Virus record (IMG/VR): IMGVR_UViG_3300027710_000980
Location: 1 to 43,058 of that record
DNA from: a virus
Length of the DNA: 43,058 bases
Strand: one strand, 5' to 3'
Below the pieces are notes generated by a model, which made no database searches, had not been told where the DNA came from, and saw nothing but the letters and a program-made list of their open reading frames with translations. The position numbers and the translations under genes are program-made. Shown here in pieces: positions 1 through 43,058 of this stretch; the stretch's first letter is position 1; each line of letters starts with the position of its first letter.

Positions 1-67
1 GTCCATAAGCCCTAGTTCGTAGAGAGCAGTTATTTGTACTGCTCTCTACGAACTAGGGCTTATGGAC
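1..67. repeat. Perfect 30-bp inverted repeat with 7-base loop at window edge
   Basis: Bases 1-30 are the exact reverse complement of bases 38-67, separated by the loop TATTTGT. The right arm runs in frame into the first gene (it reads L-Y-E-L-G-L before the methionine at 62), so it looks like coding DNA. The left arm introduces a TAG at 20-22. A perfect palindrome exactly at the edge of the sequence is typical of a contig end or of a chimeric inverted read. A genuine hairpin end or a strong stem-loop is possible but less likely. Confidence 0.9.
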
Positions 68-436
68 CGGGATATCTATGAATACGATCAGGCCTTTGGT
101 GTTTGGCTGTATCAAAACAATCCTGTGGCCTACAAGGGCTATAGAATGTGGGCTGACATACTAGTAGCCTATATCAAAGGCCAAGGCCGCCCTCTGATTC
201 CTAGACTATTCTTTTGGAAAACACGAGCAGAACAACAGGCTATGAGCCAGCGCATAGCCATCGCAGTTGCGGAATTTGTGGGCTACGCCTTTGCCAAAGA
301 GATAGCTCGCCGTGCTGGGCACGATCTACCCTGGACCCTACGTGGGTGGCTGGTAGTTACCCTGGGACTCGCAGTCTGCAAGGGTATAGGTTATGTGTTT
401 GCCAAGACTAAGAAATACAAGGAATTGACACAATGA
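62..436 (+). CDS. Unknown phage protein, possibly 5'-truncated
   Basis: This 124-residue protein belongs to no family I recognise. It has an aromatic, helical N-terminal part (QAFGVWLYQ, GYRMWADILVAYIKG), a basic middle (PRLFFWKTRAEQ) and a hydrophobic stretch near residues 90-112 (WTLRGWLVVTLGLAVCKGIG) that could be one membrane segment. The frame is open upstream of the ATG through the right arm of the terminal palindrome and no Shine-Dalgarno sequence is visible, so the real start may lie beyond the assembled end. Its TGA overlaps the next ATG (ATGA), so the two are probably co-translated. Confidence 0.6.
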   Translation: MDRDIYEYDQAFGVWLYQNNPVAYKGYRMWADILVAYIKGQGRPLIPRLFFWKTRAEQQAMSQRIAIAVAEFVGYAFAKEIARRAGHDLPWTLRGWLVVTLGLAVCKGIGYVFAKTKKYKELTQ

Positions 437-648
437 TAGAACAAGCATTTGCAAATTTTAATACCCTAAGTCAAGCTGAAAAGATTGAGTTTTTAAATAT
501 GATCCTAGAACATAAAGAACTTCTTTATAAGGTGTTACCAGATGCACCATTGATTAAATATCTTGTAACAGGACAAGGTCCCCAAGATAATCCGATGATT
601 CAGGCCTATCAAGCCTGGGTCGCATCTTTATTAAACAGACCATTATAA
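433..648 (+). CDS. Small unknown helical phage protein
   Basis: A 71-residue protein of unknown function, mostly alpha-helical by composition (SQAEKIEFLNMILEHKELL), with a short Gly/Pro turn (TGQGPQDNP) and an aromatic C-terminus (AYQAWVASLLNRPL). It starts inside the stop codon of the preceding gene and ends three bases before the next ATG, which fits a tight operon leading into a virion gene. It could be a small virion or chaperone component; nothing in the sequence proves this. Confidence 0.6.
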   Translation: MIEQAFANFNTLSQAEKIEFLNMILEHKELLYKVLPDAPLIKYLVTGQGPQDNPMIQAYQAWVASLLNRPL

Positions 649-651
649 TAC

Positions 652-2100
652 ATGTCAACCTCAACAGTTTATGTACCTATCCAAAGCTATGTCGGTTTTA
701 AAAGACCCGACGGTGCAGCTCGCGGAGGTTATAGTGCTCCGAGACCAGTACTACAAACTACTGAGACTCTAGACGGCGCAACATTTGCAATCACAGGAGT
801 TACTGCTAATTCAAAGATGTTGTATGTTCCTCCGGTACCTACATTTACCTATTTTCCAAATACAACCAGTTCATCAAAAGTAGTGACAGTGATTAACAGT
901 GGTACATCGGCTATCTCATTGCTAGGAACCACTTCAACGGACTACGAAACTACTGCGATAGTTGATATTGGAACACTGCCAGCTTCAATACCAGCTGGCG
1001 GATCTTATACGTTTAATTTAAGTTATTATTCTAATACTGTAGGCGAGTATGCCGAATCTCTTTTGTTGATTTCCACAGCTGACGTTCCTTATTATAGAAT
1101 AGACACGCTTCAAAATGTGATTTCAATATTTGGAGTAAGACCATCTTCAACCAGTACCACTGTTACTACCACGGTACTCGGTGAATCATACACTACTACA
1201 ATAGAGTTGATTCCTGTTATAAACGGTGTTGATGACAACGAAAGATTGATTAATTTTACAACGTCGATGGCAGGTAGTACTGGATGGAAGGCCGTTGCTG
1301 GCAGTAACCTAGTTAATCTTACCTGGGATCCAGATTACGAAAATAATATTAACAATACAACAACTGGATATGTTTCTACTCTAACTATCTCAGTGGAAGG
1401 TCTATCTGAAACTATTAACGTAACTAATACTGCATTCGTTAACATTGACTACACTAGATATAGAAATTTAGCAACTTGGTTTAGTGCGGCCAGTAGCAAT
1501 AACAGCTTTGTTGGAATCAGCTTTGACATATTTGACGGAGTTAAAACTGTTACCATAGGTGTTGGAGCTGGCGGCGACGGAACTCCTATATATCAAGACG
1601 GCGGCAACTTATTTGCTACTATGAATAATCTGTCAATAGGAGCAGGTACAATTGACACACCTTATCCTTATTGGTCCACAGTTTGCAGTATTCCAATACC
1701 CGAAGCTGGTACGTACCTAAGCGGAGCTCTTAATGAAAACGGTCAAACGTTATATATTAAGAAAACCACAGATGGTTTGGACTATGCTGATTACTTTGGA
1801 TTTGAACAAAGTGTTGGCTCTATGTTTGTTGTAACCTATGATGGATTCAATACTGTTACCATTGATCTAAACAATCTAAGAGAGCTGTCGGGTGATGAAG
1901 ACTTTGATGCAACCTTGAATAATTTAACTCGTGCGTTCCATTACTATTCGGGTGTTGATACTCCGGCAAGATATTACCAATTAGAAACCTTCAACCCGGA
2001 TGATCCAAGAACACATTTGTTTAGAGGATTTATAGCATCATACGCCACTGACCCTGAAGTTTGGTCAGTTGATGTAACCACTGTACCTCTACCAACCTAA
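652..2100 (+). CDS. Putative virion structural protein with Ig-like domain
   Basis: A 482-residue protein rich in Thr, Ser, Asn and Gly with almost pure beta-strand character and no catalytic motif, as in phage fibre, baseplate or decoration proteins. After an N-terminal segment (STSTVYVPIQSYVGFKRP, which could be an attachment region), residues about 70-160 resemble an Ig-like/ASH-type domain: a strand with VVTVINSGTSAISLLG, then SIPAGGSYTFNLSYY. The remainder is beta-rich and unassigned. It follows the two small genes without a gap and is followed by a hairpin (2118-2138) before the glycosyltransferase-like gene. The virion assignment rests on composition and context. Confidence 0.6.
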   Translation: MSTSTVYVPIQSYVGFKRPDGAARGGYSAPRPVLQTTETLDGATFAITGVTANSKMLYVPPVPTFTYFPNTTSSSKVVTVINSGTSAISLLGTTSTDYETTAIVDIGTLPASIPAGGSYTFNLSYYSNTVGEYAESLLLISTADVPYYRIDTLQNVISIFGVRPSSTSTTVTTTVLGESYTTTIELIPVINGVDDNERLINFTTSMAGSTGWKAVAGSNLVNLTWDPDYENNINNTTTGYVSTLTISVEGLSETINVTNTAFVNIDYTRYRNLATWFSAASSNNSFVGISFDIFDGVKTVTIGVGAGGDGTPIYQDGGNLFATMNNLSIGAGTIDTPYPYWSTVCSIPIPEAGTYLSGALNENGQTLYIKKTTDGLDYADYFGFEQSVGSMFVVTYDGFNTVTIDLNNLRELSGDEDFDATLNNLTRAFHYYSGVDTPARYYQLETFNPDDPRTHLFRGFIASYATDPEVWSVDVTTVPLPT

Positions 2101-2117
2101 TATTTCTAACAGCGTTA

Positions 2118-2138
2118 ACTACTAAGATAATTAGTAGT
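2118..2138 (+). other. Small hairpin just before the start of the 2140 gene
   Basis: ACTACTAA, loop GATAA, TTAGTAGT forms a perfect 8-bp stem that ends one base before the ATG at 2140. The stem is AT-rich and weak. No Shine-Dalgarno sequence is visible in front of this ATG, so the structure might affect start-site access. No T-run follows, so it is not a convincing terminator. Confidence 0.45.
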
Positions 2139-2139
2139 A

Positions 2140-4143
2140 ATGCTGGACAATATCTATCAAATTCCCCTCCAAGATGTCCTTGCCGTTGAATGGCAAGGCA
2201 ACGATCTCTACTATGATCTACAGCTCTACGAACTAGGGCAAGGTCATGATGAATTCTATGTTATCAATCCAAACAATGATATTCCAGAAAAGTGGAAAAC
2301 TGATCTCAAGTATTATGTAGAGGAAATCCCCGACTCTAGAAAATGCATAGTGATCACCTATGAGGGAGAATGGATTGTTAAGTTATTCAAAGACGGTTGG
2401 TATCCTTATCATGGCTACGACTCAGTTGAGATAGTCAAGACACAGTTAGCCTGGACTAAAAATTCAGATATTGACAAACTAATAACCTACGAAGATGATC
2501 CGTTCGGTACCTTTAATCCTTCTAAATGGGATAGGAACTACAAACTAATATGGTACATAGATCCAAGGTTCAACCCCTTAGATGAAAAAGTTTGGGCGTT
2601 TAGTTGCCAGCCTATTGGTAAAGAGATATTAGGTACCAAGGATATGGGATATGTTGTCCCCGATGTGCTAGTTGAATTTAACGAATACCTACCAGACCTG
2701 GGCATTGATGCCAACGATTGTTGCCCGCCCTTCTTTGAACTTGCTCATGAGTGTGCCTATGAACTAGATCCCTTGTTCCAAACTGACGATGAGCGACCTT
2801 GGGTGGTTAAATTTAAACCTATGTGGCGTAAGCCCAAAGAGTGGAAATGGTTGGGGACTATCACTCCTGAATACACTGTGGTTTACAATCCAGATTTGCC
2901 CAAGTTAGACTATGATTTAGATTATGTTATACCATGGCACGAATTAGTATTTGAGCATGTTTGGATGCTAGATAGAAAACATCTAAAAGACGGAGAACCT
3001 GACATATGGGCGTTTACAATACAGGTATCTACTGAACTAAATGGAAGTAAGATAGTGGGCTATGTAAGTCCAACCTTTAACATAACCTACAATCCAGATT
3101 TGCCTAGCTTGGATTATGATTTAGATTATGTTGTACCCTGGCACGACCTTGCCTATGAGCATGTTTGGATGTTAGACAATAAACATCTACAAAACAATGA
3201 AGAACCGATTTGGGCATTAAAGGCCAGTGCAACGAAAAAACAAAAAGGCAGCAAGATAATCGGACAGGTAAGCCCAAATGTCAGTATTGCTTATAATCCT
3301 AACTTACCTAAACTAAAATACGATGAAGAATATGTTGTACCCTGGCACGACCTTGCCTATGAGCATGTATGGTATCTATCAACTACTGACACTAAAGAAA
3401 AAGTTTGGGCTGTTAGAGCATCGCTGTGCGAAAACCCTATAGGTGAAAAGGAAGTAGGTATAGTTGTTCCCTTGTTTGCAGATCAATTAGATGTTATCTT
3501 TATTTCTTACAAAGAACCTAATGCAGACGAGAACTGGCGTCGTGTATTAGAGAAAGCACCATGGGCCAAACGAGTACACGGAGTTGAAGGTATTTTTAAT
3601 GCACATAAGGCCGCAGCCAAACTGGCAACCACTGACATGTTCTTTGTTGTCGACGGCGATGCATGGTTAGTGGACGAATGGGAATTTGACTTTCAGCCAG
3701 GTATATTTGACAGAGACTGTGCCTACGTATGGAGTAGTAAAAACCCAGTAAACGATTTGACTTATCAAAACGGAGGTGTTAAACTATTTAATAAGAGTAT
3801 CCTTATGAAAAAGAAGAAATGGGATACTTTGGACATGTTTACTGGCATCATGCCAAAGATAAGTGCTGAAGAAAGAGTTAGTTGCATAACTGCTTTTAAT
3901 GTAGACGAGTTCTCAACTTGGCGCAGTGCTTTTAGAGAATGCGTTAAATTGTACAAGAATAATCAAATGGCAAAGTTAAATTCTTGGCTCAACTCCGATG
4001 TTGAAAAACCTTTTGGTGAATATGCAATGTTAGGAGCATGGTCCGGAAGTCAGTTTGCCAAAGAAAATATAAACGACTATCAAGCTCTACTGAAAATAAA
4101 TGATTACAAATGGTTAGAACAAAAATTTAAAGAGATGACATAA
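2140..4143 (+). CDS. Glycosyltransferase-like protein with five 68-residue repeats
   Basis: A 667-residue protein in two parts. Residues about 120-445 hold five tandem repeats, with the key aromatic exactly 68 residues apart (W130, F198, W266, W334, W402) and a core like PWHDLAYEHVWMLD followed by a strand of the IWAL type and an S-K-I-I-G-Q-V-S-P segment. From about residue 447 (DVIFISYKEPNADENWRRV) a GT-A-like domain follows, with a DxD-type motif at D505/D507 (FVVDGDAWL) that in this fold would bind a metal and a nucleotide sugar. It opens the sugar-metabolism block and lies three bases before a radical SAM gene. A glycosyltransferase role is inferred from the DxD and the neighbours. The repeats may be binding modules. 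Confidence 0.65.
   Translation: MLDNIYQIPLQDVLAVEWQGNDLYYDLQLYELGQGHDEFYVINPNNDIPEKWKTDLKYYVEEIPDSRKCIVITYEGEWIVKLFKDGWYPYHGYDSVEIVKTQLAWTKNSDIDKLITYEDDPFGTFNPSKWDRNYKLIWYIDPRFNPLDEKVWAFSCQPIGKEILGTKDMGYVVPDVLVEFNEYLPDLGIDANDCCPPFFELAHECAYELDPLFQTDDERPWVVKFKPMWRKPKEWKWLGTITPEYTVVYNPDLPKLDYDLDYVIPWHELVFEHVWMLDRKHLKDGEPDIWAFTIQVSTELNGSKIVGYVSPTFNITYNPDLPSLDYDLDYVVPWHDLAYEHVWMLDNKHLQNNEEPIWALKASATKKQKGSKIIGQVSPNVSIAYNPNLPKLKYDEEYVVPWHDLAYEHVWYLSTTDTKEKVWAVRASLCENPIGEKEVGIVVPLFADQLDVIFISYKEPNADENWRRVLEKAPWAKRVHGVEGIFNAHKAAAKLATTDMFFVVDGDAWLVDEWEFDFQPGIFDRDCAYVWSSKNPVNDLTYQNGGVKLFNKSILMKKKKWDTLDMFTGIMPKISAEERVSCITAFNVDEFSTWRSAFRECVKLYKNNQMAKLNSWLNSDVEKPFGEYAMLGAWSGSQFAKENINDYQALLKINDYKWLEQKFKEMT
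2932..3375 (+). repeat. 204-bp in-frame tandem repeat, best conserved copies
   Basis: The codons for the PWH motif begin at 2932, 3136 and 3340, exactly 204 bases apart. The second and third copies share an uninterrupted run of about 38 identical bases around the motif, which is more than protein conservation alone needs and points to recent duplication or gene conversion. Two more degenerate copies lie upstream in the same register. Confidence 0.85.
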
Positions 4144-4145
4144 CA

Positions 4146-5735
4146 ATGACTAAGAAAAAACTCAATGATGTAGTTTGGCTACGCTACGACAACGGACAGG
4201 TTCAAGCAAATCACGGCAGTAATTTTAAAACAGCTAAGAACTTGTTAGACAGCACCGGCGCAGGCTTTTGTCTTGCTAAATTTACACAGGTTACTATGCA
4301 CCTAGGCACTGGCATGACACACTCATGTCACCACCCAGTTCCTCATAAGATTCCTTTAGAAGAAATTGCTCTCGACCCAGCAGCATTGTTTAATACCAAA
4401 CACTTGAAACATGCTAGGAAAGAAATGCTAGAAGGCAAGCGCCCTAGTGAGTGTGACTACTGTTGGCGTATTGAAGACAGCGGTGGTCACAGTGATAGAT
4501 TCTTTAAGAGCATTGAGCCGTGGGCACTAGAGCATCATGACAGGATTCAAGAATCAGATCCAAATGATAATTTCTATCCAACATACCTTGAAGTAGATTT
4601 CAGCAACGTCTGTAATTTTAAATGTGCTTACTGCGGTCCAGAATATAGTACTCAATGGGTTGAAGATTTAAAACGAAATGGTCCTATTAAACTGTTAGCA
4701 GATACTAACCAAGTACAATGGGCACAGGGTTATCAAAAAAACTTAGATTCGTTGGCCTATAAAAAGAGAGAATTTAATCCGTATGTAGATGCATTTTGGA
4801 AATGGTTTCCCGAAGCATACAAACATCTTAAAGTCTATCGTATCACCGGTGGTGAACCCCTATTAAGTAAAGAAACTTTTAAAAGTATAGATTGGTTTAT
4901 TAATAATCCTAATCCATCTTTAGAATTTAATATCAACACTAACCTCGGAGTCCCTGACAAGTTATGGGATGAGTTTATTAAAAAGGTCAAAGTACTTACA
5001 ACATCTAGATCAGTGAAAAGATTTACAGTGTTTACCAGTGTAGATGGTTGGGGTAAGAAAGCTGAGTATGTTAGGGCAGGTCTTGATTTTAACCTCTTTA
5101 AAAAGAGATATGAACAACTGCTAAAGATACCTAATGTTAGAGCAACAATTATGTGTACCTTTAACATCTTTAGTGTTACTAGCATTAAAGAATTGTTAGA
5201 ATGGCAATTAACACTTAAAAGAAAATACAACAACAGTAACATGGCCGCATCATGGGAAGTTGAGTATGGTATTGATCTAGGAGAAGTGGGCAAATCATTC
5301 ACAGAACGAAAGGCTGCAAATCCAGATCAAGAATCTGTAGTGGGTATTGACATGCCATATCTACGCCAGCCTTGGTATTTAGATGCACAGTATATTGATA
5401 AAGCTACTGTGCAAAAATATCTTATTCCTGCTATAAATTTTATGGCTAGAAATACTGGTCAGCATATCTGGAATAGCCACCAAGGATTTGAAGACTATGA
5501 GCTTGAAAAATTAAAACGTATTGTTATTCAAATCCTTACTAAAATTAAAGCTGTTGAAGCAGGTGATAACATTGATACAATTTTAAATAGAGCAAAGTTC
5601 TATGACTTTGTTAATCAACTTGATGCACGTAACGGAACTAACTTCTTGGAAACTTTCCCCGAGATGAAAGAATTTTATCTCATGTGTGGAGAAATGACAA
5701 AATCGAAACATATTGTTAAGGATAAAGATGTCTGA
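4146..5735 (+). CDS. Radical SAM protein, twitch/SPASM-like (copy 1)
   Basis: A 529-residue radical SAM protein. The [4Fe-4S]-binding CxxxCxxC motif is C156-N-F-K-C160-A-Y-C163, preceded by the strand YLEVDFSNV and followed by a SAM-binding GGEPLL segment (RITGGEPLLSKETF). The N-terminal part has further cysteines (GFCLAKF, HSCHHP, ECDYCW) that could hold an auxiliary cluster, as in twitch or SPASM proteins, although those are usually C-terminal. The next gene is a paralogue and overlaps this one by 8 bases. Substrate unknown; the setting suggests sugar or peptide modification. The radical SAM assignment is secure, the reaction is not. Confidence 0.9.
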   Translation: MTKKKLNDVVWLRYDNGQVQANHGSNFKTAKNLLDSTGAGFCLAKFTQVTMHLGTGMTHSCHHPVPHKIPLEEIALDPAALFNTKHLKHARKEMLEGKRPSECDYCWRIEDSGGHSDRFFKSIEPWALEHHDRIQESDPNDNFYPTYLEVDFSNVCNFKCAYCGPEYSTQWVEDLKRNGPIKLLADTNQVQWAQGYQKNLDSLAYKKREFNPYVDAFWKWFPEAYKHLKVYRITGGEPLLSKETFKSIDWFINNPNPSLEFNINTNLGVPDKLWDEFIKKVKVLTTSRSVKRFTVFTSVDGWGKKAEYVRAGLDFNLFKKRYEQLLKIPNVRATIMCTFNIFSVTSIKELLEWQLTLKRKYNNSNMAASWEVEYGIDLGEVGKSFTERKAANPDQESVVGIDMPYLRQPWYLDAQYIDKATVQKYLIPAINFMARNTGQHIWNSHQGFEDYELEKLKRIVIQILTKIKAVEAGDNIDTILNRAKFYDFVNQLDARNGTNFLETFPEMKEFYLMCGEMTKSKHIVKDKDV

Positions 5736-7167
5736 ACATTTAATACATTGGCGAGACCAGCATTTAAATTCTATTAGTACTAGTTTTTGTGCCGCTAAAT
5801 GGTATAATGCTAGTATACAACTTGGATCAGGTTACACAGGGTCCTGTCATTTACCATTACCTCATTTGATTAATGCTGAACAGGTAAAAACTAATCCTAG
5901 TGCTATACACAACACTGATCATAAGAAGCAGATGCGTAAGATGATGCTGGAAGGTGTTAGGCCGGCTGAGTGTGGCTACTGTTGGAAAATTGAAGACATC
6001 GGACGCAACAGTGTCAGTGATAGAATCTATAAAAGTCAGCAATATGATGTTAATGATATAGCACGTATTCCCCAATTACCATGGGATGCCGATGTCGAAT
6101 TGCAGACCCTTGAGATTAGTTTTGACAGACAATGCAACTTTGCCTGTAGCTATTGCAATGCAGGTTACAGTACTACCTGGTTACAGGATTTAGAAAAGAA
6201 TGGAGCCTATCAAAACTTTATTGCTCCGGGCGGAGGAGGAGGTGCATATGAGGCTGATGGATCTTGGGCCGAGTCTCAAGGTAAACATCTAGATAACAAT
6301 GCATACACTGAAGCATTCTTCCAATGGTGGCCAAGGCTATCAAAGTCTCTATATGAATTAAGGATCACTGGAGGTGAAGCCACAGTGAGTCAAAACTTCT
6401 GGAGATTCGTTGATATCATGCACACCAATGAAGCACCTAGTTTACGATTCGCAGTTAATTCTAATATGGGAATGGGAGAAAAGGCTCTCCATAAATTTGT
6501 TAACATAACACATTCTCTGCCAATTAAAGAATTTGATCTATATACCAGTAATGAGAGTTTTGGTGCCCATGCTGAATATATTCGAGACGGATTAGATTAC
6601 GATCTTTGGAAAGGCAATCTAGTTTATTTTATAGAACACGCTAAATGTCGTGCAGTTACAATGATGATGACAATAAACAATCTATGTCTATTCAGCATTA
6701 CAGAATTCTTAGATGACATGATGGCATTGAAATCTAAATACGGAAAGCATAAACCACATCTTAGTTTTAACATGTTACGTTGGCCAAGTTTTATGAGCCC
6801 ACTATCATTGCCCGATGATATTAAACTTGAATTACATCAAAATTTAAAAGTATGGTATATTAAAAATAAAGACTCAAAGTTATTAGTTCCTTCAGAACTA
6901 GCTCAAATAGAAAGACTGTTAGATTACATTGAAGTGTTAGATAAAGGTCATGTTACAGTTACTGATGATAAATCTTTGTTGTTTCATGATTTCAAAAGTT
7001 TCTTCACACAATATGATCAACGTCGAGGAAAAGATATAGTATCAACATTCCCGAGATTAGCCGAATGGTATAACAGCATCGAACTAAGAAAAGACTTTAT
7101 AATTAAACCATTAAATCAAGATGGCATCACCCCACCTGAGACTGGTGAATATAATAGCCCTATATAA
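5728..7167 (+). CDS. Radical SAM protein, twitch/SPASM-like (copy 2)
   Basis: Paralogue of the preceding gene. The start is placed at the ATG at 5728, which has AAGGA just upstream, rather than at the TTG 15 bases earlier; this gives a 479-residue protein. The cluster motif is C136-N-F-A-C140-S-Y-C143, the SAM-binding segment is RITGGEATVSQNF, and the N-terminal cysteines are the same as in copy 1 (SFCAAKW, GSCHLP, ECGYCW). A Gly-rich insertion (PGGGGGAYE) follows the first strand region. The two copies overlap by 8 bases and are clearly diverged, so they may act on different substrates or form a heterodimer. Confidence 0.9.
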   Translation: MSEHLIHWRDQHLNSISTSFCAAKWYNASIQLGSGYTGSCHLPLPHLINAEQVKTNPSAIHNTDHKKQMRKMMLEGVRPAECGYCWKIEDIGRNSVSDRIYKSQQYDVNDIARIPQLPWDADVELQTLEISFDRQCNFACSYCNAGYSTTWLQDLEKNGAYQNFIAPGGGGGAYEADGSWAESQGKHLDNNAYTEAFFQWWPRLSKSLYELRITGGEATVSQNFWRFVDIMHTNEAPSLRFAVNSNMGMGEKALHKFVNITHSLPIKEFDLYTSNESFGAHAEYIRDGLDYDLWKGNLVYFIEHAKCRAVTMMMTINNLCLFSITEFLDDMMALKSKYGKHKPHLSFNMLRWPSFMSPLSLPDDIKLELHQNLKVWYIKNKDSKLLVPSELAQIERLLDYIEVLDKGHVTVTDDKSLLFHDFKSFFTQYDQRRGKDIVSTFPRLAEWYNSIELRKDFIIKPLNQDGITPPETGEYNSPI

Positions 7168-7170
7168 ATA
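7163..7170 (+). promoter_or_regulatory. TATAAATA late-promoter-like box, 5 nt before ATG
   Basis: TATAAATA lies five bases before the ATG at 7176 and no Shine-Dalgarno sequence is present. It matches the T4-type late promoter core, whose transcripts start about six bases downstream, so the mRNA would be nearly leaderless. In an AT-rich genome one box could be chance; the support comes from the same spacing at other genes in this window. Confidence 0.5.
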
Positions 7171-7175
7171 TTAAA

Positions 7176-7964
7176 ATGAAAAGAAGATTTTTTGCGTTTG
7201 GATGTAGTTATACACTTTATTGTTATCCAACATGGGCCGATTTTATAGGTATTAATTTTGATGAGCACTACAATTATGGTAGGAGTGGAGCATCTAATAC
7301 CTTTATTATGAATAAACTAATCGAAGCAGATGATCGATTTAATTTTAATCCAGATACTGACACAGTGATGATAATGTTAACTGGTATTGGCAGATTCTCG
7401 TACATGAGCAACAGCCAATGGATGACAGACGGTGATCTTCTTTCTAATTTCGCCCATACTAAAAATCCTAAAATTGGAAAAATTTTAGAAAGTATTTGGA
7501 GCGAAGAATGGATAGTTTACCAATCATGGGTCGCAGCCAAAGTTATAAAAAATTTATTAACTGCTAAAAACATACCGCATAAAATTTTAATGAGTATTGA
7601 CAACAGAGAATATTTAAATGAGACCGCTGACATTGAGTTAACTCAAATTTCTCAAGTTCAAGAAATTTATAAATTGTTAGATATTAAAAAAACAGTAGAT
7701 GAGTGGAAGACTGAATCAGCTGAAAATAACGACACTCCTTACTGGAACAATAAACAAGCCGATGGGCATCCTTCGATGAAAGCCCATTTTAAATTTGTTA
7801 AAGATCATTTCCCTAATTTAATCACAGAACGTTCAAAAGAATTGCTTGAGCAGAGCGAACTTTCTTTTGACAATCGTAGTTTAGAACATCAATTAGAAAT
7901 TTACAAATTATTTCGTAAAGAACATGATGCAGGGTACTCGAACCCATTATTTGGAAAACATTAA
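7176..7964 (+). CDS. SGNH/GDSL-hydrolase-like protein (copy 1)
   Basis: A 262-residue protein with the block I signature of SGNH hydrolases at the extreme N-terminus (FFAFGCSYT, nucleophile candidate S11), a Gly/Asn segment (NYGRSGASNTFIMNKL) matching blocks II-III, and a late DGHPSMKAH that fits the catalytic Asp-x-x-His. Family members are esterases, acetyl-xylan or O-acetyl esterases, and sometimes acyltransferase partners. No signal peptide is visible, so it would act in the cytoplasm. It is one of four such genes in the block, which suggests removal or transfer of acyl groups on a glycan. Substrate unknown. Confidence 0.75.
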   Translation: MKRRFFAFGCSYTLYCYPTWADFIGINFDEHYNYGRSGASNTFIMNKLIEADDRFNFNPDTDTVMIMLTGIGRFSYMSNSQWMTDGDLLSNFAHTKNPKIGKILESIWSEEWIVYQSWVAAKVIKNLLTAKNIPHKILMSIDNREYLNETADIELTQISQVQEIYKLLDIKKTVDEWKTESAENNDTPYWNNKQADGHPSMKAHFKFVKDHFPNLITERSKELLEQSELSFDNRSLEHQLEIYKLFRKEHDAGYSNPLFGKH

Positions 7965-9388
7965 TGACAACTCCCCTTGTACTTCCTTTATTTTATGATT
8001 ATGTATTTCCTAATTACATTTTACCAAATGCCCTGCCTCCTGAGTTAGGCGTAGTAAACTATCTACATTCTTTGCATTCAAATAGACTAAGTGGTCATAC
8101 ATTCTTTGACCAAACTGATACTGTTGGGACGTATCAAAATGTACTAACCTACATGTTTGAAAAGAGCTTTGGAGATTGGGCAAGTTCCTGGGGAGGCAGT
8201 CCACATTTAGTAGCAGGACCATTATCTTGGTATGTCTACTGCTGTGAACAGTCTGTATTTTTTGGTAAGAAGAAATTTAACAGATACATATATCCTATTA
8301 GGATTACACCCCATTTTGAAGATTTCACGGGTGTTGCAAATACTCAAAGTAGGCTCAACGGACAATACTTTTGGAAATTCATCTCCAAGGAAGTATTAGA
8401 TGATGTTAGAAACAGACGAGCAATAATATTTTTAGATTACTCGTTGGAGAACTTTGTTGAAAAGTCTACATACGTTAAGTTACATACTAGCTTAGAGCAA
8501 AGTGGAATTCCTAAAGAACAAATAGTATTAGCTTACAACAGTTTTAATGCTCAAGAAAATTATGAAAATTGGTTTGCTGAAGAAGAACGTCGATTGATTG
8601 TTAGAAATTTTCCGTTTCTGATGATAAATGCATCTTACAGCTATAATGTACATCCTGATAAAGTTATGTCAGTTGACAATTTTCAACAAACAAAATCTAA
8701 TATTAGAAATAATTATTTTGTTTTTAAAATTAGGCGTCCTAGGATTCATAGAAAAGTCCTCCTGTATCAATTATTCACAGATTCTTTATTAGAAAAGGGA
8801 GATTGGTCCTGGGTATCTGATGAGAGATTCTCAAACGAATCAATGGATAATATAGAAAGAGATTATAGAGTATTCTTAGATAGACAGAAAATTGAAGAAT
8901 TTTGCAAGTCATTACCCCACCAATTACAAAAAGAACCCTATGCTGATTTTAATACGGCAGGTGCTTGGCATCATCAGGATAGAGAAACTTATCAAAATTC
9001 TTACTTTGATATATGTACGGAAACATACACACATCGAGGCCACCAATCATTAACTGAAAAGGTGTTCTCTCCTTTGATAAACTTCCAACCATTCTTTTTT
9101 GTTGCATTTCCTGGAGCTCTAAAACTTTTACAAGACCTAGGATTCAAAACTTTTCATCCCTTTATTGATGAAAGTTATGATAAAGAATTAGATACTGCAC
9201 TACGAGTAAAAATGATCTATGATGAAATAAAAAGACTGTGCGCTATGAGCAAAGAAGAAATTCATAACTGGTATTGGAGTATGGAAGAGATTCTCACACA
9301 TAATCATAACCATTTAAAAAATGTTTATAAGAATGAGCAACACTCTATAAGTTTAATGAGATATTTAAGTGACAGAATTAAAGGATAA
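7964..9388 (+). CDS. Putative glycosyltransferase-like protein (paralogue A)
   Basis: A 474-residue protein paralogous to the one at 11167. The shared part is the C-terminal third: TEKVFSPLINFQPFFFV, then LLQDLGFKTFHPFIDESYD, then a helical end with SMEEILTHNHNH. An SEKxF-type segment before a hydrophobic strand resembles the nucleotide-sugar site of GT-B enzymes such as GT10 fucosyltransferases, which is the basis for the tentative call. A mid-protein RRPRIHRK segment matches the NRNLKPHR of the paralogue. The ATG overlaps the preceding TAA by one base. The N-terminal half is unassigned. Confidence 0.5.
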   Translation: MTTPLVLPLFYDYVFPNYILPNALPPELGVVNYLHSLHSNRLSGHTFFDQTDTVGTYQNVLTYMFEKSFGDWASSWGGSPHLVAGPLSWYVYCCEQSVFFGKKKFNRYIYPIRITPHFEDFTGVANTQSRLNGQYFWKFISKEVLDDVRNRRAIIFLDYSLENFVEKSTYVKLHTSLEQSGIPKEQIVLAYNSFNAQENYENWFAEEERRLIVRNFPFLMINASYSYNVHPDKVMSVDNFQQTKSNIRNNYFVFKIRRPRIHRKVLLYQLFTDSLLEKGDWSWVSDERFSNESMDNIERDYRVFLDRQKIEEFCKSLPHQLQKEPYADFNTAGAWHHQDRETYQNSYFDICTETYTHRGHQSLTEKVFSPLINFQPFFFVAFPGALKLLQDLGFKTFHPFIDESYDKELDTALRVKMIYDEIKRLCAMSKEEIHNWYWSMEEILTHNHNHLKNVYKNEQHSISLMRYLSDRIKG

Positions 9389-9390
9389 CA

Positions 9391-10005
9391 ATGGCATATA
9401 ACAGTAAAATAATAGGATGGATGCTTGAAAGTGAACTACGAGTTTTAGAATCTATAGCTCGAACTGTACCTAAACACGGTACTATCGTTGAAGTGGGATC
9501 TATGTTTGGAAAAAGTTCCGTATGTTGGGCATTAACTGCACCTACTGCAACTGTCTATTGTATAGATCTTTACGAAGATTGGGAACAGAGTTTTAACTCT
9601 GATATTGATGAAGATGAAAGTAAGGGATTTGTAAATATCCCTTTGAAAAATACAAAATATAATTCAAAACAAGAATTCCTTAACAACACAAAAGATATTA
9701 ATAACATTGTTAGGATTGAAGGCGAAAGCCCGTATAACATTGATTATACAGGCGGCGAAATTGATGTATTCTTTTTAGATGCAGCACATTCAAATCCCAG
9801 TGATTGGGATAACTTGTGTTATTTTATTCCAATGATTAAAGCAGGGGGCATCCTATGTGGGCATGACCTTCATGTATTTCCTGACATAATGGAAAATGTT
9901 AAACGATTGGAAAAGATTCTCGGAGTACCATTTAAACATTATAATGGCGGAACAGTGTGGTCGTTTAAATTGAATAGAAAAATAACAAAGGAAGAGTTAC
10001 TCTAA
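9391..10005 (+). CDS. Class I SAM-dependent methyltransferase, family-24-like
   Basis: A 204-residue methyltransferase with a Rossmann fold. Motif I is TIVEVGSMFGKSSV (residues about 31-44), a strand ending in an acidic residue follows (VYCIDLYEDW), and FFLDAAHSNPSDWDNL plus the late strand AGGILCGHDL match the methyltransferase-24/CmcI-type pattern in which Asp and His residues bind a metal. Relatives methylate hydroxyls of sugars or small molecules. AAGGA precedes the start and the gene abuts its neighbours. O-methylation of a sugar in the cassette is an inference. Confidence 0.8.
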   Translation: MAYNSKIIGWMLESELRVLESIARTVPKHGTIVEVGSMFGKSSVCWALTAPTATVYCIDLYEDWEQSFNSDIDEDESKGFVNIPLKNTKYNSKQEFLNNTKDINNIVRIEGESPYNIDYTGGEIDVFFLDAAHSNPSDWDNLCYFIPMIKAGGILCGHDLHVFPDIMENVKRLEKILGVPFKHYNGGTVWSFKLNRKITKEELL

Positions 10006-10550
10006 TGAATTATAAATTGTCAAATTGGAATATATTTGATACATCTTATTTAAAAACATTTAATACAGATGTTCCTATATATAGTCCTTCAGTTTATCGT
10101 GAATTTCGAGGAGAAATATTTACAACGTATCATTCTACAGCACATCCTGTAAATAGCCTCTTACCTAAATCTGTTTCTGTGCATAGTCGTTTTTCAAAAT
10201 CATATGCAGGTGTACTACGCGGCCTGCACTACGATGACAAGACATGGAAATTAGTACAGGCTCTTGTTGGGGATATCTATTTGGTTGTACTAGATGTACG
10301 ACCAGGATCATCTACATTTGGTAAATGGGAATCTTATATAATCTCTGAGAAGACTAGAGATCAGGTGCTAGTTCCTCCTGGATTCGCCAACGGACACTTT
10401 GCCCTAACAGACTGCGTGTTTCACTATACATTGTTCTATCAAGGTGAATACGTAGATGAAAACAAACAAGGTGTTATAAAGTGGAATGATCCTCAGTTTA
10501 ATATTGAATGGCCTACTAATACACCAACCTTACAACAAAGAGATAGATGA
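10005..10550 (+). CDS. RmlC-type nucleotide-sugar 3,5-epimerase
   Basis: A 181-residue cupin of the dTDP-4-dehydrorhamnose 3,5-epimerase family, near the usual length. Typical segments are GVLRGLHYD (with the catalytic His of the LRGLHxQ motif), KLVQALVGDIYLVVLDVRPGSSTFGKW, the VPPGFANGHFAL loop, and a final KWNDPQFNIEW. The usual Gln after LRGLH is replaced by Tyr-Asp. It epimerises a 4-keto-6-deoxy nucleotide sugar; the base and sugar cannot be told from sequence. It starts within the previous stop and ends in an ATGA overlap with the ThDP alpha gene. Confidence 0.9.
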   Translation: MNYKLSNWNIFDTSYLKTFNTDVPIYSPSVYREFRGEIFTTYHSTAHPVNSLLPKSVSVHSRFSKSYAGVLRGLHYDDKTWKLVQALVGDIYLVVLDVRPGSSTFGKWESYIISEKTRDQVLVPPGFANGHFALTDCVFHYTLFYQGEYVDENKQGVIKWNDPQFNIEWPTNTPTLQQRDR

Positions 10551-11182
10551 TGATTAAACACTTAGAACAGTATCCAATCGTAAGACCTGACACGGGGTTT
10601 ACAGAAAACGATTTAATTGATTTTGAAAATAAAATAGTTGACCATTGGGAATCAGCTAAGATCAAAGGACCAGTACATTTGTCACATGGCAATGAATCTG
10701 CGTTAATAGAAATATTTAAAAGAATACAAACTACAGATTGGGTATTCTCTACCTGGCGGTCACATTACCATGCGTTACTGAAGGGCATAGATCCTAATTG
10801 GATTGAACAGGAAATTTTAGCAGGTAAGTCTATTACATTATGCAACGTAGATAACAAGTTCTACTCTTCGGCAATTGTTGGAGGCACGCTGCCGATTGCA
10901 CTAGGAGTAGCGCAGTCAATCAAACAAAGCGGTCTCGATGATAAAGTTTGGGTCTTTGTTGGTGATATGAGCTTCGAGAGTGGGTCTTTTTATGAAGTAT
11001 GGAAGTATGCTAGAAACTTTGAGCTTCCACTACATTTTGTAGTAGAAGACAACGGCATATCAACTTATACTCCAACAGAAGCAACATGGAATATTAAAAG
11101 AGATATTCCCGTTGATGTGATACACTATTCTTACAAATCAAAATACCCACACTACGGAACTGGAAAATGGATCGCGTTTTAA
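10547..11182 (+). CDS. ThDP-dependent E1-alpha-like subunit (short)
   Basis: A 211-residue protein similar to the diphosphate-binding (PP) domain of dehydrogenase E1-alpha and transketolase subunits. Visible signatures are STWRSHYHALLKGI, the AIVGGTLPIALGVAQSIK helix, and a ThDP motif of the GDG-(about 26)-N type: VGDMSFESGSFYEVW then VVEDNG, with the usual third residue changed to Met. Normal E1-alpha chains are over 300 residues; this one stops soon after the ThDP motif. Its partner is probably the Pyr-domain gene at 18202, 7 kb downstream. The reaction (decarboxylation, ketol transfer or acyl transfer to a sugar) is unknown. Confidence 0.8.
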   Translation: MMIKHLEQYPIVRPDTGFTENDLIDFENKIVDHWESAKIKGPVHLSHGNESALIEIFKRIQTTDWVFSTWRSHYHALLKGIDPNWIEQEILAGKSITLCNVDNKFYSSAIVGGTLPIALGVAQSIKQSGLDDKVWVFVGDMSFESGSFYEVWKYARNFELPLHFVVEDNGISTYTPTEATWNIKRDIPVDVIHYSYKSKYPHYGTGKWIAF

Positions 11183-12567
11183 AATTAATTTACAATGAGA
11201 GATATCCTATAAACGGATACGAAGACTACTTACTAAACGGAATACATCCAGCAGTTATTAAACACATTAAAGATAACTACATCGGTACTAACGTTCCTCG
11301 AGACACAATTATAAATCGTATCCAGAGCCTTAACAAAACTGATAGTTGGAGTGCTTTTTTCCGTGCAGGAAATTTCATAGGATATTATGTTAAGCATTAT
11401 CCTCGTGAGAATATAATTAAAATTGATCAAATCATTGATGATGATTCTGTTTATGTCTTTCCAGTAGACATTGGTGCCAGTATGGATAGTATATATAAAC
11501 TACATTCCTTGCACTTAGATGGTGTTGACTATTCATATCATTTTATTGATACAATTGACCCAACAGTACTAAACTATATCAGGACTGGCAAGGTTAAACT
11601 AGTATTCAATTGTATACATGATCCAATATATTTTTCCACTGAGTTAAGATTTGTAGAAAAATACCTAAACAGCTTGGGAATAAGTTCAAGTAATATTTTT
11701 ATAATATCTGGAAATGACTATGTAAAATATTTCAAAGAATTTCCAGACAGCAAGCTGAATATTTCAAGTGGATTCTTGCCCCTACAGCAAGCAGGAGAAC
11801 GGATAGACAACTTCCCAATGGTAACATCGTTGGGTTATATGTCTGATTTGGTTAGAGAGTCTGACTTAGATGTTAATCAACTCCGTCCTAAAAAGTTTTT
11901 ATGTTTTAATAGAAACTTAAAGCCTCATAGATATTTCCTAGCATATCTTGGTCTTAAATTAAACTTGTTAGACACTAGTTATTTTAGTTTCCTTGTACAT
12001 TCTGGTGGAGGTCAAGGAGCAGTTGATCATACATTAAATTTCTACAAGGGTGATAAGAGTTATGTTCAACAGATATACGATCTAGTTCCTTATCAATTAG
12101 ATACTCAAGAACTGCCTGTTGAACAGCTCAATGGCTTCCCTACAAATAATAATAAAAAAGAATACTATCTAAATTCATATATACATATTACATCAGAGAG
12201 TATATTCAGTGAAGGCGATCCTAAAAATCCATTCTTCTCAGAAAAGACATTCCATCCAATTGTAAATCTGCAACCTTTTATATATGTTGGCAATGCTTAT
12301 TCTTTAAAGACTCTGCAAGACTTGGGATTTAAAACGTTTCATCCTATTATTGATGAAAGCTACGACAATGAAGAAGATCCGCAAAAGCGTATGGCATTAA
12401 TTGCCACAGAGATAGAACGGTTTAGTAAAATGTCATTAGAAGAAATACATCGACTATATTACTCAATGCGAGACATACTAGTTCATAACCAAAATCATTG
12501 TAAGTCTTATAGACAACACAATCCTTTTGAAACAACAATTAACAAAATTAAAAATCATGGAAATTAA
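11167..12567 (+). CDS. Putative glycosyltransferase-like protein (paralogue B)
   Basis: A 466-residue paralogue of the protein at 7964, overlapping the upstream gene by 16 bases. It has KKFLCFNRNLKPHRYFLAY in the middle, then FSEKTFHPIVNLQPFIYVGN, LKTLQDLGFKTFHPIIDESY and a helical C-terminus (SMRDILVHNQNH). The S-E-K-T-F segment followed by a Pro-Phe strand and a Gly resembles the donor site of GT-B enzymes, so a glycosyltransferase role is plausible but unproven. The gap between the two copies is filled by methyltransferase, epimerase and ThDP genes, so the pair does not look like a fresh tandem duplication. Confidence 0.5.
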   Translation: MDRVLKLIYNERYPINGYEDYLLNGIHPAVIKHIKDNYIGTNVPRDTIINRIQSLNKTDSWSAFFRAGNFIGYYVKHYPRENIIKIDQIIDDDSVYVFPVDIGASMDSIYKLHSLHLDGVDYSYHFIDTIDPTVLNYIRTGKVKLVFNCIHDPIYFSTELRFVEKYLNSLGISSSNIFIISGNDYVKYFKEFPDSKLNISSGFLPLQQAGERIDNFPMVTSLGYMSDLVRESDLDVNQLRPKKFLCFNRNLKPHRYFLAYLGLKLNLLDTSYFSFLVHSGGGQGAVDHTLNFYKGDKSYVQQIYDLVPYQLDTQELPVEQLNGFPTNNNKKEYYLNSYIHITSESIFSEGDPKNPFFSEKTFHPIVNLQPFIYVGNAYSLKTLQDLGFKTFHPIIDESYDNEEDPQKRMALIATEIERFSKMSLEEIHRLYYSMRDILVHNQNHCKSYRQHNPFETTINKIKNHGN

Positions 12568-13537
12568 ACAAAAAACAATTATAGTAACCGGAGCAAGTGG
12601 CCTAGTTGGTGTACCTGCTGTCCGTAAATGTCTTGAGGAAGGTGCTGCCAAAGTATTTGCTGTAGACATTAGAATCAGCGATGCCCTGCGAGAATTAGAA
12701 GCTGAGTATCCTGGCAAGTGTATTGTTATACTAAAAGATTTAACATACCTACATGAGTGCGAAGACCTATTTGCTCATGAAAAGATTGATGTTGTCTTGC
12801 ACATTGCCGGGGTTAAGGGCAGTCCTACTCGTACTGCAACCAGTCCTGCAGACTACATGTTCCCTATGAGCATGTTTAATATGAACATGATACAAGCATC
12901 ATTCAAAGCTAATGTCGATTGGTTTGTATATCTATCGTCAGTGGGTGTATATGCTCCTGCTGATGTCATGGAAGAAGATAGTGTATGGACTACAATGCCC
13001 AGTAAGAATGACTGGCATCCAGGATGGACTAAGCGTATGGGCGAACTCGCTCTAGATGCCCTACGCATACAACATAACTGGACCAAGTGGACAGTTATCC
13101 GTCCTAGCAACATCTACGGATGCAATGACAACTTTGCCAAAGACGCAACAGTGATCAGTGCCAATGTATGGAAGCTATTAAATCTAGAAGGCGACATGGT
13201 ATGTTGGGGCAACGGATCTGCACGTAGAGATTTTGTATTTGGTGATGATGTTGCACAGGCTAGTATTGATGTAGTTAAGAAAGAAGTTAATGATGTAATC
13301 AACTTTGGCTGCGGTGAGGCAGTTACTATTAAACAAACTATAGAAACAATAGTAGAAGTTTACAAAGAACTAACAGGCACAGAGAAAAACATTGTTTGGG
13401 ACGAAACTAAACCTAACGGTGACTTACTAAGATGCCTTAGTGCAACCAAACAGCAGAAGTACGATATTTTACCGAGAACAACTTTGAAAGATGGCCTTAA
13501 GCTGACAATTTCCTCGTATATAAATAGGTATAATTAA
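12557..13537 (+). CDS. Extended SDR (NAD-dependent epimerase/dehydratase family), atypical
   Basis: The start is set at the ATG at 12557, overlapping the upstream gene by 11 bases; the frame also allows a TTG 30 bases earlier. The 326-residue protein has the Rossmann motif VTGASGLVG, the VLHIAGVKG strand, SSVGVYAP with the catalytic Ser, RPSNIYG and RRDFVFGDDVAQA. The active-site Tyr of YxxxK is missing: the lysine sits in HPGWTKRMGE, with Pro at the Tyr position. It could use a different acid, be a binding-only subunit, or catalyse an unusual reaction. Nucleotide-sugar substrate inferred from neighbours. Confidence 0.8.
   Translation: MEIKQKTIIVTGASGLVGVPAVRKCLEEGAAKVFAVDIRISDALRELEAEYPGKCIVILKDLTYLHECEDLFAHEKIDVVLHIAGVKGSPTRTATSPADYMFPMSMFNMNMIQASFKANVDWFVYLSSVGVYAPADVMEEDSVWTTMPSKNDWHPGWTKRMGELALDALRIQHNWTKWTVIRPSNIYGCNDNFAKDATVISANVWKLLNLEGDMVCWGNGSARRDFVFGDDVAQASIDVVKKEVNDVINFGCGEAVTIKQTIETIVEVYKELTGTEKNIVWDETKPNGDLLRCLSATKQQKYDILPRTTLKDGLKLTISSYINRYN
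13519..13526 (+). promoter_or_regulatory. TATAAATA box upstream of the oxygenase gene
   Basis: A perfect TATAAATA within the end of the SDR gene, 39 bases before the ATG at 13566. A transcript starting about six bases downstream would keep the AAGGAAC Shine-Dalgarno sequence at 13554-13560, so this would be a conventional leadered late transcript. Confidence 0.4.
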
Positions 13538-13565
13538 AAACGCATATAATGACAAGGAACTAGCA

Positions 13566-14252
13566 ATGTCGTATCAAAAAGTAATTGAACAAGGATTTCA
13601 TGTAGGAAAGATCACTGAAGTGGTTGAGAATACAGAAGAAATGGACAAGTTCAGCAACGACCTAATAAACTTATCAGTTGATAAGTCAAAGCATTATACC
13701 TATAGGCATAACATAAACGAAGGATGGCCAGGCCTTGAGAACAAATTAGAAATATGGCAAATTCCAGAAAGAAGGAAACTGGTAAAAGATAATAATCTTA
13801 CAATATTCCAACAATGGTATGAGACTACTCATATAACAGAAGAATTCAATCCTATTTTTAAGTTTTTTCAAAAAACAGCTGCCAACCTTGCTTTTAAAAT
13901 CTACAATGAACTAAATGATTCTAACATACATCACATTGATAGTTTTACCATATTTGAAAAAGATGACTTTATCAAAGAGCACACAGACGGTGCTAACCCT
14001 GGACGTCTTTGCGTTGTTTTGATATATCTATCAGATCCTTCTACATACAATGACAGCGGCGGCAAATTGGTTATTTCTCAAAATCAAGTTCGTACCGAAG
14101 TGGAGCCTGTTAGAGGTAATTATGTTATATTAGATTTCACTAAGCATGATATCATACACAGTGTAGAAGCTGTTAAAAATGATTTTAAGAGATTTTGCTA
14201 CATAGATTTTATATACAACAGAGACAAAAAAACAAATGAACACAAATACTAA
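13566..14252 (+). CDS. 2-oxoglutarate/Fe(II)-dependent oxygenase
   Basis: A 228-residue protein of the prolyl-4-hydroxylase-like double-stranded beta-helix family. The iron ligands are H139-T-D141 (KEHTDG) and H198 (DIIHSVEAV), and R209 (FKRFCYIDF) is placed to bind 2-oxoglutarate. The N-terminal 110 residues are helical and unassigned. AAGGAAC lies 6 bases before the ATG. Such enzymes hydroxylate proteins, lipids or small molecules and are common in aquatic phages. Here it sits between two sugar dehydrogenases, so a sugar or glycan hydroxylation is possible, but a protein target cannot be excluded. Confidence 0.85.
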   Translation: MSYQKVIEQGFHVGKITEVVENTEEMDKFSNDLINLSVDKSKHYTYRHNINEGWPGLENKLEIWQIPERRKLVKDNNLTIFQQWYETTHITEEFNPIFKFFQKTAANLAFKIYNELNDSNIHHIDSFTIFEKDDFIKEHTDGANPGRLCVVLIYLSDPSTYNDSGGKLVISQNQVRTEVEPVRGNYVILDFTKHDIIHSVEAVKNDFKRFCYIDFIYNRDKKTNEHKY

Positions 14253-15204
14253 AATTTTAATCACAGGCGGTGCTGGCCTAGTTGGACAAAACTTAACCAA
14301 CAAACTAGTAGAATCTGGATATACAAATATCCGTGTACACCTACACACAAGACAACCTCGTATCAAACATGATGTTGTTGAGTATGTAACAGGTAACTTA
14401 ATGGAATATGCAAATTGCATGGAAATTACTAAAGATGTCGGCATTGTTATTCATGCGGCCGCAAGTACGAGTAACGCAGTTGATACAGTACAAGATCCAT
14501 TGGCGCACGTTACTCCTAACGTGGCCATGAACAACTTCTTAATTGACAGTGCATATCGTAATAAGGTTAAGAAGTATATCTTCATTAGCAGTAACACAGT
14601 CTATCCTCCTAAAGGCGACGAGCCTGTAGTTGAAACAGACTTCCTGTTTGATGACCCGTATCCAGTGTACTTTCCAGTAGGCTGGATGAAACGATATGCA
14701 GAAGTACAATGCGAGTTATATGCAAAGTATCTGCCTAACCCTATGACCACTGTGGTTATCCGTCCTGCAAACCTTTTTGGTCCTCACGACAAATACGACT
14801 TTGCCAAGTGTCACGTAACTCCTGCTACTATTCGCAAGGTTGCTGATAATATGAATCCTATTCCTTTATGGGGTAATGGTACAGAACTTCGTGATTTGCT
14901 ATACATTGATGACTTCATTGAAGCACTACAATTAGTAATTGAAAAGCAAGAAACGTATGATGTATTCAATGTAGGTTGCAATGATGTTTACTCTGTAAAT
15001 GATGTATTAGCTACAATGAAACAGATTGTAGGTAATAACAATCCTGTTGAGTACGTCAGCGGTAAACCTAGCATGATTCCTACAAGACGCATTGACTCTA
15101 ACAAGATTAATCGTGTATTAGGTTGGTCTGCAAAAACTCCGTTAGCTGTTGGACTTAAGAAATCTCATGACTGGTATTTGGCAAACAAGGACGAGTTTAG
15201 ATGA
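14236..15204 (+). CDS. GDP-L-fucose-synthase-like SDR with altered active site
   Basis: A 322-residue extended SDR closest to the GDP-L-fucose synthase (WcaG/Fcl) group: ITGGAGLVGQNL, the VIHAAAS strand, SSNTVYPPKG, RPANLFGPHDKYDFAKCHV and a LRDLLYIDDFIEA segment. The GPHD...HV run is typical of that group. The catalytic YxxxK has lost its Tyr: the lysine is in FPVGWMKRYAE, with Val at the Tyr position. The fucose synthase group reduces 4-keto-6-deoxy sugars after 3,5-epimerisation, and WcaG-like reductases also act on heptoses. It overlaps the oxygenase gene by 17 bases and the next SDR gene by 4 (ATGA). Confidence 0.8.
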   Translation: MNTNTKILITGGAGLVGQNLTNKLVESGYTNIRVHLHTRQPRIKHDVVEYVTGNLMEYANCMEITKDVGIVIHAAASTSNAVDTVQDPLAHVTPNVAMNNFLIDSAYRNKVKKYIFISSNTVYPPKGDEPVVETDFLFDDPYPVYFPVGWMKRYAEVQCELYAKYLPNPMTTVVIRPANLFGPHDKYDFAKCHVTPATIRKVADNMNPIPLWGNGTELRDLLYIDDFIEALQLVIEKQETYDVFNVGCNDVYSVNDVLATMKQIVGNNNPVEYVSGKPSMIPTRRIDSNKINRVLGWSAKTPLAVGLKKSHDWYLANKDEFR

Positions 15205-16136
15205 AAGTATTAATAACAGGTGGAGCGGGGTACTTAGGTTCAACTCTAACTGAACATCTGCTTAACAACGGGTATGAAGTTACAGTTTTTGATAACTTGT
15301 TGTATAAACAGTTGTCTCTTCTCCACTTGTTCAAACGTCCAGGTTTTAAATTTATCAAAGGTGATGTTAGAAATACAGAACAACTGCGGTTATTAGTAGA
15401 AGCACACGATGTGATTATTCCTTTGGCTGCTATTGTTGGTATGCCTGCCTGTAAAGAAAACCCTCAGCTAGCAATTGATGTAAATTATTATCATATTAGA
15501 AAAATTGTAGATGTTCTTAGAGACGATCAAAAGTTAATAATTCCAAATACAAATAGTCAATACGGTTCTAGTCCCGACGTTATCACAGAAGACAGTCCGT
15601 TTAAACCACTAAGCCTTTATGCTGAAACTAAATGCGATGCAGAGGAATACGTTCTTAAGCGTGGCAATGGTGTTGTTCTAAGACTTGCAACGGTGTTTGG
15701 TGTAAGCCCGCGAATGAGGCAAGACTTGTTGGTCAACGACTTTGTTTACAAAAGTGTAACAGATGGATATCTGGTGTTGTTTGAAGCTCACTTTAAACGT
15801 AACTATATCCATGTTCAAGATATTGCTCAAACGTTTGAGTTTATGATTAGAAATTACGATCGGTGTAGAGGACAGGTTTATAATGTAGGTCTAAGTACTG
15901 CCAATCTAAGTAAATTAGAACTAGCAGAAACAATTAAAAAGCATGTTCCTAATCTTGTAATCAAACAGGATGACTTCAAAGAAGACTTTGACAAACGTAA
16001 CTACATTGTATCGAATGAAAAAATTGAAAAATTAGGCTGGAGTCCAATGTATGACCTAGACTACGGCATTAAACAATTGATCGAAGCATATCAAATAATA
16101 ATAAATTACAACAACAGGAGTTTTACTAATCTATGA
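15201..16136 (+). CDS. Extended SDR, nucleotide-sugar epimerase/dehydratase family
   Basis: A 311-residue protein with an intact active site, unlike the two SDRs before it. It has ITGGAGYLGSTLTEHL for NAD(P) binding, FDNLLYKQ, the GDVRN strand, IPLAAIVGMPAC, IPNTNSQYGSS, YAETKCDAEEY for the catalytic Tyr/Lys pair, LRLATVFG and RNYIHVQDIAQTF. Homologues are UDP- or GDP-sugar 4-epimerases, dehydratases and reductases; the exact substrate cannot be read. ATGA overlaps with both neighbours indicate translational coupling. Confidence 0.85.
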   Translation: MKVLITGGAGYLGSTLTEHLLNNGYEVTVFDNLLYKQLSLLHLFKRPGFKFIKGDVRNTEQLRLLVEAHDVIIPLAAIVGMPACKENPQLAIDVNYYHIRKIVDVLRDDQKLIIPNTNSQYGSSPDVITEDSPFKPLSLYAETKCDAEEYVLKRGNGVVLRLATVFGVSPRMRQDLLVNDFVYKSVTDGYLVLFEAHFKRNYIHVQDIAQTFEFMIRNYDRCRGQVYNVGLSTANLSKLELAETIKKHVPNLVIKQDDFKEDFDKRNYIVSNEKIEKLGWSPMYDLDYGIKQLIEAYQIIINYNNRSFTNL

Positions 16137-16558
16137 GCGAACGAAAATACTTACATACACTAGGCGATCTAATCGATCGGTTAAGTATTGTCCAATTAAA
16201 AGAAGTGTTTATTGCAGAACATAAAGAAGAATACTCGAAAGAGATTGCCGATATCGTACACGATATACAAATTATATTAAATGATACGGATGCTAAAATC
16301 ACAGCAGATACTATTCGTGCTATTGTTGTTGTAAGTCAAATGAACTTACATATCTGGCACAACGAATCTAACTATCGACGTGGAATTAAAGATGGCAACA
16401 ATTTAGAACTTACACACGGGCTGAACGGAATTCGCAATACAGCTAAGAATAAGATTCAAGAAGTTGTAGGCGGCCGCCTAGACTATAAAGTTGATTGTCT
16501 GGCTGCTGATTGGAAAGATTGGGAAATTAGTTGGAGTAAAAATGATAAGCAAACCTAA
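16133..16558 (+). CDS. Uncharacterised protein, DUF4254-like
   Basis: A 141-residue all-helical protein. The N-terminus has LGDLIDRLSIVQLKEVF, and the middle has MNLHIWHNESNYRRGIKD followed by LNGIRNTAKNKIQEVVGG. This pattern (Asn/His, Trp/Arg, then a closing N-x-x-R-N helix) resembles the uncharacterised DUF4254 family seen in polysaccharide clusters; that match is from memory and tentative. It overlaps the SDR gene by 4 bases and the following SGNH gene by 17. Function unknown. Confidence 0.5.
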   Translation: MSERKYLHTLGDLIDRLSIVQLKEVFIAEHKEEYSKEIADIVHDIQIILNDTDAKITADTIRAIVVVSQMNLHIWHNESNYRRGIKDGNNLELTHGLNGIRNTAKNKIQEVVGGRLDYKVDCLAADWKDWEISWSKNDKQT

Positions 16559-17396
16559 TGCAGTAGTTTCTAAAGGTATGATATTTGCAGGATGTTCTTT
16601 TACTTGGGGGCAGGGCCTCTACTATTATAGTAATATGCCTTCATTAAAGGAACCACCACCGGATCATTATCGATCACAGTTAGTTAGATGGTCACATCAT
16701 AAATTTCAAGAAACTATTAGGTATCCAAGATTAGTTGCTAATCATTTTAATACATTTGAGTTGACTCAGGATTTCAATGGCGGAGCTACTCACTCGATTA
16801 TAAAGTATTGGGAAGAGAAGTTTTTTCAAACGGGAGATTTTCAAAAATCAATAGAAGATCGAGCCCAAAATTACGACTACGATGACATCTCCCATGTATT
16901 TTTTCAATTTACACAATGGTCCAGAACTGAACTAACTATTGAACATGGCGGAAAAACAATTGGTCCAAAACAAAGATATGAAATATGGCAGAGTCCCGAA
17001 CATCTAAGTACTTTTATACAATGGTTAAATGCACAGAATATTACCTTTGATGAATTTATTCATAGATCTAAAAAGGAAGAAGTTGCTCGTGTTCGAGCTT
17101 TCTTAGAAAAGTTTGAACAACATGGTGCTAAAACAGCAGTACTATCATGGCCAGAAGATATGGTTGAATATATAACAGCAGATCCTTGGTTATCGGAAAG
17201 ATTTATTCAGTTAGAACATAATGGCTCAACTTGGTCTAGCATTGAGAAATTAATGAAGGTTCACCAAGAACTAACAATAAACAGCGATTTTGAATATTTT
17301 GAAGATACTCCAAAAGATCATCACCCTTCTAAAACATGCCATCGTATAATGGCTAATGCTATTATAAAATATTTAGAAAAATCTAAACTCCAATGA
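16542..17396 (+). CDS. SGNH/GDSL-hydrolase-like protein (copy 2)
   Basis: The start is set at the ATG at 16542; a more upstream TTG would lengthen the overlap with the previous gene and add residues unlike the family. The 284-residue protein has MIFAGCSFTWGQGL (nucleophile candidate S19), an FNGGATHSIIKYW segment that fits the Gly/Asn blocks, and KDHHPSKTCHRIMANAI as the C-terminal Asp-x-x-His. A Trp- and Tyr-rich insertion lies between. It is diverged from copies 1 and 3, so the paralogues probably have different acyl-glycan substrates. No secretion signal. Confidence 0.75.
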   Translation: MISKPNAVVSKGMIFAGCSFTWGQGLYYYSNMPSLKEPPPDHYRSQLVRWSHHKFQETIRYPRLVANHFNTFELTQDFNGGATHSIIKYWEEKFFQTGDFQKSIEDRAQNYDYDDISHVFFQFTQWSRTELTIEHGGKTIGPKQRYEIWQSPEHLSTFIQWLNAQNITFDEFIHRSKKEEVARVRAFLEKFEQHGAKTAVLSWPEDMVEYITADPWLSERFIQLEHNGSTWSSIEKLMKVHQELTINSDFEYFEDTPKDHHPSKTCHRIMANAIIKYLEKSKLQ

Positions 17397-18205
17397 TCGA
17401 ACATTTTATCGCAGGAGGATGCAGTTTTACTCACTGGGAAAATAGTTGGGTTAATACATTAGATCATTATTTAAAATCTAAAAATAATGATCTAACTTCT
17501 TCAAATACAGCCTTTCCTAGTCAAGGTCAGGGCATGATTCAAAAAAAAGTAATGCTCGACGTAGTTGAATCTCTTAATAAAGGAATACCGCCTGAAAAAA
17601 TTTTAGTTGTAGTGATGTGGAGCGGAACCAGTAGATCGTCTTGGTACATAGACAATCCCGATATAATTAAAAAAATGGACCTAACGGATAGGCGCTTACT
17701 AGATTTAAAAAATAGTACATCGGACAGCGGTGGCTGGTATAATACTGAGCACGGTAATAACAAAAATGATTATATATTAGGTTTTACACAGCAACATTTT
17801 TTGCTTGATAAATTTCCCAATGGAGTTGGTAAAGTCCATGATAGCCTAGAGAATATTATAATGTTACAAAATTTTTGTAAATTACACAATGTAACATTAA
17901 TTCAACAATTTTATATGGATTTTGTATTTGAGGATATTGAAAGATACAAAAATCACCAAATTATAAATTATCTATATAAACAATTAGATTTTGACAGTAT
18001 AATAACACAGGGTATGTTAGAATACCTAGAGACTTTTTTAAATATTAGAAAAAAGAAATCTGAAACGCTGACACAGGAACAACGTATTGAATCATCTGAG
18101 AATTTGGAATTGTTTTCTTCAGACGGGTTTCATCCAGGTATATATGGAACAAAACTTTGGTGTAAAAATATACTATTTCCATTTTTAAAGAGTAAAAACA
18201 TATGA
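17393..18205 (+). CDS. SGNH/GDSL-hydrolase-like protein (copy 3)
   Basis: A 270-residue protein starting in an ATGA overlap with copy 2. The N-terminus FIAGGCSFTHWENSWVN has the nucleophile candidate S11, the PSQGQGMIQKKV segment fits the Gly block, VVVMWSGTSR the block III strand, and SSDGFHPGIYGTKLW the Asp-x-x-His. The family and three neighbours of the same kind suggest esterase, deacetylase or acyl-transfer chemistry on sugars. It ends in an ATGA overlap with the ThDP beta gene. Confidence 0.75.
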   Translation: MIEHFIAGGCSFTHWENSWVNTLDHYLKSKNNDLTSSNTAFPSQGQGMIQKKVMLDVVESLNKGIPPEKILVVVMWSGTSRSSWYIDNPDIIKKMDLTDRRLLDLKNSTSDSGGWYNTEHGNNKNDYILGFTQQHFLLDKFPNGVGKVHDSLENIIMLQNFCKLHNVTLIQQFYMDFVFEDIERYKNHQIINYLYKQLDFDSIITQGMLEYLETFLNIRKKKSETLTQEQRIESSENLELFSSDGFHPGIYGTKLWCKNILFPFLKSKNI

Positions 18206-18744
18206 ATAAACCAACAACTGCCCCTTATCAATCTGCACTAACTGACGCAATGACATTCTTAGGAGAACAACCAGATGTAGTTTTTATAGGACAGCAGATT
18301 GTCTATGCTGGAAATCCTATGAGTACCACACTAGGCAATGTACCTAAAGATAAAATGATTGAAGTTCCGGTAATGGAAGAATCCCAGATGGGTATGTCAT
18401 TGGGTATAGCAATGACTGGTAAGACTGTTATTACATTTTATCCTCGTTGGGATTTTATATTATTAGCAGCTAATCAGTTAATTAATCATATTGATAAATT
18501 TAAACTTATGACCGGAAAGACGGCTAACATATTAATTAGATTAGGCAAAGGCGCCGATACTCCTTTAGACCCGGGGCATCAACACAAAGGTAATTATTTT
18601 TCTGAATTCAAAGCAATGTGTCCTAACACAACGTTCCATAACTTAACCAGTGCTGAAAATATTGTAGATGCTTATAAGACGGCCTATGCTGAAGGCGGCG
18701 TACATGTGTTAGTTGAATACCCTGAATTGTATTATAATAAGTGA
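18202..18744 (+). CDS. ThDP-dependent E1-beta-like subunit (Pyr domain only)
   Basis: A 180-residue protein similar to the pyrimidine-binding domain of E1-beta and transketolase C-terminal subunits: SALTDAMTFLGEQPDVVFIG at the start, then VPVMEESQMGMSLGIAMTGK with the Glu expected to activate the ThDP aminopyrimidine, WDFILLAANQLINHIDKF, and GHQHKGNYFSEFKAMCP. Ordinary E1-beta chains run to about 325 residues; the usual C-terminal domain is absent here. With the PP-domain gene at 10547 it would form a minimal split enzyme, similar in size to the two-gene sulfopyruvate decarboxylase. Convergent overlap of 13 bases with the radical SAM gene that follows. Confidence 0.8.
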   Translation: MNKPTTAPYQSALTDAMTFLGEQPDVVFIGQQIVYAGNPMSTTLGNVPKDKMIEVPVMEESQMGMSLGIAMTGKTVITFYPRWDFILLAANQLINHIDKFKLMTGKTANILIRLGKGADTPLDPGHQHKGNYFSEFKAMCPNTTFHNLTSAENIVDAYKTAYAEGGVHVLVEYPELYYNK

Positions 18745-19835
18745 TGAAAGTTATGGTTAACTTTGTCTAAGTTAGCTATCTTCTGCAGTTCTAAAATAAA
18801 GTCATTGAACAGAGGGTGTGTTGGTTCAAATATAGAAAGTTCACTTACCTCTTTAATAGAAAACTTTCCAGTCTGCCAATGCACTAACTGACGATAGTGT
18901 ACATCAAATCCTACAGTAGAGTCTTTAAAAATATCAGAAATGATATTGTACATCTGTAACATCTCTTTATAGTTGTGTTGGCTAACGACCATTGAGAATG
19001 TCATATGTACGATTGATGACTGAGTACTTAGGAACTTAATGTTTTCTATAAGTTTATCCCAATCGCCGTTGAGTCTAGTTACATTCTCGTAGGTATCTTT
19101 GCATCCAGCGTCTATGCTTATCTCTACTACTTTGATAAACTTTTTAGATTTTAAACTGTTCCACATTTTTTCATTAAGTAGAACACCATTAGTAATAATT
19201 TGTATACATTCTAAATTTGGATAGAGATCTTCATTAAAATTGATTAGATAGTCTCTGTAGATCTTGGAATAAAAAGGATCTCCGCTACCTGTTATCATTA
19301 TCTTTTTAAGTGAGGCAGCAAAAGATTCTTCTATAAATGACAACAATAATAATTTCCTTGCATGTTCATCAGAGTCGACATCGTCGTTTGAAACAAGGTC
19401 GGCTCGGCAAGAAGGACATTTTAAATTACAACTCCTATCGAATCCAAAAAGTATTTCTTCAGGCAAGCCTTGGAAATTTTTAACATCATCAACCGTTTTA
19501 ATATTGTAAGTATGTTCAAAAGCTGATCTTTCCAAGAGTACCGGTGCGGGTATCCCGGTGTTGATCAAACTTGACAGTGCAGGACATATCTTATGATTGC
19601 AGTACTTATACGAGCCATCTACTACTGATTTTCTAACTTCTTGAATTGAAGGTGAGTTCCAATTTTTTAATAAATCTTCATCCGACGATACTGGATCCCA
19701 ATTAGTATGGTTATCTTTGGTTTCTCGAATGTTAGTAGGACACCAAGAAGGGCAACAAATATACTGGCTAGTCCCTTGTACGTCCAAATATCTAAAAGGG
19801 GAAATGCAAACGTATTTTTTTAAAATATCTGACAT
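18732..19835 (-). CDS. Radical SAM protein (copy 3, opposite strand)
   Basis: A 367-residue radical SAM protein, the only large gene of the sugar block on the minus strand. The cluster motif is C136-N-L-K-C140-P-S-C143, followed by KKIMITGSGDPFYSKIY (SAM-binding Gly segment), IQIITNGVLL and VVEISIDAG, the standard strand series. N-terminal cysteines (KYVCISPFRYLD, YICCPSWC, KYCNHKIC) could hold an auxiliary cluster like SPASM proteins but placed first. It is not a close copy of the pair at 4146/5728. It is divergently transcribed from the nucleotidyltransferase gene across a 90-base region with a shared promoter and a palindrome. Confidence 0.88.
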   Translation of the reverse strand: MSDILKKYVCISPFRYLDVQGTSQYICCPSWCPTNIRETKDNHTNWDPVSSDEDLLKNWNSPSIQEVRKSVVDGSYKYCNHKICPALSSLINTGIPAPVLLERSAFEHTYNIKTVDDVKNFQGLPEEILFGFDRSCNLKCPSCRADLVSNDDVDSDEHARKLLLLSFIEESFAASLKKIMITGSGDPFYSKIYRDYLINFNEDLYPNLECIQIITNGVLLNEKMWNSLKSKKFIKVVEISIDAGCKDTYENVTRLNGDWDKLIENIKFLSTQSSIVHMTFSMVVSQHNYKEMLQMYNIISDIFKDSTVGFDVHYRQLVHWQTGKFSIKEVSELSIFEPTHPLFNDFILELQKIANLDKVNHNFHHLL

Positions 19836-19858
19836 GTAATTGAAATGAGTTAATATCT

Positions 19859-19887
19859 TTACTTACCTAGTTTAATGAGTGTATAAT
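19859..19887 (+). promoter_or_regulatory. Sigma70-like promoter for the nucleotidyltransferase-cupin gene
   Basis: TTACTT at 19859-19864, a 17-base spacer, and TATAAT at 19882-19887. The -10 is a perfect match and the -35 is partial. Transcription would start near 19894 and give a leader of about 30 bases to the ATG at 19926. Confidence 0.55.
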
Positions 19888-19911
19888 AAATTTACCAACA
19901 AATTTGTTGAA
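19883..19911 (-). promoter_or_regulatory. Divergent sigma70-like promoter for the radical SAM gene
   Basis: On the minus strand, TTCAAC (19911-19906), a 17-base spacer, and TATTAT (19888-19883). Its -10 occupies the same bases as the plus-strand -10, so the two promoters could not be occupied at once. The palindrome at 19896-19909 overlaps its spacer and -35 element. Confidence 0.45.
19896..19909. promoter_or_regulatory. 14-bp perfect palindrome, candidate operator
   Basis: CAACAAATTTGTTG is its own reverse complement. It lies at about +3 to +16 of the plus-strand promoter and within the minus-strand promoter, a position where a dimeric repressor would block both. No regulator gene is visible in the window. 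Confidence 0.45.
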
Positions 19912-19925
19912 GTTAAATAAATCAA

Positions 19926-20678
19926 ATGAAAATTGTATTAGTAACAGGTGGCTTTGATCCACTACATAGCGGACACATTGAATACTTTAAGGCTGCTCGT
20001 CAACTCGGCAATCTCTTGGTTGTAGGTGTTAACAGTGATGCTTGGCTTGCACGTAAAAAGGGTAGATCCTTTATGCCAATAACAGAGCGCAAAGCAATCA
20101 TTGAAAATATATACCAAGTACATCGTGTTATAGAATTTAATGATGACGATAGCAGTGCTATAGATGCTATTCAACAGGTAAAGGAAATGTTTCCTAGAGA
20201 TAAGGTTATCTTTGCCAATGGCGGCGATCGTACCAAAGACAACATTCCAGAAATGGTATTTGAAGATGTTGAGTTTGCGTTTGGAGTAGGAGGCACCAAT
20301 AAAGCTAATAGCAGTAGTTGGATACTTGAAGAGTGGAAAGCTCCTAAGACTGAACGCCCATGGGGATACTATCGTGTCCTACATGATGTTGTTGGTACTA
20401 AAGTTAAAGAGTTAACAGTTGAACCCGGACAGAAATTGAGTATGCAACGACACGCTAGCCGAGCAGAGCACTGGCATGTTGCTGAAGGGCAGTGTATAGT
20501 ACATTCAATGATGCCCAATGGATATGCACTTCCAGTAACTGAGCTGTCAACTCATATGTCTTATAAAGTTGCCAAAGGAGATTGGCATCAACTATCGAAT
20601 CCCTACGATAAACCTTGTAGGATAGTCGAAATACAATACGGAGCCGCCTGCGATGAGTCAGATATTGAGCGTAGATAA
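19926..20678 (+). CDS. Nucleotidyltransferase (HldE/TagD-like) fused to PMI-type cupin
   Basis: A 250-residue fusion. Residues 1-135 are a cytidylyltransferase-like nucleotidyltransferase: TGGFDPLHSGHIEYF with the HxGH site at H14-H17, VGVNSDAWLARKKGRSFMP and ERKAIIENI, closest in pattern to the ADP-heptose synthase transferase domain. Residues about 138-250 are a cupin of the type II phosphomannose isomerase C-terminus: ERPWGYYRVLHD, VKELTVEPGQKLSMQRHASR, EHWHVAEGQC and KGDWHQLSNP, with His residues for a metal. The N-terminal domain would activate a sugar-phosphate and the cupin isomerise or bind it. A likely entry step of the pathway. Confidence 0.85.
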   Translation: MKIVLVTGGFDPLHSGHIEYFKAARQLGNLLVVGVNSDAWLARKKGRSFMPITERKAIIENIYQVHRVIEFNDDDSSAIDAIQQVKEMFPRDKVIFANGGDRTKDNIPEMVFEDVEFAFGVGGTNKANSSSWILEEWKAPKTERPWGYYRVLHDVVGTKVKELTVEPGQKLSMQRHASRAEHWHVAEGQCIVHSMMPNGYALPVTELSTHMSYKVAKGDWHQLSNPYDKPCRIVEIQYGAACDESDIERR

Positions 20679-21216
20679 AGATGCGTTCTCTAGCGGGCAA
20701 GTTGGCAGTAAGATATGGCTCTGTGAAGAATTAGAAAAACTATTCTCTAGTATAGACACAGTTTGGATCTACGGTGGCTGGTATGGTATAACAGCATTCT
20801 TACTGCGTAGTAGGGGACAACTAGATATAGGAACAATTAGAAGTTATGACATTGATCCTTACTGCGAACAAGTTGCAGACATGTTCAATGAGAATTGGGT
20901 GTATCAAGATTGGAAGTTTAAAGCACATACCGCTGACTGTAATAAGTTAGATTTTAAGTCTGCACCTCCTGATCTAGTAATTAATACCAGCACAGAGCAT
21001 TTTAATAGTTTTGATTGGTGGCATCGTATTCCAAAAGGAACTACAGTAGTGTTACAGGGTAACAATATGATACACAATGATCATTTTGTACATAGCACTT
21101 GTCTAGCAGAATTTGTAGCACAGTTTTCTGTAACTGAAATATTGTACACAGGTGAGAAACAATTTGTTTATCCAGACTGGCGCTTTACTAGGTATATGCT
21201 AATAGGTGTCAAATGA
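20653..21216 (+). CDS. Class I SAM methyltransferase-like protein
   Basis: A 187-residue protein overlapping the fusion gene by 26 bases. The N-terminus VGSKIWLCEELEKLF is followed by a Rossmann-like core: VWIYGGWYGITAFLL at the place of motif I, SYDIDPYCEQVADMF for the acidic ribose-binding strand, PPDLVINTSTEHF and KGTTVVLQGNN. This fits the overall class I methyltransferase layout, although motif I is atypical (YGGWYG for the usual GxGxG). Similar proteins occur in phage sugar cassettes. Substrate unknown. Confidence 0.6.
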   Translation: MSQILSVDKDAFSSGQVGSKIWLCEELEKLFSSIDTVWIYGGWYGITAFLLRSRGQLDIGTIRSYDIDPYCEQVADMFNENWVYQDWKFKAHTADCNKLDFKSAPPDLVINTSTEHFNSFDWWHRIPKGTTVVLQGNNMIHNDHFVHSTCLAEFVAQFSVTEILYTGEKQFVYPDWRFTRYMLIGVK

Positions 21217-21995
21217 CCACTGATTTATTTTTATACGCTAATGGTGATAGTTTTGTTAAAGGAGACGAACTAGGTAATTTCTTAAAAACAGATTTCCCTG
21301 GTTATTACAATTTTAGCGAAGAAAGACCTGAGCGTATGGACTCGTGGATCTTAGAAGACCAACAAAAAAATAAATTTAGATCTACTAATTTTTTTAAAAC
21401 AATTAGCGCGGAAGAAGATAAAAGGAATTTTGCCGCTAAGATTCAAAAACATTTAAATTGTAATTTTTTAAATAATGCACAAGGTGGCAGCAGTAATGAC
21501 AGAACAACTAGGATTGCATTACAAGATTTAATAGAAATAAAAAAACAACATAAAAATATTGTTGCACTTATAGGTACTGCTGAACCGTCAAGATTAGAAT
21601 TACCAAATGACAACACTGATCTTCTTTGGAAACCTTATTTCTTGGCAAAAACTGATAATATCAATAATCCGATATCTCAATTTTATTTGTTAAACCTAAA
21701 TCGTTACCACAGAATGGTTATGTTCTATAAAAATGTAATTCTTCTTCAAGATTTTTGTAAAGTAAATAGTATAAAGTTACTTTGGGTCGCAGGAAATACT
21801 AACATTGTTGAAAATAATGGTGTTGATACAGATGCAGAAGATTATAATAATTTTAAAGAATATGCAAATTTTAGTTATGCAGTAGAAATGCCTAAAATAG
21901 CCAAAGATATCGATATTGGCGTTATGTGCCCAGGGCGACACTTTGCAGAAAAAGTACATGATGCCGTAGCAACGTTACTGCTAGGAAAAATTTAA
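21213..21995 (+). CDS. SGNH/GDSL-hydrolase-like protein (copy 4)
   Basis: A 260-residue protein with YANGDSFVKGDEL (classic G-D-S, nucleophile candidate S13), FLNNAQGGSSNDRTTRIALQ as the Gly/Asn blocks, VALIGTAEPSR as the third strand, and CPGRHFAEKVHDAVATLL with a C-terminal His. It is the most diverged of the four copies and has a classic GDS instead of GCS. It starts in an ATGA overlap and is followed by a very small basic protein. Confidence 0.7.
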   Translation: MTTDLFLYANGDSFVKGDELGNFLKTDFPGYYNFSEERPERMDSWILEDQQKNKFRSTNFFKTISAEEDKRNFAAKIQKHLNCNFLNNAQGGSSNDRTTRIALQDLIEIKKQHKNIVALIGTAEPSRLELPNDNTDLLWKPYFLAKTDNINNPISQFYLLNLNRYHRMVMFYKNVILLQDFCKVNSIKLLWVAGNTNIVENNGVDTDAEDYNNFKEYANFSYAVEMPKIAKDIDIGVMCPGRHFAEKVHDAVATLLLGKI

Positions 21996-22004
21996 GGAAA
22001 ACCG

Positions 22005-22121
22005 ATGTTTAAAAGATTTTATAATTTTATTGTTAACGAAATTAAATTTAGAATAGAACGACGAAAAATTCGTAAAAGAATGAAAGAACTTCAAAAACGA
22101 GATCCATTCATCTACAAATAA
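22005..22121 (+). CDS. 38-residue basic protein
   Basis: A small gene read directly from the sequence: MFKRFYNFIVNEIKF at the start, then an Arg/Lys-rich helix (RIERRKIRKRMKELQKR) and the end DPFIYK. AAGGAAAACCG before the ATG provides a Shine-Dalgarno sequence. It fits between the SGNH gene and the carbamoyltransferase, which starts two bases after its stop. An aromatic, hydrophobic start followed by a strongly basic helix suggests membrane-surface or nucleic-acid contact. I recall similar short proteins ending in DPFIYK in aquatic phages, but I cannot verify that here. Confidence 0.6.
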   Translation: MFKRFYNFIVNEIKFRIERRKIRKRMKELQKRDPFIYK

Positions 22122-22122
22122 T

Positions 22123-23598
22123 ATGGACTATATTGGACTAAGTTGCGGTTTCCACGATGCCGCTGTGAGTGTTGTTGATTCATCTGGGAATATCGTATTT
22201 TCCGGACACAGTGAGCGATATAGTAAGAGTAAGCATGACGAAAATCTTTGTGGATCTATAATAACAGACGCCCTGCAATACACTGAAGACTACCAAATTC
22301 ACTATTATGAAAGACCGCTACTAAAGTATTTGCGACAATTAGTAGCAGGCCAGAAACCTGCTATCAGTAATGTAAATGTTAAAAATATAATCGGAGCTTC
22401 TAACATGCAGTTGTTAGGCAATCAGAAAGTTTATACTCATAATCACCATTTAAGTCACGCCGCCGCAGGATTCCAAACAAGTCCCTACGATGATGCCACG
22501 GTTGTGATTATTGATGCTATAGGGGAGTTTGACACTATTACCATTTGGCATGCTGAATACGACAGTGACACTGGCCGAGCTGAATACAAGAAGTTATGGT
22601 CTCAATCTTATCCTCATAGTATTGGCTTATTTTACAGTGCAATGACTTCTAGTGTAGGACTGCGCCCTCTTGATGAAGAGTATATATTAATGGGCATGGC
22701 AGCTTATGGATCTCCTAAGGTAGACCTAACCGGGCTAGTAGCCAACGAAACAAAATTAAAGTTTAATTACAACCTACATAAGGGAGTAGATCCAGACCTG
22801 ATTAAAGGTGCTGATCATTATGACATAGCTGCCAGTAGTCAAGAATTGGTTGAAACTTTAATAACAAGTGTGATTAAAAAAGCAAAACAACTAGGGCATA
22901 GTAACAATCTAGTCTATGGCGGCGGCGTTGCTCTTAACTGTAGTGCTAATAGGCTACTAGGTGAGTACTATAATAACATTTGGATTATGCCTAATCCTGG
23001 AGATGCTGGTAGTAGTCTTGGCGCAGCCGCTCTAGGCTACAAATATAAAATACAATGGACTGATGCGTTCCTTGGCTATGAGATACCGGGACCGTATCCA
23101 GTTGACAATATTATCAAAGAATTGTACACTAATAAGATAGTCGGAGTAGCCAGCGGTCGGGCAGAGTTTGGCCCGAGAGCATTGGGCAATAGGAGTTTGT
23201 TGGCAGACCCTAGAGGCCCGGAGATCAAGGATAAAGTAAATGAAATTAAACGTAGACAAAAGTTCAGACCTTTCGCCCCAGTCATTTTGGAGGAGTATGC
23301 TGATAGTTATTTTGATATGCCTCGTGGGTTCAGTAACAGTAGGTATATGCAAGTCATCGCTCGTTGCAGGCATCCTGACTTATTTCCTGCTATCGTTCAC
23401 GCTGACGGGACTTCTAGGGTACAAACTGTTCCAAGAGATGGAAGTGGAATAAGAAAACTGTTAGAACGTTGGTATGATGAGACAGGTTGTCCAATGTTAT
23501 TAAACACTAGCCTTAACATTCGTGGTGAGCCCATGGTCAATGATCGTGCAGACGCAGATCGATTCGAATCATTGTATAAAATCCAAGTCTGCTCCTAA
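22123..23598 (+). CDS. Carbamoyltransferase (NodU/CmcH/TobZ family)
   Basis: A 491-residue O-carbamoyltransferase. The N-terminal Kae1-like domain starts with YIGLSCGFHDAAVSVVD, has HNHHLSHAAAGFQTSPYDDA (the metal-binding His residues of this family) and VVIIDAIGEFDTITIW. The later YrdC-like domain is marked by YGGGVALNCSANRLLGE, PNPGDAGSSLGAAALGY, ASGRAEFGPRALGNRSLLAD and the final LLNTSLNIRGEPMVN. The enzyme uses carbamoyl phosphate and ATP to carbamoylate a hydroxyl, often on a sugar. It is slightly shorter than the 540-600 residues of typical bacterial forms. It is the last gene of the sugar block. Confidence 0.93.
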   Translation: MDYIGLSCGFHDAAVSVVDSSGNIVFSGHSERYSKSKHDENLCGSIITDALQYTEDYQIHYYERPLLKYLRQLVAGQKPAISNVNVKNIIGASNMQLLGNQKVYTHNHHLSHAAAGFQTSPYDDATVVIIDAIGEFDTITIWHAEYDSDTGRAEYKKLWSQSYPHSIGLFYSAMTSSVGLRPLDEEYILMGMAAYGSPKVDLTGLVANETKLKFNYNLHKGVDPDLIKGADHYDIAASSQELVETLITSVIKKAKQLGHSNNLVYGGGVALNCSANRLLGEYYNNIWIMPNPGDAGSSLGAAALGYKYKIQWTDAFLGYEIPGPYPVDNIIKELYTNKIVGVASGRAEFGPRALGNRSLLADPRGPEIKDKVNEIKRRQKFRPFAPVILEEYADSYFDMPRGFSNSRYMQVIARCRHPDLFPAIVHADGTSRVQTVPRDGSGIRKLLERWYDETGCPMLLNTSLNIRGEPMVNDRADADRFESLYKIQVCS

Positions 23599-23614
23599 AT
23601 TTTACCAAAACCGG

Positions 23615-23660
23615 TTGCTTTTTGCCAACTTTGACTGTATAATAGTCATTGTTGTATAAT
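23615..23660 (+). promoter_or_regulatory. Tandem overlapping sigma70-like promoters before the lysis gene
   Basis: Promoter 1: TTGCTT (23615-23620), 17-base spacer, TATAAT (23638-23643). Promoter 2: TTGACT (23631-23636), 18-base spacer, TATAAT (23655-23660). The -35 of the second lies in the spacer of the first. Both -10 elements are perfect, so strong host-RNA-polymerase transcription is likely. Confidence 0.75.
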
Positions 23661-23680
23661 TATTTTACCACTAACGAAAA

Positions 23681-23686
23681 AGGAGG
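23681..23686 (+). promoter_or_regulatory. Strong ribosome binding site of the SleB-like gene
   Basis: AGGAGG six bases before the ATG at 23693, a full Shine-Dalgarno match and the strongest in this part of the window. It fixes the start of the lysis gene. Confidence 0.85.
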
Positions 23687-23692
23687 TCTTCA

Positions 23693-24268
23693 ATGACTGA
23701 TCTAACGCTAGATAGGGAACAACCGAATGTGGATGTTACAGTCTTAGTAAAAGCTGTAAAAGTTCTACTAATGGTAGTAGCACTGATGCTTTCGGTGTTT
23801 ATGCTTAAATGGGTAGTTGTTGACAAGCTCGACAAATACGAAGCTATGGAAAGTTCCCAAATCACAACAGCAATGCGAGAAAGACAATTAACTTGTCTTG
23901 CTACAAACATTTACTATGAAGCAGGTAACCAGCCCTTTGAAGGCAAGGTAGCTGTAGCACAAGTAACAATAAACAGAACCGAAAGCGGCTTATATCCGGC
24001 TGACATCTGCAAAACTATCTATCAAAAGAACATTGTCTACGAAAAGGTTCTTTGCCAATTTAGCTGGGTCTGTGACAGGACTGTTATGGCTAGGCCCGTT
24101 AATCGAGCCAATTTTAAAGAAAGTGAAGAAGTTGCTAAGAAAGTTCTCTTAGAAGGTTTCCGCTTACCTAGTTTAAAGGATGCAATGTACTTCCATGGAG
24201 ATTATATTAATCCAGGATGGAAACGTGAAAAGATTGCAAAAATTGGAAATCATATTTTTTACAAGTAA
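23693..24268 (+). CDS. Cell-wall hydrolase, SleB type (endolysin)
   Basis: A 191-residue peptidoglycan hydrolase of the SleB/Hydrolase_2 family. An N-terminal anchor lies at about residues 17-38 (VKAVKVLLMVVALMLSVFML). The catalytic domain starts with CLATNIYYEAGNQPFEGKVA, where the Glu of YYEA is the expected catalytic acid, followed by VAQVTINR, YPADICKTIY, QFSWVCD and KDAMYFHGDY. A membrane-anchored domain fits a signal-arrest-release or periplasm-facing lysin. It has its own tandem promoters and a strong Shine-Dalgarno sequence and is followed by a small membrane protein that could be the holin or a lysis helper. Confidence 0.9.
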   Translation: MTDLTLDREQPNVDVTVLVKAVKVLLMVVALMLSVFMLKWVVVDKLDKYEAMESSQITTAMRERQLTCLATNIYYEAGNQPFEGKVAVAQVTINRTESGLYPADICKTIYQKNIVYEKVLCQFSWVCDRTVMARPVNRANFKESEEVAKKVLLEGFRLPSLKDAMYFHGDYINPGWKREKIAKIGNHIFYK

Positions 24269-24277
24269 GGACTTAAC

Positions 24278-24598
24278 ATGAAATTTATCGGACTCATTGC
24301 TAAACTGTTCAACTTTGTTTACACGTTTTTTAAAGACCATTTAGGCCATTTAAGTGCTCATACTCTAGGTTGGATTACTATTGTACTATTGCACTTTGCG
24401 GCTGTTCCTACTTTGTTGGCTATGATCCTAGCACAGAGTGACAAGCTACCACCTTATGATCTAATGATCTTTGTTTGGGCCGCCCTAACTACATTGTTCT
24501 TTAAAAGCCTTATCGAAAAGAACTTCCTGTATGTTTCTACAATTTGCGTAGGATTTATCGGACAGGTAGTCATGTTGGGAATGATTGTATTCAAATAA
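24278..24598 (+). CDS. Small membrane protein, holin candidate
   Basis: A 106-residue protein with three hydrophobic segments: about residues 31-52 (LGWITIVLLHFAAVPTLLAM), 62-77 (LMIFVWAALTTLFFK) and 84-104 (YVSTICVGFIGQVVMLGMIV). AAGGAC precedes the start. Being directly downstream of the endolysin and having several membrane spans, it is a candidate holin or lysis-associated protein; no family signature proves this. Confidence 0.7.
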   Translation: MKFIGLIAKLFNFVYTFFKDHLGHLSAHTLGWITIVLLHFAAVPTLLAMILAQSDKLPPYDLMIFVWAALTTLFFKSLIEKNFLYVSTICVGFIGQVVMLGMIVFK

Positions 24599-24601
24599 AT
24601 A
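24594..24601 (+). promoter_or_regulatory. AATAAATA box, 5 nt before ATG
   Basis: AATAAATA spans the end of the membrane-protein gene and lies five bases before the ATG at 24607, with no Shine-Dalgarno sequence. Same spacing as the boxes at 7163, 25391 and 28496. Confidence 0.45.
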
Positions 24602-24606
24602 AAAGA

Positions 24607-24852
24607 ATGCGAATCACAGAACTCTTAGCTGAAAAGAAACTACCCACCCCCACAGCCAGCCAATGCTCTGTGGGGCATTCTCGTTTAAGCAATGTACGTT
24701 ATAGTCAGTGTGTAAGTCATGGTTTATTAAAACGTGACACTGATCATACAGCCGGAACTGGTAAACAAGGTGTTAAAGGTTCTGGAGTAAAACTAAAAGG
24801 CCGCAAGCTCAAAAGCGCCGCTCACGGCGGTCCAGTTAAAGATTACTCATAA
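24607..24852 (+). CDS. Small basic protein of unknown function
   Basis: The start is set at the ATG at 24607, giving 81 residues; an upstream start in the same frame would run deep into the membrane-protein gene. It begins MRITELLAEKKLPTPTASQC, contains GHSRLSNVRYSQCVSHG, and ends in a Lys/Gly-rich tail (GVKLKGRKLKSAAHGGPVKD). The tail suggests nucleic-acid contact or disorder. It converges on the 25199 gene with a 10-base overlap of coding ends. Function unknown. Confidence 0.55.
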   Translation: MRITELLAEKKLPTPTASQCSVGHSRLSNVRYSQCVSHGLLKRDTDHTAGTGKQGVKGSGVKLKGRKLKSAAHGGPVKDYS

Positions 24853-25199
24853 TCCTGGTCGTCACCTTCAGTGTAAGTTTCTACAACCTTTTCAAGGAAC
24901 TCGTGGAAATCTAAACTTCCCCAACATTCATCAAGTTGATAAATTTTCTCCTCTTCGTCGTGCGTCCATTCATCGACTCCGAGTATTTCCATAAGTTCGT
25001 TAAAGGTGATATGCTCACCTCGCATATTGCTTACCCAGACGCAGGTTAAAAAACTGCACATGAATATTAAATTGTTGTTATCAATTCCGTATTCATCACA
25101 CCATTCTCCTGCCTTATTAAGGTAGTAATCTATGTCTTGAATGCGATGTTCTAATTGTATGATCCATTCTTTAGTGTCATCTCTAGACCAGTATGCCAT
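24843..25199 (-). CDS. Acidic protein of unknown function
   Basis: A 118-residue acidic, mostly helical protein (YWSRDDTKEWIIQLEHRIQD, FNELMEILGVDEWTHDEEE, tail EGDDQDYE) of no recognised family. Its ATG shares one base with the stop codon of the Cys-rich gene upstream on the same strand (TAATG), so the two are likely translated together. The strongly acidic tail could mimic DNA or bind a basic partner; this is speculation from charge alone. Confidence 0.6.
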   Translation of the reverse strand: MAYWSRDDTKEWIIQLEHRIQDIDYYLNKAGEWCDEYGIDNNNLIFMCSFLTCVWVSNMRGEHITFNELMEILGVDEWTHDEEEKIYQLDECWGSLDFHEFLEKVVETYTEGDDQDYE

Positions 25200-25363
25200 T
25201 AATTGTACCCTCTGCTTTTATCTAATTCTACGCACTCTGGACATTCACAGTCCGGGCAGTATTCGCATTTGGTACAACTATGATTGCAGTGCGCAGGACA
25301 ACCGCATTTGCATTTAGCTGTAAATCGTTTGTAGTTTTGAAAATCGTCCATGTATTTTTCCAT
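25199..25363 (-). CDS. 54-residue Cys-rich metal-binding protein
   Basis: Read directly from the minus strand. After a short lead ([17 protein letters not shown]) ten cysteines and two histidines fall within about 27 residues, in the order [27 protein letters not shown]. This is enough for two or more zinc or iron-sulfur sites. AGGAG lies a few bases before its ATG. It is upstream of and coupled to the acidic 118-residue gene, and back to back with the Fe-S carrier gene at 25404. A metal-storage, metal-sensing or zinc-ribbon role is possible. Confidence 0.7.
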
Positions 25364-25381
25364 GTTCTTCTCCTGCTTGAA

Positions 25382-25389
25382 TATTTATA
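25382..25389 (-). promoter_or_regulatory. TATAAATA box (minus strand) for the Cys-rich gene
   Basis: Minus-strand TATAAATA, 18 bases before the ATG at 25363. The short leader would keep the AGGAG ribosome binding site. It lies one base from the plus-strand box of the Fe-S carrier gene, so the two divergent genes may share a late-type control region. Confidence 0.45.
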
Positions 25390-25390
25390 G

Positions 25391-25398
25391 TGTAAATA
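25391..25398 (+). promoter_or_regulatory. TGTAAATA box, 5 nt before the Fe-S carrier ATG
   Basis: TGTAAATA ends five bases before the ATG at 25404, with no Shine-Dalgarno sequence between. Belongs to the recurrent TAAATA-to-ATG pattern. Confidence 0.4.
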
Positions 25399-25403
25399 GT
25401 AGT

Positions 25404-25727
25404 ATGATTAATATAACATCAAATGCTAAAACAAAGATTACAGACCTCTTAATGGAGGAAAATAATCCAAAACTTGCTCTACGCACCTTTGTGCAGGGCG
25501 GTGGCTGTTCTGGTTTTAGTTATGGGTTTACCTTTGATGAAGAACTCAACGAAGATGATTTTGAATTCCCAATCGGTGAATTTAAAGTTGTAGTGGATGC
25601 TATGAGTATGCAGTATCTCCAAGGTGCAGAAATTGATTATAAAGAAGATCTACAGGGGTCTAGCTTTTCAATAAAAAATCCAAATGCCCAATCTACTTGC
25701 GGCTGTGGCAGTAGTTTTTCCATTTAA
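25404..25727 (+). CDS. iscA: A-type iron-sulfur carrier (IscA/ErpA/HesB family)
   Basis: The start is set at the ATG at 25404; upstream residues in the same frame do not fit the family. The 107-residue protein has all three cluster cysteines at the positions of E. coli IscA: C35 ([11 protein letters not shown]), C99 and C101 ([10 protein letters not shown]). It would receive an Fe-S cluster and pass it to apo-enzymes. In this genome the obvious clients are the three radical SAM proteins, each needing at least one [4Fe-4S] cluster. The symbol marks the family; IscA and ErpA cannot be separated with certainty here. Confidence 0.92.
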
Positions 25728-25743
25728 AATGGTAAAAGTCTTG

Positions 25744-25772
25744 TTGACAATCTGCTAAAATGAATGTATAAT
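25744..25772 (+). promoter_or_regulatory. Consensus sigma70 promoter for the DNA ligase gene
   Basis: TTGACA (25744-25749), 17-base spacer, TATAAT (25767-25772): a perfect consensus for bacterial sigma70, suggesting early transcription by unmodified host RNA polymerase. The start codon at 25804 has no clear Shine-Dalgarno sequence. Confidence 0.85.
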
Positions 25773-25803
25773 TGTTGTATGTTCAACCAACTATCCTTTT
25801 AAT

Positions 25804-27102
25804 ATGACTGATTGTTATCGAGTTATTTCCAGTTTGGAAGACCACTCTAGTCGCCTAAACAAAGAAGCGATCCTAGAAGCAGAAATTGACAACGTAGAAT
25901 TGTTTGAAGGTATGCGTATGGCCTTGGACAATCTCTATACTTTTGGAGTTAAGAAAGTTCCCACCCACGGTGGTCCTGATGGACAGGGGCTTCCTTGGGA
26001 AGCGTTCAAAGAACTCTGTCATTTGTTGTACACTAGGCAGCTTACCGGACACGATGCTCGTGATGCTATTGAACTTGCTCTTTCTGCAAGTACACAAAAG
26101 CAGTGGAATGATTGGTACCGTCGTATCCTTATCAAGGATCTTCGTTGCGGTGTCAGCGAAAAAACAATCAACAAAATTAAAAAGAATGCTGTTCCTGTCT
26201 TTGAATGTATGTTGGCCCATGATGGTGCTAATCACGAAAAGAAAGTAGCAGGTAAGAAACTCCTTGAGCCCAAACTCGACGGAGTTCGCGTCATTACGAT
26301 TATTAACGCAGAAAATAAAACTGCCACAATGTACAGTCGCAACGGCAAGCTTCTAGAAAACTTTGGGCATATTACTTCAGCCTTGGAAGCAAACATTGAG
26401 TTGTTTGAACGCAGTCTAGTCCTAGATGGCGAAATGGTCAGTAGTAGTTTCCAGGCACTGATGAAGCAGGTGCATCGTAAAAGTGATGTTCAAAGCGAAG
26501 ATGCTCGACTAATGTTGTTTGACATCTTGCCACTCAGCGAATTCCAAAAAGGTAAAAGCGTCCTCGGACAGAAACGTCGAAGTAACCTCTTACGTTCTAT
26601 GAAGGCTACCTTTGATAAAGTGGGCAGTATTGATCTTATTCCACAGATCGAAGTAGACTTAGACACAGCCGTAGGCGAGATGCAGTTCAAGCAATACAAC
26701 AAAGATGCCATCGAAGCAGGCTTTGAAGGTATTATGATTAAGGACGTAGATGCTGAGTATGTATGCAAACGTCACGTATCTTGGCTCAAACAAAAACCAT
26801 TTATTGAAGTAAGTTTAACAGTTGTAGCAGTAGAAGAAGGAACAGGAAAAAATGAAGGACGCATGGGTGCAATTATCTGCGAAGGCGAAGACGACGGTAA
26901 GAAAATCGCGGTCAACGTTGGTAGTGGATTTACAGACGATCAACGAACAGATTTCTGGAATAGTCGAGAAGATATCTTGGGTCAAGTCGTGGAAGTCCGA
27001 GCGGATGCGGCAACTAGGAGTCAAGATAGCGAAAACGTGTGGAGTCTCCGGTTCCCTAGATTCCTCCGGTTCCGCGGCTTTAAAGCAGGTGAAAAAATCT
27101 AA
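25804..27102 (+). CDS. ATP-dependent DNA ligase
   Basis: A 432-residue ligase that seals nicks in DNA by a lysine-AMP intermediate. The nucleotidyl-transfer motifs are in order: motif I LEPKLDGVR with adenylated K157, MYSRNGK, LDGEMV (motif III), EGIMIKD (motif IV) and WLKQKP (motif V), followed by an OB-fold with the GRMGAIICEGED strand. The N-terminal 140 residues form the helical DNA-binding domain usual in T4-, T7- and archaeal-type ligases. It has a consensus promoter of its own and would act in replication and repair. Confidence 0.95.
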   Translation: MTDCYRVISSLEDHSSRLNKEAILEAEIDNVELFEGMRMALDNLYTFGVKKVPTHGGPDGQGLPWEAFKELCHLLYTRQLTGHDARDAIELALSASTQKQWNDWYRRILIKDLRCGVSEKTINKIKKNAVPVFECMLAHDGANHEKKVAGKKLLEPKLDGVRVITIINAENKTATMYSRNGKLLENFGHITSALEANIELFERSLVLDGEMVSSSFQALMKQVHRKSDVQSEDARLMLFDILPLSEFQKGKSVLGQKRRSNLLRSMKATFDKVGSIDLIPQIEVDLDTAVGEMQFKQYNKDAIEAGFEGIMIKDVDAEYVCKRHVSWLKQKPFIEVSLTVVAVEEGTGKNEGRMGAIICEGEDDGKKIAVNVGSGFTDDQRTDFWNSREDILGQVVEVRADAATRSQDSENVWSLRFPRFLRFRGFKAGEKI

Positions 27103-27103
27103 A

Positions 27104-27346
27104 ATGGATAAACAAGCAGTTAAAGATCTAACCTACGGAGGTATATCTGAGCTTATGAGAAATTCTAACTACTATTATTTTAGTAGTGTAGGTTCAACTT
27201 ATAGCCATTGGACTGAAGCCGGAAAACAGGCACTCCACGAATACATGGAACTAATGGCATTTAAGTTCCATGAAGCTGAACAGGAATCGTTAAATAAACG
27301 AGCCAAAGAATTGGTAATTAAAGGACTAAAAGGAGAACAGGTTTAA
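27104..27346 (+). CDS. Small unknown protein between ligase and IF-1
   Basis: The start is set at the ATG at 27104, one base after the ligase stop, giving 80 residues. The sequence MDKQAVKDLTYGGISELMRN, SNYYYFSSVGSTYSHWTEAG and a charged C-terminal helix (ESLNKRAKELVIKGLKGEQV) matches no family I know. It is followed directly by the GTG start of infA and shares its transcript. Function unknown. Confidence 0.65.
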   Translation: MDKQAVKDLTYGGISELMRNSNYYYFSSVGSTYSHWTEAGKQALHEYMELMAFKFHEAEQESLNKRAKELVIKGLKGEQV

Positions 27347-27565
27347 GTGGCCAAAGAAGATATGATCAGCCTTGAAGGCAAGGTTGAGGAAGTACTACCT
27401 AATGCAATGTTTAGGGTAGTATTGGAACAAGGTTCCACAGTGTTAGGACACATCTCGGGCAAGATGCGTCAGAATAGAATTACCATCCTGCAAGGGGATA
27501 AGGTAAAAGTAGAAATGAGCCCATACGACCTAACCAAGTGTCGTATTGTTTACCGTAGTAAATGA
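27347..27565 (+). CDS. infA: Translation initiation factor IF-1
   Basis: A 72-residue protein, the same length as E. coli IF-1 and clearly alike along its whole length: [40 protein letters not shown], and [20 protein letters not shown]. It is a single OB-fold that binds the ribosomal A site with IF-2 and IF-3. It starts with GTG directly after the upstream TAA, with AAGGAG 10 bases before. It is the last gene before a terminator and is transcribed with DNA ligase. A phage copy could favour phage mRNA initiation, perhaps on leaderless transcripts, or replace a lost host function. Confidence 0.95.
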
Positions 27566-27582
27566 TGTTCACCCAATAAAAA

Positions 27583-27598
27583 AGCCCCTTCCGGGGCT
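27583..27598. terminator. Bidirectional rho-independent terminator
   Basis: AGCCCC, loop TTCC, GGGGCT forms a 6-bp GC-rich stem. A run of six A precedes it and CTCTTTC follows, so it serves both convergent units: infA on the plus strand and, with a strong T-run (TTTTTTATT), the HNH gene on the minus strand. Confidence 0.85.
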
Positions 27599-27601
27599 CT
27601 T

Positions 27602-28111
27602 TCATTCTAAGTATTGTTTCCAACTTGGATGTTGGTAATCCCAACTTAATTTCTTGCGCTTTTCAACCAACTGGAAGTAGTTTGGTTTGTAGGGCTTGAC
27701 CTTGGGCACAATCTTTTTGTTGTTGCCTTTAGTAGCGTTACAATCTGCACAGGCGCAGACAGTGTTTTCAAACGTAGTCTTACCGCCGTGGCTTACTGGC
27801 AGTACGTGGTCTAACGTAGCAGTTTTTTTGCTGACATCATCACCGCAGTATTGGCAGATATAGCTGTCACGCAAGAATACATTATGCTTAGAAAAGCGGA
27901 TGCTGGTCTTACGTTTTTCATATTCTTTTAGGATCATAACACTGGGCACGGCTGTTTCCCAATTTGCACTATGCACAATCCAATCTTCGTAAAATTCCAA
28001 AGGCGTGGCTTTATCAAGTACCAAATACTTGATAGCGTCTTCCCAAGAGATTGTTGAAAGTGGCAGATAGGAAATTGGTGATCCGTCTGCATTTAGCATT
28101 AAAGTTGACAT
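27602..28111 (-). CDS. HNH endonuclease
   Basis: A 169-residue HNH nuclease of the McrA-like group. The nuclease module is at about residues 85-140: two CxxC pairs (CQYC, CADC), the catalytic LDHVLPVSHGGK, and the closing ENTVCACADCNATKGN. The N-terminal part (LNADGSPISYLPLSTISWED) is a conserved lead of such proteins. It is a stand-alone phage nuclease, of the kind used for packaging, homing or defence. It has its own sigma70-like promoter on the minus strand and ends at the bidirectional terminator. Confidence 0.92.
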   Translation of the reverse strand: MSTLMLNADGSPISYLPLSTISWEDAIKYLVLDKATPLEFYEDWIVHSANWETAVPSVMILKEYEKRKTSIRFSKHNVFLRDSYICQYCGDDVSKKTATLDHVLPVSHGGKTTFENTVCACADCNATKGNNKKIVPKVKPYKPNYFQLVEKRKKLSWDYQHPSWKQYLE

Positions 28112-28144
28112 GATTGTACTACTGGTTATTGTTCCATAGTATTT

Positions 28145-28173
28145 ATTGTAGCATATAATACCAGAAAAGTCAA
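28145..28173 (-). promoter_or_regulatory. Sigma70-like promoter with extended -10 for the HNH gene
   Basis: Minus strand: TTGACT (28173-28168), 17-base spacer, TACAAT (28150-28145) preceded by TGC, an extended -10. A minus-strand AATAAATA (28147-28140) overlaps the -10, so early and late polymerase forms could both act here. Confidence 0.7.
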
Positions 28174-28175
28174 GA

Positions 28176-28463
28176 TCATAGTTTGTTTATTTTTAGGTCG
28201 CTGTCTACGGGCAAATTCCATAATCTACGATTTTCTACTCCACGGGCCTGGGCAAACTTTTTTGGATTACAATTTGGGCATACATGCTGATATTCATCAT
28301 TTACTCTCCGATGATCCATTTTACCTAAAGCTCTTTCGAATACGGACAAGCAAGAATTACATTTAAGAACAGCCACGGTTCTAGTCCTTGAATAGGTATG
28401 CTCAACTCCTAGACTGCTTTTTCTGGTATATTGAATTGAAATCTTTTTTGTTTCTAGGAACAT
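28176..28463 (-). CDS. Zinc-ribbon-like small protein
   Basis: A 95-residue basic protein with two CxxC pairs about 30 residues apart (LKCNSCLSVFERA and HVCPNCNPKKFAQ), a four-cysteine zinc site, preceded by IQYTRKSSLGVEHTYSRTRT. The pattern suggests nucleic-acid binding, such as a transcription regulator or nuclease accessory. Its ATG is four bases after a minus-strand TGTAAATA box, without a Shine-Dalgarno sequence. Function unknown. Confidence 0.7.
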   Translation of the reverse strand: MFLETKKISIQYTRKSSLGVEHTYSRTRTVAVLKCNSCLSVFERALGKMDHRRVNDEYQHVCPNCNPKKFAQARGVENRRLWNLPVDSDLKINKL

Positions 28464-28467
28464 TGAG

Positions 28468-28475
28468 TATTTACA
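28468..28475 (-). promoter_or_regulatory. TGTAAATA box (minus), 4 nt before the Zn-ribbon ATG
   Basis: Minus-strand TGTAAATA four bases upstream of the ATG at 28463, with no Shine-Dalgarno sequence. It faces away from the plus-strand ACTAAATA box at 28496-28503, across a hairpin. Confidence 0.4.
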
Positions 28476-28476
28476 T

Positions 28477-28495
28477 TTGGATTATAAAAATCCAA
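28477..28495. repeat. Inverted repeat between divergent small genes
   Basis: TTGGAT, a 7-base AT loop, then ATCCAA, lying symmetrically between the two divergent TAAATA boxes. It could be a regulator-binding site or simply a local hairpin. Confidence 0.5.
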
Positions 28496-28503
28496 ACTAA
28501 ATA
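28496..28503 (+). promoter_or_regulatory. ACTAAATA box, 5 nt before ATG at 28509
   Basis: ACTAAATA ends five bases before the ATG at 28509. No Shine-Dalgarno sequence is present. It matches the TAAATA part of the late-type box. Confidence 0.4.
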
Positions 28504-28508
28504 GTGTC

Positions 28509-28802
28509 ATGAGCCATTCTACTAATATCCATTCCGGCATTGTTAATCCAGCAAGCCCCTTAAACGCCAAAGAAATACAGGACAAACAGGACTTTGTTTC
28601 TCTTGATGTTCCTTTGTTAATTCGTGTACTTGAATTAGTTCGTGAAGATATTAAAACAGACAAGGACTTGCACGATCTAGTAGAACGAATATTGTCTATA
28701 AAGAATATGGGTGTTCTTACCATGGATCATTATGACAAGATTGCCGGTGCTCAACAAGGTCAAGAATTAGAATCAATTAAAAAATTGGCGGGAATTAGAT
28801 AA
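28509..28802 (+). CDS. Small protein ahead of the tail-fibre genes
   Basis: A 97-residue helical protein (KEIQDKQDFVSLDVPLLIRV, REDIKTDKDLHDLVERIL, EQ-rich C-terminus ending KKLAGIR). The last base of its stop codon is the first base of the next ATG. It starts the tail-fibre operon and might be a small virion, chaperone or fibre-assembly factor; no family signature was recognised. Confidence 0.6.
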   Translation: MSHSTNIHSGIVNPASPLNAKEIQDKQDFVSLDVPLLIRVLELVREDIKTDKDLHDLVERILSIKNMGVLTMDHYDKIAGAQQGQELESIKKLAGIR

Positions 28803-30763
28803 TGGCTATTCAATATATTAACACAGGATCGAGTGCAAACGCCGGCAATGGCGACAGCCTAAGATCCGCTTTCATCAAAGTTAATAATAACTTTGCTTAT
28901 TTGAGCACTGCTAGTTTTGGTGGCGGCACTGGAAATGGTTATACTGGTAGCCGAGGACTTACTGGATATACCGGCAGTCGAGGTGATCAGGGGAGTATTG
29001 GGTATACCGGCTCTTCTTCTGGAAACGTTAATACTGGAGTTCAAAATAGATTAGCCTATTATGCTACTACAGGAACAACCCTAAGTTCTCTTTCTGCAAT
29101 CGTGTATACCCCTGGAACCGGATCATCGTTTCCATCTTTGCAAATTGGGGCCCCTGGAATATCGCCTTTATTTTCAATTGTTAGAAATGCCTACACTTCG
29201 AGCACAGGTGGATTTGTCTATTCTCAACATCACAGTACTCCTGATGCTGCAAATTTTACATATTATAGAACTCGTGGTACTAGTACAGACCCGACTAATG
29301 TACAAAACGGTGACGAGATCGCTGATATTGTGTTTGCTGGATATCACGACGGAATAGCTGTAGCTGCCTTGGTGACTGTAGCTGTCGACGGAGAACCTTC
29401 GACAGCTGGAAACGTACCAGCCAAATATCAAATCAGCACCAATGATGGAGCCGGACATAGAGATTTTGGAGCTGAATTAAGTAGTTCAAGTACATGGAAG
29501 ATTAACAAATTAAGCCATTTATCTACAACTACAAGTTCAATTATTGTTTCTACAAATTTAATTCCAAGTACTAACAATACATATGATCTAGGTAGTACCA
29601 GCAGTCAATGGCGCAGTCTATATGTTGGAACTAGTACAATCTATCTAGGTGGAGTTGCACTAGGAATTGCTAATAGTCAACTGACAGTAAATGGTGCACC
29701 AATACAAACTAGTTCTTTAGTCAGTGTAGGAAATACTGCTCCTGTTACTTCAACTACTGGTACATTATGGTACGATGATGCCAGTGGACGTACATACATA
29801 TATTATGACGATTCCTGGGTCGATGCTAGCCCAAGTGCTGTAGGATATACAGGTAGTGCAGGTGCTGGATATACAGGTAGTGCAGGCAATCAAGGCCCGA
29901 TTGGTTACACTGGTAGTGCAGGTGGAGGCGGTTCAGGTATAGAGTCAACTTCGACTTTAGTTAACGGAACATGGACAGTAAGTTTATCTATAGACGGTAC
30001 TTTAAAATCTCCACTCCGTCGTGATGACACACATACCGCAACAAACTTTATTGTTAACTACAATCCAGTAACACAAGAACTAACTACTTCATTAAATTAT
30101 TCAACAAGTTTTAATACAAATACAACAGTTGCAAATGCTATTAACGCTACTACTGCTACCACTGCGGGACGGTTGGGCAATTTAAGAGTTGTTGCTCCTC
30201 CTAGTTCATTGTCAGGTACAAGTACTAATGCTGTAGGTGATATTGCATTTGATAGTTCGTATTTTTATTATTGTTCAGGTACCTTCACTTCAGCAACTAA
30301 TGTTATTTTGTTGTCCCAATTGGAAGAATTTACTAATCCTACAGCAACTATACATTTTACCAAAGGTGCAGTTACTCCAGAAATAGGATGGACTTTATCT
30401 GCTTCATATTCGTCATGGACTATCACAGGAGTAGTCGATGATGGTTACCCTAATAATACATGGTCGGTGGACATAAGTGGATTTGGTAATGGATTTTACA
30501 GTCTAGCAACAGGTACTGTCTTTACAATGACTGACCCTACTCCAAATGCTATTTGGCAAAAGACTCCTTGGAGTGCAATTACAAGCACCGGAACTGTGGC
30601 AAGGGCAACTACAGCAACTTATGCTTCAATCATGTTAACAGAACCAACGCCGACATCTAGTACTTCAACTGGTGTAAAGGGACAAATTGCAGTAAGTAGT
30701 ACTGGTATGTATGTCTGTGTAGCAACTAACAGCTGGCTGAGATTTGACGGCGTAACTTTTTAA
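28802..30763 (+). CDS. Tail-fibre protein with collagen-like segments
   Basis: A 653-residue virion protein. The N-terminus IQYINTGSSANAGNGDSLRS, AFIKVNNNFAYL resembles the attachment domain of fibre proteins in marine T4-like phages. Two short collagen-like stretches follow, GYTGSRGLTGYTGSRG near residue 46 and YTGSAGAGYTGSAG near residue 351, with G-x-x triplets and a Y-T-G-S filler. An NTYDLGSTSSQWRSLYVG module and a LWYDDASGRTYIYYDDSW module also occur in the next gene, so the two fibres share parts. It would form a trimeric stalk at the tail or baseplate. Confidence 0.8.
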   Translation: MAIQYINTGSSANAGNGDSLRSAFIKVNNNFAYLSTASFGGGTGNGYTGSRGLTGYTGSRGDQGSIGYTGSSSGNVNTGVQNRLAYYATTGTTLSSLSAIVYTPGTGSSFPSLQIGAPGISPLFSIVRNAYTSSTGGFVYSQHHSTPDAANFTYYRTRGTSTDPTNVQNGDEIADIVFAGYHDGIAVAALVTVAVDGEPSTAGNVPAKYQISTNDGAGHRDFGAELSSSSTWKINKLSHLSTTTSSIIVSTNLIPSTNNTYDLGSTSSQWRSLYVGTSTIYLGGVALGIANSQLTVNGAPIQTSSLVSVGNTAPVTSTTGTLWYDDASGRTYIYYDDSWVDASPSAVGYTGSAGAGYTGSAGNQGPIGYTGSAGGGGSGIESTSTLVNGTWTVSLSIDGTLKSPLRRDDTHTATNFIVNYNPVTQELTTSLNYSTSFNTNTTVANAINATTATTAGRLGNLRVVAPPSSLSGTSTNAVGDIAFDSSYFYYCSGTFTSATNVILLSQLEEFTNPTATIHFTKGAVTPEIGWTLSASYSSWTITGVVDDGYPNNTWSVDISGFGNGFYSLATGTVFTMTDPTPNAIWQKTPWSAITSTGTVARATTATYASIMLTEPTPTSSTSTGVKGQIAVSSTGMYVCVATNSWLRFDGVTF

Positions 30764-30785
30764 CATAATCGGGAATATACAATAA

Positions 30786-33700
30786 ATGGCAATACTAAAT
30801 TTTCCAAACACAGGCTTATATGTAGGCCTGACCTACACCGGAGACAACGGTGTAACATACGTCTACGATGGTGTTAAATGGGTAGGTGAAGCCCTGGTAA
30901 CTCAAGGAACTACTGGATTTACCGGTAGCCGTGGCTTCTTAGGTTACACTGGCAGTCGAGGAGTAGGCTATACCGGAAGTCAGGGCGATCAAGGTTACGC
31001 AGGTAGTCGAGGTAACTTGGGTTTTACAGGTAGTGAAGGTTACACAGGCAGCAGAGGTGAGCCAGGTGATCGAGGACTACAGGGCAATGACGGCCAAATA
31101 GGCTACAGTGGTAGCCAAGGTGATATTGGTTTTGTAGGTAGCCAAGGTGATATTGGTTACGTAGGCAGCGAAGGTACTCCTGGACAACAGGGTAACAGAG
31201 GTTATACTGGTAGCGAAGGAGCTCAGGGTAGTCCGGGCTTACAAGGTCTCACAGGTGCTCAAGGTATTAGTATAGTATTAGTTGGTAGTACAACTACTGT
31301 AACAACATCTACAGTTGGATTCGGTACAGCAGGGCAAGGTTGGATTAATACTACAGACGGTGATGTTTATTTCTGGAATACAGGAACACAACTATGGGAA
31401 AACATTGGGCCTATCGTTGGTCCGCAAGGTGATCTAGGCTATACAGGTAGTCAAGGCTCACAGGGTAATATTGGTCTAACAGGCGATACTGGATACACAG
31501 GCAGTCAAGGCGATAACGGTTATGTAGGAAGCCGAGGAATTGACGGATATGTAGGCAGCAAAGGTGATATTGGCTACGTAGGAAGCAAAGGTGATATCGG
31601 CTACTCTGGAAGTCGTGGATTACAGGGTTATGATGGAAGTCAAGGTGATCCAGGTTATGTAGGATCACAGGGCGATGTGGGTTATGTTGGTAGCCAAGGA
31701 GACGCTGGATACACTGGTAGTCAAGGTGATCCCGGTTACGCAGGTAGTCAAGGTGATGTTGGCTATGTAGGTAGCACAGGTGATGCGGGCCCGCAAGGAT
31801 ATTCAGGTAGTGTTGGTTTTACGGGCAGTGTTGGTTATACTGGTTCAGAAGGTGCAGGATATACAGGTAGTCAAGGTGATGTTGGATACACGGGTAGTCA
31901 AGGTGCAGAAGATAGATTAACCACAGGTAGTTACAGCGTAGTATTAGGTGCAGATGGTATCATTACTCTACCAAACACCATGACCATAGACGCTTCGGGC
32001 ACAAATGGCGAGGATGTTCGAATTGGTGGCACAAGCACCTGGATCAGTGTTAACAATAATGGAGCACCTCCAGGATTTTATGTCAGAACTAATGCGGATA
32101 GCACTCCGCACCAGTGGATGTTTGATGTAGATGGTAATTTTACTGCCCCTGGACATTTATTGCCTGAAATTGATCTAACCTATGATCTAGGATCTACATC
32201 AAGTCAATGGCGTAGTATCTATGTTGGTACAGGTACAATCTTTATTGGTGGAGTAGCACTAGGTGTTAACCAAGACAACTATGTTACAGTTGATGGCAAT
32301 CCTATTATCACAGTTAACACCGCAGGTAATATAACCATACAGGGTGATAATATTCTTACACCTGTAACAGTTTCTGCGTTTGCACCAGATGCTAGTGTTA
32401 CTGATGGTAATTTATGGTTCAACAATTTAGACGGACGTACTTATGTTTCCTACAATGGACAATGGTTAGACTCTAGCCCAGCAGTGGTTCCAAATCCAGG
32501 AACATATTTAGGCAACATTGACATCGATGGCGACACTCTAAACATTAATGGTTCAACTCTGACTATCAACACAGCTGGTACATTGTTAGTTAATGGTAGC
32601 GAAGTAAGCGGTAGTGGCTATGGTGCTACACTGACAGCTAGTGCTACAGATCCTGAAACAAGTACAGGTACACTATGGTTTAATACCATAGAAGGTCGCA
32701 CTTACTTGAAGTATAACGATCAGTGGGTTGATGTAAATCCAACAGTAGTTCCACAGCCTAGTACATACCTAGACGAAATCACCATTGATGGTTCGACTAT
32801 CAATATGAACGGTAGCACACTGGCAATCAATACTGCTGGTGTACTATTGGTCAATGGTGAAGAAGTCACAGGTAGCGGTAACACTGGCGCAATCACTTTT
32901 GATGGTGTTAAGATCATAGGTGATGGTAATGACGGACAAGTAGGTTCTATTAAACTAGTACCTAACAATGCTTTCTACGGTGGCGGACAGTGGGTAAACA
33001 TTTATCCTACCAGTGCATTTGACTATCCCCATGTACACATGGCAGCAGGCGCCGGTGGTGAACTGTACATCGGTGATGACCAGCAGTATGTTAAAACTGG
33101 CATTAATGGTAATATTGATATTAGTTCATATGATGGCACTAATACCAATGTATGGTCATTTGGTACAGATGGTTCTACTACATTCCCTAGCAGTTTGAAA
33201 GTAATTACTGCCGCTAGTCTAACTGGAGGAGCACAGGCTGGAACTGTAATCCTACAAGAGGATGAAGGAGTATTACAGATAGCGTCTACTGGAACCGGCA
33301 CTATGGTTATCGGATGGGGGTCAGTTATCGGCCCAGGAGACATAGCCACTGTGAATTTTAGCAGTAGTGGTGCTCAGGTAATCACAGGGGATCTCAATAC
33401 TACTACCAATGCTTGGTTGTTTGGCATGGATGGCAGCATCACATTCCCTGACGCAACAGTACAGACAACAGCTTATATTGGTGGTGGTGGCGGCGGAGGT
33501 TATACTGGTTCACAAGGTGACATTGGATATACTGGTAGTGCAGGAGTAGGTTATACTGGTTCACAAGGTGACATTGGATATACTGGTAGTGCAGGAGTAG
33601 GTTATACTGGTTCACAAGGGGATGTTGGATATACTGGCTCTGCTGGAGTAGGTTATACTGGTAGTGCTGGAGTAGCAGGCAACTATGTTGCTACACTAAC

Positions 33701-35006
33701 AGCAGGCACAGGAACAAGTGTAAGTGCTTCAACTGGATCTGTAACTGTATGGTTCAATACCAGCACATTGGTTAGTCAAGCAGTTAATGCCTATGGTGTT
33801 AATAACTCCGCTAATACGGCGACATTTAGAATAACAACTGTTCCATCTGCGCTAACTGGTGTAATTGGTGATACAGTTGGGGACATGGCAGGCGACAGTA
33901 CTTACCTATATCGTTGCCATACATCACTAGTTAGTTACGAATATACTGTATATCAAGGTGGTTCGGGCGGTGGCATTCAAATACAAAGAACTGGAATACA
34001 ACCTCAGATAGGCTGGACTTTTGTATTTAGAGGTGTAACCTATACAATTACAAACGTAACAGATATAACTACTGCTTGGGTTATAGTAGCAGGCGGAACT
34101 ACATTTACTTGGTTAATCGGTGAAAAGCTATATGGTATCCCAAGTGGCCAAGGCAATGTTTGGGCTCGCACCCCGTGGGATGCTATTACTACTTCTACGA
34201 CTTCAACTGTAACAATTACTAATACATCTTCAGCAAGTTCGACAGCCACAGGTGCTCTAAGGGTAGTCAACGGTGGAGCAGGTATTGGTGGTAGTTTATG
34301 GGCTGGCACAATTTACAGCAATGATGGATACTTCCGTGGTCCGAGCGGTTTTGGTCAACTTCAATTAGTATCAGGTGGTGAATTGTCTATACCATCTAAC
34401 CTAGCAATAGCGAGCGGAGGATTGATTAAAGGTCCAGGCGGCAGCACACACATTGGATTGTTGAGTGGTACAGGCGGTAGTGTTAGATTTTATAATACTG
34501 CTACAATATCAGGCACGACTACGGCTACATCAACACAGACAGGTGCTCTAACAGTAGCAGGCGGTGTTGGTATCGGTGGCAATGCTTATGTTGGTGGTAA
34601 TGTTGTTACACCAAACAGACCAGCGTTCCGTGTTGTAGGTAATGGCGGTGCTATTAGCACTGGCACTACAATTACTAACAGTCATTTTGTTGTTGACTTT
34701 AATCAAGGAAACTATCTAACTACATCAACAGGTATCTTTACAGCTCCTGTTGCCGGGTTGTATTCAATACATTTAGTAATGCGAACTAACAGTAATACAA
34801 ACTCAACTATTAACCAGGCGATTGTTTATCAAAATACTTCTACAGTTTTATTGATGTTAGAATACGGCGTTAATACAACAATGAACCATGCAGGTGTTAG
34901 TACCGTGGCTAAGTTAGCAGTAGGTGATACACTTAGAGCACAGGTAGCGGTTGGAACACTGTCTTTTGATGGTAACGACAACTGGTCGGTGGCATACATA
35001 GGATAA
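30786..35006 (+). CDS. Large collagen-like tail fibre with C1q/TNF-like head
   Basis: A 1406-residue fibre, the largest gene in the window. Collagen-like G-Y-x-G-S-Q-G-D repeats fill residues about 41-162 and 210-378, with a shorter block near 905-960. Between and after them come beta-rich modules: TYDLGSTSSQWRSIYVG, two copies of a LWFN-GRTY-QW module, and GALRVVNGGAGIGGSLWAG and GALTVAGGVGIGGNAYVG repeats. Residues about 1278-1406 look like a C1q/TNF jelly-roll: PAFRVVGNGG, then GIFTAPVAGLYSIHLVMR, VAKLAVGDTLRAQVAVG and the final NWSVAYIG. The head is a plausible receptor-binding tip on a trimeric collagen-like stalk. Confidence 0.85.
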   Translation: MAILNFPNTGLYVGLTYTGDNGVTYVYDGVKWVGEALVTQGTTGFTGSRGFLGYTGSRGVGYTGSQGDQGYAGSRGNLGFTGSEGYTGSRGEPGDRGLQGNDGQIGYSGSQGDIGFVGSQGDIGYVGSEGTPGQQGNRGYTGSEGAQGSPGLQGLTGAQGISIVLVGSTTTVTTSTVGFGTAGQGWINTTDGDVYFWNTGTQLWENIGPIVGPQGDLGYTGSQGSQGNIGLTGDTGYTGSQGDNGYVGSRGIDGYVGSKGDIGYVGSKGDIGYSGSRGLQGYDGSQGDPGYVGSQGDVGYVGSQGDAGYTGSQGDPGYAGSQGDVGYVGSTGDAGPQGYSGSVGFTGSVGYTGSEGAGYTGSQGDVGYTGSQGAEDRLTTGSYSVVLGADGIITLPNTMTIDASGTNGEDVRIGGTSTWISVNNNGAPPGFYVRTNADSTPHQWMFDVDGNFTAPGHLLPEIDLTYDLGSTSSQWRSIYVGTGTIFIGGVALGVNQDNYVTVDGNPIITVNTAGNITIQGDNILTPVTVSAFAPDASVTDGNLWFNNLDGRTYVSYNGQWLDSSPAVVPNPGTYLGNIDIDGDTLNINGSTLTINTAGTLLVNGSEVSGSGYGATLTASATDPETSTGTLWFNTIEGRTYLKYNDQWVDVNPTVVPQPSTYLDEITIDGSTINMNGSTLAINTAGVLLVNGEEVTGSGNTGAITFDGVKIIGDGNDGQVGSIKLVPNNAFYGGGQWVNIYPTSAFDYPHVHMAAGAGGELYIGDDQQYVKTGINGNIDISSYDGTNTNVWSFGTDGSTTFPSSLKVITAASLTGGAQAGTVILQEDEGVLQIASTGTGTMVIGWGSVIGPGDIATVNFSSSGAQVITGDLNTTTNAWLFGMDGSITFPDATVQTTAYIGGGGGGGYTGSQGDIGYTGSAGVGYTGSQGDIGYTGSAGVGYTGSQGDVGYTGSAGVGYTGSAGVAGNYVATLTAGTGTSVSASTGSVTVWFNTSTLVSQAVNAYGVNNSANTATFRITTVPSALTGVIGDTVGDMAGDSTYLYRCHTSLVSYEYTVYQGGSGGGIQIQRTGIQPQIGWTFVFRGVTYTITNVTDITTAWVIVAGGTTFTWLIGEKLYGIPSGQGNVWARTPWDAITTSTTSTVTITNTSSASSTATGALRVVNGGAGIGGSLWAGTIYSNDGYFRGPSGFGQLQLVSGGELSIPSNLAIASGGLIKGPGGSTHIGLLSGTGGSVRFYNTATISGTTTATSTQTGALTVAGGVGIGGNAYVGGNVVTPNRPAFRVVGNGGAISTGTTITNSHFVVDFNQGNYLTTSTGIFTAPVAGLYSIHLVMRTNSNTNSTINQAIVYQNTSTVLLMLEYGVNTTMNHAGVSTVAKLAVGDTLRAQVAVGTLSFDGNDNWSVAYIG
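33498..33650 (+). repeat. Three tandem 51-bp units in the fibre gene
   Basis: Units start at 33498, 33549 and 33600; the first two are identical and the third differs at a few bases. Each encodes GYTGSQGDIGYTGSAGV or a variant (17 residues). A partial fourth unit follows. Such repeats allow length change by slippage or recombination and are collagen-like coding DNA, not a CRISPR array. Confidence 0.9.
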
Positions 35007-35013
35007 GAAAAAG

Positions 35014-35021
35014 GGTAAATA
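35014..35021 (+). promoter_or_regulatory. GGTAAATA box, 7 nt before ATG at 35029
   Basis: GGTAAATA seven bases before the ATG, a weaker member of the recurrent TAAATA pattern. A purine run (AAGAAAAAGGG) just upstream could instead act as a distant ribosome binding site. Confidence 0.3.
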
Positions 35022-35028
35022 CAACATT

Positions 35029-35238
35029 ATGACAGCACCAATCACATTTCCCACAAATCCCACACTAGGGCAGGAATATATTCCCGATAACGCAGCAGTT
35101 TATGTCTGGGTTGGGGATAGATGGAGCACAGCGTGGCCAGTAGTCCACGGGCAAGCATATTCAGTAGCAGAGGGCATGTACTCTGATACGGTTTACAACG
35201 AATTAACAGATAACACCATAGACGGTGGCGGAGCATAA
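35029..35238 (+). CDS. Small virion-associated protein
   Basis: A 69-residue protein (ITFPTNPTLGQEYIPDNAAV, YVWVGDRWSTAWPVVHGQAY) whose first half resembles the short repeat FPxxPxxGQxYxxxxxxxYVWxGxxW found in phage fibre and structural proteins, including the start of the large fibre gene here (FPNTGLYVGLTYTGDNGVTY). It sits between two fibre genes and ends three bases before the next ATG. Likely a small fibre or baseplate part. Confidence 0.65.
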   Translation: MTAPITFPTNPTLGQEYIPDNAAVYVWVGDRWSTAWPVVHGQAYSVAEGMYSDTVYNELTDNTIDGGGA

Positions 35239-35241
35239 ACA

Positions 35242-38025
35242 ATGACAACAAGAATCAAATTACGCAGAGATACGGCAGCTAACTGGACAGAAAACAATCC
35301 AATCTTAGCCGCAGGTGAGCCAGGTTTAGAAACCGACACCGGCAAGACCAAATATGGTGATGGCACCACAGCCTGGACCAGTTTAGGCTATGCCACAGGC
35401 GGTATCACAGCCCGTGAACAGATTGGCTACTTTATGACCTATGGCGACATCCCCAACACCACCAACGGTGATGATTGGTGGTTTGACAGTGTCAAAACTG
35501 ATCCTGATGGTAATGCCTACTACCTCGGTGGTGCTGATATCAGTGCATGGGCTCGCGTAGTTAAAGTCAACTCACTAGGAGAGCTACAGTGGGACAAGGA
35601 GATAAGTTGGGCAGATGGATATGAAGGCGCTGCCAACAGTGCTGTCTATAATACTGCCACTGATCAACTGGTCGTTGTAGCAGAGATGTGGAAAAGCAAT
35701 ACTAACACCGATCAAGGTGCCGCAGTAATCACATTAAACGCCATCACCGGTGCTATGGTTGGCAACCCTATAATGATTCGTGACGAAATCACTGAAGATG
35801 GTTCCCCCATTGGTACTATTGACCCCAGCGACATCGTACTTGACAGCAACGGTGATCCTATCGTAGTTGGCCATAAAAATGGTAATGCCAGCATCTACGC
35901 ACTGACAACTACTTCAGTGGGTGCTACTGATGCTATCTTTGTTGACTCAGCAATATTCACTGACAAGACTCCGTTCCCCTACAACGAGTGGTACATCACA
36001 GGAACCAATATTCTAGGTGAATCACTGGTCGTTGATGTAAACTACTACTACAATCAATCTGCTACCGCACTACCACACACTGGCACAGGTGCTACATTTA
36101 CTATTGATGATGTTGGCGACGGCACATATGGAAACACTGTTGTCACTGGTGGTGGTAGTGGCTACGTAGTAGGAAACAGGATTCTAGTTCTAGGAACTGC
36201 CCTAGGTGGTGCTACACCTGCTAACGATGGTACTATTACTGTTACCGGTGTAGATGCCGGAGAAATCACTGGTGTTTCTATTAGTGGAACAGCCGCAGGA
36301 ACTACCAGCACATCTTATTCTAGTATTACAGGTACTAACATTGCATCAGGCATCAATGCGTTTATCACCGTTCAGTGGAAAGTAACCGCAGACGGACAGG
36401 CCTACTTCCCAGACTATCCAGGAAGATTTGGAGCTGCTATGGCCCAAGCAGGTAGCGGCTTTGCTCTAGGTGATACACTGTATTTGAATCCTGAACAATA
36501 CGGCGGTTCAACCAGTGCTACTATCGCAGTGACCAACGTTGACGGCAGCGGCCAAATCATTGATTTCACATTTACAGGAACATTCAATACCAGCACAATC
36601 AAGTTGGTCACTAGTAACAGCATAGACTTTGCCACAGAAGGCAACTGGACCGCAGTGAACTACAGTGCAGAAGCGTTTGTCTGGACACCAAGTTGGGCAA
36701 AAACTTTTGGAAATTCAGATTTTGACAAGGTCAACGCAGTGGCCCGAGACAGTGCAGGCAACATTTACCTAGCCTGTAAATCATATGACGACACTCGACT
36801 AAGTCAAAACGGCTACGGTATTGACATCGCAGTGTTGGTCAAACTAGACAGCACAGGTAATCTATTATGGTCCAAGAGTTTTACACCCGACGGGTATGTT
36901 GGCAATTTTACCGATGGCTATACTGGTGTAGCAGTGGACAGCAATGACGATGTCATTGTTGCAGAAAATAACGTTATCACTAAAGTTGACAGCACTGGCA
37001 CAGTTATTTGGCAAAAAATCATTGCCGACGGCGAAGCATTGGGTATGTGGAATACCTGTGTAGCAGTTGACAGCAATGACAATGTCTATGTAAACAGTGA
37101 ATACGATTACCTGGGTCAAACTACCAATGATGACTTTTTAGTTTCCAAGTTTGACAGTGATGGCAATGTATTATGGCAGAGAGAAATCGGTACCAGCACC
37201 AATGAAAATTCAAACTGGAACAATGGATACCAGATTCTATCCGTGGTCAACGATCAAGTTTACATTGCCGGCAGTAGCGTACAAGGCACTGATGATTCAG
37301 CCATAGCTGTATCGTTTCCTGCAGACGGTAGCGGAGCAGACATCAATCACAAAGGTCGTTTCTTTATGCATACGGCAACCTGGGCCGTGAGCACCAGTAC
37401 AGCCACAGTCTACGATGTCACATTTGCAATAACCGCAACACAGGTCACATTGACCACTGAAACAAACTTTACCTGTGTGACTACTTCAACAGACATCTCT
37501 AGTCTAGCACTACGCACAGGCGATGTTGATGGTAGAATTGAAGATTTGTATTCTATTAGTTTCGAGGACGGATCAGTTCAGACCACTGCCTACACTGGCA
37601 GACTGGATAGACTCGAGAACTTCATACAGAGTACCAACAGCTTCTATCCAAACATAACACACGCTAACAAACTCCTGCGTTGGGACAATGATGGTAATAG
37701 TAACAGTGTACAGATCTACATTCCTCACAACTCAGATGTACCATTCCCCATAGGAACACAACTACACTTTGTCAAAGAGCGTGGTATTAATGCGTTTATG
37801 TTCTGGTGTTGGGGCGTCGTTGGCAGTGAAAGTGATATGCGTATTATTCCAAGCAGCCCTGCTAGCGGTCTAGAAGGTAATGTCTACAACACCGACGAAG
37901 GTTGGAGTGTGCGTGATCCGAATAACAATAAGGTTCCAGCCAGAGCTACGCTGACCAAAACTGATACCAACACTTGGTTATTAGAGTGCTCTAGTTCAGT
38001 TCACATTATGGACTGGAGTTGGTAA
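35242..38025 (+). CDS. Large tail-fibre/receptor-binding protein with propeller-like repeats
   Basis: A 927-residue virion protein. The N-terminus RIKLRRDTAANWTENNPILA, AAGEPGLETDTGKTKYGDGT matches the phage hyaluronate-lyase-like N-terminal domain used to attach fibres. Residues about 70-230 and 480-700 have beta-propeller-like (SBBP-type) repeats: VNAVARDSAGNIYLACKSYD, GVAVDSNDDVIVAENNVITK, CVAVDSNDNVYVNSEYDYLG with the recurring LDSTGNLLWSKSF. Between them lies a Gly/Thr-rich module (DVGDGTYGNTVVTGGGSGYV). A host-range or receptor-binding role is likely; enzymatic activity is not evident. Confidence 0.8.
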   Translation: MTTRIKLRRDTAANWTENNPILAAGEPGLETDTGKTKYGDGTTAWTSLGYATGGITAREQIGYFMTYGDIPNTTNGDDWWFDSVKTDPDGNAYYLGGADISAWARVVKVNSLGELQWDKEISWADGYEGAANSAVYNTATDQLVVVAEMWKSNTNTDQGAAVITLNAITGAMVGNPIMIRDEITEDGSPIGTIDPSDIVLDSNGDPIVVGHKNGNASIYALTTTSVGATDAIFVDSAIFTDKTPFPYNEWYITGTNILGESLVVDVNYYYNQSATALPHTGTGATFTIDDVGDGTYGNTVVTGGGSGYVVGNRILVLGTALGGATPANDGTITVTGVDAGEITGVSISGTAAGTTSTSYSSITGTNIASGINAFITVQWKVTADGQAYFPDYPGRFGAAMAQAGSGFALGDTLYLNPEQYGGSTSATIAVTNVDGSGQIIDFTFTGTFNTSTIKLVTSNSIDFATEGNWTAVNYSAEAFVWTPSWAKTFGNSDFDKVNAVARDSAGNIYLACKSYDDTRLSQNGYGIDIAVLVKLDSTGNLLWSKSFTPDGYVGNFTDGYTGVAVDSNDDVIVAENNVITKVDSTGTVIWQKIIADGEALGMWNTCVAVDSNDNVYVNSEYDYLGQTTNDDFLVSKFDSDGNVLWQREIGTSTNENSNWNNGYQILSVVNDQVYIAGSSVQGTDDSAIAVSFPADGSGADINHKGRFFMHTATWAVSTSTATVYDVTFAITATQVTLTTETNFTCVTTSTDISSLALRTGDVDGRIEDLYSISFEDGSVQTTAYTGRLDRLENFIQSTNSFYPNITHANKLLRWDNDGNSNSVQIYIPHNSDVPFPIGTQLHFVKERGINAFMFWCWGVVGSESDMRIIPSSPASGLEGNVYNTDEGWSVRDPNNNKVPARATLTKTDTNTWLLECSSSVHIMDWSW

Positions 38026-38031
38026 TCACTG

Positions 38032-38039
38032 ATTAAATA
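38032..38039 (+). promoter_or_regulatory. ATTAAATA box before the methyltransferase gene
   Basis: ATTAAATA, 17 bases before the TTG start. A transcript starting about six bases downstream would keep the AGGAGG site. Tentative. Confidence 0.3.
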
Positions 38040-38044
38040 TCGAC

Positions 38045-38050
38045 AGGAGG
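38045..38050 (+). promoter_or_regulatory. AGGAGG ribosome binding site that fixes a TTG start
   Basis: AGGAGG is six bases before TTG at 38057, the ideal spacing. No ATG is available nearby in this frame, so the Shine-Dalgarno sequence decides the rare TTG initiation codon of the methyltransferase-like gene. Confidence 0.8.
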
Positions 38051-38056
38051 CCAATC

Positions 38057-38815
38057 TTGTCGATAACAACACACTGGGCCGCTCGTAGTCTAACATATGG
38101 ACAAAGCGGCCCTCCCCTTAACCCCAATCAAGAAATCATAGACGGTTTTACCAGTCTTGTACCTACCAACGGACATATTCTACTGTTAGGAGTGACCCGT
38201 AAAATAGCAGAAGCCTACGATCAAGTCACCGCTGTGGATTACAGCGAGGCTATGATTGAACGAGTATGGCCAGGCAATACAGATTCTAAAAAAGTACACT
38301 ACGATAACTGGCTCACAGTAGACCTACCCTTAGAACACTTTGACGGCATACTAGGAGATGGCAGTGTGAATATGCTGGCCTATCCTGTGGAAGTTAGGCA
38401 GTTATTCAAACGCAGCCTAAAATGGCTCAAGCCCGGCGGTGTGTTTGCCTGCCGTATGTGGACTCGCCCTGATGTTCCAATAACCAAAGAAAGAATACTA
38501 GCAGAGGCTGCTAACCCTACTATGGGCTTTACAGCATTTCGCAGATTGTTTAATATGCTAATAGCAGAACGAGATGGTAGCATATTTCCTGTGACTAAGA
38601 TCGCGGCTTTATTTGATGAAATGTTTCCTGATCCTACAGTCTTACCTTGGCCAGATACTACTAGTATTGATGCCTACCGTACCAGCACATCAACATCGTG
38701 GTTTCCCACTAGACAAGAGATCATAGACCTCGCTCCTGCAGGCAGCAGGTTTGTAGATGTGGGCACCTACGACATAGCAGACACCTGCCCTATTTTAACA
38801 TTTGTCAAGCAATGA
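38057..38815 (+). CDS. Class I SAM-dependent methyltransferase
   Basis: A 252-residue methyltransferase starting with TTG. The fold order is visible: HILLLGVTRKIAEAYDQVTA as the region of motif I, followed by VDYSEAMIERVW (acidic ribose-binding strand), DGILGDGSVNMLAYP (motif IV region), LKPGGVFACRMWTRP (strand 5 with the PGG turn), and a C-terminal cap. Motif I is imperfect (LLGVTRK). It is the first of three overlapping genes with the adenylate-forming enzyme and the binding protein. Substrate unknown; it may modify a fibre or surface component. Confidence 0.8.
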   Translation: MSITTHWAARSLTYGQSGPPLNPNQEIIDGFTSLVPTNGHILLLGVTRKIAEAYDQVTAVDYSEAMIERVWPGNTDSKKVHYDNWLTVDLPLEHFDGILGDGSVNMLAYPVEVRQLFKRSLKWLKPGGVFACRMWTRPDVPITKERILAEAANPTMGFTAFRRLFNMLIAERDGSIFPVTKIAALFDEMFPDPTVLPWPDTTSIDAYRTSTSTSWFPTRQEIIDLAPAGSRFVDVGTYDIADTCPILTFVKQ

Positions 38816-40089
38816 AGTTAGAACAGATAATAACTCTGCTGGAAGAATCGCAGTGGTGGACTAGAGAACAGATTGAGGATAGACAGCAGGCTGCACTGGC
38901 CCGCCTTGTTGCTCACCACAGCGAACACACTGAATCGTTTAAGCAAAGACTAACCGAGCAAGGACTTACATCCCAAGATGTCAGCACACTAGAAGGGCTC
39001 GCTAAGTTAAAGCCTATCACTAAACGAGACATACAACAGGCAGGAGAATCGTTTAACAGTGAGGCAGTTCCGCCTAGTCACTTGCCCATACGCAAGTCAC
39101 AGACCAGCGGCCGCACTGGAGAACCCGTGACCATACTGAAAACAGAAATGAATCACCAGTTCTTCTGTGCTCTAATGTTCCGCGAGCATAGTTGGTGGCA
39201 GCACAATTACCGGCACAGGTTAGCCAGCGTCCGTGCTGTTCATAGACAGTATGAAGAAAGCCCTAACTGGGGAGGACCTGTGGCAGAGCAGTTCGAAACT
39301 GGTCCAGCTATAGGCATACCATTGAACTTGGATGTTAGACAGCAGTTGGCCTACTTGAACAAGTTCGATCCTGATATGTTGAGCATACACGCAGGCGTCT
39401 TGGCAGCTATGTGTTCAATATGGGAATCAGAAGGCTACACACTAAATCTAAAGGCGATTAAAAATGTTGGAGAAACACTGCATCCTAGCTTGCGAGAGCG
39501 AGTAAAGAAGATTACAGGTGTAAACATACGAGATGTATACTCCAGCAGTGAAGTTGGACTCATTAGTATTGAGTGTCCTGGTACTGGCTTACAACACACT
39601 ATGGAGGAAACTCTACTAGTGGAAGTTCTAAATGAAGCAGGGCAACCTTGTAAGCCTGGCGAACTGGGTCGTGTTGTGATTACAGACTTTTACAATACAA
39701 TCAGTCCTATGATACGCTATGACATTGGAGACTATGCTGAAGTTGGAATACCTTGTACCTGTGGCCGTAATCATCGTACACTAAAACGGATTGCGGGTCG
39801 TGAGCGCGGCCTGTTCCGCAGAGCCAACGGTGACAGATTCTGGCCCACAGCAGGACAGTACGCAGCCGAAAAGGTTATTAAAGTAAATCAATGGCAGATC
39901 ATACAGCACAGTCTAGAGGACATTGAATACAAACTGGTCACTGATCATCCACTGACCAAAGAACAACACAGCCAGTTACTGGAAATATTTTGCAAGAAAC
40001 TAGGCGTTGACTGTGTTAGAATAACAGAATACAGAACACAACTACCCACAGACGGAAAATATGAGGAATCAATATGTTTAATAAAATAA
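38812..40089 (+). CDS. PaaK/CapK-like adenylate-forming enzyme
   Basis: A 425-residue member of the phenylacetate-CoA ligase (PaaK)/CapK branch of adenylate-forming enzymes. Motifs: the ATP-binding QTSGRTGEPVTIL, YSSSEVGLISIECPG (Y-x-S-S-E-x-G), MIRYDIGDYAEV (Y-D-I-G-D, ribose-binding Asp), and CTCGRNHRTLKRIAGRERG. Members activate a carboxylate as acyl-AMP or acyl-CoA; CapK-type relatives are linked with capsule synthesis. Rare in phages. It starts in an ATGA overlap with the methyltransferase and ends overlapping the Bug protein, so a joint role in acylating a surface molecule is possible. Confidence 0.88.
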   Translation: MKLEQIITLLEESQWWTREQIEDRQQAALARLVAHHSEHTESFKQRLTEQGLTSQDVSTLEGLAKLKPITKRDIQQAGESFNSEAVPPSHLPIRKSQTSGRTGEPVTILKTEMNHQFFCALMFREHSWWQHNYRHRLASVRAVHRQYEESPNWGGPVAEQFETGPAIGIPLNLDVRQQLAYLNKFDPDMLSIHAGVLAAMCSIWESEGYTLNLKAIKNVGETLHPSLRERVKKITGVNIRDVYSSSEVGLISIECPGTGLQHTMEETLLVEVLNEAGQPCKPGELGRVVITDFYNTISPMIRYDIGDYAEVGIPCTCGRNHRTLKRIAGRERGLFRRANGDRFWPTAGQYAAEKVIKVNQWQIIQHSLEDIEYKLVTDHPLTKEQHSQLLEIFCKKLGVDCVRITEYRTQLPTDGKYEESICLIK

Positions 40090-41009
40090 TAGTCACAATA
40101 TTGTTGCTATTCACACTCACAGCACAAGCACAGGCCAAACCCATCAAAGTAGTAATACCATTTGGTGTTGGTGGATTGGTAGACAATCTCAATAGAAGAT
40201 TTGCCGAAGCACTGGAAGAAGAAATGGGCCGCAGAGTTGTTCTCGAAGCTAGACCAGGAGCCGCAGGCTACATAGGCCTAAAACATATAGCACAGAACAA
40301 GTCAGACGAAGTCTTGATCACTGTGATAGATGCTATGGCTGTCAGCAATGTAATTCTGCTACACAATGATATTGAAGTTAGTAATTTTAGATACCTCACA
40401 CAGTTAGGTACTACTACTAGTATTGCACTGGCAGTTAAGAAGGGCAGTGCTTTAAACACAGTAGCGGCCCTGCGTAGTCATAGAGGACGCACCATCAACA
40501 TAGGCATCAACGGCCTGGCAGGAGCACATCATTATTATAATTGGTTGTTGAGCAGTCAACTGCCCAATACTCCTATTATGGAAGTGCCCTACAAAGGTGT
40601 TAATGAAATGCTGCAAAATCTCATAGGCGGACACATTGATGCAGGTTGGGCGAACTTGGCCAGTTTAGAACTTCAAGAACAAGCAGGTACTATTGAGATT
40701 GTGGCTATCATTCAACAGCAAAGAGTTGATACTAGTCCTAATGTGCGTACTTTTGCAGAACAAGGTATTAAAATGCCGCAGAATGCCAAGTGGATGCTGA
40801 TAACTAACAACACCACTGACGCGGATACTGTTAAACAGATAGATCTAGCAGTTAGAAAGTTAATGCGTAATCCGCAGTTTGTTCAATTGATACGGACCAC
40901 AGGACTGGTACTCGAACCAAACCTAGCAGATAACGCAGAACGATCAATGGCAGACAGTTTGCAACAGCAGACCAAGTTTATTGAATATATTAAAACAACA
41001 AGGAAATAA
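40074..41009 (+). CDS. Bug/TctC-type periplasmic solute-binding protein
   Basis: A 311-residue protein with a clear Sec signal peptide: basic start (MFNKII), hydrophobic core (VTILLLFTLTAQ) and a cleavage site after AQAQA near residue 21. The mature part has the family pattern PIKVVIPFGVGGLVDNLNRR, VVLEARPGAAGYIGLKHIAQ, the central INIGINGLAGAHHYYNWLL, VPYKGVNEMLQNLIGGHIDA and a late TFAEQGI segment. Bug proteins bind carboxylates for tripartite tricarboxylate transporters; no TctA/TctB membrane genes are present here. It overlaps the PaaK-like gene by 16 bases. It may serve host uptake, or have been reused as a ligand-binding module. Confidence 0.9.
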   Translation: MFNKIIVTILLLFTLTAQAQAKPIKVVIPFGVGGLVDNLNRRFAEALEEEMGRRVVLEARPGAAGYIGLKHIAQNKSDEVLITVIDAMAVSNVILLHNDIEVSNFRYLTQLGTTTSIALAVKKGSALNTVAALRSHRGRTINIGINGLAGAHHYYNWLLSSQLPNTPIMEVPYKGVNEMLQNLIGGHIDAGWANLASLELQEQAGTIEIVAIIQQQRVDTSPNVRTFAEQGIKMPQNAKWMLITNNTTDADTVKQIDLAVRKLMRNPQFVQLIRTTGLVLEPNLADNAERSMADSLQQQTKFIEYIKTTRK

Positions 41010-41026
41010 CTAACTTCAGTTATCTC

Positions 41027-41034
41027 TATAAATA
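41027..41034 (+). promoter_or_regulatory. TATAAATA box, 6 nt before ATG at 41041
   Basis: A perfect TATAAATA six bases upstream of the ATG, with no Shine-Dalgarno sequence; transcripts from a T4-type late promoter here would begin at about the start codon. Confidence 0.5.
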
Positions 41035-41040
41035 CATATT

Positions 41041-41340
41041 ATGAGAGCAACTGAAATTATCCGCGGAGTCCTTGATCTTATTGATCAAGTTGAGTGTGCC
41101 CAACAACCCCAACCAGAACCAGTCGTTGGAGATTTTGCACAGTTATTTGCACAAATGACTGCTGCAAAGCCTGTAGAAACTCCTTCAACGGGTGTCTACG
41201 ACAACAGCCCAAATACACATGTGCAAGATATCTCTAGCGTTACTACTAATGCAGGTCTAGGTGGACTAAACGGGCCTAAGAATCCCAGTGATATTAGAGC
41301 AGATAGTGTCAGTATGTATCCTAATTTTCAAGCAAAATAA
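41041..41340 (+). CDS. Small virion-region protein, unknown
   Basis: A 99-residue acidic protein. The N-terminal helix MRATEIIRGVLDLIDQVECA is followed by a Pro/Gln-rich linker (QQPQPEPVVGDFAQLFAQM) and a Gly/Asn-rich tail (GLGGLNGPKNPSDIRADSVS). It opens the last structural operon of the window and likely belongs to the virion, but no family is recognised. Its ATG lies six bases after a perfect TATAAATA. Confidence 0.6.
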   Translation: MRATEIIRGVLDLIDQVECAQQPQPEPVVGDFAQLFAQMTAAKPVETPSTGVYDNSPNTHVQDISSVTTNAGLGGLNGPKNPSDIRADSVSMYPNFQAK

Positions 41341-41349
41341 GGAAGTACA

Positions 41350-41793
41350 ATGGCTATCCTAGTTCAAAGTTTCCTTAACAGTGCTACAAGGTTATCAACC
41401 ACGGCAACTACTGCTACTACTGTTGCACAATTAAAAACATTGGTAAATGCCCTAGAAGGCGTTAGTACCTCTGTTATGCAGTTTTACATTATTAATGCTT
41501 CAACTACATCTACACCGTTAGTCAGTGGCACATTGGGTTCATATGGTATCACCACTGCAACTACAATTTACAGTAGCAATACTATTTCAACAGCTACTAG
41601 CAAGGTAGATAGGCAGTTGGCCAAGTTAGAATTAGCACAGTTACGTAGACAATCAGGCGGAAACACAACTACAAATTATTATAGAACCTACAATGTCTAT
41701 GATGAAGATTTGTTAGCAGACAAGTATACCAGCAACACCAGTACTGTTGGTACAACCAGTACTCTTGTTGTACACAGACCCTGGACAACATAA
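41350..41793 (+). CDS. Small structural protein, Thr/Ser-rich
   Basis: A 147-residue protein that starts MAILVQSFLNSATRLSTTAT and is rich in Thr and Ser. A short charged helix (KVDRQLAKLELAQLRRQ) in the middle could form a coiled coil, and the end is beta-like (NTSTVGTTSTLVVHRPW). AAGGAAG precedes the ATG. The last base of its stop starts the next ATG. Likely a small fibre, neck or baseplate component; exact place unknown. Confidence 0.6.
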   Translation: MAILVQSFLNSATRLSTTATTATTVAQLKTLVNALEGVSTSVMQFYIINASTTSTPLVSGTLGSYGITTATTIYSSNTISTATSKVDRQLAKLELAQLRRQSGGNTTTNYYRTYNVYDEDLLADKYTSNTSTVGTTSTLVVHRPWTT

Positions 41794-43058
41794 TGGCAGT
41801 TGATCGCTACCAAACCCTTACAAATTATCGTCATCCACAAGACAGTAATCTCATGGACGTACATCGCGCCATGGACTACAGTGCATCGGGCGAACCATTA
41901 TTGCGAGTAAACAATGTTGGCGGAGTAAGTTATAATGATGCTGGTAATATTTCTGCCAGTATAGACGCATTTGGCCGTATGCGTGTGAGTAGCCCATATA
42001 CTTTATTTGATGGTAACCTGCGCTATAGAGATGATCCACTTAAATGGGATCAAGTAGATACAGGAACAGCAACATCGGTACATTTGCCCAATGAAAGTTC
42101 TATCCTAATGTCTACTACAGGGGCAGGCACATCAACAAGACAGACTAAACAGGTATTTTCTTATCAACCTGGTAAGAGCTTACTTAGTATGCTGACTTTT
42201 GTAATGAACACTCCTACCGCGGGTGTTATACAACGAGTAGGATATTTTGGAGCACAGAACGGCGTTTATTTTGAAGTAGATGGTACAGAAATTAATCTGG
42301 TTATTAGAAAATATACTTCAGGGTCAGTGGATTCAACCAGTGAAAAAATTCCTCGTTCAAGTTGGAATGGTGATCGATTAGATGGCCTTGGGGGACAATC
42401 AAACATCAGCGGAGTTACCCTAGATGTAACAAAATCACAAATATTTTGGACAGATATAGAATGGCTAGGTGTAGGATCAGTACGTTGCGGTTTTGTCATA
42501 AACGGACAGTTCATTGTCTGCCACATATTCCACCATGCTAACATTCTAAACAAAGTCTATATGACTACCGCCTGCTTGCCTCTACGCTATGAGTTAATCA
42601 GCACTGGTCCAGCAGCAAGTATGAGGGCTATATGTTCTACAGTGATATCAGAAGGCGGCTATGCTAACCGTAGTACTACTCGTGCTATAGGTACATCACT
42701 GATAGGTAAAGAATTAAGCAACACAGTTTATCGTCCGTTAGTTTGTATCCGTATGAAGAGTACAAACTTAGATAGTATCATAGTGCCTACAGCATTTGAT
42801 GTCTATGGACTACAACAGGCCGCGTTTGTTTATCGAGTTATTTTAAATCCTACGTTAACTGATGCTAGTTGGACCAGTGCAGGTTCCGATAGTTCAGTAG
42901 AATACGATCTTTCTGCTACAGCCCTATCAGGCGGAACAGTGGTATCCCAAGGTATCTTTGTGGGATCCAACAAAGGCGGTTCAGCGCAGGTCAGCGCCAA
43001 CGAAGTAGATTTTAGTCAACAGTTAGGTCGCACTATAGCAGGAGTATCGGACATATGG
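41793..43058 (+). CDS. Large virion structural protein, 3'-truncated by window end
   Basis: The frame is open from the ATG at 41793 to the last base (422 codons, no stop), so the gene continues outside. It overlaps the previous stop by one base (TAATG). The N-terminus VDRYQTLTNYRHPQDSNLMD is followed by SIDAFGRMRVSSPYTLFDGN and a beta-rich body with VFSYQPGKSLLSMLTFVMN, QRVGYFGAQNGVYFEVDG and QIFWTDIEWLGVGSVRCGFV. This looks like a structural protein of T4-like aquatic phages, with a lectin- or jelly-roll-like layout. No enzymatic motif. Confidence 0.75.
   Translation, partial: MAVDRYQTLTNYRHPQDSNLMDVHRAMDYSASGEPLLRVNNVGGVSYNDAGNISASIDAFGRMRVSSPYTLFDGNLRYRDDPLKWDQVDTGTATSVHLPNESSILMSTTGAGTSTRQTKQVFSYQPGKSLLSMLTFVMNTPTAGVIQRVGYFGAQNGVYFEVDGTEINLVIRKYTSGSVDSTSEKIPRSSWNGDRLDGLGGQSNISGVTLDVTKSQIFWTDIEWLGVGSVRCGFVINGQFIVCHIFHHANILNKVYMTTACLPLRYELISTGPAASMRAICSTVISEGGYANRSTTRAIGTSLIGKELSNTVYRPLVCIRMKSTNLDSIIVPTAFDVYGLQQAAFVYRVILNPTLTDASWTSAGSDSSVEYDLSATALSGGTVVSQGIFVGSNKGGSAQVSANEVDFSQQLGRTIAGVSDIW

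Follow-up and report, generated by a model that had tools for sequence, protein, structure and literature searches.

Auxiliary genes of phages are often single captured host genes. The cyanophage PstS, a phage-encoded periplasmic binding protein, is thought to serve host uptake (PMC10976474). Proteins of the TctC/Bug family (PF03401; BugD, BugE, TphC) are capture proteins for uptake or signalling, with BctC acting in signalling; their ligands are mostly carboxylates, and orphan TctC proteins are normal (PMC5812351). A late promoter combined with a start-hiding hairpin is known for the T4 genes e, soc, 49 and I-TevI (PMC3014915, PMC2988022). In bacteria, genes for PaaK-like enzymes are found adjacent to a methyltransferase (MTase) gene, for example in Aestuariivirgaceae.

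The locus described here is part of a 43,058-base virus record of IMG/VR, which was analysed over its whole length (the window), and it resembles each of these systems in part. Its Bug shares the predicted fold, the PFxxGGxxD signature, the signal peptide and the orphan status with the TctC/Bug family, but it belongs to a distinct viral clade with at most ~32% identity to the probed cellular Bugs, adjoins an MTase-PaaK pair and is located among tail-fibre genes. Like PstS, it is a phage-encoded protein of the periplasmic binding type that comes without a dedicated transporter (PMC10976474); PstS, however, is of the phosphate ABC type, is a recognisable host gene and has no conserved synteny, whereas the TctC-type protein found here has fixed partner enzymes and a late lock. 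The phage adenylating enzyme has the ANL motifs in common with the PaaK/F390-synthetase-like (CapK) enzymes, and, as in the Aestuariivirgaceae pair (identity up to 48% for PaaK and 42% for the MTase), the MTase adjoins PaaK; in contrast, the bacterial pairs come without a Bug and without a fibre context, and the phage PaaK scores below every NCBIfam equivalog cut-off. As in the T4 genes, the late promoter lies in the arm of a hairpin that would hide the start in read-through mRNA, but here the hairpin precedes a metabolic or envelope cassette, and the late mRNA is predicted to be leaderless in eight relatives.

Gene content of the cassette

The original prediction described an MTase, a PaaK/CapK-like enzyme and a secreted Bug protein, encoded by overlapping genes inside a fibre region. 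Pfam, PDB profiles and motifs back all three gene identities, the ORFs overlap tightly by 4 and then 16 bases, and the upstream gene encodes a tail fibre. Judged from its sequence, the trio is a genuine phage cassette amid tail-fibre genes, as opposed to stray host DNA. The features of the locus are as follows.

35242..38025, + strand: tail fibre with Mtd_N domain (Pfam Mtd_N 3.6e-14; PHROG tail fibre); flank, outside the cassette
38033..38039, + strand: T4-type late promoter element TTAAATA; predicted transcript start 38045, placed via T4 spacing (T4 precedent: PMC3014915, PMC2988022)
38038..38065, + strand: predicted RNA hairpin with an 11-bp stem (38038-38048/38055-38065), which in read-through mRNA would cover the TTG start together with part of AGGAGG
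38057..38815, + strand: SAM-dependent methyltransferase (MTase), 252 aa, TTG start (Pfam Methyltransf_11 2e-06; homologues in 13 virus contigs)
38812..40089, + strand: PaaK/CapK-like ANL adenylating enzyme, 425 aa (PDB profile match to PaaK 4e-24; ANL motifs intact)
40063..40068, + strand: ribosome site GAGGAA of the Bug gene, within the 3' end of the PaaK-like gene (GAGGAA or close variant in relatives)
40074..41009, + strand: TctC/Bug periplasmic solute-binding protein, 311 aa, signal peptide ~40074-40136 (Pfam TctC 9.8e-26; predicted structure)
41027..41034, + strand: TATAAATA, late promoter of the following gene (41041), marking the cassette end (promoter-element scan)

The first protein scored above the Pfam threshold for class I methyltransferases (Methyltransf_11, 28.8 bits, cut-off 21.2), has a divergent canonical motif I and had no match in the isolate-phage collection. 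An anti-phage defence system was considered and rejected, as the set matched no PADLOC system and the sole partial match was that of the MTase domain to mad2 (6.4e-10).

For the second protein, the Pfam AMP-binding match (0.0075) was under its cut-off, as were all matches to NCBIfam PaaK/F390-related models. With 51.6 bits against a cut-off of 646 (TIGR02155) and 70 against 700 (NF041878), it is so far under every equivalog cut-off that it is not PaaK (phenylacetate-CoA ligase) proper. Its assignment as PaaK-like is nevertheless firm at the sequence level, given the profile matches to solved PaaKs (4r1l, 4e-24; 2y27, 8e-19) and the presence of the P-loop, A4, A7 and C-terminal lysine motifs of ANL enzymes; the motifs [ST]SGxTGxP, YSxxE, RYDxGD, CxCGR and GK[YF]EE were present in 14 of 14 phage homologues.

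The third protein reached 91.3 bits with Pfam TctC (cut-off 27), the homologues in the phage records likewise being above cut-off, and its N-terminus (MFNKIIVTILLLFTLTAQAQA/KP) reads by eye as a Sec signal peptide. The AlphaFold2 model (pLDDT 85.9) has the two-domain TctC fold, and its top PDB matches are all TctC/Bug proteins (Foldseek 7ndr, 2.4e-18; 2dvz, TM 0.80). The TctC signature PFxxGGxxD, representing the carboxylate-coordinating loop P-F-x-A-G-G-x-x-D, is intact in 10 of 11 proteins, the eleventh carrying a YxxGGxxD variant (AYGAGGLTD), and this speaks for the carboxylate theme that had been proposed for the locus. The Bug had also been described as lacking transporter partners; in agreement, a search for TctA in ten phage records, which may be fragments, found none, while the Polaromonas control matched three times. 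A missing TctAB permease partner does not exclude a Bug, many orphan Bugs being without one.

Conservation of the trio in uncultured phages

Whether other phages keep the trio was a point raised by the original prediction, and they do. Searches and gene-order analysis identified ten other IMG/VR contigs in which the full trio is present with unchanged gene order (L010, L011, L012, L013, L014, L016, L007, L018, L021 and L022; L010 and L018 are 60 kb long, L011 90 kb and L022 96 kb), which is more than chance would produce. Three more contigs (L015, L017 and the 108 kb contig of L020) carry MTase-PaaK followed by a DUF2061 membrane protein, typed in L020, in the slot of the Bug, and in L099 the Bug end lies at the contig edge. 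The overlaps vary slightly: the choice of PaaK start differs in L007 and L012-like loci, and MTase and PaaK are just apart in L018 and L022. In all 14 loci, translation of the third gene would start from an ATG within the 3' end of PaaK, preceded there by a ribosome site of GAGGAA or similar sequence, and thus the third position (slot 3) appears to be translationally coupled to PaaK and swappable.

Upstream, the cassette adjoins a gene for either a fibre (Mtd_N or LamG domain) or a C1 peptidase of the papain type, and downstream it is followed by fibres or other phage genes; in L013, L016 and L021 the sequence starts inside the MTase gene and the upstream flank is missing. Members of the papain-like C1 peptidase family (assigned by Pfam on L007) were located before or near the cassette, among fibre genes, in seven phages (L007:2723-3496, L012:4738-6438, L014:531-1310, L015:8421-9209, L017:1444-2187, L020:8289-9056 and L022:6920-7744). 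A fatty-acid desaturase is added in L007 (DesA family) and L018. Between the window and L010 the trio is better kept than the preceding fibre, with 71-78% identity (about 77/73/71% by gene) compared with about 50-51.5%.

Among isolate phages, PaaK and Bug matched just unannotated faecal 'Bacteriophage sp.' records (22-27% identity). The literature search returned no report of a phage PaaK near tail fibres or of a phage TctC, and one tctA domain match in SUP05 virus contigs. The component families and the lock are all known; neither the isolate-phage collection nor the literature searched showed a kept phage cassette joining them. The carriers are a group of large T4-like uncultured phages. A search for Gp23, run without a positive control, gave no match, and the ribonucleotide reductase of one relative (G006) was nearest to those of Xanthomonas and Stenotrophomonas phages (56-60%), which does not fix the host.

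Origin and selection

A separate origin of the cassette had been proposed from a GC content apparently higher than that of the 5-9 kb region. The difference itself was confirmed (45.8, 45.6 and 41.8% for MTase, PaaK and Bug, with genes between 4.1 and 9.4 kb at 32-37%), but the interpretation was not: the neighbouring upstream fibre also has a GC content of 45.8%, and the cassette matches it in GC and GC3. As an indicator of foreign origin, GC was rejected; the low-GC part is the 4-18 kb sugar cluster. A low-GC cluster spanning 4146-23598 encodes radical SAM proteins, nucleotide-sugar epimerases, an HldE-like enzyme and a Nol-like carbamoyltransferase, a gene content that suggests glycan or surface-sugar synthesis. 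Two window ORFs ~7 kb apart (10547-11182 and 18202-18744) match two halves of phrog_34187 (positions 4-200 and 234-401).

The 14 phage PaaKs formed one clade (SH-aLRT 100) beside the Aestuariivirgaceae MTase-PaaK pair, and MTase and PaaK distances were correlated (r = 0.91; maximum of 2000 permutations, 0.41). The trio Bugs, 38-71% identical to the window Bug, grouped together with moderate support (74% of bootstraps) on long branches; the cellular Bugs of 14 probed genomes were at most ~32% identical to the phage Bug, and a sample of 300 Burkholderiales genomes contained no Bug at E <= 1e-35; more similar cellular Bugs may exist outside these samples. Comparison of the window and L010 gave dN/dS ratios of ~0.12 (MTase), 0.09 (PaaK) and 0.16 (Bug), which are rough because dS is above 1 and which show, for these aligned genes, purifying selection on the cassette.

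A host-derived chimera or recent host capture, a worry attached to the original prediction, is therefore exceedingly improbable and was rejected. The one observation in its favour is that the isolate-phage collection has no phage with the cassette; against it stand thirteen other contigs with the cassette, the viral PaaK clade, the Bug distances, the GC match and the phage-type promoters inside, and the same arrangement on independent contigs effectively refutes a chimera.

Adjacent bacterial MTase-PaaK pairs belonging to these two families (L023, L024, L025, L026, L028, L034, L038, L087 and L088) were scattered over Proteobacteria and occurred in reversed order in Chlamydiae. The pairs examined had no conserved neighbours hinting at function and no adjoining Bug.

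Late-promoter element and predicted start-hiding hairpin

In the window, a late promoter element is embedded in a stable hairpin over the start codon of the MTase gene, as in the T4 locks. This hairpin (-15.7 kcal/mol, z -4.4) was matched in stability by 0 of 200 shuffled sequences. The predicted start at 38045 falls within its left arm; the late RNA expected from this start lacks the start-hiding hairpin and has a folding energy of -6.8 kcal/mol. The z-scores of the corresponding hairpins were -4.0 in L010, -6.2 in L011, -5.3 in L012, -6.4 in L017 and -6.7 in L018; the hairpins of L007 and L015 were weaker, and L020 showed no clear lock (z -1.6).

Across the window, L007-L022 and L117-L127, the T4 late-promoter core TAAATA before start codons peaks at 5 nt and at 15-22 nt. 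The 5 nt class comprises 21 of 369 ORFs (8 cassette MTases and 13 others) over a background of ~0.7 per position and, at T4 spacing, predicts leaderless late mRNAs, many of them in this phage group. In L007, L011, L012, L014, L015, L017, L018 and L022, the MTase promoter is contained in a near-perfect palindrome, CATAGCAGT-TAAAT-ACTGCTATG, with the ATG in the right arm. The palindrome is kept with 0-3 mismatches while the proteins are often just ~50-60% identical, and a search of all IMG/VR for the exact 22-base palindrome identified five contigs, every one a cassette contig. The window and L010 use another hairpin than the palindrome lineages; two differing hairpins with the same predicted job are good evidence of selection for late-only translation, which is the probable mode of the cassette. 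Among all late-promoter ORFs, start pairing over 0.6 was seen in 39%, compared with 22% of controls; as this is merely somewhat above the controls, the lock is claimed for the cassette alone and not for the whole phage group. Start-hiding hairpins were also present at L018:18625 and L020:18446.

Functions in the envelope or the virion would be more expected to carry a late lock than a metabolic aid, and the lock somewhat favours envelope and virion views. One such view is that the MTase and the adenylating enzyme modify the co-produced neighbouring fibre proteins, with the Bug as a slot-3 passenger. The site among fibres, the lock and the retention of MTase-PaaK even without a Bug are in line with virion modification, but the same pair is found in bacteria without fibres and the secreted Bug is left unexplained, which makes this explanation unlikely.

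A predicted outer-membrane barrel and further phage Bugs

At nine other loci, slot 3 is followed by a gene for a small secreted protein. Its model (pLDDT 88) shows a barrel of 10 strands that resembles outer-membrane porins and designed barrels; Pfam matches were below cut-off. We consider it a predicted outer-membrane barrel. The window has no barrel directly after the Bug. The barrel family (e.g. L007:6475-7026) was found in ~130 virus stretches, on contigs of up to 374 kb, mostly without the trio, and is thus not cassette-specific.

Elsewhere, genes for TctC homologues directly adjoin or alternate with genes for a PP-loop protein of ~390 residues with an SGG[SAI]DS motif, all in the same direction; this was seen in five further phage populations or regions (L126:14343-19500, L147:10357-12454, L161:8003-10212, with L181 as the same case, L165:9109-11251 and L172:7584-10497). 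The barrel lies within a few kb of this pair in L147, L161/L181, L165 and L172 (not in L126), and L126 and the trio of L022 are on the same contig. Further SGGxDS proteins follow in L126 and L127. Pfam and PHROG gave no convincing family for the PP-loop protein, and its reading as an ATP-pyrophosphatase is provisional since it rests on the SGGxDS motif. Phage Bugs outside the PP-loop pattern were found in L211 and L212, and several phage records have two or three TctC copies.

The enzymes could alternatively make an acyl or methylated surface compound, with slot 3 and the barrel exporting it or occupying the envelope, which would keep progeny or rival phages off the dying cell or debris. Such late envelope remodelling would suit the lock, the periplasmic or membrane protein in slot 3 with an outer-membrane barrel often next to it, the desaturase of two relatives and the sugar cluster of the window. 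No transferase, flippase or surface target was identified, however, and TctC proteins are known for capture in uptake or signalling (PMC5812351), so that we regard remodelling as possible but doubtful. That slot 3 swaps, and that barrel and Bug are apart in other phages, would also be expected of unlinked accessory genes gathered in a variable slot with no joint function; this is decidedly improbable given the overlapping, coupled genes, their constant order across diverged phages, the correlated MTase and PaaK distances and the purifying selection.

Proposed function

We tentatively favour a module that handles carboxylates late in infection and extends into the envelope, most likely by Bug-assisted import and cytoplasmic activation; its direction, ligand and product we infer. 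The hairpin would silence the cassette on read-through mRNA until late transcription begins inside the hairpin. The phage would then put the carboxylate-binding Bug into the periplasm, together with the small outer-membrane barrel in many relatives, and the Bug would hand an organic acid over to a TctAB-type permease of the host. In the cytoplasm, the PaaK-like enzyme would activate the acid to an acyl-AMP or acyl-CoA, and the MTase would modify the acid or its product.

Acid handling is suggested by the signature of the Bug and by its pairing with enzymes of adenylating type. The proposed module is supported by the trio in ten other contigs, the MTase/PaaK correlation, the single clade of phage PaaKs, the dN/dS ratios, the motifs, the TctC fold, the two forms of the lock, the barrel at nine loci, the Bug/PP-loop pairs, the orphan status usual for TctC proteins (PMC5812351) and the precedent of PstS (PMC10976474). 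Counting against it, the three relatives with DUF2061 in place of the Bug indicate that the enzymes can do without a Bug, the phage has no transporter, bacterial MTase-PaaK pairs have no adjoining Bug, and the barrel is mostly apart from the trio and not directly after the window Bug.

The missing transporter and the signalling role of BctC (PMC5812351) would also be compatible with a Bug that binds a periplasmic host acid and feeds or starves a host sensor kinase in the manner of BctC, while the enzymes make or destroy the signal. No sensor or regulator was identified, however, and late expression would leave little time, making signalling an improbable role; import with activation is the reading retained here.

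As a broader and more speculative proposal, large phages may encode envelope-spanning carboxylate pathways in which a barrel, one or more Bugs and a paired adenylating enzyme (ANL here, apparently PP-loop elsewhere) make up a phage-specific route to capture, activate and use an organic acid late under a translational lock. In place of a single captured gene, the phages described here have a multi-gene set of two enzymes and a periplasmic binding protein, to which relatives add a barrel; this set has been kept long enough to form its own clades and apparently has its own late switch. The repeated pairing of a phage Bug with an adenylating-type enzyme provides a testable rule that relates the Bug ligand to the acid of its partner enzyme, and the lock and the predicted leaderless late mRNAs would extend T4-style timing control to uncultured phages.
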